NCBI GenBank assembly: GCA_030765065.1
Contig: CM060975.1
Location: 162,474,993 to 162,538,992, forward strand
DNA from: Deroplatys truncata
Taxonomy: Eukaryota > Arthropoda > Insecta > Mantodea > Mantidae
Length of the DNA: 64,000 nt
Direction of reading: 5' to 3'
In this document: positions 1 through 64,000 of the stretch, piece after piece
Layout of the letters: each line of letters starts with the position of its first letter
Position numbering within the stretch: position 1 is the first letter of the stretch
Notes under the pieces: generated by a model
What the model saw: only the letters and a program-made list of their open reading frames with translations
Told to the model about the DNA's origin: nothing
Database searches by the model: none
Translations under genes and position numbers: made by a program

Positions 1-425
1 TGCTCCTACAAAAGCTTTGCGCAAATCCATGTAAAAATTATTTTGCAGTGCCTTAGGTGAGGGAGCAGTAATAAATGACTGGATTTGGTGTGTTGCAGAT
101 TCTTTTGTTTTTTGCATTCTTGAAATATGTGACGCAGATGCAACATGCTGCTTAACTTGAAATTTTTTAGTACATTTTATCTGAAACTATAAGAGATCTT
201 CTGGTTATGTGGATATGGTTTTTAAAAAAAAACTGGCACTCTTATTTAATTATTTAAAATAAATTTTGTAATTTTTACAAACAACAAGAGCCATAGGAAA
301 TTTTCGGAAAAAGAATAGCTTACCTCTTTATTACAACAATCACAGAATACAACATCCCCATCTGATCTAATAAAATCCTTACCTTTTATCCACTGTGCAA
401 GGAGTACACTTCTGATTGGAGGCAT
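1..425 (-). CDS. CGGBP1/BED-finger-like protein, N-terminal part, two exons, runs off left edge
   Basis: I did not find a complete gene, but reading leftward from an ATG at 425 gives 34 codons (MPPIRSVLLAQWIKGKDFIR onward) ending exactly at a GTAAGC donor at 323. After a 143-bp intron with acceptor TATAGTTTCAG (ending at 181) the frame continues in phase 0 from 180 to the window edge. A CDCC motif before the intron and HVASASH after it would together make a C2H2-type finger, as in the N-terminus of CGGBP1-like and BED-finger proteins encoded by or derived from hAT transposons. The following stretch (ALQNNFYMDLRKAFVGA) also fits that family. The window holds only about 94 residues. Exons and phase are seen directly; the family is from motif recognition. 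It may be a transposon gene rather than a host gene. Confidence 0.6.
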
Positions 426-1252
426 ATTAGAAGCACATTAACACACACAAACAGAACAACACAGACACTTAGCACTTATGAAGTTCACACACACACACTG
501 CGAAGACAGTTTAATGAATGATTTCAATTTTAGAAGAATTGAAATTGCTAGTAAAGTTGTTCAAATTCCACAAAATCGCTCTGCAGCTGTCTCTGTCGCG
601 TCAACCGTAGTACCTGACTTAGAAGGCTAAATTTCCATTGTCGTGAAATCGAAGGCTTGCTGGTGATTGTTGTGGATAAATAAATCTGTTTATGATTGGT
701 AGTCTGCACAGGGTTGTCTGTAAAATTCTGGAAAAGTCATCCTATTGTGAAAATCTTAACTTTCTATTTCTGTTATCCCCCCTCCCCTTTTGTTTTTTCA
801 ATCCTGATTCCTGAAGCAAAAATAAGGATCATAAAATTGAAAAACTGAGGTGTCTACTTCAAACCATTAAAACATGCATTTAAAATGAAAGTAATGTATG
901 TTATATGCATAATTAAGCTAAAAATGCCTTATAATGCATTATGCATACTTTTATCCCCAAAAAGGTCAAAATATGCAAATATGCACAGAAAAGGTACACA
1001 TCTTTAGAATCAGAAAGTAATGAAATGGATAAGTAGGGACCCCAGATTGTCGGTAAATAAAATAATGTGAGCGGTGTTTTGGGCGGTAAATAAAACTGCT
1101 TAACGGTGTTATCTCGTGCAAAAAAAGAAAGAAAGAAAGAAAAAAAACAAAAACACAGTTTAAACTATTTTACTGTGGAACAAAGGGCACCTTACATGTA
1201 ACTTAAAAAAGAGGAGCATGAAAATATTTACATAGTATACAGTTCGACTGAT

Positions 1253-2074
1253 TTACTTTGATAAAGACAAAGCCACCATAAGTTCGGTGTTCTCTGGCTT
1301 AAGATTTGTTCTTAAGTTTGTCATGATGTTCCCATATACAGAGAAAAGTCTTTCACTGTCCACATTGGACATGGGTACCCACTTCTCACTGAAACACAAG
1401 CGGTCACATTGAAGTCCAGAAAGTAAATCCAGTATGTTCACTTCAGCAGCATCATCTAATTTCTCACACACTATGTTCTTCAGAGCAGCATATCCCTCCT
1501 TGAATGTCTTCTCTGGCAAGTCTCGCAGAAAAGGTAACATTCTTCTTGCTTTTTCTATGGTTATATCAGTAGATGCCTCATTTGATACTATTTTTCATAC
1601 ATCAAACAATTTACCTGCAGAATGAATAATATCAGCAGCTGGATCAGCTGACATTAAGGAATTCAGTTTGGTAACTGACTTTATGCCCAATTGCTTGAAC
1701 TGACTGATAACATAAGACTTCTTGAGGGTTGGCAGTCTCTGAAGAAGACTTGAAGTTTTCTCTCCAAACGAGCACTCAGCTACTATTGTGAAGCCATTTG
1801 ATATATCTTTAAGTTTGCTATATAGTTTATGAACAAATGGATATTTAGATCCCTCAAGCACTTCAATAAGGCAAATGGTGTCTTTGCAGTGTTCAAGAAG
1901 GAAAGATGCCTGGCAGTTTATTATATTTTGAGACCGCATTGAAATACTACTGTGGAATCGGTTTGAATTCCTGTGTGCCGCAAAACTAAACTGTCCTAGC
2001 AACGTCTTGCACATGCTGTCTGTACGGCACGCGAACGGCACGTTGCCAACTCCACCGTCAGCTGAATTGTGCAT
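1253..2074 (-). pseudogene. hAT transposase C-terminal region, one in-frame stop
   Basis: The minus-strand frame from about 1960 to 1253 reads as the late part of a hAT transposase: a region with SFLLEHCKDTICLIEVLEGS, then SADPAADIIHSAGKLFDV, then the C-terminal dimerisation segment with SNVDSERLFSVYGNIMTNLR ending at 1253. A single TGA at 1597-1595 interrupts it; the 18 codons between the stop and the next methionine are in the same frame, so this is one nonsense change and not a frameshift. The first 40 or so residues of the open frame (from 2074) do not resemble hAT and may be intron or unrelated. The ORF sits wholly within the terminal repeats at 1034 and 3014. Confidence 0.8.
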
Positions 2075-2680
2075 GCGCTAGCTTAATTTGAAACGTGGCT
2101 CCATCGGCATAATTCATTTTCTTTTTCAGAGCAGAAGGTAAACAGACTCCTTGCGCTAAATTGTAACGTAATTTAAAGAATATAACTTGACTCCAAACGA
2201 ATCTTTCAGTATAGCAGACACAAAATATATCTAGATATGCGTTCACATATGGCAACATCGCGAGACAGCAACAATTTTCGTGCGAGGGGTACAGGAAATG
2301 GAGACAGTGATTGGTAGAAGAGGCTGTCTACTGTCAGAATTGACTTGAACCAGACTTAAAAATTCATGTATTATTTAACGATACTTTTGCGACAGTCTTT
2401 TCCAGCCGGCATGAAATGGGGCGATGCAAGCACGAATCGTTAAAATGCGGCATTAGAGAAGAATTGCAGGTAGTATTGTCATTTAAATCCAAAGAATAAT
2501 TTGAGTGAGATGAGAAATCCGTCACTGATGCGGTGTTGCCGAGTTCCGATAAAATGGCATTCCTTTTGTTGTGCATGCAAGAAGAATGAAGGGAACGGGG
2601 TAGTCGAAGCAGTACCGATGTTTGCTGAAGCTCTGGTTAAATCACAGTGCAGTTTGGTGTTCTGTGCCGTGCAGCACACA

Positions 2681-2718
2681 ACACCGTGCAGCACACAACA
2701 CCGTGCAGCATGGCCATA
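2681..2718. repeat. Short tandem repeat, 17-bp unit
   Basis: About three direct copies of a unit like GTGCAGCACACAACACC occur inside the hAT element. It has no coding meaning that I can see. Confidence 0.6.
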
Positions 2719-3022
2719 GCGAATGACAATACACGTATCCGTAAATGATTGATAAGCCAAATATCTGATTGTTTATGTGAAAAGGAGAACAAACGCCAAA
2801 AAAAGGAGAGAGAAACATTTTGGGTTATATTGCACATTTTTTTTCATAACGGTGTTATTTCGTGTTTTCGCGATATAGAACTAATGTCGCGTTATTTCGC
2901 GACTCAGAATGGATATATCTGTGGAATTTAAAAATAATTGATTAAAGGTTTTCCTTATTGTTAATTTTCGGCCAATTTTGCGAATTAACTACTCGCGAAA
3001 AGTCAGGGTCCCTATGGATAAG

Positions 3023-4080
3023 TATAAGTTTGAGCTATGTCCAGTGATCCTATAAAAACATGCATTTGCATGGAACTCTCGTCTTTACTTATTAGTTAGC
3101 AATGCAGTTTCAATTTACTTACATGAATAAATTTATTATAAAATGTAAGGCAAGTAAAAGCACCCAAGACCTATCCCCCCCCCCAAAAAAAAAATCTTAT
3201 TTTCAGATTACAAATTACATGAGAGATCTTGTTTCCTACAAAATTTGATCCAACAAATTATGAGAAATAGAAAATAACTACAGAATTTTAGTTAAAATCA
3301 AGTTTTATCCTAACTTTGCTTATCGTTGTTGCTGTTTTTTACATGAATCACGAATTTCTCCTAGTTGCTATCTCCATTTTTTCTTTATGGTATGCTGGAC
3401 ACACAATAACCATATTTAGGAGTCACTTTTTTTACAAATTTTTTTAGTATGCCACCTATTGAACCCTTACCTAAATTGTGCTATTTTACATAATCATGAA
3501 CATTACATACGAGCAACTACTTTACTTATTCAAAGTTTTTGTAAGTTCTATTTTCTTTGGGGTCCCAACATTACTGGTACTTGGCAAGGGATCATTTGCT
3601 GGTGTGGCCAGAAGAGCAGCAACTTGGTTCCACTTCCATGACTTCCACATCTTAATTAAACTAGGCAAGTGCTAAACACTATAGCTATTAAACACTACTA
3701 AACTTACAAAACTAAACTGAGCAAAAAAGCTATATAACTTCTATGAAGATACAAACATGTGTAATTAAAGACAGAAAAAGGCATGTATGCATCTCAGCTG
3801 CTATAAAACATACTGAAGTCTTGAAGAAACAATAGAAATGATATTGCAACAACACTTGACTTTGGTGGCACATAGTAACCAAACCATCGGCTATGGTTGG
3901 GAGGTGGGAAGATAGTAAGTAACTAATTTATTAATACATTAAATTGTCAGGTACAGAAAGTACAATCAATGTTGGACAAGTCAAAATAAAACTAACAAAA
4001 CATTTACAAAATTATCATTAAAATATGTATAGTACAAAGAATAAAAATTGAAGGTATGATATACAAAGATTGGATATATA
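3023..4080. other. No gene recognised
   Basis: AT-rich sequence between the hAT element and the LINE remnant. Only short open frames occur, in mutually overlapping frames, without recognisable domains. It probably belongs to an intron or the 3' side of the dNK gene. Confidence 0.4.
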
Positions 4081-4084
4081 TACA

Positions 4085-5475
4085 CAAAATTATTTATTTT
4101 CGTTAGTTGGTAGGTTTATTAAGCACTAAGTTATTACATATTTAGACTGCCTTCTCTATTTGGCCCTGGCCACTAAGATGAACAGTCATTGTGAATTACA
4201 GTTACATGTTAATCATTTAGTAGTTCTTATATTTATTTATATTTACATTATTTTTCCTCTTTTAACCGTCCATATCCATTTTTTTTTGTTTTTACTTTCT
4301 CTAAGTATTTACCCATATTTTTACTTTCTCTACTATGTATAGTAAGTAGGGGAAGTATTGTATTCCACCCAAAATTTCGATACCGAGATTTCACCGGAAA
4401 TACATGTTTTGAGACCCCCTGAATCCAAAAAAAGCATTTTTGGAAACATGTCCGTGTGTGTGTCTGTGAACAGCATAACTCAGAAACGAACAGTCGGATA
4501 AACACCAAACTTGGTATTTGGGTTCAGTATCTTCCAAGGATGCGACACGAAGGTTTTCAAGAAAATCCCCCCCACCCCAGAGTACCCTTTACAGGGAAGA
4601 TTTTTCAAAAATTTTAATTTTCTCAAAAATGGCTCTAACGATTTTGATTAAAATATCATATGTTTAAGATATTTTTATGACAAATAAAATGTATATCTTG
4701 AATTTCCTGGGAATGTCTCCAAAAGTATTCTTTATTGTGAACGACTTTTGCATAACTGGTAAACCATAAGAGATAGACAAAATTTTACTACACAAAAAAT
4801 GTAGATCGCATTAAAATACACAATTTATGTCATATACATTTCTTTTGTTGAGTGAACTGTTTTCGAGATACTGCTTGTTATTCCCTTAAATTTTTCTAAT
4901 ACTTATACTTTTTCTCAAATTCGTTATGCATTTTTTTTATGTCCTGGACATGCAAAGAGAATGGAATGCGCCACATAGCAACCAGCGTTAAAATATTTGA
5001 CTATTGCTTAAAACCTACCATATTCCCCTTGCATCTACAAGAAAATTAGCAATAAGATTAACATCTCGATATCTCGATTAACATGAAGCATATGGAGAAT
5101 AAGCGTTTATAAAAATAGTTTGTACAAGAGTAGAGAAAGTCATGTGAGTGTGACACATCAGATTTTTTGTCTAAAATTGTATATATCTCTTTATTCATAT
5201 TCATTCCATACCATAAACTTTCTTTTCTCCTAATCTCTGTTTCTTTGCATTTGAATATAATATGTTGTATAGCTTCTCTTTCCCTGCCCTTTTGATCTAC
5301 ATTAGATTTAAGTTCATATGCATTACAATGTAGTAACCTTGCTTTTGAATTAAAATGGAATATTATGCAAATGGGATAGCAATTCTCTGAAAGCTGAACA
5401 AAGAATATTTTGTGATATTCCCATCCAACAATCAGGTTTGAACCAATTAAAAGCCTTCTCACACTTGGCTCTCCT
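4085..5475 (-). mobile_element. LINE 3' end, split by a Helentron-like insertion
   Basis: The minus-strand frame at 5462-5170 encodes a LINE ORF2 tail with a CHC-type pattern (EREAIQHIIFKCKETEIRR). It stops matching at the insertion at 5168, and the frame resumes left of 4321 as MGKYLEKVKTKKNGYGRLK, ending with a stop near 4248 and followed by a 3' UTR with AATAAA. Joining the flanks gives an uninterrupted sense frame, so the LINE predates the insertion. The same tail type is seen in the LINE at 41.4-46.2 kb. The element is heavily 5'-truncated. Confidence 0.6.
4321..5168 (+). mobile_element. Helentron-like repeat family, copy A
   Basis: About 850 bp that recur, with roughly 90 percent similarity by eye, at 39.43-40.36, 43.22-44.08 and (inverted) 23.30-30.16 kb. 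The left end reads ACTTTCTCTACTATG and the right subterminal region is its inverse (AGTAGAGAAAGT), followed by a short hairpin (ATGTG...CACAT) and CAGATTTTT. The body has a TG microsatellite at a fixed place near 4448. It lies in a TTTT run of the LINE around it. No protein is convincingly encoded. The Helentron assignment is inference. Confidence 0.7.
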
Positions 5476-6072
5476 TATTAACTGGCTCCTTTTCCTGTAG
5501 GACATTCTGTCTGATTGAGGGGGCATCTTCCATTTCCAGGTGGTATATATATTAAAAATAAATAAATAAAATAAAAGGGAAGAAGAAAAAGAAGAAGAAG
5601 AAGAAGAAGAAGAAGAAGAAGAAGAAGAAGAAGAAGAAGAAGAAGAAGAAGAAATTAACTATTTGTGTATTGATCCAAACAGGTCAGAGCAATGCTATCT
5701 CAATGAGAGCTAAGAAACTGTTCCAGACCTCAGCATATGAATGGAATTAAATCCACTATTTCTTAAGGAAAATATGTCTTAAGGATATTATAATCATAAG
5801 AGAAAACCAATATTGAAAAATGGATAGTCTCTGCATGCAAGTTATGCCTCACAAATAAAATCCAAAGGCCATTAGATCTCGGAAATGAACCACCACATGT
5901 ATTACATCACAATGGGGATTAAACTAATGCAGCTTGCATTTCACTGTGCATATTTCTATGTCTTTGGTGAGAGAGTCATTTGCGAAGTAAGCTTGCTCCC
6001 AGACTAAATGCCCAATAACATATAAGGTTTACATATTACTGAAACAAGTATGTGTGTAATAACTGACCATAC
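5476..6072. other. dNK intron or 3' flank, with an AAG microsatellite
   Basis: No gene is visible. A purine-rich (AAG)n tract of about 65 bp lies at 5590-5654. The next dNK exon should lie to the left of 6073 but I found no open frame here or further left that continues the kinase. Confidence 0.5.
5590..5654. repeat. (AAG)n microsatellite
   Basis: About 21 uninterrupted AAG units; a one-strand purine tract able to form triplex DNA in principle. Confidence 0.95.
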
Positions 6073-6206
6073 CTTGCACTGAAGATGGATCTTTCCATTA
6101 GTTTAACTGAGTGTGGTACTGTACGTTTGTGAAGGTCCAACATTGTCAGCTGGACATAAGTTTGAAATGTCAGTCCCCATCGTGTTGGATCTTCATACAT
6201 TAATTG
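6073..6206 (-). CDS. dNK: Deoxynucleoside kinase, second recognised exon
   Basis: The exon follows an acceptor TTTCTTTCAATTCAG and ends at a donor GTATGG. It encodes 44 residues plus two bases: [20 protein letters not shown] through MERSIFSAR. This is the part of the dNK/TK2 fold that contacts the nucleoside, and it ends in the ERS motif used in phosphate binding and catalysis. The phase (0 in, 2 out) matches the upstream exon ending at 8251. The enzyme phosphorylates deoxynucleosides for nucleotide salvage. The family would next show YCFVEN-like sequence; I could not find it between 1 and 6072, so the remaining exons are likely beyond the left edge. Confidence 0.85.
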
Positions 6207-6924
6207 CTGAATTGAAAGAAACATTATACGAATAAGGTAATGAAATTTACTACTGAGTTATTATGTTACATGTTACAAAACAGAACTCATTGCCATAAAA
6301 CTATGTAAGAAGAAAGTAAAGCATATACAAGTATAGAGTTAAATAAATCTTACAATTATGAATGATTGAGGACAGGCCAGTATATGGCTTAATTCTTTTT
6401 AGTACATTATACTGGCATATACAATAATTGTAATAGCTCAATGGGTGATTCTGGTTATCCATCTTCTACAAAATAAGCATAGAAAATAAAATTAATGTTT
6501 CAAAAGAAATTTATGCAGCCAAGATTGTAACAGAAGAAGCTAATTGCCAATAAAAATGTTTCTAATGGTTATCTAATTAATTGGTAAATTAATTGGGAAT
6601 ACTCAACAGTAAACCACACAAGCTTTGAATTCAACAGTCAATCTCTCATTCAATGGTAAGCATGGTCACCAAAAGAATGGTATTTACAAATGAGGGATTT
6701 AGAGCAAAGTGCATTTTGGTTTAAGTGACTTACATAATTCTAAAGAAAATAGGAAACTTGTTTAAGAAGTGATTTTTTTTTGTAACCTTGGAACATTAGC
6801 TTTAATAATCATGTAAGTATACTACATAATTGCACCATAAATGGTTTTCTTCTTTCCTTTTGAACGTAATACTCCATTAGTATAAAATATGTATAAGCTA
6901 GTAACAGTGATGTGAATTTGAAAT

Positions 6925-7262
6925 TATATAGAAAATTTGAGTCGGCATTGTAACACTTAACATCACTTACATGTTTTACAGCTTGACCAGTTTCAGGAGC
7001 TAACTGCTCCCAATATCGAAGTAGCCAACTGGTTCCTCGTGGTGCTGTCCCATATGCATCTGTGTGTGGCGGAATCTGGTGTAGTGACGAAACTCCATAG
7101 TGCATTCAGTGGTGGCAATGCAAAATTCATCACATGGTGTTTATGTTTTGTGATTAATAACGCTTCCCAAGCATCCATCTGCAGTGTGTTTTGTCGACTT
7201 TAAGAGTGTTATATTTGGTGTGATGTTGTGATTTGTTGGCAAAAGTGATGTGCAACTGCAAA
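6925..7262 (-). mobile_element. Penelope-like element 3' fragment, inverted partner of the next copy
   Basis: The minus-strand sequence encodes a PLE C-terminal tail (DAWEALLITKHKHHVMNFAL, then PPLNALWSFVTTP) and a 3' region ending near TCAAATTTTCTAT. The same sequence occurs on the plus strand at 7788-8130, so the two form a large inverted repeat around about 7262-7788. PLE insertions commonly carry such an inverted 5'-truncated partner. It lies wholly in the dNK intron. Confidence 0.7.
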
Positions 7263-8130
7263 ATGGGATTTTGGGATCTACAGGGAACCTACACTTTCTG
7301 AAAACTGCATAAAAACAATAGTTTCAACCCAGTACCACACAAACATGCAGTCCTAAACAGTTTGACCCATAGATTGCTTTACACACTACTAACAGAAACA
7401 GAATACAAATACATAGTTAACACAACCATGAACAATGGCTTCACCAAACAAATCATCGATAAAAAATAGCACATTTCAAGAAACAGAAACACATTAAGGA
7501 CATCACACATCTAACTTAACAAAAAAGCAAAATGATTTTCAAGTAGTTCACTTTCCACCCAAGGACTCACTACAAATTCCACATCTTCAAAAAACACATT
7601 TGCCTAGTTCCACAAAACAGATTAAGTATAGAGAAATTACTCTGCTACTAATCAAAGGACCAAATACCTCAGAACAAAAAGCAGGAATCTATCAAATTAA
7701 TTGCCCCGAATGTGACCAAATAATACATTGGTAAAACAAAAAGAAATTTAGAGACCAGATTAAAAGAACATACAAACAAATGGACAAATCTGCAGTTGCA
7801 CATCACTTTTGGACAACATATCACATCACACCAAATATAACACTCTTAAAACCGACAAAACACACTGCAGAGTTGGATACTTGGGAAAAGCTATTAATCA
7901 CAAAACATAAACACCATGTGATGAATTTTGAATTGCCGCCACCAAACCCACTATGGAGTTTCATCACTACACCAGATTTCACCACACACAGACACATGAC
8001 AACACCATGAGGAACCAGTCGGCCACTTCCGATAATGGGAGCAATTAGCTTCTGAAGCCGGTCAAGTTGTAAAACATGTAAGTGATGTTACGTGTTTCAA
8101 TTCTGACTCAAATTTTCTATATAATTTGTA
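7262..8130 (+). pseudogene. Penelope-like element, RT end and GIY-YIG endonuclease remnant
   Basis: In shifting frames the plus strand reads FGIYREPTLSENCIK, then NSFNPVPHKHAVLNS-like and IVNTTMNNGFTKQIIDKK, then AGIYQINCPECDQ (the GIY core) and KSAVAHHF...AELDTWEKLLITKHKHHVM. This is the order found in PLEs: RT C-terminus, then GIY-YIG endonuclease. Multiple stops and frameshifts show it is dead. The 3' region ends near 8130. A degraded hammerhead-like segment lies at about 8050-8085 (CTGAAG...AAAACATGTAAG). It is in the dNK intron, antisense to the gene. Confidence 0.75.
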
Positions 8131-8250
8131 TTACTTCATATTTCAAAACTGTCAACAGTTTGAAGCACAAAGTTTCTCAATGTTTAAATAACTAGTGGAA
8201 GGTTCATCAAAACAATAGCATTACCCTACAATTGTGCCTAAAGTACTCAC

Positions 8251-8431
8251 AAGTAAGTTATGACCTTTCACATTTCTCCACAGTTCCACTGGCTCAGCTA
8301 ACAGCGAAATACCAGGATTTGCAAAATGGTTCAGGAACGTAGTTTTTCCACTCCCAATGTTGCCTTCAACAAATACTGTGAAAGGGCGTGAAGCCATTGT
8401 GGCTATTTTTTGTAGCAGCAGCCTGGTTAAC
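8251..8431 (-). CDS. dNK: Deoxynucleoside kinase, P-loop exon
   Basis: The exon is bounded by an acceptor TTGTTTCTTTTTAG (ending at 8432) and a donor GTGAGT (from 8250). From an ATG at 8397 it encodes MASRPFTVFVEGNIGSGKTT, with the Walker A motif GNIGSGKT at residues 12-19, followed by LLAEPVELWRNVKGHNLL, whose EPVE motif carries the base-proximal glutamate of the dNK/TK2 family. Upstream of that ATG the frame stays open through the acceptor (LTRLLLQKIAT), which is basic and leucine-rich. Translation could therefore start in an earlier exon and give a mitochondrial-type leader as in TK2; that is inference. No upstream exon was identified. The following intron (8250-6207) holds two PLE fragments. 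Confidence 0.88.
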
Positions 8432-8684
8432 CTAAAAAGAAACAAGATTCTAATGATATCAGCAAGTATTATGAGACAAAACAATAAAATTAACAATGGG
8501 ATATTCAAACCAAATTATTTATAACAGCAATGCAGATTACAGTGCTTGCAACAACTTTCCCAACTAAAGGTAGTAAGAGTTTTCTGCTACTGTTGGATTA
8601 GATGTTGAAAATCTAACAATCTTGACTTTGGAGAACATGATTCTATGGGAAATTACATTTAGAGCTGTATGTTTTTGAATGAGA

Positions 8685-8775
8685 TTTGAAAAATTCAGTG
8701 CCATGGCCAGGACTTGAACCATAGGTCCTCAGTTTTCCCTGCTGGCACCTACTACTGTGCTGCTATGACTACAGT
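8685..8775 (-). repeat. tRNA-derived SINE fragment
   Basis: On the minus strand a B-box-like GGTTCAAGTCC (8721-8711) is followed by TGGCCATGGCACTGAATTTT. The same downstream segment follows a B box in the plus-strand copies at 40.94 and 41.24 kb, so these form one SINE family. Ends are not defined. Confidence 0.5.
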
Positions 8776-9118
8776 AAACCTCCAAACTGATCCTAATTAC
8801 TGTGATATCATAAAGGAGACTTTCAGTATTACATATATGTGCATGTGCATGGTAACAGAGAGAGAGAGAGCCATTCTATGGCAGTTCAAACAATGCATGC
8901 CATTCACTAATTTCAATTTTATTTATATTTCATCAGTATTTTTTCTCTGCATTACAATATAAACTTGAGACAGTTTTATGCCAGTTGGGTGCATCATTCT
9001 CCAGCTACAGTATTTTAAGTTATGTAATACTGAGGATAAGCAATAATTTTCCATCGTGTTGCATGCTACTAATTGGTTCCTAGCGCCTGTCCTAATCATG
9101 CTAGAATAACATTGCTCT
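8776..9118. other. No gene recognised
   Basis: AT-rich, likely upstream intron of dNK; contains a short GA tract near 8860. Nothing else is supported. Confidence 0.35.
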
Positions 9119-9347
9119 TACTTTCTCTAATGTGTACCTAGCAGGTAGGGGAAGTGTTCCACCTAACAATTTGATATATTTGTTTCTGTGAACTGAAAAA
9201 TTTCCAAAAATGTTCCATGTAACGGTTAGCTTGGAATGGGGGGATTTTGTTGAAAATCTTTGTGTAATATCTTTGGAAAATACCAAACTTAAACACCAGT
9301 TTGGCATTTATAGTGTTTAAATTTTTTTGTTACTTTGTTCACAGACA

Positions 9348-9379
<32 letters not shown>

Positions 9380-9503
9380 CACACACAGATCTTCTTCCAA
9401 TTTGAGGGGATTCATTGGCCTCAAAACATATTTCTGGTGAAATCTTGATATAAAATTTTTGAGTTGAATGCAATAGCTTCTCTACCTACTATACTCCTAC
9501 TGA
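9119..9503 (-). mobile_element. Helentron-like family, rearranged fold-back copy
   Basis: The left 60 bp (from TACTTTCTCTAATG) match the start of copies A, D and E in plus orientation, while the rest, from about 9200 to 9503, matches the first half of the family in minus orientation and ends in the same terminal sequence. The copy is therefore flanked by a diverged inverted repeat of about 55 bp. It keeps the internal microsatellite, here (CGCA)n then (CA)n at 9345-9387. It is more diverged than the other copies. Confidence 0.65.
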
Positions 9504-12500
9504 AATAAGAAACACTCTTGAGGTAAGAGGGGCAGCAGTGAATGCTCTCAATAGCCCCTGACCACAACAATGAGCATAAGAGTAGAATTTTTTTTTTATA
9601 ATATTACTTTTAAAATGAGCTAATGGATATGTTTAATGCTTTCATTGCAATGTGCTACTCTTCATTATTATTTGGAAATGAAAACCAATTAGTTTACTGA
9701 AACTGAGCAGAAACAAATGCATATGCTGTGCACGTGTTGTGTGGAGTAATACAAAAGTGTGCTTTTTAGAGCAGATCCAGTAAGATACATGATGAGAAAA
9801 TAACATATAGTCTTTTACTCATTGAAAGAGATACAAATTTCTACTTGGCAAATGATTGTGATGGAGCCTCTCACTGAGTCTCCCACACTGTGGATAGTAG
9901 GCATGTCCTTTAGTGCTAACCAGCGAATGATTGGTTGGGAAGGGAGAAAGCAGTCTCAGCTAATGAAATGCCCAAAACACAATCGAGGCACAAGGAGAAA
10001 GCTCTAGACCTCCTCCTTTTCTCCCACCATAGAAAGAACCTTCTAGGCATTCTTGTTGAAGTATGAAAGCAAGCGTGTTTGCTGCCAAGGAAGGATAGTT
10101 GTGTTCAATGCTGTGTGCTGTTTACTCAGCAAGTCTGCGTGGCAAATCCTGTGTTTGGCACATCAGTGAGCGATAGAGAGAAACAGAGGCTAGATGGCGA
10201 ATCCTGTGTTCAAGAGAGTTAACGGAAGAAAGAAGAGGCTGGCTGGTGCGCTGTTGATTTAAGTGCTATGGGCACTGGATAAACTGAGACTACAGGAAAA
10301 GTGGATGAAGTCACACTGGTTTCAGGAGTGGGATTCAAATGCTATAATGGAGAAAAAAGTCCAAAAATCATTAACAGAAATGAAAACTGAAATTCAGAAT
10401 GGAGAAGATGGACTGATGATACACAATTTATTGGGTATACTAACATTTCATCGCCCAACTTCATAATGTTATACCATTTTGGTTATTGAAAATCCATCGA
10501 TTTTCAATTTTGACATTCATACCTTCTGGTAGTCTTATTTATTCATCAGTCTACTATTTTTCTTCTTATTCTTAAAAGTTTCAATAACTTTTCATTAAAA
10601 AGGGCCTCCACTGTGTTAAAATGTGTCCATATCAAGATAACATAAGGCTTCTGCACTCAATGAATTCTGGAACTTGACTGTTGTGAGAGTATACATTCAG
10701 ATGCTACATGGGACTGAGACAGGTTCAAACTCGCATGAATGTAAGCTTATATCACGCTAACCAGATGGCACTGACTATCATTTGTAATAACACATTCATG
10801 TGATTAATTCTTGTACAATTTTAAGATGTATCACACAAGAAGTACTGTTTATTATATATAATACCTTGTGATTAGGTATATTACCAGCATTTATCAAATT
10901 AACAGTAACATTTAGATATGGTAGTGTCATGGGTTTCACACAAAAATGTTTATTTTTTATAAAATGCACAAATACTAGCATATAATAACAGCCAAAGCTC
11001 CAATTAACAAAGAACTAAGGTTGTTTTGAAATAAGATGTCCGTTCTTGAGTGCCATGATACCACCAACCAATGGGAGTCTTCCAATGTTGTCATATGAAG
11101 TTCCCACCATTAAGAAGTAATCCATGTCAAGTGAATTTGTCTCTAATAAATACTACTTATGCAAGGTCCAAATATTCTAATTTAGCAACAATTAATCCAC
11201 AAAGAAGGTAGAGGATAATGTTTGTAATACAACTGTGAAACCCATATGTTTTTAACTCAAATAGTTTTATAATACAAATGAATAAACACAACCATATATT
11301 TGATCATAGTTCTTAGGCACTGAAGTGGCTATCATTTGTATATATTTGTAATTACATAGTGCTCTAATGCAAACTATTGCCAGGATGGTGCTAAAGAATT
11401 ATGTTGAACAAACAACTGGAGTTTGTTTTCTTTCTCTCTGTTCAAGGTGAGAGCCAAAAGCTTACTTAGCCTGGTAAGCAGAATTCACATCTGGAGAACA
11501 CAACATGTTTATGAGTTAAAATACTTAATATCTATAATCATGGATATTGCTTAAGTAGCAATAGAACAGACATGAATTTATTCGCTAGTCAAAGAAGTAG
11601 GTATTGCAAAGCCAGGCTCCAAATATATATTATTCTTTTGTGTATACACATTTTTTTAAAAGGTGCAAAAATAAGAAAAAAATCAACTCAATTTAAAAAC
11701 TGCTCAGCAACTTAGTGCTAAACCATGTTGTGTAGGCAAAGCAAGCATGTCTCACTAGGTACTTGCATTGCCTTGTGCTAGACAGTGTTTGAGAGGGAAA
11801 TATGAAAAGAGTAAGGGTAATGAAGTGGCAATGCATAGTTACAGTGGCTGAGGGCTAACTCGGCACTTGACAGCCATGTGACTCACTCAGCTGCTAAGGA
11901 GGCTCCCTTATCGCCTCCAATTGTGTTACAGATACATCTTGCGAGCAGAGGTGTGATGTCACCCATGTTGCAATATATGCATACATTCCTCAGTTGGTTC
12001 ACAGTTCTGCCTTACACGTGTTGGGAGTGCAGCTACTGGACACGGACAGCGAGTGAAAAATGTGACAATGCTGCAGATGGAGCGGCCACCAGGCAGCAGT
12101 AACATCAGCTGGTGCCAGGTTAGTTCTCCCAGACTTTAGCAACAGCATCTGATTTGCTGGAGAGCAAAATTCTTCCCATTTGAAAGGTACTGTAATAGAA
12201 AGCATGGATTTTAACCATGTGCTTTCATTAATTTAGCCAAAAATAAACTATCAAGTTTTTTTGTCATGGGTGTAATGGCGAATCATTAGGGTCTATTTTA
12301 AATCACTTAAAAGCTGTTTATCTAAAAAATTACTTATGACTGTTTTTTTTTAACATAACTTGTTGAAATTTCCAATGCAATCCATTATAGAAGGAGACTC
12401 AAAAATTGACTGAAACACTATGTTTTCATGTTTCTAGTATAGCAACTCTAAATAGTTATCAGCATAAATAATTTGCCTTTTATTTATGGACTTACATATT

Positions 12501-14237
12501 TTGCAACTGATTCATGTAATATCACGCATTTATCATAATAAAATATACTTAAAAGTGCATATAAGGTTGTAACTGCTGTAAAGAAAATGCATATTTCAAG
12601 TGAAGATATCCCCATATGGGTTATAAGTCATCTGAAATCATCTATTGTATAAGATATGAAACAGATAAAGTCAAAGCAACATTCTTAAAATGATTATCAG
12701 TTTCCAACTTTACACTGCTGAGACCTGCTATAAATTAGCAACAGAATCTTTTTATATAGATCTAAGAATCCAAATACTGCTTCCTTCTAAAAGCATTTAA
12801 AGAAATCCTGAAAATTAGAAAGAAATCTGGGAGAGCTTTTACTTTATGACCACCATGGAATGGACAAATGGTACATTCAACACAGAAACAGACTTGTTTT
12901 GCAGCTACATGCCTTCCACTACACCTGTTGCAAACTGGAGACTTTCCACAATCTAGATCCAGGATGCATCCGTGGTTGGTGTGAAATTAAATGTGAGAGG
13001 GAACATGTAGGCAATTATCAATATCTTTGTTGAAACTCTGTAAAGAACATAACCAAAAGAACATTATGCAAATTTCCTAGTGATAATAATAATAATACCA
13101 TATAGGTCAATCATCACCATACATCCCCTTGCTACAACCCTAAGGAAATAATTAGGTACAGGTTCCAATACCAAACTTTGAGGAATTCACATGAAATAAT
13201 TTGTTCTTCATATTTGCTATCTTGACACATGCTTTCTGTAACAGATAGGGTAATAATCTAATATTTTTCAATATTTTGCAGTCATAATTCCTGGCGATTA
13301 ATAGCTCCCGTTGACATTTCTGCTAGCTGCAACACATACCTAATCCTACATACTTTCTGCTGCACGGCCCAAAATAAGCATCAGTAACGTAAATATTTTA
13401 CTTGAGACTCTGGTTGGAAAAAATGTAGCTATACCTATGTACCCATCGAGTTATTTGAATAATTTAATTATGATTTGTAGTTTTAAGATATTAACGGTAC
13501 GAGGTAACCGCAAAAGGTTACAAATGTAATAGTGCGAACATTACCTATGAAATTATTACTAAGCTATTATTTCTAAGATTACTAAGACACCTCTGCTAAG
13601 CCGGCAACTAGATGACAGACAATAGTCAGTCATTTTAAGGAAAATTTAAAGCAGTCACGTGTTTGGAGATTGACACCAGTAGAGAATGTGGGTGTTGAAA
13701 TCAGAATTCCCGCGCTTGTCATTAATTATATTTTTACAAAACGGCTCTTAGGTCAAATCCGATATACACTTAGCAGCTTAGTGTGTCGATTATGAAATAG
13801 TTAAAACGAACTTATGATCACTGACAAAAACTCTACAAAACTTAACCTCATTCTTAAACATTTCCTTTCTCAAATACAAGAACAGCATTATGAATATATC
13901 AACATTATATGCCAATATACCTCATTGAACTTTAATGCCTTGTAGCTTATGGGGTAATGTGAAAAAAGCTGTACTCTCCGAATATTGTGACGTATTAACA
14001 TGACTTAATTCTGATCGCAGGCCAAATTTGTTAAACAGCTGAGAGGTAAACATGGCGTCGAATGTACAAGCTTGCGGGGAGAGATAATCATTAATTGGAA
14101 AAATTGGTGATAAACATGACCTGGCACGTAAATATTTTGTTAGTTGTTTTCTTCTGGCATTCAAACAATCTGCTTTTTTCTTTAGTTTAATAAAAGGTGT
14201 GGTTTTGTGGAAATAAAAAACTTTCGGAATCATTACA
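9504..14237. other. Intergenic or upstream dNK sequence, no gene recognised
   Basis: About 4.7 kb between the dNK P-loop exon side and the TRAPPC8 start codon. Short open frames are present (for instance 9822-10007 and 11878-12102) but none shows a domain or repeats elsewhere in the window. The dNK first exon and both promoters should be here. The stretch 13560-14050 is somewhat less AT-rich and is the likeliest promoter area, but I see no clear TATA box or initiator. Confidence 0.4.
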
Positions 14238-14394
14238 ATGGCACAGTGCAAATTAACTCCCCATGAGTTTATCCAAAATGCATTTTCACCCATGGTAGCG
14301 GTGATGTGCAGTTCTTTTGTGGATCAGACCTGTCAAAAAAACAATCTGTCATTTATAGAAATGATACAGCCGTTTTGCAAACTAAATACTGAAG
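14238..14394 (+). CDS. TRAPPC8: TRAPPC8, first coding exon
   Basis: The exon starts MAQCKLTPHEFIQNAFSPMV and ends CKLNTEG-side at a donor GTTAGT (14395), leaving phase 1. The start MAQC, the spacing of a paired CSS and LSF.E motif, and the ending PFCKLNTE follow the N-terminus of TRAPPC8 (Trs85 family). TRAPPC8 is the defining subunit of the TRAPPIII tethering complex, which activates Rab1 at ER-Golgi and autophagosome-forming membranes. The ATG context is AACAATGG-like and it is the first ATG of the homologous frame. A minus-strand open frame (14293-13922) overlaps it but has no homology and was rejected. Later exons at 14516, 37632 and 61373 continue the protein. Confidence 0.85.
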
Positions 14395-14515
14395 GTTAGT
14401 TTTGAAAATTTGGTTATGTACTGGTAAAAGGTTTGAATTGAATTTTAGGTTTCGATTCTTAAAGATTTACTTGACCCTAATATGGCGTTTTAAATGATTT
14501 AAGCTTGTTTTGTAG

Positions 14516-14677
14516 CACATTTCCGTGAACCATCTGGAACACTGGTAACTGTGAGAAACCTGCGCATAACCATGCTGGATGTAAATTCAAGACCACCACA
14601 GCCTACATTAGCAAGGAAGTTTCTCAATGAGTCTGTCAGCATGTCATGGAATGAAAGAAACACCGCCCTGCAGATAG
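14516..14677 (+). CDS. TRAPPC8: TRAPPC8, second coding exon
   Basis: A 121-bp intron with acceptor TTGTTTTGTAG precedes this exon, which restores the frame left by exon 1 (phase 1). It encodes AHFREPSGTLVTVRNLRITM followed by RPPQPTLARKFLNESV and ends at a donor GTGTGT (14678), again phase 1. The patterns REP....V.NL.I and PPQP...RK.LN are those of the TRAPPC8 N-terminal region. The next exon lies almost 23 kb away. Confidence 0.87.
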
Positions 14678-17600
14678 GTGTGTAATGGTTTGATCTTCTC
14701 GCTGCACATTCAGTGCATTTGTAGTGTGTTTTTTGTAATTAAAAAAGTAACGGGTAATCACAAGAGGCAGCTTTTACAAGTGGAGGAGGCATGTCTGCGG
14801 TGATACCTTTAATGCAGTTTCTGGTTAGGTTATGTGTCATTAGCCCCCAGTGAAAATATGTGCAATACAACTAATGAATCAGATAACCATATTCAGATGA
14901 GCAGACAAAATGCTACTATTCTGGTCTGCATTATTCTTTATTTTGCTCATGTGTATGATACAATAAATACACTGTTGTACGAGTCCCTTATTCGGCGTTT
15001 ACAGGATGTGAAACATTAGAAGGTGAGGTGTATGATGAGTAGGACCTGCATTTAAAAGATGGGCAAAGTTAAAACAACAGCAATTTGCTATAGTGTGGGA
15101 GAAATTATTTTGTAATTGACACATGCTTCTCTCTATTAGTTGCTGGAGGACTTGTCATCTACCTGGGAATTGCTCACCTGGTAATTTTGTCTTACTGAAA
15201 TGATTGGTCTTTGAAATAGCAAGCCCTCTGGTGTGAATCAGTGGAACATTTGTCAATTATGAGATAATTCTCCTCCATTATAGTGTAGATCTGCATGTAT
15301 GGTAAACACAGCTACACACCTGTTTGGCATGGACTTATTAAGGTTATTCGTAAGAGATGCTGTCACACTGCTATAATGCTCTGTCCAGAGTTAATGTGCA
15401 GTTACTAATTATTGTCGCAGTGCTCAATGGCTTGTGTTATCTTATTTGTTGGGTGCTTATTGTTTAATTATTTTTTTTTTAAATTTGGGTTCTTTGTCCT
15501 CCGGCTAGCTATTATAACTCAGTCGAGCACATGTCTCTAAGCAGGGTGTGTAAACGGAAAGGAGTTGTTGCTAAAGATGACACCGATAAAAAAAATCTGA
15601 ATCTAGACTTTTATTGCCATCATGTTTAATTAATAATTGACATATTTAATCTTTATACACACCTGACTGAAACTATATTTCCGAATGTAACTACAGTTGT
15701 TTTAGTTGCCGCGCACTAATTACTTTGCATACTTTACATTTTTGTAACTAACTCTGCGACGTGCACCTTGTGAGATATTCTTCAGAACTGTATGACACTT
15801 CCTTATGGCTCGAGAATATATACTCCTTCACCTCAAATTGCCTAAACATTATAATATAGCTCCTATTGGTTACCAAATTGCGCCCACTTTAGCATCTGTT
15901 TTGGTCAGTCAATCACTACTACTAACATATATACTCTAGGGAAGATATTCCCTCCATTTCTAAAAAAGGTACACTACCCTGACGTCATTTTGTTTATCTC
16001 TTCTTAGTGATAAACAACTCACCCCCTCGGTTTATTGTTACCCACTTCTATTGTCAGTTTCAGTTAGGCTGTGCAAACTTATTTCCTAACAATATTTATG
16101 GCTAACAAACATCTAAAATCATGTACATCCAATAATATTAATTTACACTACAATCACTCTGGCATTCACAGCATGTTATGATATAAAATATTGCCTCATT
16201 ATTATGGTGCTCGCATGCAATGTCAGAAATCACTACCAATATAATAATGTGTATTCACCCAGATAAGGAGGCTCTTCATCTAAACTACTCTTAATTGGTA
16301 CAGATTTTGTCATAGAACAAGTAGGAGAGAAGCATAGTTAGGCAAAGTGAGCCACAATGATACCAAGGGTTTCTGTGTTTTCTACGTTTAACCCATGGTT
16401 AACCTAAGGTTTACTGTGTGTTTATAAGAACTGGTAGTACCATAATGCAGTTGGCATGTTGTTTCATACATACAAATGGATAGGCAGACATGGCTGCATT
16501 GGCAGTGATTTCTATGCTTGCACACGGGTGCCATAATGGTTATAGCTGTCATGCAGGTTTACTCTTCCCAGTTCTGAATGTGTTGTAGGTGCAATCCCAG
16601 CCATATTGCTTCTGCCAAGTGCATTTCAGACATGCTCAATTGAATTTAAATCTGGTGAGCTACCTGGCCATTGCATTTGCTCTGATACCCTCTGCTTCCA
16701 CCTTGTAATCCACAACTAAGTTGTGTCAGAATGAACATTACCATCTATGAAATAGAAAGACTGTCTAATGGTGCATGATGCAGAATAAACTTACAGCTGT
16801 GAAATTGCCATTTTGAATAATGTAAAGGTGTGTATGTCTCTTAAGTGTTAATTACTGCCCACACATTGGACTACCACCAATATATTGGGTATTGTACAAA
16901 GGAGGCTTGTTTCTCATTGTAAATTCCTTCAGATGAGAGTTCGGTAATTGTCAACTGCTCACATAATCGACTTATTACAGAGGCAAATTCTATTGTTTTC
17001 TGTTCTCATGTTCTCAATTGCAAAGTTTCAACACCAAGTACCTTTATGCGCTAAATTGTTAAGCTGTTAATGGGTGACAAACTTTGGTCTAAGGGCGCAG
17101 AGGGGAATCTCATGAAGGCAGTTGTGGACAATTTGAAATGACACTGCATTCTGTTACTCTTTGAAGCACACATTGCAGTTGTGGTGCATTCTGTCACATT
17201 CGACAGGCTTAACAGATAATGGCTGTCCCTTGCTGAAGTTGTTCATTGATGACCTCAGCTTGGCGTGCTTTGTTTCCTGTGATCCAAAAGATAAAACTAC
17301 CATACTTATCTTCTGGTCAATTTGGTAAAAAATGGTAACTTAGGGAGGGAAAAGGTATATAATAGTGGCTTTAAGAGGAGATGTGAACGTTAAGGAAAGC
17401 CTTAATCCAGCTGGCCATTTTAAGACACTTTCTTAAATGATATGTCAATTATGCCATTTTATTAATACTGCACATGCACGGAGGAAACCGCCAGCCCAAA
17501 CATGTTAGTGTAATCTGCAAGAATAGCAATGTTCAGATGTATCTGTTATTTGAATCTTATTCATATACTCACACTAACTTTAACCTAACCTCAGTAAATT

Positions 17601-19024
17601 TCAAAACCACAGGATCCAATGGTGTCACTGTGGCTCGCTACAAATTATGCTTGCCTGATACTTGTTCTCTATGTAATTTCTTTCATGCTGTATTGTTTGC
17701 TCAAATGTTGGCAGCCCTACAGAATGAACTTTATGAATTATTATGCAAAGCGCTCACTACTGGCCAAACTGTAAACTAATGACAGGAGTTAAGTATGGTA
17801 GTATTTCAGTTCAAAATAAAGTCCAAGTCTGGAAATTTCACTTGGATACTCCAATGATTGCTTGCTGAGCTTGCCCAATTCTTCCTATTGCTGTTCATGC
17901 CATTGATTCAGGCAAATCACGCTAGTAGGACCATACATCCCATAAATGAGCTTATGCACTTTTAATGGTAATTGCGAACTTGAATAGTGTCCCCCAAGAC
18001 TCAAGCTCCATGCGCACTATCCTCTTCTTCCACCAGTAAAATCATCACATGTTCAAGGTAAATGGAACCTTCCTTTTACTACCTTACAGACCCTAGAGTA
18101 GTGGAGTGTGATTGTGGTACATATTGTCATTGACATTATACATGCCTAGGATATATTCCACCATCTCCTAATTGTTTTGAGTCCCACTGTTCATCATACT
18201 TACTGATGTATAGTATGCATTGTGCTGATCATACATTAGTTTCATGCTTATTGCATCATTTCAGCTAACCAATTCCAAATAATTTTGGTAGCTGCCATTG
18301 AGCGGTGTTGTTTACCGATTGAATTTCTATTAGTTATGCCATATGTGGTGTGCCAGATTTTTTTGGTGCCTGATCCCAGTCGGGCTTCACTGGCTTGAGG
18401 AGCTCTATTCTGTCAGTGGAGTGGACACATCTCTGCCTTGGTGAGTTTCTTGTATGGCTAGTAAGCCAAGTATTTAAATTGGTAAAGGGCTTTCTGACTG
18501 GTTTATTCATCATATTTTGTCCATCACCATTTTTTGTTAAGCAGATGTTTCAGTATTAAAATATAGTTATGTTTTGCAGAGCCTTAGGTGTGATTTACAT
18601 TTGCTATTTGTTTTTGCCTGGAAAATCTATGGAATCCTAGTAGTGTATTTATTATTTAGAAAGATTACCCCCCTTTTATATCGAGGAAAATGCCTTGTAC
18701 AATAGGTTATGTGTGTAAATATGATACAGATTTGTTAGGACTTGTATGTATAATGTATGTAATAAGCAATGGTAATTTATTTAAATTACTGCATTTTTTC
18801 CTTAATATTTTAATCCATTTTGCACTTCAGTAGTATTATAAATGACGTGACATGATGCCGTGCTTATTATGTAGTGAAATAACTACCAATATGATTCATT
18901 CTTCTTCATTCTTGTTGTCATAGAGAATGGATATGTGTGTCAGAGCTGTTCTCTTGGGGAAGTAAAATTTAAATGAAGCACGTGCAAGGGTGTGAACTTA
19001 AAAGAACTTTTGTTAAAGCATATT
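14678..19024. other. TRAPPC8 intron 2, first part
   Basis: No gene or defined mobile element. Around 16570-17100 the text resembles an old degenerate interspersed repeat, but I could not find ends. The 101-codon open frame at 17474-17779 has no recognisable domain and no second copy in the window, so it is not called. A short stretch at 15139-15181 has plausible splice sites but does not fit TRAPPC8. Confidence 0.4.
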
Positions 19025-19164
19025 TTAGGTTAGGTTAGGTTAGGTTAGGTTAGGTTAGGCTAGGCTAGGCTAGGCTAGGCTAGGCTAGGCTAGGCTAGGC
19101 TAGGCTAGGCTAGGCTAGGCTAGTCTAGTCTAGTCTAGTCTAGTCTAGTCTAGTCTAGTCTAGT
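19025..19164 (+). repeat. Interstitial telomere-like array in three blocks
   Basis: Seven perfect TTAGG units (19025-19059) are followed by twelve CTAGG units (19060-19119) and nine CTAGT units (19120-19164), all in one register of 5 bp with no indels. TTAGG is the telomere unit of most insects and other arthropods. Each later block differs from the one before by one base, so the array appears to have spread by expansion of successive variants. It is in TRAPPC8 intron 2, far from any chromosome end. Confidence 0.95.
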
Positions 19165-19711
19165 CTTGTTTACCTTTTGTTGCTTTAGATTAGCTACTTT
19201 GGATTGAAAATGTTGCTAATTTTGAATTCTGAAATGGGAAAAAAACCTAATGAAATTAATGTATTTTCAGATAATGAATTTGGGTTAAGGTACTGTAATT
19301 ATACAAGATTATTTTCACAGAACTCATATGAAATGGTTGGAAAGCAGGATGTACACACTTACAGTGCAATACTGTGAAACTTGGTAGATGGTTCTTGTTG
19401 GCTATTGCAATAAGTACTAATAGCACTGAATCAGTTTTTGTAACTTTTTTAATATCCATGTTTTACTGCTGCAGATTTGAGTTCTGCTAGATAGAATAAG
19501 AATTCAGTCAAAGTTTACAATGGGCAGAGTTGTGCATCAAAGGTGAAAGCTGTCTGCTACCACCATTCCTCTCACATGTATGTCTTCTGCATTTTACATT
19601 ATGCTTCCAACTCTTTGCTGATGAATCAAGTGGTTTAAATTGTTTTTATTCCTTCAAAGTTGCTTTCTTTTATGCTTGAGTGAGTTACATCATAATTGTT
19701 TCTGTAGTTTA

Positions 19712-20031
19712 ACCCTTTTTTTTTTGTTTGTTCCATTTATACCCCGCCTTTAACTATGTTGGTCTTATTGGCGGCCTTTCGTTTGGAACTTATTGCCTGT
19801 TGACAATGGTGTTAACTCATACTCTCTTGTAGTTGGATTTCTTGCACCTTTTGGGTTTTAATCATTAGATCACACACACATTCACACTCTCATTCATACT
19901 TCCAGACTCTGGGGAGGATAAGGAATAATCTTGGCTGGAGAAAAATTCCTACCCGCCCAGCTGGGAATTGAATCCGGGATGCCTCACATAGCAGGCAGGT
20001 GCTCTACCAACTGAGCTATGGAGCCTCCCCT
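19712..20031 (-). repeat. tRNA-derived SINE with poly-A tail
   Basis: The minus strand starts with a tRNA-like head: A box TAGCTCAGTTGG (20018-20007) with a D-arm that pairs (GCTC...GAGC), and a B box GGATTCAATTCC (19975-19964). A 230-bp unrelated body follows and ends in AAAAAAAA near 19715. The anticodon arm no longer pairs properly, and the body and tail are those of a SINE, so it is not a working tRNA gene. Confidence 0.8.
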
Positions 20032-20940
20032 AGTTATTCTTATTAGTTACAGCACGAGCAGATTGTCAGAATCAAAACAGGGAATTTTTGGCTGTTATAA
20101 TAGCCCAATCATGCAAGATTTATATTAAATCTACAAGAATGTTTTGAAAAGAAAACAGAAAAATGGAAGTGCTAGAGTGGTAGACAAAGTTTGTAGTAAG
20201 AATAAATTGTAGTGTGAGACAAATATATAATTGAGTTGCTTCACTAAACAGTTATAGTTCAGCAACTTAGAAAAAACCCTTGGGAGGGGTAACTCACGTG
20301 CTCATGTATTCCCCCTCTGTAACAGCCTTGGGTGGGCATGTCTCTGAGTCACTGCTTAATCACCACACGCCATAATTTCGCCTAACCTGTGTTTTATTTT
20401 ATTCTCACAAGATTGTTTATCACTTAGTCACATCACTGTTGCTATCCAACTGTAGAGGCAGAACTAAAGACACAAGAGCATTGCAACAAAAATGCTGTGT
20501 TTGTAGTTCAAGCAAGGTGCAGTGGGTATGAAAACAAATGTTTGCATATAACTAGCAATGGCATTTCACATACATGCAGTATTATGGGATATCTTTCAAA
20601 AGTTAATTCACACTTTTTAGAGTATTTCATAGCCTTCACTCCTCCATCTATCTCTTCAAGGAAAAAAGTTCCTCACTGATTGATTTTCGTAATACAAATT
20701 ATTTCAATTGAAGTTTTACAAAGAAAACTAGCAGCTTTTAATTTTTTTACAGGGAGACCAATCACACATCATCATCTCGAAATTGTGCTCTTTAACATAC
20801 CTCTTACAGAACTAGATAAGGATTTTAGTTTTTGAGTCATCACAATGTAAACAAGATCCTATTAAATTTTTCTACACTATAAAATTGCTATGTTCACAAC
20901 AATGATGTGACACTTGTTTCCCGCGTGTCAGTCCCATTTC
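20032..20940. other. No gene recognised
   Basis: TRAPPC8 intron 2 sequence between a SINE and a PLE fragment; nothing recognisable. Confidence 0.4.
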
Positions 20941-20949
20941 CTCTTTGAA

Positions 20950-21900
20950 ACACCTCATTGGATAACTCGGTAGCTAAAGGCAAAAGACAAATAGAGTGGA
21001 GGTGATTTATCCCTTCTGAAACTTGTGCAGTCCGTAGACCGAGGGATTTTACTGTTTTGTTATACTGTAATTACCTTAACATGTTTCTTAGGTGATGTTG
21101 CTTACATCATCAGCAGATTTCAACTTTTGGACTTGTTGCTGATATCCTCTGTGGGCTTACTGGATCTCTCTGTTGGTCAATTGATGAACTTGTATAGTGG
21201 GTTATCTTCAACGGGAATTTAAAAATTCATTACATTTGTTTTTCGTTTCAGTATAAAGATCTTTTCCCAGATGTCCAGTTCCAGTGGTGGTTGTATCAAT
21301 CTTAACAGGTGTACATTATTTTCTATCTTGTGGTTTCTGTTTCAAAGGTGTGAGGCTACTGGTGATATCTCTATTTGATTGTTTTTTGTGTCTCGGGTGT
21401 TCCTTCAATCTGGTACCTGTGTTTCTTTTGGTCTTTCTTATGTATCTTTCTTCACAGTCTTCACAATTCTTAAATTCCTGGTTTCTTGGATGTTGGCATG
21501 TTTTCTAACTTACTGCTTTTATGAGGTTCCTGAGCTGTGTTTGTTTTGTGGGGTTAAGATTATGTTATGTTCTCTGAAGAGCTTTTGAAATTTCTGGAAG
21601 GCCTGAGGGCAGCATGTGTTGTCAAATTTTTCTGCTGTGTGGGTGGTTGGGGCTGCTATTTGCCTCTGTTGTTTTAAGTTGTTTTAAAACAAGTATTCTA
21701 TTGAAGTAATTGTTCTCAGTGGTTATTATCCAATTAAACTCCTTATCATATTTTGTTTTGTTCATTGGTGTGTTGAGTGTGTTATAATCTTAAGGTCTAA
21801 AGCCAGAAGGGTGTTTTCTTTCTCAGTTTCCATGATTTTAAAAATGAAAATGAGTGTATTTTGATTTCTATGTGTGAACATAAATGCCGTAAAATCAAAC
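20950..21900 (-). pseudogene. Penelope-like element remnant with GIY-YIG domain
   Basis: Minus-strand frames read in order: ENTLLALDLKI (late RT), PMNKTKYDKEFNWII, a long decayed stretch, then CEDCEERYIRKTKRNTGTRL, which is the second half of a GIY-YIG endonuclease core, then KEH. Many stops and frameshifts are present. Downstream on the same strand, at 21113-21078, is a hammerhead-like core. The order RT, GIY-YIG, ribozyme is that of PLEs. The element is 5' truncated. Confidence 0.65.
21078..21113 (-). ncRNA. Hammerhead ribozyme-like core in a PLE tail
   Basis: The minus strand contains CTGATGA (21113-21107) and GAAACATGTT (21087-21078), the two invariant core segments with the ACATGT palindrome expected of PLE hammerheads. 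The segment between them does not make a good stem II, so it may be inactive or I may have mis-set the pairing. Confidence 0.45.
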
Positions 21901-23015
21901 AAGTCTTTGCAATTGGAAATTATAATGTGCATAATAACCATTGTGTTTATCTAAAAAAAAAAAAGACAAAACAAAATACTTATGTATGGAGCCTATGAAG
22001 CCCTCATTGCTAAGTTCCTGCTTATAACCACTTGACTGTCAGCACACATTTAGCAGCAGACTCAATATGAATGGTGATAATAGAATGAAGATAAATGCTC
22101 GCATCCTGAGACACACCAGTGTGAACTGATCATGGGACCAATAATTAGATAAATATATGCTTCAAATGTCTGTTTATTCTCTCTCTCTCTTTTTTTTTGT
22201 TTTGTTTGTTTGTTGGGGTGGGTCTTAAGCTATATATCAGTTTGGCCTGATATTTAGTAAATATATTAGACATTTGGACACATGTTTGACATGAACTTAA
22301 AAAAATAAAAGATAATTTTTACTTCAATATTTGTAAAAATTCAATTGAAGTAAATTGTGCAAGTAATAGGTTATACTGCTTGAATTACTCCTCGCTAATA
22401 TTGACTCTTAAAGGTAATATTTTGTTCAATAAAGCTAAATTTAACACTTCTTCCTTCATTTTCACAGATATCACATGCACAACTGGACTGCAGTGGTGCT
22501 GAGGTGACACTAAGGTTAACAATAGTCATTACTGTAAATAGGTGCCAATTTTTCTCAGTACAGGAAGCTTGTCAGTTGACACATGAGACACAAGTTTGAA
22601 TGAACATTTAATATTAATTAGTTTTGAACAGAATGTGGTTTGATGCAGACAAAGATATGGGCATAATGCGGTTTTCCATGAGCATCCAGTTTCATGCCTT
22701 CTTTTAAAGGGAATTTAGTATGGTTAGATGAAAACAGACTTCAACAGCATGATAGAGCTTACTCAGAACTATGAAAACATATAAAACTCAATTTTGACCA
22801 TGAGTGGACTTAATATGGTTTGGAACAGACCACCTCATATAGAAATGTGAAAAAGGTACCAAAAGACTCTAAACTACTAAAAAGATTAGCAGGCACTAAG
22901 TGGGACAGATGCTGAAAAGCACTATACAACTTACAATACTTGCATCAAATCTGTACTCAAATGTTGCAGAGAAATACTAATAACATCATCCACATCCAAT
23001 TAAAACGAAAGGAAA
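21901..23015. other. No gene recognised
   Basis: TRAPPC8 intron 2. Contains short TC and T tracts near 22180 and A-rich tracts. No domains or repeats shared with the rest of the window were seen. Confidence 0.4.
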
Positions 23016-23017
23016 AA

Positions 23018-23290
23018 AAAATTCTGATGTGTTACACTCATATGACTTTTTCTACGCTTGTACAAGCTATTTTTACAAACGCTTATTCTCCATCTACTTC
23101 ATGTTAATCAAGATAAACATTTGCAGTCGCTATCTTATTGCTAATTTTCTTGTACGCGTAAGTGGAATATATATTTACAAGGGCAATATAGAAATACAGT
23201 AGCCTTTAAGCATATACATATCTCTTAATAGCTGGCTGCTAGGTGCAGCACCATTCTCTTTGCCACAGATTAATATTCCTTGCATATACA
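23018..23290 (-). mobile_element. Helentron-like family, truncated copy C
   Basis: In minus orientation this matches the last 270 bp of copy D (39.43-40.36 kb), including the variant block with AATCTGTGG and CACCTAGCAACCAGC, and it breaks off at the internal ATATGCA site. It lies directly beside copy B in the same orientation. Confidence 0.65.
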
Positions 23291-24019
23291 AAACAAAAAA
23301 ATCTGATGTGTTACACTCACATGACTTTCTCTACTCTTGTACAAACTATTTTTACAAACGCCTATTCTCCATAGGCTTCCCCTCAGGGGCTCACCTTATG
23401 TGAGTACGGGTTTTTGGCGCACCCGGGGGTTCCCGAGCCAATCATCGCCATCTTCATCATTTCATCCCCGTCCGGTCGAGGTGGGTTCGTTCTCGTGACC
23501 GGGGGACTCAAGGTAGGCTCTCGTGCGTTCTGTGCATATCATTACATCTCGCCCCTCGCCATCGCTTCTGTCTTCTCTTCTATTTATGCACATTTTGCCC
23601 CACGCCCATTCATTTACACGTCTCTTTTACTTCTTCGCCGGCCTACCTTGAGTGCGAAACGCCCACACACTTTTAGTTTCTTTTAACCTTTTATGTTAAT
23701 CCTCCGTGGACACAGCCTGACGGATACCCGCGCACCGCGTGCGCAGCTGGGTGAGTGGGTAATAGCGTCATCCCCACCACCTGGGGTCGTCATGTAGGGT
23801 TTGTGTTCGTATCCGCTGTTCAACTGCAGTCCCGCGGGGGGGCCATTGCATGAGCTGCTGGCTTCCGACGGCGATTGGGTCCCTCTGTCTATGTTCTGGG
23901 AGATGTGACCCTGGGGTGAGCTAGGTATAGATAGGCCACTCACCCAAGCCGGGGTAACGCCCGGGAAGTCAGAGCCCGAGGTCGGAGACGGTTGCAATGG
24001 TGGAGGATTTTTTTTCGCT

Positions 24020-25309
24020 ATGGAGCACCCTTTCTCCATTATAAACAACAAGCGCCGAAAAGTTTTAGTAACAGAAGTAGCACCGCCAACAGCTGGTTGT
24101 TACTTAGTGATTACCCGTACAGAGGAAGGACAATCATTCGAGAAGGTGAACCCTTTTATCATCCAGAAGGGCATTGACTCAATTGCTGGTCCGGTTCTTT
24201 CCTGCACTCGGCTTCGTAATGGTTCGTTGTTAGTGCAAAGCAAATCCGAGGCACAAAGTAAGTCCTTGTTGAGCGTCACGCTTCTCCACGGTTATCCTAT
24301 CCGTATTGAGAAGCACCGCACCTTGAATTCTTGTCGAGGCGTTGTCACCACGCATAGCCTCGATGGCATATCGGACGAGGACCTGGTCGAATATCTTGCA
24401 GACCAGAAGGTGACAGCGGTTCATCGAGTGCAGGCCAAACGCGACGGCGTATTGGTACCCACTCGTACCCTGTTTCTAGCATTTGATGGCGTCGATCTGC
24501 CCACGAGCATCTCCGCAGGGTACGAACGTATTTCTGTGAGGCCTTATATTCCTAGACCTCTGCGTTGTTTTAAGTGCCAACGTTTTGGGCATACGCAAGT
24601 CTCATGTAAGAGTGCCATTAATATCTGTGCAACATGTAGCCAGCCCTCACACGAAGGTGCCTGTTCAACAGCCCCCGTCTGCGTTAATTGTAAAGGGTCA
24701 CATTCTGCTTCGTTTGCCGACTGTCCGCGGTATTTGGACGAGAAGGCGATCCAGGAGATCCGGGTAAAGGAGAAACTCTCCTTCGCCGAAGCCCGGAGGC
24801 GTTTCCATGCGCGCCAACCTTCACTCCTGCGATCTGGCACATTTAGTTCTGTTGTTGCCTCGCCAGTACCACGAGTAGATGCCGAAACTCAGACCTGGAC
24901 CATGACTGGATTAACCGCCACTACCATCCGGCCGTCTATTAAAGCTACTGTTACCAAGCCCTATAAACCTGGTCCAAAGTCAATGAAGTCGCAAGCCGCT
25001 GAAAAGAAGCCCAAGCAAAAACTACGTAGGGAAGATTTTTTGAAAGACCCTCCGCGTGCGCGCGGTAACAAAAGTTCACCTTCTCCTCCTCGGAGGTCGC
25101 TGTCCCAGGAAGGTCCTGGGACAAGCCGCGCTCAGCGGCACCCCTCACCCATCGCTACCCAGAACCGATTCACGGCGCTTGAATCGGTTTCTGGCACTGA
25201 GCGCGTGGGCCCTCCCTCCGAGGAAGCTATGGAGTCTGTCCAACTCCATACAAAAAGCCCGAGCCCTATGGTTAAACAAAAGGTAATTTTAAGCCGCCCT
25301 TCTAAATAG
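24020..25309 (+). CDS. LINE ORF1, gag-like nucleic-acid-binding protein
   Basis: An intact 429-residue frame starting MEHPFSIINNKRRKVLV. Residues about 183-235 hold three zinc knuckles in tandem: CFKCQRFGHTQVSC, CATCSQPSHEGAC and CVNCKGSHSASFADC. The C-terminal third is basic and rich in Pro and Ser. ORF1 proteins of I and Jockey-type LINEs bind the element RNA and form the particle that carries it. It ends 22 bp before the ORF2 start. No stop or frameshift is seen, in contrast to ORF2. Confidence 0.9.
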   Translation: MEHPFSIINNKRRKVLVTEVAPPTAGCYLVITRTEEGQSFEKVNPFIIQKGIDSIAGPVLSCTRLRNGSLLVQSKSEAQSKSLLSVTLLHGYPIRIEKHRTLNSCRGVVTTHSLDGISDEDLVEYLADQKVTAVHRVQAKRDGVLVPTRTLFLAFDGVDLPTSISAGYERISVRPYIPRPLRCFKCQRFGHTQVSCKSAINICATCSQPSHEGACSTAPVCVNCKGSHSASFADCPRYLDEKAIQEIRVKEKLSFAEARRRFHARQPSLLRSGTFSSVVASPVPRVDAETQTWTMTGLTATTIRPSIKATVTKPYKPGPKSMKSQAAEKKPKQKLRREDFLKDPPRARGNKSSPSPPRRSLSQEGPGTSRAQRHPSPIATQNRFTALESVSGTERVGPPSEEAMESVQLHTKSPSPMVKQKVILSRPSK

Positions 25310-25331
25310 ACAGTTTATCCCCTTTTTCTTA

Positions 25332-28300
25332 ATGGCTATCCTGACCTGGAATGTACGTGGTGTACGATCGCATAGGGCGGAACTGCAACTTTTATTGCGT
25401 TCCCATTCGCCTTTGGTCGTATGTTTGCAGGAGACTAAGCTTCGCCCTCACGATCCTTTTGATCTCCGAGGATATACTCCGGTTCGCTACGACCTTGAAC
25501 CGGAGGAGGGTACTCCTGCTCATGGAGGTGTCATGTTGTTAGTGCGTAACGACGTTCATTTTAAACCTGTCACACTTACATCCGACTTGCAAGCTGTTGC
25601 CGCTCGCCTTCACTTACCAGGCTTTTTGTTTTCTGTTTGCTCTGTGTATTCACCTCCATCGTCTCCCCTCGCTCCCGCGGACATTCGAGCTCTCCTGTCC
25701 GCTCTCCCAACACCGTTTCTTCTGTTGGGAGATTTTAATGCCCATCACCCACTGTGGGGTTCGCCAAGGGCTTGTGCGAGGGGAACTCTTCTTTCCGACA
25801 TTCTTTATCAGTTCAATCTTTCCATCCTCAATACAGGTGCACCTACTTTTATTTCTGATTCTTCTGGTACATTCTCTCACCTGGACCTTGCCATTTGCTC
25901 ACTCCAGCTTGCTCGTTGTCTTCAGTGGAACGTCGTCGCTGACACCTACTCCAGCGACCATTATCCCTGCATCGTTTCTCTTCTGTCACACCACGTACAG
26001 CATTCCAGAGTACCTACCTGGATATTCACAAAAGCCGACTGGAGCTTGTATTCCAGCCTCGTGCATTTTTGCGATCAGCCCTTCGCTGACATTAACCAAC
26101 TAGTGCAGCACCTTACGTCTACGATTTTCTCTGCCGCCGAACGCACAATTCACCGTTCATCCTCTCAACCTCGGCGGCCACCTGTTCCGTGGTGGAACGA
26201 GGATTGTCGGGACGCCGTTCGTGCCCGTAGGACTGCACTTAGGGTGTTTCGGCGACGCCCTACACTTGATAATTTGGTGACTTTTAAACAATCGCGCGCC
26301 AGGGCTCGTCGCATTATTCAGGATAGCAAGAAGGCGTCGTGGACTCGTTTTGTCGAGTCTTTTAATCGCTTTACGCCTTCATCTGTTGTTTGGGATAAAC
26401 TTCGTCGCTTCTCAGGTAAAGTGTCGCATTGTACTGTTTCTGGCCTTCAGGTTTCCAATGCCACTATAGTGGATCCGGCTGCCATCGCTAACACTCTGGG
26501 TGCTGCATTTGAGGCGGTATCCAGTTCAGACCATTATTCCGCGGCTTTCGCTCTATCAAAGCCCGGCTGGATTCCGACACCATTAATTTTCGGTCTGCTG
26601 ATATTTAGTGTTATAATGAACTTTTCACAATGCGGGAGCTGTAGCACGCTCTTCATTGCTCTAGGCACTCCGCTCCTGGGCCGGACGGCATTCATGTACT
26701 GATGTTAAAGCACCTTTCAGCCGACAGTAAACGCTTTCTCTTACAGGTCTATAACCGTATTTGGCAAGACGGCATTTTTCCTTCCGTTTGGCGCGAAGCC
26801 ACCATTGTCCCTATTCTTAAGCCTGGGAAGGATCGCCAACTACCTTCCAGCTACCGCCCTATCTCCCTCACCAGTTGCATTTGCAAGGTGATGGAGCGCA
26901 TGATCAACGGGCGCTTGACATGGTGGCTTGAGTCTCAGAAACTTCTAGCGAACGCTCAGTGCGGATTTCGTCGCTATCGCTCTACCGTCGACCATCTGGT
27001 GTCCCTGTCGACGCATGTTATGAATGGATTTCTGAGAAAGTGTCAAACCGTGGCTGTGTTTTTTGACCTGGAGAAAGCTTATGGCACTTGTTGGAGGGGC
27101 GGCATTTTACGTACACTTCACGCATGGAATATCCGCGGTCGTCTTCCCATATTTCTTCGGGAGTTCATGACGGACCGCGTGTTTCGTGTACGTGTGGGCT
27201 CGGTTTTATCTCGTCATTTTATTCAAGAGAACGGAGTACCGCAGGGCTCTGTACTCAGTGTCACACTTTTTGCGATTGCTATCAACCCCATTGTTGATTG
27301 TATTCCACCTGGCGTGTCATCGTCCCTTTTTGTTGACAATTTTGCCATTTATTGCAGTTCACGGCGGACCTGTCTTCTCGAACGCCGTCTCCAGAGCTGT
27401 ATCGACCGTCTCTACGCCTGGAGTAACGCCAACGGCTTTAATTTCTCCGCCGAGAAATCCGTCTGCATCAACTTCTGGCGCCGGAAATATTTCCCTCCGC
27501 CCTCTCTCCATCTTGGGCCAGGGATACTTCCGTTTGCAGACGAGGCGAAATTTTTGGGGTTGATTTTTGATAGGAAGTTGTGTTGGACCTCGCACGTTTC
27601 CTTTTTAAAAGCAAAGTGTGACCGTTCTCTTAATCTTTTACGTGTTTTAAGTGGCACATCCTGGGGAGCTGATCGGACCGTCCTTCGCCTTTATCGCTCT
27701 TTGGTCCGATCCAAGCTTGATTACGGGTGTATTGTTTATTCGTCGGCATGTCCATCTGTGTTACGTCGCTTGAATCCCATTCATCATCGTGGTATTAGAG
27801 TCGCTACAGGGGCCTTTCCAACTAGCCCCGTGCCCAGTCTTTATGCTGAAGCTGCAGAGCCTCCGCTGTCCTCCAGGCGTGAGATGCTCTTATGTAGCTA
27901 TGCCTGTCGACTCTCCAGCTTGCCTGTCCACCCGTCCTTCGCGGTATTTTACGAGGATTTGCTTGACCGGCAATATTTAGTTAGCTCCTCTGCATTGCTC
28001 CCTCCAGGGGTTAGATTCCGACTGCTACTTCGGCATTTGGACGTTACGCCAGCGCCGGCCCTTCCAAGGGGGGAAACGCGTTTTCCTCCATGGTTGCGCG
28101 CTGAGGCCCTCTGTCACCTTGGGTTATCGTCGATGCCGAAGAATGAGTCCCCTTCTTCAGTCTTTAGATCAGCGTTTTTAGAACTTCAGTCGCAATTCGG
28201 GGACTTTGATTTTATCTTTACTGATGGATCTAAGACTGATGCTGGAGTAGGATGTGTCTTTTTTTGTGGTGGAAATAGTTTTACCTTTCGTTTACCAGAG

Positions 28301-29017
28301 CAATGTTCGATTTTTACCGCCGAACTTTTTAGCATTTATCAGTCTCTTTTATACATTCAGCGGCACGACTTGCGGCACTGTTTTATTTGTTCCGACTCCC
28401 TGAGTGCTCTTCAAAGTATTAGCTCGCTGTACAGTTACCACCCGCTCGTACAGCGCATTCATGACCTGCTCCACTCGCTTGGTGTCTCTGGCATCAGCGT
28501 CTCCTTCATGTGGATTCCAGGTCATGTGGGCATCTCAGGTAATGAGTCTGCCGACGCCGCTGCCAAGTCGGCGATTTTATCACCCAGAAGTTTTACCTCT
28601 GTTGTTCCCTCGTCAGATTTGTTTATTGTTTTACGTCGCCGCATCCTCTCGCTTTGGAGCGATGAGTGGACGGCCCTCCGGGGGAACAAGTTGCGGGAGG
28701 TTAAGCCTCTCCCATTAGTCTGGGCTACCTCTTCCCGTGCTTCTCGTCGGGAAGAGGTAATTTTAACACGCCTTCGTATCGGACATTGCATTTTTAGTCA
28801 TAAGTATTTGCTGAGTGGTGACCCTGCACCACTCTGTGGGCAGTGTGATGCGCCCTTAACGGTGCGTCACATTTTAGAAGAGTGTCAGGTTTTAGCTCCA
28901 TTGCGCATTCGTGTTGGTCTGCCAGTTGGCCTAGCCAACGTTTTGGCAGACGACGCGCGTATTGTAGAATGTGTTTTACGTTTTATTAGTGACAGTGATT
29001 TTAATCTGCGCATTTGA
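25332..29017 (+). pseudogene. LINE ORF2: endonuclease, reverse transcriptase, RNase H, frameshifted
   Basis: The first part (from ATG 25332) is an APE-type endonuclease with WNVRG, CLQETK, LLGDFNAHH and SDHYP. Homology leaves this frame at about 26540-26560 and continues one frame over, where two TAG codons (26606 and 26642) precede PGPDGIHVLMLKHL and an open 771-codon frame from 26702. That frame has RT blocks (YRPISLTSCICKVMERM, FFDLEKAYG, GVPQGSVLS), then FVDN at 27329-27340 where the family has a DD pair, then RNase H motifs (FTDGSK, ELFSIYQ, CSDSLSAL, WIPGHVGISGNESAD) and a C-terminal CGQC...H..EEC. A frameshift, two stops and a changed catalytic box make it inactive. Confidence 0.9.
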
Positions 29018-29321
29018 TGCGTTGAGCGTCCTTTAGCCTTGTTATTTTATTCTGTATGTTTTAATAGGGGCTCTACTCCCCAGTGGACATACGGCGCTCA
29101 TGTCCCTCGCATTCTACAGTTCTTGACACGTTTTGCTCTTTTATTGCTTATGCTTTTAGTGTGTTAGTTTTTGCGATTGTTGTCTTGTTGTTTTTAGCTT
29201 TTGGACATAGCGGGGTTGTGTCCCGTTTTTTAATTATGCGGTTATTTTTTCTTTTTGACTTTATATTTTATACATTGTAAGGGCGCTGATGACCTTAGTA
29301 GTTTAGCGCCCTTAAACCGCA

Positions 29322-29323
29322 TC

Positions 29324-29354
<31 letters not shown>
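29322..29354 (+). repeat. (ATC)n LINE tail
   Basis: About eleven CAT/ATC units form the 3' terminus of the LINE, directly followed by the target duplication CCATAG. Confidence 0.9.
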
Positions 29355-29357
<3 letters not shown>

Positions 29358-29992
29358 TAGACTTCATGTTAATCAAGATATCGAAATGTCAAACTTATTG
29401 GTAATTTTCTTGTAGATGCAAGGGGAATATGGTAGGTTTTAAGCGATAGTCAAATATTTTAACGCTAGTTGCTATGTGGCACATTCCATTCTCTTTGCAT
29501 GTCCAGGACATAAAAAAATTAATAACGAATTTGAGAAAAAGTATAAGTATTGGAAAATTTAAGGGAATAACAAGCAATATTTCGAAAACAGTTCACTCAA
29601 CAAAAGAAATGTATATGACATAAATTGTGTATTTTAACGCGATCTACATTTTTTGTGTAGTAAAATTTTGTCTATCTCTTATGGTTTACCAGTTATGCAA
29701 AAGCCGTTCACAATGAAGAATACTTTTGGAGACATTCCCAGAAAATTTGAGATATACTTTTCATTTCTCATAACAATATCTTAAACATATGATATTTTAA
29801 TCAAAATGTTAGAGCCATTTTTGAGAAAATTAAAATTTTCGAAAAATGTTCCATGTAAAGGGTAGTCTGGGGTGGGGGGATTTTCTTGAAAACCTTCGTG
29901 TCGCATCTCTGGAAGATACTGAACCTAAATACCAAGTTTGGTGTTTATCCGACTGTTCGTTTCTGAGTTATGCTGTTCACACACACACGCAC

Positions 29993-30027
<35 letters not shown>

Positions 30028-30160
30028 CATGTCTCCAAAAATGCCTATTTTGGATTCAGGGGGTCTCAAAACATGTATTTCCGGTGAAATCTCAGTATCA
30101 AATTTTTGGGTGGAATACAATACTTCCCCTACTTACTATATGTAGTAGAGAAAGTAAAAA

Positions 30161-31340
30161 ACTGGAACGTTTTCAAAATTAAGCACTTAAATTAATAACT
30201 GGAGCACTAAACCAGCCTTGATTGAGGTGTCATAGACTGCCACCTTTAACAAACTGCTCATTTTAGAACTTGAAACACAACTATTTTGCAGCACAAAAAA
30301 TTATTTACGAATTCCACTAAATGGAACAATGGTTTTCATATGTTTTAAGTAACTTAAACATTCAGTCAGGAGTCATTAGGGAGTAAAAAAACTGGAAGAA
30401 AAACTTGAAATACCATCACAGTAAAGCGAATCTCTTAACTCTACTAAGACTGTTACATTAGAGGACCATCCTAATATAAATTACAAATTCAACAACATAA
30501 TTAAAAAAAAAAAAAGACCCAATGTAGCTAAGGGCTTTAAAGCTGGCTCATAACCACCTGAGAATGGTAACCAAAATGAGAACATGATGGGAAGCAAGGC
30601 AGCATACAAAATATTGGTTTACAACAGCCTGGTAACAAGAACAGAAATGCAAATCGATGGTCATTTGGAACACAAAGTGAAAGTTAGTTTTGTGCACTGG
30701 GATTTCATTTGTTTTTAACTGATCAATGATATTTTTTCACCTACTTCCAATTCAGCCAACATAATGCATTTAGCCAACATCAAAATTTGATAGAGTAAAC
30801 ATTATCTAAATGCATATCCATTACATTTCCGATCCCTCCAGTTGTACCAAGCTTTCATTCCTTTATTTAATGGTATACATTAAAGTTGTTTATTGTTCTT
30901 TTGTTAATTTCCACCGGTTATTGTTGTTCATTGTAGCTTTTGCTGTTGTTTTTGAGGCAATAGCTAGTTTTGAATTGCAACCACAGATGACCTTTTCACT
31001 AGAGGAATCAATGCTCAATGGATATGTGGGTGTTGGGGTCTGAGGTTAGGAAGTCTAAAATGCACAATATGGATCTAATTTCTGTACCCGAGAACGAGAA
31101 AGTTAAAACTTGGGCAAGTCTTCATTCCCGTTCTGGGGCCCGGGAAGACTTCCTGTTGATAGTGAATGCTCCCATTTGAATACATGTATTTCAACTTTCT
31201 CGCTCTTCTTGCCATTCTCATTGGTTGTGAACCAGCCTTAACAACGGAAGGCTTAAATCTAAAGTATCCAATGCAAGAATGAATGCACATATTCACAGAT
31301 GGTTTTCTCTCTGAGAGTGATGAGGCTGGAGCAGGAAGCA
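30161..31340. other. No gene recognised
   Basis: TRAPPC8 intron 2. Several short open frames without domains; nothing repeated elsewhere in the window. Confidence 0.4.
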
Positions 31341-31344
31341 TATA

Positions 31345-31580
31345 CTAGTTCTTTTCCTTTTATAAAAGTTGAAAGAAATATCAGAAATTTTGATACAGAA
31401 GTAGAAGCTATTGTGACTGTCCAGTTTTTCAACTTTCAGTTCTCACTGTCACTGTTCAAAATTCTTGTCTAGTTCAACTTCACTGGGAGTTCATTTCATT
31501 CCGCCACTTCGCTTCCTCCTGACACAGGCTCTTCACGAGGAGTCAAACCTAAGACCTCCACAACTCATCGCTTTACAGCA
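31345..31580 (-). repeat. tRNA-like SINE candidate, head-to-head with the next
   Basis: On the minus strand a B-box-like sequence GGTTTGACTCC lies at 31547-31537 after GTAAAGCGATGAGTTGTGG, followed by a body running left toward about 31345. The A box is weak, so the assignment is tentative. Confidence 0.4.
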
Positions 31581-31790
31581 GCACTTGGTGCTGGCCTTCT
31601 GATTCCAAGTTTGCGGGTTCAAACCCACCAAGACCAATCCTTTTTAAGTATGCTTAAAAGCGACAGCTCCATGTCAGTAGATTTACTGGCTTGTAAAAGA
31701 ACTTCTGCAGGATGAAATACTGGCCCGCTGGCAGCACTGATGTGATCCTGGCAATTGACAGGCGTTGTTAACAAACAAAATATTTATTTA
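31575..31790 (+). repeat. tRNA-derived SINE
   Basis: A strong B box GGTTCAAACCC at 31616-31626, preceded by tRNA-like sequence, is followed by CTTGTAAAAGAACTTCTGCA and CTGGCCCGCTGGCA. Closely similar wording (TAAAAGAACTCCTGCGGG) is a recurrent SINE body motif in several insect genomes as far as I recall. No poly-A is evident; the 3' end is uncertain. Confidence 0.55.
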
Positions 31791-32170
31791 CTTTCTGCAG
31801 TAGCACTCACTACACATCACAGCAGTTCGTCATCAGCTATCTCGGAGAACGCACTTGCTGTTTCACAGGAAACTCACCTGTCAACTTGCTCGCTTGCTGA
31901 TTGACACAACTTGACTTGCACTCAACTCGTAAATGACCGCTCTCGCGAGACCACTTGCTTGTATTATCAGTGAATTCTTTCCACAAAATTCTCAAATGCT
32001 CTAGAACTATTTTGACACCTTTCTGAACGATGGGGGAGAGGAAGCTTCCAGAAGGTTCTAATTATCTGCCGATTGTGTGCCAGGCATTTACAATGGCAAG
32101 TGGCTGTTATCGTTATCTGATCACTTGGTGCCGACCTCCTGATAACCTTAGACCATAGCTGCTGCATCAC
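31791..32170. other. Unassigned, possibly LTR-like
   Basis: The sequence has the flavour of an LTR (repeated CACTTGCT-type words, CAGAAGGTTC) and resembles in composition the stretch 33970-34160 next to a gypsy remnant, but no ends or pairs can be shown. Confidence 0.25.
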
Positions 32171-32425
32171 ACTATTTATGCATCCCAAAACCCAAAAAGT
32201 TAAAAGCCCTTAAAAAAGCAACAGAACTCTCCATTTGGGAAAAGTTATTCATTCATAAGAAGAAGCACAATATATTAAACCTTGATGTTCCATGTGAAAA
32301 GGATCTCATTACACAGTACGTCCAACCAGATATTGCCATCTATTAGCCACAAGAGGAAGCACAGCAGTGAATCCAGGCTGATGATGGAGACAATGATCTC
32401 TGAAACATGTTCCAGTAGTTTCTGG
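32171..32425 (+). pseudogene. Penelope-like element C-terminal tail
   Basis: The plus strand reads SLKALKKATELSIWEKLFIH followed by KKKHNILNLDVPCEKDLI and a stop near 32344. The WEKL.I.K..H..N pattern is the conserved PLE C-terminus that follows the GIY-YIG domain, also seen at 7870, 36340, 38450 and 46490. A hammerhead core follows at 32378. Confidence 0.65.
32378..32411 (+). ncRNA. Hammerhead ribozyme motif in PLE tail
   Basis: CTGATGA (32378-32384), a stem II made by GGAGA and TCTCT around a short loop, GAAA (32402-32405), then ACATGT forming the minimal palindromic stem III, and a GUU cleavage triplet ending at 32411. Flanking CCAGG and CCAG can start stem I. All core positions of the hammerhead are present. 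The very short stem III is typical of PLE-encoded hammerheads, which are thought to act as dimers. Confidence 0.75.
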
Positions 32426-32716
32426 TGAAAAAGTGAAGCTAGAATAATAAAAATCTTAATCTGTGCATTTATAAAAACTTGACTGTGATTTCCAAAATAT
32501 TTTTTTTATAAAAAATGATTATTAAATGCTCAATAAAACTAAAGTAAATGATATATTTTAATTTTTGAACTCATTATGTTGACAGGGTTATTGAGAAATT
32601 GTGTGTAGCTTTTGCACCCAGACTGCTTGAGATGGATGCAGTATGTGTGATATTCAATGAAAAATACAAGTCCAATGGTATTAGTTTCTTATGTATGACA
32701 CAAATGTTCATATAGT

Positions 32717-32844
32717 CAGTAATGTTTATAAATTTAAAATAAAGAGAGTTGGAGGTTGTTACACTATATCATTAAAAGGTACCTTTTAGTAATGTAGTGT
32801 AACAACCTCCAACTCTCTTTATTTTAAATTATGACACATTACTG
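32717..32844. repeat. Near-perfect 128-bp palindrome of PLE terminal sequence
   Basis: The arm ATTTAAAATAAAGAGAGTTG (from 32732) and its inverse ending at 32829 are exact over about 33 bp, continue through a centre around AAAAGGTACCTTTT, and extend outward imperfectly to CAGTAATG/CATTACTG. The right arm continues as the PLE terminal sequence also found at 36560-36645. The structure is a head-to-head join of two PLE termini. Confidence 0.85.
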
Positions 32845-32879
32845 TTACTAGCTTCTCAATCTTCAAAATTAATTAATGT

Positions 32880-33960
32880 TTTTAAATATTGTTCTGTCTT
32901 CCAAAACTTTTCATTAAATAAATAGTTTTGCTTTTGTGTAACTACATTTTAAATCCTAATTTATGTTTGAGTTTCATTATGATATGGAATAACTATCTGG
33001 CTGTAATGGACCTAAGTAATGGCTTTATATAGAAAATGAATAGGTTTGAGTTATTATATCAGTCAAAGATTATGTTTCCTATTCTGTAATACTTATAGCT
33101 GTAAAAGATATGTTGTAAAGCAACTAAAAGTCATGTCATGAGAATTATTTCCTTCAGTGTTAAGTAAACATATGAGTATCCTTTCAACCATATATCTTTG
33201 TTCTTTCTTCATTAAGTGGCTGATTTTCAGAACTCTTTATTTCATTATCTACTGTCATTCATGCTCATTTCTCATATTATGACCTTAATTTTTTTCTCTG
33301 GATACAAGATAAGTGCTGGCAATACTGATAAAAATTCTCTCTTACATAAGAATTCGTTCTTCTTTTGTAATGGACTTCATGTCACTCACTGAACTCTACA
33401 TAGTATGACAACTAAGCAACAACACACGCTTTTATCTCCATATGTCAAAGTACAATGATCAACAAAGCATTTCTTGAACATCCAAAATCTAGAGAGTACA
33501 GCACATACCTGACCTGTGCATGCACATCCAAACCAAGACTCTGCCTTTTTCGAGGTTGGTTGTCCCAGTCAGTGCCATTGTGGTGCACCATACAATCCAG
33601 ATGTATCATCAATATGTTTTCAAGGATAGCTTCTGAATCCAGCATACTTCATTAATGCTCTTAACTAGGCTATAGGACCAGAACTGTTGAAGCTTAGTAC
33701 AATAGACTGGGTAAGATGATACAGCGAAATGAAGTCGGCAGCTTGGATGTCCCAGTGGTTGGCTTCATGCAGTCACTTGCCATCTGTAGGTTCTGAAGGA
33801 CCATCTGGTGCAAATTGCGACTTTGTTTACTTTTCACTGTCACTTCACCTTTCTTTGCACATAGCTGTGTAATGAATTACACGCAAAGCAGCTTCTTCTT
33901 ACTTCTGTTTCACTTACTGGAATGTCTAACGAATATAATTATATTTTTCCCTCATCTTCT
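32880..33960. other. No gene recognised
   Basis: AT-rich intronic sequence. The open frames around 33445-33655 on both strands have no recognised domain. Confidence 0.35.
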
Positions 33961-34199
33961 CTCTTCCGAATGCTCATTAGTTGTTGAACACAGGACTACT
34001 GCACTTTCACACTCTCGCTATCAAACACAACTTCTCTCTATTGCTCGCTTACACTCACAAAAGAGCACTCACTGTATGTTGCAACCACTTCATTGTCTCA
34101 TTCACAAGCACGCTTGCTTATATATAGCTGCAGAACTTTCTGGAAAGTCTGTGGGGGAGAAAAATATCCAAAAATATTTCCTTGCATCTTGATTATGCT

Positions 34200-34640
34200 T
34201 ATGGAATTTACATCAGCTGGGAGCACCGCCTTCTCCTTTGCAGCCAACCAGCCAGCTAGTGCTGAAGAGCAAAGCTTGGCCCATGGCAGTTTCGTCACAA
34301 TATTGTGCAGGCAATTTGCGAGCTCCAAAATGTACTATATTGCTAGCTGCTCATTGTCATTGGGATCTCCAAATAGTGGGTCATATGGTAAACAGTTCTC
34401 TTTGGTGAACACCAAGTTTTATGGCATCAAACCGTTGGTGTTGTGTTTTATGTATATGCCAACACAGAGAGCAGTACCTGATATCCCAGTTCTGTTGATG
34501 GGCACTATTTTCTTTAGGTATTCTTCTAGCATCTTAACGTAGCATTCTACAACTACTTTGGACTGCGGGTGCAAAGGCATGTTGCAGTAATAGCTGTTCA
34601 GTCCCAGGAAGCTGTGTACATCATCCTGGTGTGATTATCA
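34200..34640 (-). pseudogene. Ty3/gypsy integrase fragment
   Basis: The minus-strand frame reads CNMPLHPQSKVVVECYVKML, then EEYLKKIVP, and later TKENCLPYDPLFGDPNDNEQ and LANCLHNIV. HPQ...VE.. followed by a Y/W-rich stretch, LVF...LP.D..FG and a region before a chromodomain-less C-terminus is the end of a Ty3/gypsy integrase. Several stops are present. No LTR pair is convincing. Confidence 0.6.
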
Positions 34641-34840
34641 TAGGGGAATGTGGTTGGTACACCCATAACCATTTTCCTTGTGGCCGGAGTTGTCTTAGAA
34701 ACTTTAGGTTCTAGAGCTGAATTGGTGGGTTGTCTCCATATTCTATTTGGTGAGGTGCGGTTGGTCTACCCATAACCATTGTCCATGACGGAAGTTGTTT
34801 ATGTTTGGAGCTTCAGGTCCTGAAGCCTCTTCTCTACCTA
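34640..34840. repeat. Diverged tandem duplication of about 90 bp
   Basis: Two related blocks, with GGTTGGTACACCCATAACCA at 34650 and GGTTGGTCTACCCATAACCA at 34758, each followed by similar text. They adjoin the integrase remnant and may come from the same element. Confidence 0.5.
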
Positions 34841-35555
34841 TTCTCCTTGAAGCTGGCATCCTCACACTCTGCTTTTTCAGTATGCCCTCTTAGTTCCAAG
34901 CAGTCAGTGTGGTTGCCATTATATTCCAGATCTTTCCCTATGTCATTGATCTTGTCTTCTCTGTGGTAAATTTTCTTACGAATAGTGTTTCATTTGCTTT
35001 GCTTTAATCTTTCATATTCTTTGTTTCATCTTTTACTTAGTCTTCATCTTAATTTTTCCTTTCGTTTTCTTCATTATATCTTTTATTTTGTTTCTATTCT
35101 TCATTCATTTGCTATAAAAAAGAAAATTGTTTGGTGATTAAATATTGTAATGATTTGTTCTAGTATGATCCCTATGATTAGCTATTTTGGGGATGTGACT
35201 AAGATAGAATGTTTTTATATATATGCACACACATACATATACATATATGTATTTATTAATAAAAGCATATTTCACTATTTAACAAAATGGTTATTTAATA
35301 ATCTTTTCTTGCATGTACAATTACCATACGTGTGCAGCTTGAGTCCAAGGTAGTGGCAATTTTATGACTCTAAATTTATTATATTAACTTTCTTACTTCT
35401 TATTAATGCAAATTAATAATCTAATTGCTTTAATTATTTTTTTAACTGCAATCTGTGATTCTGTCTTATCTTGACAGATATTCCTGAACATGCAATTCAA
35501 TAACTGCTCTACATATGGCTTCTTCCTTAGGCATTCCAAGACAAAATACTTTTAT
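34841..35555. other. No gene recognised
   Basis: T-rich then AT-rich sequence, including a short TATACATA tract near 35225. Nothing supported. Confidence 0.4.
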
Positions 35556-35569
35556 TAAATTATTAAATT

Positions 35570-36478
35570 TTGAAATTATTAAATTTACAAAAAAGATCTA
35601 TAAAATTCACAATGGAAAAAGAAGAAAATGGCCAATTACCTTACCTAGACATCAGGATCATCAGAAATAATGCACACAACAAACTAATGTTCGGCATTTA
35701 CAGAAAACCAACACACACAGAAAACTATATTAAAAACAATAGCTACAATCCTACAAGCCACAAACATGCAATTTTAAATAGTATTACAAACAGGTTAGTA
35801 CATATACCAATGGAGAAAGAGGAATACCAGAAAGAATACCAACACATTATCAACATAGCCACTATGAATGGATACCAGAAAAAAACAATAGATAAGAAGA
35901 TAAAAAGGTTTGAAAGACAGAAATACATCCAACAAATGACTACGTTACTCAGACAACAAAAACCACAAGCATATAGAAAATTCACTTATCACCCTTGGAC
36001 ACATCATAAATTTCAAAGGATTTTCAAAAAATACAACATCACCCTGTCTCCACAGAATAACCACAATATACAGAAACTACTATGCAACAGAACAAAAGAT
36101 CCTATCCCCAACGATAAATCAGCTGGTATATATCAAATTGATTGTAATGAATGTAACCTGGTATACATAGGAAGAACCAAAAGAAATCTTGAAATAAGAC
36201 TTAAAGAGCATATGAGATGCATTTACCAAAAGCAGCAAGATAAATCAGCAGTAGCACATCATTTCTGATCTTCAAACCATGATATCACTCCAAACATAAA
36301 ACTCTTAAAACCGATCAACAACAGCAATGAATTGGACATCTGGGAAAAAATACATATTGTCAAACACAGGAATCACCTAATGAATTTCGAACTGCCGCCA
36401 CCCAACAGCCTTTGGAGGTTCATCAGCCCAGCACCAGAGAACACCACAAACCACACACATCCCCCAGACGATGACCGG
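35570..36478 (+). pseudogene. Penelope-like element: RT C-terminus and GIY-YIG endonuclease
   Basis: An open frame of 232 codons contains QLPYLDIRI (late RT), FGIYRKPTHTENYIK, the SHKHAILNSITNRL block, KKTIDKKIKR, and the endonuclease core AGIYQIDCNECNLVYIGRTK then EIRLKEH. A TGA at 36266 follows HHF; past it the same frame continues with LDIWEKIHIVKHRNHLMNFE up to about 36470, so only one stop separates the conserved C-terminus. The GIY and YIG motifs, the R of the core and the CxxC-type finger are intact. The palm of the RT is absent, so this is a 5'-truncated copy. It is the best preserved PLE in the window. Confidence 0.85.
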
Positions 36479-36501
36479 CAAAAATCAGTTGAGAGAAAAT
36501 G

Positions 36502-36537
36502 CTGACGATGGGAACAAGCCGTCTCCCGAAACGCGTT
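36502..36537 (+). ncRNA. Hammerhead ribozyme motif in PLE tail
   Basis: CTGACGA (36502-36508), stem II GGGA/TCCC with loop ACAAGCCG, GAAA (36528-36531), the self-complementary ACGCGT (36531-36536) as minimal stem III, and a GUU triplet ending at 36537. It follows the PLE coding tail directly, the usual place for PLE hammerheads. Confidence 0.75.
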
Positions 36538-36650
36538 CAAGTAAGAATATCATAGTGATGTAGTGTAACAACCCTCAACTCTCTATTTTAAATTATGACA
36601 CATCACTGTTACTAGCTTCTAAATCTTCAAAATTAGTCAACAAAATACTT

Positions 36651-37631
36651 TGCTTAGCACCGCTATCTTGGTATTCACCAACAATGTTTGTTACAATGTA
36701 CATGATAGGTAATTTTCTTGGGGAATTCAGATCTTTTATATTTTATATTTTTTCTTTTACAAGAATTGTTATCACATACATGGCTTCTAAAAACTTCCAA
36801 ACTCTAGCTTATGTTTTGTTTTAGCTTAGTGTTCATAGATATGTATATACAAAATTGATTTACTATTTTATTTGCTTTGGACAGATTATTATGTTTATGA
36901 TAACAAACCAAAGCTTATTATCCAATCCATTAATCTGCCTTTTTTTACTCAGTATAAAGTTTTATCCCAATTCGGAAACAAACAATAATAAATAAATAAT
37001 ATTGAAACATCATATTAATGTAATCATCTTAATCATGCTGTTTATTTTAAGTTTGTGCTTTCTCAAATTAATTTGTATTTCACATCTATAATTCTGTTTA
37101 AATTTCAATTATACATTTGTTATTATCACTTAAAAGTCATAGCATTTCTATTCCATTGTTGATATCGATGCAACCTTTACAAACTTTTACCTTTTGATTA
37201 GAAAAAATGTGCTTACAACAATTTCAATAACAGTTTGTTTGCATGACGTGAAGTGATTCATGTATCACTTTGAGCCTGTCATTAGAAAACAGAAATCATT
37301 CAATGCAAACTTTAATGCCTTGTAGCTCCATCTTAGCTGCTTTATGAAGGTCATATGTTTGATCATAATCTAAATTTTTCTTTGGTGCTTTGGGTGCCTC
37401 CTTTACTTTGCCACTGATGTAACTACTACTATTTTGGACAAATTGCATCCAACAGTTAGAATTTTTGCAAATGTGAATATGTGGAATCTGTAAATACCTT
37501 GAATGTAAATAATTTCTGATCAGCTTTATTTTCTGCAATTTACAATAGCATAATTAGAGTTAAACTAGTTCATTACATGATGTATGGATGGAAACATGTA
37601 ATATGATATGATGTATTCTATGTATTTCCAG
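36651..37631. other. TRAPPC8 intron 2, last part
   Basis: AT-rich intron. An 80-codon minus-strand open frame (37538-37296) has no recognised domain. The branch and polypyrimidine context before 37632 is weak but ends TATTTCCAG. Confidence 0.5.
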
Positions 37632-37756
37632 GTGGACAAACCATAGAAGTGCCAGCATCTGTTCCGTGGTTTGAGGCTTGGAGAGAGACATTTCTTCAAG
37701 TTCAGTTTCCATCTGATCATGAGTTCACAAAACATTATATAGCCTGTATCCTTTCT
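37632..37756 (+). CDS. TRAPPC8: TRAPPC8, third recognised exon
   Basis: After acceptor TGTATTTCCAG the frame from exon 2 (phase 1) continues as GQTIEVPASVPWFEAWRETF, LQVQFPSDHEFTKHYIACIL. PWFE..RETFL and DHEF..HY.AC.L are strongly conserved TRAPPC8 signatures. The 3' border is uncertain. A donor GTAAAC after 37756 leaves phase 0, which does not match the next recognised exon (needs phase 1). A donor GTATCC after 37745 does match but would drop the conserved ACIL. A short extra exon in the following 23.6-kb intron would also solve it. Confidence 0.85.
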
Positions 37757-37759
37757 GTA

Positions 37760-38199
37760 AACAGAACAGTAGAGCCTCAGTTCCATTCCCTGACAAAAGA
37801 AAAGAAATGAAAGGAAACTGGTTGGTAAACAATGTTGAAATGAAAACCTTAGGTCACGTGTTAAAAATGTACTAAATATGGTTATAATTGATAAAGTATT
37901 AATACTATCATTATAATTTATTTCATAATATATAGTCAATATAGTGATTGGCTAATCTCAGATTTATGTTAGGACATATGCATACAAGGAATATGGTTGC
38001 AGTAAATAAAACTGCAACTTCATTCATGGTTAATATATTTTTATTATGAATACAAGAGCACTACAGTTGCATATACAAAACAACAGATCAAAACGTTCAC
38101 TGCTTGCCTAAAACAAGGTTTCCTCTTTGGTGTAAAACAGTATGACAGTTAAAACATTAATTAGGTAATGAACTACAAATTTCATTTTATTTAAAGGTG
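37760..38199. other. No gene recognised
   Basis: Start of TRAPPC8 intron 3. Nothing beyond AT-rich sequence. Confidence 0.4.
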
Positions 38200-38640
38200 A
38201 GTCGGAATTGTTACACTAACATCACTTAAGTTTACTCACTTAACATGTTTCGGGAAACAGTTGTTCCCATCCTCAGAAGGTTAATTCGACTGGCCCGTGT
38301 TGTTGGTGTTTCCGTTTTTTGGACTGGATCCTGTGGTGGCATCTTGTGGTGGAGAAATGTACTTCCAGAGAGGATTTGGTGGCGGCAAATCAAAATTCAT
38401 TAGATTTGTGTTGTGTTTTAGAATGGTGATCTTCTCCCATGCATCTAATTCGGCTGCAAATTTGGCTGGTTTGACTAATGTAATATTGGGTTTGATGTTG
38501 TGATTAGTGATCCAAAAATGGATCACATCAATACACATCACTGTTTCTAGCTTCTTTTCATTACAATATATACAAATTTCATATTCGTAGCACACCACTT
38601 TATATGCATCAACTGCTGATACCAAAAACCAGCTGGAACT
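38200..38640 (-). pseudogene. Penelope-like element C-terminal fragment
   Basis: The minus-strand frame encodes IHFWITNHNIKPNITLVKPA, AELDAWEKITILKHNTNLMN and LPPPNPLWKYISPP, the conserved PLE tail, ending near 38283. A hammerhead core follows at 38276-38242, then the terminal sequence with TTAGTGTAACAATTCCGACT. The GIY-YIG domain itself is not recognisable upstream, so the copy is short. Confidence 0.75.
38242..38276 (-). ncRNA. Hammerhead ribozyme motif in PLE tail
   Basis: On the minus strand: CTGAGGA (38276-38270), stem II GGGAA/TTCCC around CAACTG, GAAA (38251-38248), ACATGT palindrome, GUU triplet ending at 38242. The bases before the core (CTT) pair with AAG after the cleavage point to begin stem I. 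This is among the best formed hammerheads in the window. Confidence 0.8.
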
Positions 38641-38699
38641 AAGGCAATAGCAGGATTGTGTATTAGTTTCATTGAGCTTATAATAAATTAATGCATCAA

Positions 38700-38945
38700 C
38701 ATCATCACCCTCTGTGGTGTGGTAATGGCATGTTTTGCCTTTGAGGTTAGAGGGCGCAAGCTCAAATCTCTGTTGGAGTGAGTTGCCTGGATGGGCTTTT
38801 TCTTAGGATTTACCCTTACAAAACAGAAATTGCGTAAATCTCAGCTCAGTGTACCCCAGGCTCATTTGAGCATAATTTCATTAATTTCATCCATCCTCTC
38901 TGCAGACAGAGCTTATTAAAACAATATTTAAAAAAAGGAGAAAGA
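38700..38945 (+). repeat. tRNA-like SINE candidate
   Basis: GTGGTAATGGCATGTTTTGC resembles a tRNA D-arm region and GCTCAAATCTC a B box about 40 bp on; the following 150 bp are repeat-like and end in an A-rich run near 38935. The boxes are degenerate. Confidence 0.45.
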
Positions 38946-39430
38946 AAAAGATCATTTTCAAAGTGTAAGCTGTCCCTGCTGCTATTCTGTGGATTCTACT
39001 AAACAGAGAGCAAACAGTAAAGCAAGGTGATACAGTATGCTAAAACTGTACAATATTAAATATCAATTAGAATAGAAATGTTAATTCATTCGTTGTACTT
39101 TCAATTACAGTAGGCATAAATTTCTTGGTAGGCACCACAATTTTTAAACATTGTCCATAAAAGACTCCAGGATGATTAAATCAAAAGGTTGCTTGATTTA
39201 ATAAGGTGCAGTAGTATATAAGTTGAATAATGAATTACAATAAATTATATTTATTATGGATTATTCAGTTTTGGACTAATTACGCTAGACCTAAGGAGTT
39301 TTTAAAAATAGCACTTGTATTTGACATCAAGAAAATTAATTTTCCAGCAGATTCCTTTGCCATTAATTTATTACTAATTTAATATTGGTACAGTAGCAGA
39401 ATACACATATTTTTATTAAAAATACATCCC
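38946..39430. other. No gene recognised
   Basis: Intronic AT-rich sequence with no supported feature. Confidence 0.4.
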
Positions 39431-40358
39431 TTTTTACTTTCTCTAATACGTATAGTAAGTAGGGGAAGTATTGCATTCCATCCAAAATTTTGATACCGAG
39501 ATTTCACCGGAAATATATGTTTTGAGACCCCCTGAATCCAAAAAAAAGCATTTTTGGAAACATGTCCGTGTGTGTGTCTGTGTGTGTGTGTATCTGTGTG
39601 TGTGTCTGTCTGTGAACAGCATAACTCAGAAACGAACTGTCGGATAAACAACAAACTTGGTATTTAGGTTCAGTATCTTCCAAGGATGCGACACGAAGGT
39701 TTTCAAGAAAATCCCCCCACCCCAGAGTACCCTCTACATGGAAGATTTTTCGAAAATTTTAATTTTCTCAAAAATGGCTAACAATGTTGATTAAAATATC
39801 ATATGTTTAAGATATTTTTATGACAGATAAAATGTATATCTTGAATTTTCTGGGAATGTCTCCAAAAGTATTCTTTATTGTGAATGACTTTTGCATAACT
39901 GCTAAACCATAAGAGATAGACAAAATTTTACTACACAAAAAATGTAGATCGCGTTAAAATACACAATTTATGTCATATATTTTTTTTGTTGAGTGAACCA
40001 TTTTCGAGATATTGCTTGTTATTCCCTTAAAATTTTCAATACTTATTTTCTCAAATGGGAATTCGTTATTCATTTTTTGTCTTGGATATGCAAAGAGTAT
40101 TAATCTGTGGGAAAGGGAATGGTGCTGCACCTAGCAACCAGCTATTAAGAGATATGTATGTGCTTAAAGGCTACTGTATTTCCAAATTGCCCTTGTAAAT
40201 ATACATTCCCCTTACATCTACAAGAAAATTAGCAATAATATAGACTCTGCAAATGTTTATCTCGATTAACATGAAGTAGATGGAGAATAAGCATTTGTAT
40301 AAATAGTTTGTACAAGAGTAGAGAAAGTCATGTGAGTGTAACACATCAGATTTTTTTT
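39431..40358 (+). mobile_element. Helentron-like repeat family, copy D
   Basis: About 925 bp matching copies A and E, with the same ends (ACTTTCTCTAATACG left; AGTAGAGAAAGTCATG then a hairpin and CAGATTTTTTTT right). It has a longer TG microsatellite (about 39569-39613) and a variant block of about 100 bp near 40090-40210 shared with truncated copy C. It sits between T-rich flanks. Confidence 0.75.
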
Positions 40359-40925
40359 AACATGACACAAAAACTTGATTAAGAAGGAAGTGTTTTGAAA
40401 TAAGTGCCTTTTCCCAATGGCCACAGAATACCACTGGGTTTATGTTTATTTATTTAATTGTAGTAAATCTATTACAAAAGTTATCTGACTTGGAGGTAAC
40501 CCAAGTTCTATCCCAAGCCATACAAATATCATGACATACTTTTCTTATTATATTCACTGTTACTGTTCGTAGTTTTAGCTTCCCACTATTGTATCTAAAG
40601 TCTACAAATTTCACACACTAATCTATTGGCACACGTATTTACAACCCTACTTTTATTCTGACCCCCTCCATGCTGCCACATGTAAAGTTCTAATCAGGAA
40701 CAACCCTTGAAGATCATACGGAAAACAGTAAACAAAATATCTGCTTTATGACAACAGATTGTTATGTGGTATGTTATGAATATATTTTCTTATAAAAAGA
40801 CAAACAGTTTAAGAAAAGAAATTTACAACTTGGAATCAATCTTGAAGTTTCTTGCCTTACAATACTGAAAAGCTTATGAATCAGTTCATTCTTGCTTCAG
40901 TCTTTAACATACATTCAACGTATGC
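40359..40925. other. No gene recognised
   Basis: Intronic sequence with no supported feature. Confidence 0.4.
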
Positions 40926-40930
40926 ATCTA

Positions 40931-41345
40931 AATTCAATCCTGGCTATGGCATTGAATTTTTCAGTCATCTGACTACCTTTCCAACCTTGTCCTACACACA
41001 GCTTGTGTGGAAGATCATTTAATTACCATTGATTGACCTAATGGTTAAACTATCATGCCCGGGACGTAAGTATCATTGTAAATTGCCATTGGGGCATGTC
41101 ATCTTATAACAATTTGAGATCTTCTTGTGGTTTACCAGGAAAAATGTGAGTCAGTTTGTGAATTTAATATTATACTGGCATGTTGCCATGGAGCTCATTT
41201 GATTAGAGCAACCGGGCGGAAACAGGAAGATTCATGGTTCAAATCCTGGCTATGGCATTGAATTTTTCAGTTGTCTGATTCTACCTTTCCAACCTTGTCC
41301 TACACATGGCTTGTGTGGAAGGACATTTAATTACCATTTTACAAA
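40931..41345 (+). repeat. Two direct SINE copies
   Basis: A segment of about 90 bp (CTGGCTATGGCATTGAATTT through ATTTAATTACCATT) occurs at 40940-41028 and again at 41246-41337 with about 90 percent identity. The second is preceded by a tRNA-like head with B box GGTTCAAATCC (41236-41246). The 8.7-kb minus-strand fragment belongs to the same family. Confidence 0.65.
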
Positions 41346-43223
41346 TAGCTACTGTCTTTCCATAATCAGGCATGTCCTTTGAATTAGTTCTTTCCTCCAG
41401 ATATGTCTGCTTTGCATATTAGCAAAATATGTGTTGCATCTTTCTCTTCCTACATATACGGCATAAACATTCTTCAGTCCTTCCCTTATAACCTTTCAAT
41501 CTCTGTACTCCCAATTTAAATCATGCAATATCCTCTCTTTGACTTTTATTACATTTATCATATATATCTGTTTACCGCCATTCATTCAAAAAGCTTTATA
41601 AAATTTAAGAGAACTTCTTTTTTTCATCATAGCCCATAAATTCTGCCCATCTATATCATCCATCTTATTTTCCAAAATCCTTAAACCATATTCTCTTTTC
41701 CTTGCCAAATATCACCCATCCATTTATTTTAAGTTGGTGTCTTATTTCACCTAACCAATTCTTGAGTGTATATGCTTTTCTTGTACTTTTAAACAGTCTT
41801 TCAAAATATGTCCTTGTGATAATTAGTAAATTTTATGCCATTATTTCAATACTATTTCCATAATCATCCTTCTTACACTAATTTTATTTCTTATCCCTAA
41901 ATTTCAATTTCATAAAGCCACTTCAATTAAAGCCTGGTAATCCATTCAAACCATCTTGTATGCATCATAGGAGCTATACACAAACATTTACCAAGCAGCT
42001 TTAACGTTGCCTTACCTTTTGTTTGGGCCATTACTTTGTGCTTCCCCATCCTTCTGTGGTATTATTTTATACATTAATAAATGAAATCTTTAACAGTTTG
42101 AATTTCCTTGCTCTGAAGCAACCTACTCTAATCTTTTCTTAGTTTATTACCTTTTTTTTTTAAATATTATGAGTTTTGTTTTTTCAACATTTACTTTAAG
42201 TCCCTATTCTTTATGTCCTCTTTTGACATGTGCCCTTCAGCCCCTTTTGATTTCATTTATCAAGCTCCTTAAACCTACCACCAAGAATGAACTCACCAAG
42301 TCATCTGTGTATAACAGTCCTGGTTTTCCATTGTTATTAATTATTGGTATATTCTTATTAACCTCCTTTAATTCCTCTCAAACATCAGCTATAAACAAAT
42401 TAAACAGTATAGGACTTAATTTACATCCTTGTCTCAGTCCTCTATCCTTTTCTGTTACCTTTTCCTCCCCTACCTTAATACAAAATGTACTTTATATAGT
42501 TCCTTTGAAATACTATGTCCTGCTTAACCCCTTGTTTTGTAATTTATGCCATAAGGCCCTCTTATTATATGTCTTATGCTGTTTCTAAATCTATGAACAC
42601 TGTGTAACCTTCCATGTTTCTTATTATGTAGTATATGTTTTAGCAAAATACTTAATATTAGAATATTATCTGCAGTTCTCCTAGCTTTTCTAAAACTGAA
42701 TGGATAGAGTGACACTGAATCACTTTCACACAACATATCACTTAATGTTTTTCTAGAATTTGATAGCAGTGCAATACCTCTGTAAATGTTTGGATTATTT
42801 ATGTTACCCTTACCTTTACGTATAGCTACATTAAAGTTACTTGTGAGCTCCTTGGTTTACTTTTATCATGTTTAATTTCATTTATTAGTCTATTTGAGTA
42901 TGGAAGTCTATTTGTTCAGTCCAAGCATGAAAGAATTCAGAGAGTAAACCATATCTTTCCACTACCCTTTTCTTTTTAATATTCTTTACTTTCTTTAGAA
43001 CTTCTGTCTCAGTAAATAGTGTAACTCTTCTTAAGTCATTTTTACAGGCAAAATGATAATTTTCCATACCTCGGATATTTGTTGCAAACAGCTGTTTAAA
43101 ATGCTCAACGGATACACTTGGCTCTATAGATATTATTCCTGAATGATCTTTTGTACGTTTCCTAATCACATCCCATATCTGTTGCATGTTCCCTGAGCTT
43201 ATTTTCATTTCAATTTTCCAACC

Positions 43224-44083
43224 TTTTTACTTTCTCTACTACATATAGTAAGTAGGGGAAGTATTGTATTCCACCCAAAAATTCGATACCGAGATTTCAC
43301 CGGAAATATATGTTTTGAGACTCCCTGAATCCAAAACAAATTATTTTTGGAAACATGTCCATGTGTATGTCTGTGTGTGTGTCTGTGAACAGCATAATTC
43401 AGAAATGAACAGTCGGATAAACACCAAACTTGGTATTTAGGTTCAGTATCTTCCAGAGATGTGACATGAAGGTTTTCAAGAAAATCCCCCCACCCCAGAC
43501 TACCCTTTACATGGAACATTTTTCGAAAATTTTAATTTTCTCAAAAATGGCTCTAATGATTTTGATTAAAATATCATATGTTTAAGATATTTTTATGACA
43601 AATGAAGTGTATATCTCGAATTTTCTGGGAATGTCTCCAAAGTATTCTTCATTGTGAACGACTTTTGCATAACTGGTAAACCATAAGAAATAGACAAAAT
43701 TTTACTACACAAAAAATGTAGATCGCGTTAAAATACACAATTTATGTCATATACAGTTTTTTAGTTGAGTGAACCATTTTCGAGATATTGCTTGTTATTC
43801 CCTTAAATTTTCCAATACTTATACTTTTTCTCAAATTCGTTATTCATTTTTTTATGTCCTGGATATGCAAACAGAATGGAATGCCCCACATAGCAACCAG
43901 CGCTTAAAGGATTTGACTATCGCTTAAAATCTACCATGTTCCCCTTGCATCTAAAAGAAAATTAGCAATAAGATTAACATCTCGATGTCTCGATTAACAT
44001 GAAGCATATGGAGAATAAGCGTTTGTAAAAATACTTTGTACAAGAGTAGAGAAAGTCATGTGAGTGTAACACATCAGATTTTT
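43224..44083 (+). mobile_element. Helentron-like repeat family, copy E
   Basis: 860 bp, very similar to copy A, inserted in the linker of the LINE ORF2. The left flank is CCAACC plus a T run and the right flank a T run plus CTATATACC, so the empty site was CCAACCTTTTCTATA or close to it. Ends, hairpin and TG tract (about 43368-43386) are as in the other copies. Confidence 0.8.
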
Positions 44084-44925
44084 CTATATACCATTTCTGC
44101 TTTTTTCCCTCGAGTAGCTCTCTATATTGTGCTTTCAAGCCCAAAAATGTTACCCTTTCTTCCTGATCATTTTCTCTCCATTTAATCGCTGCTCCCTTTG
44201 ACATTTTAGATCCTTAAATTGCTTGCCATACCAAGCATTATCATTCTGAAAAGCCTTATCCTCCATTCTCATACTATTTACTATCCATTTTAGAATGAAT
44301 TCCAGCATACCCATTGCTTCAATCATTTCATGTTCTGTAACCATCTTACTTGTCCCATAAACTCTGCATCCAATTACAGAGCTTATGTTATTAAAATAAT
44401 CTTCTTTAACACTATTTCTTTCAATTCTCTCTCGAATACTTGCACTATTGACCCCATATTTCTTTCTTCACCCACTTTATCTACTTTGACCTCTATTATC
44501 ATTGGAAAATGAGCACTGTTACTTACACAATTCATCATCTTAAAATACTTATTAATTATTGGAGCTATATCCATATTGTACAACCCATAACCCAGTATAT
44601 TTTATCCATTAGCATTCACTAAAGTATAATCCCTTAATATCTTCTCCCCAGCATCCATTTAATATTATAACATTGTTGTTTTCACAGAAGTTAATTTCAT
44701 TGCTTCTTCATTTATTGACCTGTCCTTACTTCCCTTTCATTACTATAATATGTATTATTTCATTTTACTTTATTTCATATATTATAGCTTGTAGACTTCC
44801 AGTTCTCCCATTAAAGTCCCCTACTATCATGAACATTTATCATTGGGTATTCATCTCTTATTTAGCTATTTCATTCTCTGTTTGATGGAAGAGATCTGGG
44901 TTATGAAACTGGGAACTTCTTGGTA

Positions 44926-46032
44926 CTGTCCATTCCAAACCAGAGTGCCTTTCACTGAAAGCAAACTCTTTGTATTATCCGCGCGAAAGTAGTTCGCAAT
45001 CCCCGCCCATAATGGCTGCTTGTTCCCCTCCCACTGCTTGTTGAACACTATTTAGTCTATAAAAAGGCACCCTGCGTGAGAATCATAGTTCATAATGCAA
45101 CCTGAGGTAACAATCAATTTTATAAGTATGCGGCAATGAACATTTTACTTACGTTAATCACAATCCTCGGGCAAAAGTGCAACACCCAAATCCGAATCCT
45201 CCGAAAATGACTCAGCTGCCATATCAGAATCGGAACTACTCTCCAAAATAATGACAAGCTTATCCACAATTCCACAGCACTGTCACACTTAAAACAAGTT
45301 CCCACATTTTATCCTCTTCTGTGTTGTATTATGTCTGTTTATATTCCTTGCTTTCGTTACACTTCTCACTGAAACGCCTGTAAAATCCGATATTAGTTTC
45401 ATAATATGCAATAATGCAAATGTCAGGTATTTTTGTAATAGTGAGTTGAATATATTAAGTATTGTTTGTTTTTAGCCACTTTTTAACCGTTTCCCGCTTG
45501 TGTGTTTGAACAGTTTATTCGCACCACACGTACCTTCCTCTGCCATGTGAGCTCAAATACCAACTGACTCAATCACAAGATTTGACCTCAGCTGAGCATA
45601 TGTGTGTTAGTGTATTATGAATGACTGTTTGCTTATCATATATCCTGTGTTACGCAAAGTGTTTATTCTGTACTCAGATAGCACCTCTGGGAATTCATTG
45701 CTGCATTTCTTGTATATGTAAGAGAGTGACAGTCAACATACGGTTGGTATTAACTAGCAAGATGCCCTCGGCGTTAGGCGCAATAGCAGGCGAAAATCAT
45801 ATTTTGTAATCTCTTAACAGCTAGTATATATCTATTACCTTTAACGATGAGTTCTTATGATAACCGCAATAAAATGTGCAGTTCTATACCTTTCCTGCTC
45901 TAATATTTCATAATACAATACATGTGTTAAGGAACTATTTACGTTGGCGTAAGAGTATATTCTTGGGTTCGTGACAAGCCGAAGCACGTGCTTCTGTTTA
46001 CATCAGAGGGAACTCTGGTTTGGAATGGACAG
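44926..46032. mobile_element. 1.1-kb DNA transposon with 25-bp terminal inverted repeats
   Basis: The left end CTGTCCATTCCAAACCAGAG (44926) is repeated inverted at the right end (CTCTGGTTTGGAATGGACAG ending 46032); the match covers about 24 bp with one difference. Both ends abut TA. It sits inside the endonuclease region of the minus-strand LINE. Its superfamily is not clear; a TA duplication fits Tc1/mariner-like elements but is weak evidence. Inside, a GC-richer section with a TATA box precedes a possible 12-bp coding start. No transposase is recognisable. Confidence 0.75.
45010..45106 (+). promoter_or_regulatory. TATA-type promoter with short first exon, inside the TIR element
   Basis: A CCCCGCCC box at 45001 and TATAAAAA at 45058-45065 lie about 30 bp before a plausible start of transcription; an ATG at 45095 is followed four codons later by a donor-like GAG/GTAACA (45107). 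On the minus strand, 45270-45160 reads as an acidic stretch (ESSSDSDMAAESFSEDSDLG). These could be leftovers of a split transposase gene; it is inference. Confidence 0.35.
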
Positions 46033-46214
46033 TAGATTATATGCTATTCATAAACACACTTATAAGTTTTGAATTGCCATTCACATAATTTCATTAATTC
46101 TCAACTTTTTTACTTTTCATTTACCAACCCACTCATGTTTTACAAATAGTGCTATATCCCCAAACATTCTACCTCTTTGAATAATAGTGTGATTCAGAAG
46201 TTAGAGACAGTGAA

Positions 46215-46405
46215 GCGAAACAATTTAATTGGATCTTGAGTCGGTGGATACATTAAAACTTCACTTACTTTAAATTAATGGAACATGTTTCAAAAGCACT
46301 ACTTGCTTTCATCTTCAGCTTTTTTTCGACTGAGCATGGCGAGAATTCGGGTCCATAGATGTAGGTGGCGCGTAGGTGGTATCATCTGGTGTGTCCATGA
46401 TGAAG
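46215..46405 (-). mobile_element. PLE 3' end, inverted partner copy
   Basis: The minus-strand sequence from 46405 to 46215 matches the plus-strand sequence 48598-48775 at about 90 percent. It carries the same hammerhead core. It adjoins the PLE coding remnant that starts at 46411 on the plus strand, so it is the inverted fragment typical at PLE 5' ends. Confidence 0.75.
46282..46318 (-). ncRNA. Hammerhead ribozyme motif, left inverted copy
   Basis: Minus strand: CTGAAGA (46318-46312), stem II GAAAGC/GCTTTT, GAAA (46291-46288), ACATGT, GUU triplet ending at 46282. It is the inverted twin of the motif at 48683. Confidence 0.75.
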
Positions 46406-46410
46406 AGATG

Positions 46411-46562
46411 GACAAATCTGCCGTAGCAAACCACGACATCAACCCCAAAGTGAGACTTCTGAAATACAGCACCAATCCAACAGAACTTAAAGTTTGGGAA
46501 AACATACACATAATCAAACACGAAAATGGTAATGAACTTTGAAATCTCACCACTCTACAATC
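46411..46562 (+). pseudogene. Penelope-like element C-terminal remnant
   Basis: MDKSAVANHDINPKVRLLKY then NPTELKVWENIHIIKHENGN, ending at a stop at 46540. The KSAVA.H and W..I.I.KH motifs are the PLE tail that follows GIY-YIG. The element is cut at 46563 by a TA-flanked transposon and resumes at 48591. Confidence 0.7.
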
Positions 46563-46564
46563 TA

Positions 46565-48588
46565 TACCCCCGTCGCTGTAATGTTGCACTTGACAGATAG
46601 CATTTAAGTTGGTACATTCGCAAAACAACAGATGAAAAGCTTTAACCGTTTGACTTCCTAAGCCAATCTTAAGGCAGTATTCCGGATGGTCGATGACAAA
46701 GCGGAACTGGCTCTGTTGCCGGATGTAACTATTCCCAACCACGTGCATCAGTTTGTGAATCTCTAGCACGAGTGTTGAGTTGTTCTTTGCAAGCTACATA
46801 TTGTTCATTGTTATTTATATTTGTGGTTATTGTTTGATAGTTTTGTTATTGTTCGTTTATACATGTATATATATATATATATACTTATATTTATCTATTT
46901 TTATATATATTTCATTCATTATACAAGACTTAAGTGTGACAATGTCTGAAAAATGACGCTGATCGCCGAGTGATGATTCATGAAGTGAAAATCCTTTGCG
47001 TCGAGGTGTGCCACTTAATAGTCAGCATTGGAACTATTAAGGAGGACCCGGGAATTCTTTGAACAGGAAAAGGAGTACGTGAAGCTTCACAGCCATCTCT
47101 CCATTCCTGCTGATAAAGCGTACGAGCTGCAGCAGCTCTTGGATTAAGCATGAGAACTGTTATGCACAAGGGAGTGAAACTCCAATAGAAAGAGGACAAA
47201 ATTCCTGAACCATCTGGAACACAGCAGATATTTCTATCAGCTCCAGGGAAGAAAAGAAAGAAGCCTTGTCCAGTCACAAATCTTGATGCTTTCCAATTAG
47301 ATGCCATACGTAGGCACATTTATGCCTATTATCATAGGAAGGAATATCTGACCATAGCAAAGCTGCTTATATCACTTAGAGAAACAGAGCTGTTCACTGG
47401 GGGCAAAACATCACTGAAAACGATGCTGAAAGACATTGACTTTCGGTACAAAAAACTGAATGGAAGGAAAGTGCTGCTGGAAAAGACACACATTGTAGTG
47501 GTGCGAAGCATGCTTTTGCATAAAATTTTGGGCAAAGACCTCCATAAAATAGTGTGGCTGGACAAAACATGGGTCAATGCTGGAGAAGCTGTAACAAAAT
47601 GTTGGACAGACGACACTCCTAACAGCTGTGGCCATCAGCCGATAGGGAAAGAACCCAGCTAATTGTGGCTCACGCTGGTTCTTCTAATGGGTTTGTTGGA
47701 GACGGTCTACTGGTCTTCAAATCGAACAAAACTGGAGATTACCACAAAGACATGGACCATTCTCGCTTCCTGGAGTGGTTCTGCTTCAGCTTCTGCAGCA
47801 ACTGGACCATCCAACAGTTATAGTGATGGACAACGCACCGTATCACTCGGTAAAACTGGACAGGCCCCTACCTCCAACAACAGAAAAGAAGTTATGGTAG
47901 AGTGGCTAAATGCAAAGGGTGTTGCTGCAGACATGAGCATGACCAAGCTGCTTCTATATTCCCTGGTGAAAGAAAATAAGCCTGTAACACCAACTTACGT
48001 CGCAGATGAATTAGCCAGGGAACTAGGTCATGAAGTGATTAGGTTACTGCCTTATCATGGCTTTATGGAAGAAGAAAGTAGATAATGTGAATAAGCTAAT
48101 ACGAAAAGCACAAGAATTATTAGTGACTGTGAACCATTGATGATATGCCTTGGTGAAGATGATGATGACAATCATGCTTCATGATGACGACAACGACAGG
48201 GATTTGGAAGGAATTGAGCCATTGCTGTTTTAAATGGGGGAGTGAAAATAACTTTGTTATGGCATGCTTATAATTTGTTTTATTTCTCCTCATTGTAGCA
48301 GGCAAGTTTGTATTATTTTGTTTCTATATTGTCAAAGTGCGTAATTTATTCTACATATGCTGCAATGTTTATGCAGAGTTATTTTCAGTTAACAATAATA
48401 ATACATAATAGTTATTATTATTGACGTTCGCTACTTATGTACACTTTTTGTATGCGGCTTAGACATGATAGAAATAACTATCAGCTGTTGTTGTTTAGTA
48501 GCCACTCTGCCAATGTCACAACCATAATGTAGCCAACCTTACGCAAAGCCATACAAACTTCAAGTGCAAAGATTCAGTGATGGGGGTA
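46565..48588 (+). mobile_element. Tc1/mariner-like transposon nested in a PLE
   Basis: The left end TACCCCCGTCGCTG and the right end (inverse of TACCCCCATCACTG) form terminal inverted repeats of about 28 bp with a few differences, each followed inward by TTGCACTTG. Each end is flanked by TA, the Tc1/mariner target. The element is 2,024 bp and carries a decayed DDE transposase on the plus strand. The PLE tail sequences resume on both sides. Confidence 0.85.
47040..48150 (+). pseudogene. IS630/Tc1/mariner-type transposase, broken
   Basis: The plus strand reads, in successive frames: a helix-turn-helix remnant (AAAALGLSMRTVMHKGVKL), RRHIYAYYHRKEYLTIAKLL, then HKIVWLDKTWVNAGEAVTKC with the first catalytic Asp, LIVAHAGSSNGFVGDGLLVF, VIVMDNAPYHSV with the second Asp, and ADELARELGHEVIRLLPYH. 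Frameshifts occur near 47655 and 47810 and several stops lie upstream. The block after LLPYH that normally carries the third acidic residue (an NPIE-type motif) is missing. The gene is therefore inactive. Confidence 0.8.
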
Positions 48589-48590
48589 TA

Positions 48591-48780
48591 AGCAGCTTCA
48601 TCATGGACACACCAGATGACACCACCTCCATACCACCTACATCTATGTACTCAAATTCCTGTCATGCTCAGTTGGAAAAAAGCTGAAGATGAAAGCAAGC
48701 AGTGCTTTTGAAACATGTTCCATTAATTTAAAGTAAGTGAAGTTTTAGTGTATCCACCAACTCAAGATTCAATTAAATTA
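48591..48780 (+). mobile_element. PLE 3' end, right part of the split copy
   Basis: The PLE tail continues after the transposon with GATGACACCACC and CACCTACATCTATG, followed by the hammerhead and the terminal sequence ending near 48775 (CACCAACTCAAGATTCAATT). It is the plus-oriented twin of 46405-46215. Confidence 0.75.
48683..48719 (+). ncRNA. Hammerhead ribozyme motif, right copy
   Basis: CTGAAGA (48683-48689), stem II GAAAGC/GCTTTT, GAAA (48710-48713), palindrome ACATGT, GUU triplet ending at 48719. Confidence 0.75.
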
Positions 48781-48789
48781 TTCTACCTC

Positions 48790-50160
48790 TTGTTTTTTTT
48801 TTCACCTCTTGTTTATTAATAAATTCAAATTCCTTTATTTTAATGTCAGCATCATTACCACACATCCATGTTTACACAACTGCTAACAAGGTTGGTTGGT
48901 TGGTATCTAATGTTGAGCAGTTGGCAATGAAGTCATTTGCTCTCTTGCACTCCAATATTTTGATGAGAGGTTGGTATGTTGATAGAAAGCTGGGCAGTGG
49001 AGTAGATGGTTTCTGTCCATATCTTTGAGTTCACAGAAAAGGCATATAGGAGATTCTGCGATGCCTATTCTGTGTAGATGTTTGTTGCAGCAGTCATGGC
49101 CTGTTAATATAAAAGCTGCTGTGGAGGATTTTCTTGGTAGTGTAGTAATTCTAGTCATGTTATTATGTAGATTTTCTTATTGTTTTCCTTGTGTTTATGA
49201 TACATATTCTTCTTTAATTTTTTTTATTGTATATTGAAGTAATTATTCTTTTGATATAATGATAAGACAGTAGACCAGATTACTTTGATGTAATTTTACT
49301 ACTTTTCTTGGCCAGAAAATCAGATGTTTCATTATCTTGTTGATATCATAGTGTGCTTGTATCCATTGAATACTGTTCTTTTATTTAAATTAATTATTTT
49401 ATAATTTTTTTGTCATTCTAGAACGTTTAGGCTTTTAGCTATTGCATCAGATGCTATGGATATTATAGCTGCTTTAGAGTCAGATAATAATACAACTCTT
49501 AAACTTATTTGATATACAAGATTTTGTAAGCTGAGAAGAATTGCTAAAATTTCATCTTCAAAATTTGTAGAATTTGAACTTAAACTTCTATAAAAAGAAA
49601 AGAGTGGGCATACTGCACCAGCACCAGTATCTCCTTATTTGGTAAGCGGTTATATCAGTGTAGACATGTAGCTATTCATTAGCAGAGCATTTTAAATTTA
49701 TTATTTCTAGCAACGTTTGTTTCAAAATACATAAAGAGGTTTCAGATTTTTTAAATACTTCTGCTAACTGTAGATAGTATTCAATATCAAATAGGTCTTA
49801 AGGGTTGATTTTTGTTTGTAAGTTTTCTTTTAAGTTGGGAGTTTTAATTTCTGTTTGATTTCTTGGACTTAGTTAAGTTGAGTGTTTAGGTTTACCTGTG
49901 GTTTTTTATTTTATTTATTTTGTTTTTCCTAATTGCTGTAGGATTTCTAATTAATTTTTCATATTGTATGTTAGCTGCTTTTTTAATGTCAAGATAAAGT
50001 CTTGAGTTATTGGTTAAAATTTGTAGAGCAAGTACTGGGATAGTTTTAATAGCTCTTACTGAACGAAGAATTTGGTTTTGTAGAATATTAAGTTTTTCTG
50101 TATTTGCAATTATTAATATCTCTTCAGAATATTTGAAAGTTACATCTGCTAACATATGCT
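48790..50160 (-). mobile_element. LINE 3' portion: RT end, RNase H, C-terminal finger
   Basis: Minus strand from 50155: ILIIANTEKLNILQNQILRS and RAIKTIPVLALQILTNNSRL (post-RT thumb-like region of I/Jockey-type ORF2), then about 49490 DSKAAIISIASDAIAKSLNV (RNase H SDS-type motif, first S lost), then 49158-48907 with ILTGHDCCNKHLHRIG and ICLFCELKDMDRNHLLHCPA, the CxxC...H....C tail. A run of A on the minus strand near 48798 looks like the 3' tail. Many stops; strongly decayed and 5' truncated. Confidence 0.65.
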
Positions 50161-51257
50161 AATATATTAAGCTTATACATCTTTTCAATCCCTCACAGTT
50201 CCAAAACCCCAATTTCTAAACCCTCTTTCCCTTCCTCCTAAGCCCTATTGGGATCCACTTCTCCACCTAAAGGATTCCAGTTTTTTTTTTTTTTTTTTTT
50301 TTTGGCCTAAGCTCAAAAAACCTTGGTTAGTGTCTTTTGTTAATCCAACTGCTCCCATGTTCATTGCATGTTCCATGTTTAATCTGTCTGTTAAAAGTAA
50401 GTTCCCACATGGTATTGAAACAATACTCAATATATTGGATACAGCTGTAAACTTCTCCTCTTGTTTCCCTCTATCACCCCTAGTCAGCTGATTCACCACC
50501 TAAACTAAACTCCTCTCAGGCAAGACTATGCTTACAACTCTCTGATGTCGCTACTACATATATGTTGTGTGACCTTGGTCTTCATCTCTCTCTATTCTCC
50601 ACTCACCTGGCATGCTGTGTATCTCCCTACCACCCATTGTCACCATTAGACTTATGGAACTTTGCTTAAATATGATATCCATGATTGCTTAAGCCACTTT
50701 TACTTTCAAGTCATTAGCTCTACTGTATGTACTTCCTCTTCCACTGCTGGCTTAGGACTCCCTTAGGTTTATAAAGCATATAGTCAGAAATCTTAATTAA
50801 CTGAAAACATTCTCATAAAAATCAAATAAACACTGAACTGTAATGCACTGAATGTCAATGACAAACTTTGTTTTATAATCATTGGGTGTATTTTCCAACA
50901 CTGTTTGATCAAGAAAAATTGAGGACCTGTAAATATAATTTCAGTTTTAAACTCACATGAACTAAACTGTTATTATAAGATTTGGACCTCTCTTGTAAGG
51001 TTCATGATTATGGTGAACCAGGCATAAGCATTTAATGGCAGAATGAAGAAAAAGTTTTTCTGTTTCTGCAATTGTAATATGTATTGAATGGATCATTATT
51101 GCATGCTACCTCTATTGCTTTAGGCCAGGTTCATATCCAGTTGAATCATGGTGCCTTTGTGAGATTTACATTTGGGACTTTCTCGAGTCCAAAGAAGTAT
51201 CACGTCCTTCGTTGTCTCAATTCCAGGGCTCATTTGCATATTTATTTTATTCATATA
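50161..51257. other. No gene recognised; T23 tract
   Basis: Intron 3 sequence. A run of 23 T at 50281-50303 could be the poly-A tail of a minus-strand retroposed copy (sequence to the right), but I could not identify its source. Confidence 0.4.
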
Positions 51258-51423
51258 TACAGTAGAATCTCATCAGTACGTTTTTGCAGAGATCCAAGGA
51301 TTTGTACATCATAGACAAGAAAATGTGTTAAAGAAAATACAAAATGTGCAATTTAAGAATATAATTATATAATAAAATCTAATACATCTTATCTCCTAAA
51401 CAGATGTGAAATATGGACACTAT

Positions 51424-52830
51424 TTACACTGGTTTGAAATATATATCTATGGTTGTTTGCTTTGTTGGTTTTAATGCCAAAATTTTACTGTCCATCTTGT
51501 TCAGTAAAGCCATTACATCATTATCAATTTCGAAACTACACATATATCGCTTCACTACGTCCATTGTCTCCATTGCTTCCAACAGTGTAGGAATTGGCTC
51601 AGGATCTGGTTCATCATCACGTTCAACTCCCGCTAATGCTTCTTTCATTTGTTTTCCAATTATTTCATCTATTGTTGCTGTTTCATACACTGAGATTTCA
51701 TTGTAATGTTTACATATATTTCAAAAGACACACTGGCACCGTCTGCTATTTGGCGCCATTCTTCACTCTTGGAAAACTCATCTTCGCGTGATGTCATCAC
51801 CAAGCACCTGGCAAAAGCCAGCTTTATTAAAAGATTCCCTAATGGTATCTTGCATCACAGAATCTCAGGCAGTCCTAATGTAATGCATGGCATCTAAGAC
51901 AGTGATTTTTCTTGATTTCAGTGCAGCCAAGCTTCTCGGTACTAGTCTCTTCTGATACATCTGCTTCATGCACCAAATTATACCTGATCTAAAGGTTGTA
52001 GCTTACTCGTGCAATTTGCTGGGAGGAAAATGGTCTTTATGTTTCTTAAATTGGAAACAGTTGGTGGATGAGCGACACACTGATCAATGAAGAGTGCAAT
52101 TTTCCTGCTTTTTTATGCCCAGTCTTGCATCCCATGCACGTAAGGAATTTTCAAATACCGTAGAAGTTATCCAGTCTTTTGTGTTGGAAGTGTACGACAT
52201 TGAAAAGATTGCAGATTCTTGAAGCATCGCAGACTGCATGCTTTTCCAATAACCAGCTGTACCAATTTCTCCATTCTGTTTTACTATAACGCAAAAAAAC
52301 TGTAATCCTCTCCTTGTTAAGTTTCCCATGTTAAGCTTCCCGTGACACTTAGTGCCCTTCAAATCCAGGTTTTTGTCTGGCAAAAGATGGAGAAATTGTC
52401 TCTTTTCATCTCATTATAAACTTCATCAGAACTATAGTCTTTCAAAATTGATGGGAGCATTGTATTTTTCCACATTTCTGTATTTTCACATACTGTAGCA
52501 TCATCATCTAGGGCAGCAGCCTCACCTTGCACACATCTGTTAATTAAACAATGTCGATTCTTGAATCTTTCAATCCAGCCACTGAATGCTTTAAAATCAT
52601 CCAGTCCCATCTTCTGTGCTAAATGTGTCGCCTGAGCTCAAACCACAGTACCATCTATTGGCACATTTGAAGCTCTTGCTTGTGTAAACCACTTTAGTAG
52701 GACATGTTCTAATTCTGGAAACTGGCCAGGACCAAACATTTTCTTTTAACATTTTTCCCTTCTTCAAAAGCAGTTTCAATCAGTTTACATTTGCAAACAA
52801 TTGTGTTTAACGTTGATGGAGGAAACTTCT
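51424..52830 (-). pseudogene. Tigger/CENPB-type transposase, broken
   Basis: Minus strand in order: FPELEHVLLKWFTQARASNV (CENPB-type DNA-binding domain), AQKMGLDDFKAFSGWIERFK, EVYNEMKRDN where the DDE_1 domain begins, CHGKLNMGNLTRRGLQFFCV, NSLRAWDARLGIKKQENC, a region around 52000 that reads FLPANCTSKLQPLDQG-like in another frame, and the acidic C-terminus DEPDPEPIPTLLEAMETMDV ending at 51424. In-frame stops (for example in the DNA-binding part) and at least three frameshifts inactivate it. Confidence 0.8.
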
Positions 52831-52949
52831 AATTCTGGAAACTGGCCAGGACCAAACATTTTCTTTTAACATTTTTCCCTTCTTCAAAAGCAGTTTCAAT
52901 CAGTTTACATTTGCAAACAATTGTGTTTAACGTTGATGGAGGAAACTTC
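52710..52949. repeat. Perfect tandem duplication, 120-bp unit
   Basis: Bases 52710-52829 and 52830-52949 are identical as far as I can read (from TAATTCTGGAAACTGGCC to GTTGATGGAGGAAACTTC). It covers the 5' part of the Tigger transposase. Perfect identity in an otherwise decayed gene means it is recent or an assembly effect. Confidence 0.85.
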
Positions 52950-53171
52950 TGCGCTATATCCACACATTCATATTTGGATTGCAATCTACTTGATCAAGGA
53001 TTATAATTTTTCTATGTTGCTTATTTGCTGCGCCTTCTTTTTCTCCATTACAAACAAAAAGGTAAAATACAATCTACATATGTTTGATCAACACTCAACA
53101 GTAGAAACTATGCCGGTGTTTACCATGCCAAGCTAAAGCATTCATTCCACATATCGTGTCACACAAATATG

Positions 53172-56100
53172 TACATACATACATACATACATACATACAT
53201 ACATACATACATACATACATACATACATACATACATACATACATACATACATACATACATACATACATACATACATACATACATACATACATACATACAT
53301 ACATACATACATACATACATACATACATACATACATACATACATACATACATACATACATACATACATACATACATACATACATACATACATACATACAT
53401 ACATACATACATACATACATACATACATACATACATACATACATACATACATACATACATACATACATACATACATACATACATACATACATACATACAT
53501 ACATACATACATACATACATACATACATACATACATACATACATACATACATACATACATACATACATACATACATACATACATACATACATACATACAT
53601 ACATACATACATACATACATACATACATACATACATACATACATACATACATACATACATACATACATACATACATACATACATACATACATACATACAT
53701 ACATACATACATACATACATACATACATACATACATACATACATACATACATACATACATACATACATACATACATACATACATACATACATACATACAT
53801 ACATACATACATACATACATACATACATACATACATACATACATACATACATACATACATACATACATACATACATACATACATACATACATACATACAT
53901 ACATACATACATACATACATACATACATACATACATACATACATACATACATACATACATACATACATACATACATACATACATACATACATACATACAT
54001 ACATACATACATACATACATACATACATACATACATACATACATACATACATACATACATACATACATACATACATACATACATACATACATACATACAT
54101 ACATACATACATACATACATACATACATACATACATACATACATACATACATACATACATACATACATACATACATACATACATACATACATACATACAT
54201 ACATACATACATACATACATACATACATACATACATACATACATACATACATACATACATACATACATACATACATACATACATACATACATACATACAT
54301 ACATACATACATACATACATACATACATACATACATACATACATACATACATACATACATACATACATACATACATACATACATACATACATACATACAT
54401 ACATACATACATACATACATACATACATACATACATACATACATACATACATACATACATACATACATACATACATACATACATACATACATACATACAT
54501 ACATACATACATACATACATACATACATACATACATACATACATACATACATACATACATACATACATACATACATACATACATACATACATACATACAT
54601 ACATACATACATACATACATACATACATACATACATACATACATACATACATACATACATACATACATACATACATACATACATACATACATACATACAT
54701 ACATACATACATACATACATACATACATACATACATACATACATACATACATACATACATACATACATACATACATACATACATACATACATACATACAT
54801 ACATACATACATACATACATACATACATACATACATACATACATACATACATACATACATACATACATACATACATACATACATACATACATACATACAT
54901 ACATACATACATACATACATACATACATACATACATACATACATACATACATACATACATACATACATACATACATACATACATACATACATACATACAT
55001 ACATACATACATACATACATACATACATACATACATACATACATACATACATACATACATACATACATACATACATACATACATACATACATACATACAT
55101 ACATACATACATACATACATACATACATACATACATACATACATACATACATACATACATACATACATACATACATACATACATACATACATACATACAT
55201 ACATACATACATACATACATACATACATACATACATACATACATACATACATACATACATACATACATACATACATACATACATACATACATACATACAT
55301 ACATACATACATACATACATACATACATACATACATACATACATACATACATACATACATACATACATACATACATACATACATACATACATACATACAT
55401 ACATACATACATACATACATACATACATACATACATACATACATACATACATACATACATACATACATACATACATACATACATACATACATACATACAT
55501 ACATACATACATACATACATACATACATACATACATACATACATACATACATACATACATACATACATACATACATACATACATACATACATACATACAT
55601 ACATACATACATACATACATACATACATACATACATACATACATACATACATACATACATACATACATACATACATACATACATACATACATACATACAT
55701 ACATACATACATACATACATACATACATACATACATACATACATACATACATACATACATACATACATACATACATACATACATACATACATACATACAT
55801 ACATACATACATACATACATACATACATACATACATACATACATACATACATACATACATACATACATACATACATACATACATACATACATACATACAT
55901 ACATACATACATACATACATACATACATACATACATACATACATACATACATACATACATACATACATACATACATACATACATACATACATACATACAT
56001 ACATACATACATACATACATACATACATACATACATACATACATACATACATACATACATACATACATACATACATACATACATACATACATACATACAT

Positions 56101-58264
56101 ACATACATACATACATACATACATACATACATACATACATACATACATACATACATACATACATACATACATACATACATACATACATACATACATACAT
56201 ACATACATACATACATACATACATACATACATACATACATACATACATACATACATACATACATACATACATACATACATACATACATACATACATACAT
56301 ACATACATACATACATACATACATACATACATACATACATACATACATACATACATACATACATACATACATACATACATACATACATACATACATACAT
56401 ACATACATACATACATACATACATACATACATACATACATACATACATACATACATACATACATACATACATACATACATACATACATACATACATACAT
56501 ACATACATACATACATACATACATACATACATACATACATACATACATACATACATACATACATACATACATACATACATACATACATACATACATACAT
56601 ACATACATACATACATACATACATACATACATACATACATACATACATACATACATACATACATACATACATACATACATACATACATACATACATACAT
56701 ACATACATACATACATACATACATACATACATACATACATACATACATACATACATACATACATACATACATACATACATACATACATACATACATACAT
56801 ACATACATACATACATACATACATACATACATACATACATACATACATACATACATACATACATACATACATACATACATACATACATACATACATACAT
56901 ACATACATACATACATACATACATACATACATACATACATACATACATACATACATACATACATACATACATACATACATACATACATACATACATACAT
57001 ACATACATACATACATACATACATACATACATACATACATACATACATACATACATACATACATACATACATACATACATACATACATACATACATACAT
57101 ACATACATACATACATACATACATACATACATACATACATACATACATACATACATACATACATACATACATACATACATACATACATACATACATACAT
57201 ACATACATACATACATACATACATACATACATACATACATACATACATACATACATACATACATACATACATACATACATACATACATACATACATACAT
57301 ACATACATACATACATACATACATACATACATACATACATACATACATACATACATACATACATACATACATACATACATACATACATACATACATACAT
57401 ACATACATACATACATACATACATACATACATACATACATACATACATACATACATACATACATACATACATACATACATACATACATACATACATACAT
57501 ACATACATACATACATACATACATACATACATACATACATACATACATACATACATACATACATACATACATACATACATACATACATACATACATACAT
57601 ACATACATACATACATACATACATACATACATACATACATACATACATACATACATACATACATACATACATACATACATACATACATACATACATACAT
57701 ACATACATACATACATACATACATACATACATACATACATACATACATACATACATACATACATACATACATACATACATACATACATACATACATACAT
57801 ACATACATACATACATACATACATACATACATACATACATACATACATACATACATACATACATACATACATACATACATACATACATACATACATACAT
57901 ACATACATACATACATACATACATACATACATACATACATACATACATACATACATACATACATACATACATACATACATACATACATACATACATACAT
58001 ACATACATACATACATACATACATACATACATACATACATACATACATACATACATACATACATACATACATACATACATACATACATACATACATACAT
58101 ACATACATACATACATACATACATACATACATACATACATACATACATACATACATACATACATACATACATACATACATACATACATACATACATACAT
58201 ACATACATACATACATACATACATACATACATACATACATACATACATACATACATACATACAT
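53172..58264. repeat. Perfect (ACAT)n tetranucleotide array, about 1,273 units
   Basis: The array runs from 53172 to 58264 (5,093 bp) in one register with no interruption that I can see. The unit has no stop codon in any reading frame on either strand, so it produces 5-kb open frames (Tyr-Ile-His-Thr or Met-Tyr-Val-Cys repeats) that are not genes. It lies in TRAPPC8 intron 3 and inside the Tigger element. Confidence 0.98.
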
Positions 58265-58287
58265 GTCATTGGCTGCCGGTCTCCACC

Positions 58288-58403
58288 CCGACAAGGATTG
58301 ACCAAAGTAGCAAATGAGGATGTCCAATTTCAAATGCAACCTACCCTCACTGGACCGATCAAGGATTGGCCAAAATAGTGAATGTGGACATCAAACTTTG
58401 AAC
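58288..58403. repeat. Two diverged 68-bp-spaced tandem units beside the array
   Basis: CGACAAGGATTGACCAAAGT at 58290 and CGATCAAGGATTGGCCAAAA at 58355 start two related segments, each continuing with a GTGGACATC/GAGGATGTCC-like part. Confidence 0.6.
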
Positions 58404-58534
58404 ATAGTAAGCGGGAGCAAGTAAACATGCTAAACAAACATTATTTATTACATTTGGTGCCGGAACTTTCATAATTCAATGTCATACACAGGAAAAAGTG
58501 TTAATGAGGAACGTGGTAATGAGATTCCACTGTA

Positions 58535-59375
58535 TATTCATCATCCAATATAACCAATCGAGCTAAAAGACAAAAAATATTTGCTGTAATTTCGTGTATC
58601 ATGTTTTATTGCGTTGTTTACACCAATGCAATGAGGCACTTAAAACAGGCCACTTGAATAATGCAGCTATTTTTAAAATAAACATAGGATTTGTATGAGG
58701 TTCCAGGCATATAGGTATGCACATAGTTATACATTAAGATTGGAGAGGGCGTCTTGTGTAACTTCTATGTTTATTTATTAAAAATTGCATAGCAACCAGG
58801 CAGCACTTAAGATAATAATTGACAAGTGATAGAAAAAGTATGATTGCCCAAAAAAATTAGGTGTTGTATTATTGTGCCTAATTGTTGGCTTAATGCTGAT
58901 ATTAACAAAATTGCAAGAAAGATGAATAATTAATCCTTTTCTCTTCTTAAGGAGTTTATACTTAAATCAAACACACAAAGTATATCTATAGTTTGGAATC
59001 AGTAGAAGCAGGAGGATATCATTAGGGAACATTAAATAGTTTTGCTACTATGTTTTTTTTATATATATATATATATATATTTTTTTTTTTGGTGTGCTGC
59101 AAGAGATATGAAAGATCAGAAGTTTTGTTCATTTCATTAAACACTAGCTTACCTCAAGCTTGCTTATGGAAGACCAACACTCTAGAGCATTCGAAAGAGG
59201 GGAGGATGGGTGAACCTCCGTCCACCCGCTTCAACATGTTATTGTGAGCATGTAAGCCTACTTTACATTGCAAAAGATGGGCTATGTTTGCCAAGTTTCA
59301 TGGTAGCTTGAATTCACTGTGATATTCTTTAAATATATTTATTATAATACACCATGGATATTGTAGCATTTGTAC
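58535..59375. other. No gene recognised
   Basis: Intron 3. A short AT run lies at 59060-59080. The open frame at 59050-59247 has no recognised domain. Confidence 0.4.
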
Positions 59376-59379
59376 GTCA

Positions 59380-61060
59380 CATTTCTCTTAGTGACTTTTC
59401 TGGCACAATTTATTTTTAACAAGGTTATCAATGTTTACCACCAGTAATGACGTACAAAGTCTCAGAAGAATTACCAAGTGTTGTCATTTATCTTATTACG
59501 ATATTGGCTTTTAATGTAATTAATTTTGGAAAACGTTTGCTCGCAAGTGTATGTGGATCTGAAGATTGCCATTACATCTATTGCAAAAAAACACGTAACC
59601 GTGGAAGTTTATCACAGGGCAGTGATTTAAAGACTTCCCATCCTTCTTTACTAGAATATATAATTGTAGTATAATTCTGTAATTCAATTAATTTCTTTTG
59701 GAGATTATGTGGAGCCTCACTGCAAGGGAAATTCAGAAGGATGTTAAATAGGTGAGTTTTCCAATTCAGCATTAACATCTCGGCAAATTGTGATTCAAAA
59801 TTGGCATATAATTGTTGTATAATATCAATATATTTGTTTAGAAGGGTAACTTGTATACTGAAGACCAAATCCAAGCAAGGAAAATGAAACAGATTTCCAA
59901 CTTCCAGCTGATTCTGCCAAAGACAGAATTTTGGTATGAACATGTTAATGTCGTCAACTAAATCCACTGTTGTTTTATCTTTACGCTGCAAAGTTGTATT
60001 CAATATATTAAAGTGTTGAAATAAATATTAGAAATGCAAGGTCACATAGCCATTCTGATTGATTCAGTTCCAATAGTTCATTCCCCTGCAAGAAATAAAT
60101 GCAGTAATTACTTCATTAATACAATAACCAGATATAAAACGTGTTAACATGGCACCTCTACTCAACCATCTTATATTACAATAATAGGTACTTGTGAATA
60201 TTCAGATCTCAGTTCTTCTAATAATTCTTTGAGTTGTCTATGGCGGAGGGAACTAGAGTTAATGAAATTCACACACTTCACTACAATGGACACAACATTA
60301 TTCAGGGTAATTGACTTAGCACATAAAGCTTCCCTATGAATTATACATTGACTTATGTAGCAGTTCCGAAGTTACACCAATACCCCGTAAAAATTAACTG
60401 AGCCTACCAATAAAGCCATTTCCTTGCCCTTTCATAGATGGTGTTCCATCGGTTGCGATACTGGCAAGTTTAGTCCAGGGAAGCTCATATTCGCATTCAA
60501 CATTATGAACAGCATGAATATACCTTTGCTGCATGTTTTATTCTGAAGAGAAACTACATCTAAAAGCTCTTCAAAAACATTTAAGTCAGTATCAATCCCT
60601 CTCAAAAATATTGCTAGTTATCTGAGCTCCATTGTATCTGTCTGTAGTGTCATCTAACGCTAATGAAAAACAAATTAGTGAATTTATTTTCTCCTGCAGT
60701 TGTTTTTCTATATCACATCCCAGTTCCATGATCCTCCTTGTAACAGTATTTCGAGAAAGACTTAATGACTGAAAAGCATTTATGAAATTTGGATAAATTT
60801 CTTCACCACTGAAATTACACATTCTTTTATATACTCCCCTTCATTTAATGGTTTCATATTTTTTACTATTTGTTTCACAATTCAGCCCTAAGATATTTCC
60901 AGTGTTTGGAACTTGACCAGTAGATTCTTTCACAATCTTTAATTTTTGTAATCTAGTTTCACCTACAAATGGAACAACTATAGAATTATACAAATGCAAA
61001 AATAATAAACAAAATCAAAGTTTCCAGTGCTATTTCAATGCTGTTAAATGTCACACCTGA
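59380..61060 (-). pseudogene. hAT transposase of the GTF2IRD2-like type, broken
   Basis: Minus strand in order: FTGETRLQKLKIVKESTGQV, FSGEEIYPNFINAFQSLSLS, NTVTRRIMELGCDIEKQLQE, SLICFSLALDDTTDRYNGAQ (the catalytic D of hAT in ALD.TTD), then CIIHREALCAKSITLNNVVS, VKCVNFINSSSLRHRQLKEL, the segment VDLVDDINMFIPKFCLWQNQ, and a C-terminal part. This order is that of transposases related to GTF2IRD2 and ZMYM/FAM200-like domesticated proteins. At least four stops or frameshifts break the frame. Terminal repeats were not found. Confidence 0.75.
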
Positions 61061-61372
61061 AAGAACATGTTGTCCGTAGTCAGAATTATGATACCTTTTG
61101 AAATGTCGTTTGATATTGAATTGAGACTGATCTAGAGGGATTATATAGCTTTAAGAATGATGAATACTATTTTTACAATACTTAATCACTAGCATGCTTA
61201 TTAATAGATATATGTTTATTGCAGCTTAACAGAGTCTGTTGCATGCTTTTTCTTAGATTGATTCTGTGTTTTCAATTGTACTAAAGAGTGTGATTGTGCA
61301 TAGAATCATGCAGCATAATTGCTCTTACACCTTTCCTTAGCAACTAAACAGGTCTTCTGGTTGTATCATCAG
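61061..61372. other. Last part of TRAPPC8 intron 3
   Basis: Ends in a weak polypyrimidine stretch and GTATCATCAG before exon 4. Confidence 0.5.
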
Positions 61373-61680
61373 CAGAAAGCAGTCCCACAGATACATTGCA
61401 GCATATGGAAGCCCAGTTGCAACAACTGCAAACAGTTACACCAGCCAAATTACCCAAATGGTTCTGTCCTAAAGTGCTGCGCTACTATGTCTTGCTTCAT
61501 GATGCTATAGAGGGAGATGGTGCAAAGGCTGAAAATACATTAGGAGTAATGAAGCAAGTTTATGGAGACAACCTCTGTTTTTTTCTGCAGACAAACTCCA
61601 GACCTCCTGGTCAGAATGAAGACCATAGTCATCTTCCAGACCCTTGGAGCCAGTTTCTTACAAGGCAGCTGGATGTTCAG
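61373..61680 (+). CDS. TRAPPC8: TRAPPC8, fourth recognised exon
   Basis: From acceptor GTATCATCAG the exon (phase 1 in, 0 out) reads ESSPTDTLQHMEAQLQQLQ, then KLPKWFCPKVLRYYVLLHDA, EGDGAKAENTLGVMKQVYGD, LCFFLQTNSRPP and HLPDPWSQFL, and ends at a donor GTTTGT (61681). PKWF.P..L.YYVLLHD and PDPWSQ are hallmark TRAPPC8 segments. The open frame continues five codons into the intron. The downstream exons are beyond the window; no further exon was found before 64000. Confidence 0.9.
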
Positions 61681-63150
61681 GTTTGTAAGCATTAATGGTT
61701 CATAATAACCAGATGTTTCTAGCTTTGCATTTTCTTGGGCTTTAGGTGAGGTGATTGTTTCTGAACATAAAGCTGGAAACCCAAGTAAACCTAGAGCATT
61801 AATAGTTCAAGTAACATACTTTTGAGAGAGAAATACATTGACTTTTGTTCCATGCTGTCGTGAAGTTTACTTTTTCAAAATGAAAACAGTGCGATTAATA
61901 GATCTTTAAGCTCCAGTAGTAGCACATTACATGTGACCAATATACAGTAGGAAAAAATTTAATATTGGAATAATTCAGATTATAGCAATTGAATAATATA
62001 AAAAATGCTATACAGTAAGGACTGACAATGTGGGGTTCATCTTTAGTCAACCGAAAGTTGATGATAGAAACATTTTCTATCTCTGAAAACATTTTCCTAA
62101 TTCTAACCATCTGACAAAGTGAAGTTTTTAAGTATAAACATTGACAAATCATTCAAAACATGATGGCAGTGACTTTGTAGTTAATATGCTTCTGATTTTA
62201 ATATAGCTATATAAATTTTCAAGGTATATTGTACATCAGTAGATCAGCTTACATTTGAAGTATTATAAGTGTTCATGTAAATTATTTTACTTCAAAGTTT
62301 GTAATTGTTTAATGTTTGTCTTAGTTTTTTCGTAGCCAGATATTTAAATTAAGTAAGGCATTTACTCTTAAGAGCGGAAAAAAATATATGTTTAAGAACT
62401 GTTAGGAAACCTATACTCTCTTCATGCCATAGAAGAGATACTGCATGTTGAAGAAATGATACCACATGACGGATGAGATTTGAATTATGCAGGAGAAGAT
62501 AAAAACATAAAACACTAAGTGGAAGTCAGATTCTGACTGTCAGATCATAAAAGTTAGGTTTAAAATGCTGCAAAGAGGAAATTTTTCACATTTAACGTGG
62601 AATATATCAGAATCATGCATCACTTAGTAATACTTGCAGATATTTCACTGCCATTTATGAGGGGAAACTGCAAATTATGCTATATAAGTTTTTCTGTTAT
62701 TAACAAATGTAAAAAAAGGAATTGTGTTATGCAGTATTGTTTTAAATGACTTCATTGGTTTGAATGCAGATATTAGGCACATTTATTATAAATTGTGCTT
62801 TGCAATTCCAAGGTTATCAATGCAATAACAGTATAAAAGCTATGAAAGTGTCAGTTAACAACAATATAAGGGTGAACCTAACCTCTTCTGAATGTGATGC
62901 ATTCACAACAATAAGTGAATGACATTTTAAATACTTTTCTATTTCATAGTGTTAAAATGGAGAATGATTAGTAAGCTTTGAAATTTTAAATGGCTGATTT
63001 TGCAGGCCATTATTATAACTTTCTAATAAAATTGAGTTTTGATACCTGGCATGGATTTGCTAGTTCAAATCATATCAAGAACATCAAAACAGTGTCCTGT
63101 CCAGATTTTTTTTTAATGTGTCTAACGCTCCCCATATTATGGCCTATGAC
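61681..63150. other. TRAPPC8 intron, no gene recognised
   Basis: AT-rich; open frames are short and without domains. Confidence 0.45.
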
Positions 63151-63154
63151 CTTC

Positions 63155-63450
63155 AGAAGTTACTGCATTGCACCAAGTGATGACTGGATCCATTTTGAGG
63201 TGGATGTACCCAGCAGGCAGAATCCATTTCCTCCAAAGCAGTATGATGAGGATGGTGGTGGAATGAGAGGACCTATATCTTTTTCCGTGGACTCTGAACC
63301 ATGTGGCTTTGGGGATACTTCACATGAGCATGTCAGAAATGAAGGCATGGATAGAGCTGACAAAATCGTCACCCCAGAACTGGGAATTGAACTCCAGATC
63401 CTCAGTACAAAAGCCAGAAACGAAACCACTGCACTAACCCGGAGCCTGTA
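63155..63450 (-). repeat. tRNA-derived SINE
   Basis: On the minus strand GGTTAGTGCAGTGGTTTCG (from about 63440) is A-box-like and GAGTTCAATTCCCAG (63395-63381) is a B box at about the spacing of a tRNA. The body continues left to about 63155. The 168-codon plus-strand open frame that covers this region is a chance frame through the SINE. Confidence 0.65.
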
Positions 63451-63496
63451 TTTTTTAAATGAGAACTTAGAACTTAATTGGAAAATGGCTAAATAA

Positions 63497-64000
63497 TATT
63501 TTACTTGGTCATCATAGGGCTGATATCGTAAACACAATGAAAGAGGTGAAGAAAATTGCAGTATTAATGCAAATCACCTAAATAGATTGTTTTGATATTC
63601 AGTATTGAAATTGTTAAATATGTGATGCACTTTTAGGGGGAAAAAGAAAAAGCTTTAAGGAACTTTCTCCAACATATTCTTATTACTAAAGACATACAAA
63701 ATTCACCTTGCAGTAACAAATTTGTATACAAATTTTAGCAATTGTTGTAAGAACATAATGAATTTCTGCCATTTTTAATTAAATGCAATTTTTGTCTATT
63801 CATGACTTAGAAATATCATGTGAAAAGAACATATATCTGACACACAATAAATGCTGGGAGGAAGTAACTTGTAGAGTAGTTGGCATATATTTTTCCATGG
63901 AACGGAGAAACTATGCACTGTGGTGTATTTAGCACACTTTGTGGTTCCATGATTTGCTCTTGTGTGCTTGCATTACATATGCTTTGTGATTTCGTGACAG
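63497..64000. other. No gene recognised
   Basis: Intronic AT-rich sequence to the right edge. Confidence 0.4.

Follow-up and report, generated by a model that had tools for sequence, protein, structure and literature searches.

A 5-kb perfect ACAT array in a mantis genome, probably grown from a short seed inside an old DNA transposon

Transposon-associated microsatellites are usually tens of units long. Those linked to carnivore SINEs reportedly belong to this transposon-associated kind, GATA (Bkm) tetranucleotide tracts are said to have accumulated on degenerate W chromosomes among the sex chromosomes of reptiles, and long microsatellites in Orthoptera are, to judge from its title, reportedly the subject of one study. 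Our literature searches returned no direct precedent for tetranucleotide tracts both long and perfect in a normal genome, an outcome that proves little. The array described here lies in a 64-kb stretch of the Deroplatys truncata assembly (C1:162474993-162538992, hereafter the window). It is like the carnivore SINE-linked microsatellites in its apparent growth from a short seed within or at the end of a mobile element, and unlike them in a length far above the usual range; as with the reptile GATA repeats, a normal genome carries long tetranucleotide tracts, whereas the located ACAT tracts are dispersed across many contigs rather than accumulated on a degenerate W. The nearest known case appears to be the CCTG repeat of human CNBP/ZNF9 in myotonic dystrophy type 2, which spans 75–11,000 repeats and derives from an AluSx insertion (PMC3378579). 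The window array resembles the CCTG repeat in probable origin and scale, since both are tetranucleotides with a mobile-element seed that extend over thousands of bases, and the CCTG range includes 1,273 units. The two differ in that CCTG lies in a retroelement tail and has documented instability, the property that defines dynamic repeats, whereas our array lies inside a DNA transposon and is known from one assembly; many long ACAT loci also occur in one genome here, unlike the situation at CNBP/ZNF9.

The location, the count of ~1,273 units and the complete lack of interruptions given by the sequence-only reading proved exact in the assembly. TRF reports an array of 5,093 bp with period 4, 1273.2 copies, 100% matches, 0% indels and a score of 10186, and a direct scan places the whole units as (ACAT)1273 at 53173-58264 of the plus strand; on the minus strand the same (TACA/ACAT)n array reads ATGT. 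In a scan for perfect runs of period 1–6 it is the longest in the window, with a runner-up of 68 bp, and the direct scan of all 64 kb found no second (ACAT)5+ or (ATGT)5+ run. Scans of the window likewise found no N bases, and no RNA families or tRNAs were found in it. A perfect run of 5 kb can hardly be put down to chance.

The array sits within a copy of an old DNA transposon (Table 1), which we recognized by querying the assembly with 1,001 bp from each side of the array and scoring 40 of ~3,000 first-look candidates per search. Among these best 40, with the window itself excluded, the upstream flank matches the family at 86–87% identity across its first 640–667 bases and the downstream flank at 82–85% across its first 270–290 bases, and in most of the fetched sister loci both flanks are adjacent, in the same order and orientation. 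Terminal inverted repeats and a TA target site are present at the ends of the window copy and of its sisters. One sister (L034) carries an ORF of 512 residues with Pfam matches to DDE_1 (1.6e-49), HTH_Tnp_Tc5 (1.6e-18) and CENP-B_N (1.9e-07), a DDE_1 transposase with CENP-B/Tc5-type DNA-binding domains that we take to mark the superfamily of pogo/Tigger-like elements. The transposase of the window copy is dead, its three reading frames on the minus strand across 51260-53060 being broken by 39, 43 and 27 stops, and the array lies upstream of its former start codon, ~125 bp away. The same copy contains a perfect 120-bp tandem duplication 225 bp to the left of the array, a second duplication private to it. 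Because both sides of the array are internal DNA-transposon sequence, a SINE or LINE tail was rejected as the source of the array at this locus; some of the other long tracts do consist of LINE tails.

Table 1. The array, the transposon copy that holds it and other parts of that copy, in window positions
Feature	Positions	Strand	Basis or remark
Perfect (TACA/ACAT)n array	53172..58264	.	TRF, direct scan, period scan
Old pogo/Tigger-like DNA transposon copy holding the array	51260..58532	- (transposase remnant)	Flank searches, sister layout, ends, Pfam in sister L034
Left terminal inverted repeat, CAGTAGAATCTC...	51260..51285	+	TA before it, 51258-51259; inner border approximate
Right terminal inverted repeat, ...GAGATTCCACTG	58507..58532	-	TA after it, 58533-58534; inner border approximate
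Dead transposase start codon	53046..53048	-	124 bp from the array
Two perfect 120-bp tandem copies	52707..52946	.	Single copy in sister loci

Sister copies of the transposon show what occupied the array site elsewhere in the family. We fetched 38 sister loci (L010-L028 and L030-L048), of which 34 have a readable junction; L011, L020 and L041 are incomplete, whereas L043 lacks a usable pair. In all 34 readable junctions the longest ACAT-class run at the site measures 4–13 nt, so that the sisters hold one to three ACAT repeats, generally as the short seed TATGTACATACATGCATGTC or near variants of it. A typical sister reads TATGTACATACATGCATGTCATTGG at this point, and the window copy reads TATGTACAT...ACATGTCATTGG, which places the array exactly at the transposon seed, in register on both sides and with no extra sequence. 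These 34 short runs, which provide a seed at a defined position of the element in its other copies, rule out a transposon that spread with a long array already inside it. Since the sisters hold only such runs, the array is most simply read as the in-place growth of a short internal seed and therefore not as an inherited feature of the transposon family. A ready-made tract, introduced from an extrachromosomal circle or by gene conversion from another tract, would bring its perfect copies in one step and could draw on many ACAT donor tracts in the genome, but a foreign tract would have had to land precisely on the seed and join it in register at both borders without adding a base, and we regard this origin as very improbable.

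Growth from the seed can be placed in time relative to the surrounding transposon. In columns with at least 80% agreement among sisters, the window copy carries 47/608, 11/142 and 9/226 private changes in three successive segments, or 67/976 in total, compared with 0/5,093 in the array; the array thus appears to have grown long after the transposon landed. If both had changed at equal rates, ~350 changes would be expected in an array as old as the private divergence of the copy, and if in addition nothing had been purged, the 95% upper bound on its age is ~0.9% of that divergence. The tract is much younger than its element on the assumption of equal rates, in a comparison that does not separate youth from purging. 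At an assumed rate of 3e-9 changes per base per generation, the array would gain one change per ~65,000 generations. Because turnover within the array would erase changes too, the zero count would bound the age of the present units and not that of the first expansion. The very recent expansion that was one of the options proposed from the sequence alone is therefore borne out relative to the surrounding transposon, whereas as a claim of absolute age it is weaker than it sounds.

Beyond the window, the assembly (4.29 Gb in 818 contigs) contains a whole class of such tracts. We counted overlapping exact ACAT matches on both strands and obtained tract numbers as differences between successive counts, which were 63,753 for eight units, 60,392 for nine, 31,260 for 49 and 31,114 for 50. 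This gives 3,361 perfect tracts of at least eight units and 146 of at least 49 units (at least 196 bp), the latter with a mean of ~1,048 bp, an average of 262 units and a sum of ~153 kb; the figures refer to perfect tracts and not necessarily to separate loci, as pieces of an interrupted array count separately. With 146 tracts in this class, the array is not the sole case of its kind. The claim that it is far longer than usual holds within the window and does not make it singular genome-wide.

Through their 3′ ends we located 54 of the 146 long tracts, of which 16 end in G, 17 in T, 4 in C and 17 in ACAC. We measured 33 in full, namely the window array plus every other located tract with a G or T end (32 in number); they span 202–5,093 bp, with a median of 762 and a mean of 967, and the second longest, on C4, reaches 3,238 bp by its coordinates. 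Twenty other located tracts were probed at ~1, 2 and 5 kb, where 5, 1 and 0, respectively, were pure, and the tract at C1:85328773 ends before 85329500, within ~730 bp. The window array is thus the longest among the 54 located tracts, and any of the other 92 could be longer. Under a geometric tail fitted to all 146, the longest tract has a median of 1,191 units and is at least 1,273 units long in 38% of simulations, which makes the window array a plausible upper limit of the ACAT class; an exponential tail fitted to the 33 measured tracts alone gives 1,273 units at 1.6–5.6%. As a separate observation, G, T or C follows in only 37 of the 146 long tracts, fewer than random flanks would give, and 17 further ends pass into ACAC, so an interruption or a related motif would seem to mark the end of many long tracts.

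Of the 32 other measured tracts, at least 15 resemble another long tract in their left flank, and these fall into four groups (L056/L057/L077/L080, L049/L053/L069/L078, L051/L055/L062/L064 and L060/L061/L076). Flanks of the L049 group match a dispersed repeat that is also present in the window at ~4.3, 29.4, 39.4 and 43.2 kb; its four window copies (4316-5168, 29354-30160, 39429-40356 and 43222-44083) have an internal CA/GT microsatellite. In the L056 group the flank corresponds to the 3′ terminus of a non-LTR retrotransposon, of which a copy (L120:1002-3413) encodes an 803-residue ORF with an RVT_1 match and an Exo_endo_phos_2 match just under the curated cut-off. Young copies of this LINE, the best 40 of 530 first-look candidates, are 98–100% identical to the query, and we read the tails of 20 (L082-L101) of the 39 other listed copies. 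Nineteen of the 20 end in an ACAT run of 10–63 bp (at most 22 bp in 15 and 40–63 bp in 4), and the remaining one has AATA units only, with no ACAT run; LINE copies thus mostly end in AATA units followed by about four ACAT units. Four relatives, which were picked up by their long tails rather than drawn at random, have tails of 1,226, 1,414, 770 and 210 bp. With short tails in most copies and these lengths in their relatives, similar LINE seeds of about four units thus appear to have given rise to tails from tens of bases to more than 1 kb.

Length change between near-identical copies in one genome, a mark of dynamic repeats, was found for these sister tracts and not for the window locus. It is seen most directly in a duplicate on C13 (88538511 and 88558070, 19.6 kb apart; L060 and L061), where the flanks are 99.5% and 100% identical and the arrays, both of which adjoin ACGT units, measure 473 vs 249 bp. 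Long perfect tracts are not limited to ACAT: AGAT, the only other motif counted, has 13,044 matches at 49 units. In one AGAT tract, C1:185820442-185821600, the probes 185821000-185821100 and 185821500-185821600 are both pure, whereas at 185822000 the repeat is gone.

These observations bear on whether the array is an artefact of assembly or consensus, in which a shorter or interrupted tract was inflated or smoothed, or the tracts of two transposon copies were joined. Perfect purity at such a length would be expected of an artefact, as might the perfect 120-bp tandem copy nearby. The private divergence is also unequal, the right transposon segment being less diverged than the left two (4.0% vs 7.7%, 9/226 vs 58/750), a difference that might point to two joined copies, with the caveat that the segments were compared with different sets. 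The two flanks nevertheless belong to a single family, in which they follow one another with order and orientation unchanged, and both element ends and the TA are there; most young LINE tails with ACAT were assembled short; near-identical duplicates differ in tract length; and long tracts, located by their ends, occur at 54 separate places. Given this balance, we consider an artefact unlikely, if less so than insertion of a ready-made tract.

The distribution of tract lengths looks two-regime, with 3,215 tracts of 8–48 units averaging 15.2 units, vs 146 of at least 49 units averaging 262, and a mean excess that rises from 19 units above the eight-unit threshold to 214 above that of 49 units. 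A single geometric law predicts 365 long tracts and a 49-unit count of ~6,920, vs the observed 146 and 31,260, and when a Pareto law is matched to the tract numbers, 0.36% of simulations get as far as 31,260, so that neither law alone gives a good fit in this crude treatment, which ignores interruptions. Taken together, the sequence comparisons make it probable that the array is a tetranucleotide microsatellite that had its seed in a transposon and then expanded in runaway fashion. In this scheme seeds would first lengthen through replication slippage, and at tens of units rare large-scale expansions would add many perfect units together, possibly by template switching or by misaligned repair where strands are nicked or gapped or where forks stall; subsequent gains and losses would then clear point changes from the array core. 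The two regimes would agree with the two-stage scheme set out in a review (PMC12493176), where short alleles change in small, slippage-scale steps and longer alleles undergo large-scale expansions by nick or gap repair and template switching.

The predicted folding of the repeat strands points the other way. Folded in silico as DNA at 37 °C, the ACAT and ATGT strands (96-mers) and the AGAT and ATCT strands all have an MFE of 0, and in the same test CAGG gives -13.7 kcal/mol and CCTG a weak -4.4 kcal/mol; the CCTG/CAGG repeat of CNBP/ZNF9 thus folds at least weakly, whereas ACAT does not. The stable hairpins that characterize dynamic repeats are therefore not predicted for either strand of the window array, and hairpin-driven growth is unsupported. 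As hairpins are the usual driver, their predicted absence would count against runaway expansion of a transposon seed, though to our knowledge they are not required by every known repeat expansion.

The array itself probably has no selected function. Its maintenance by selection, for example as a chromatin or regulatory element, might account for its purity and length and for the many more ACAT tracts in the genome. We judge this the most improbable of the alternatives, for the array lies within a dead transposon copy and is absent from the sister copies, AGAT tracts behave alike, and among 10 of the 27 listed window ORFs tested, only mobile-element Pfam domains scored above cut-off. The window holds several further elements. 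At 23909-29017 lies a non-LTR retrotransposon that combines endonuclease, reverse transcriptase and RNase H domains; its GC content is ~50% vs ~35% around it, and copies of the dispersed repeat flank it. Inverted repeats of 187 nt, 90% complementary, at 46219-48782 enclose two ORFs (47189-48085) that look transposase-like by eye and had no match in Pfam. An ORF at 35567-36268 with a GIY-YIG match is possibly part of a Penelope-like element. At 19025-19166 a pentanucleotide run passes through three successive blocks, TTAGG, TAGGC and CTAGT/TAGTC, in which the unit changed stepwise; we take the TTAGG block to equal the insect telomere unit. This interstitial run, together with the types of element present, would fit an arthropod and probably an insect.

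The window array is, on this evidence, a striking yet not unique case of runaway repeat growth, and, if it is real, kilobase-long perfect tetranucleotide tracts in chromosome-scale assemblies would not necessarily be errors. We raise, more tentatively and as a possibility that we would not favor, that the germ line may run a general, motif-tolerant process of runaway expansion, in which many hairpin-free, transposon-seeded tetranucleotide tracts pass a threshold and grow to kilobases. If true, this germ-line process would be the natural equivalent, across a whole genome, of the repeat-expansion loci of humans. If real, the 146 ACAT tracts would form a natural experiment on when slow slippage tips into large-scale expansion, with seeds that are known in part (mostly about four units in LINE copies), no disease ascertainment and a motif without predicted hairpins.
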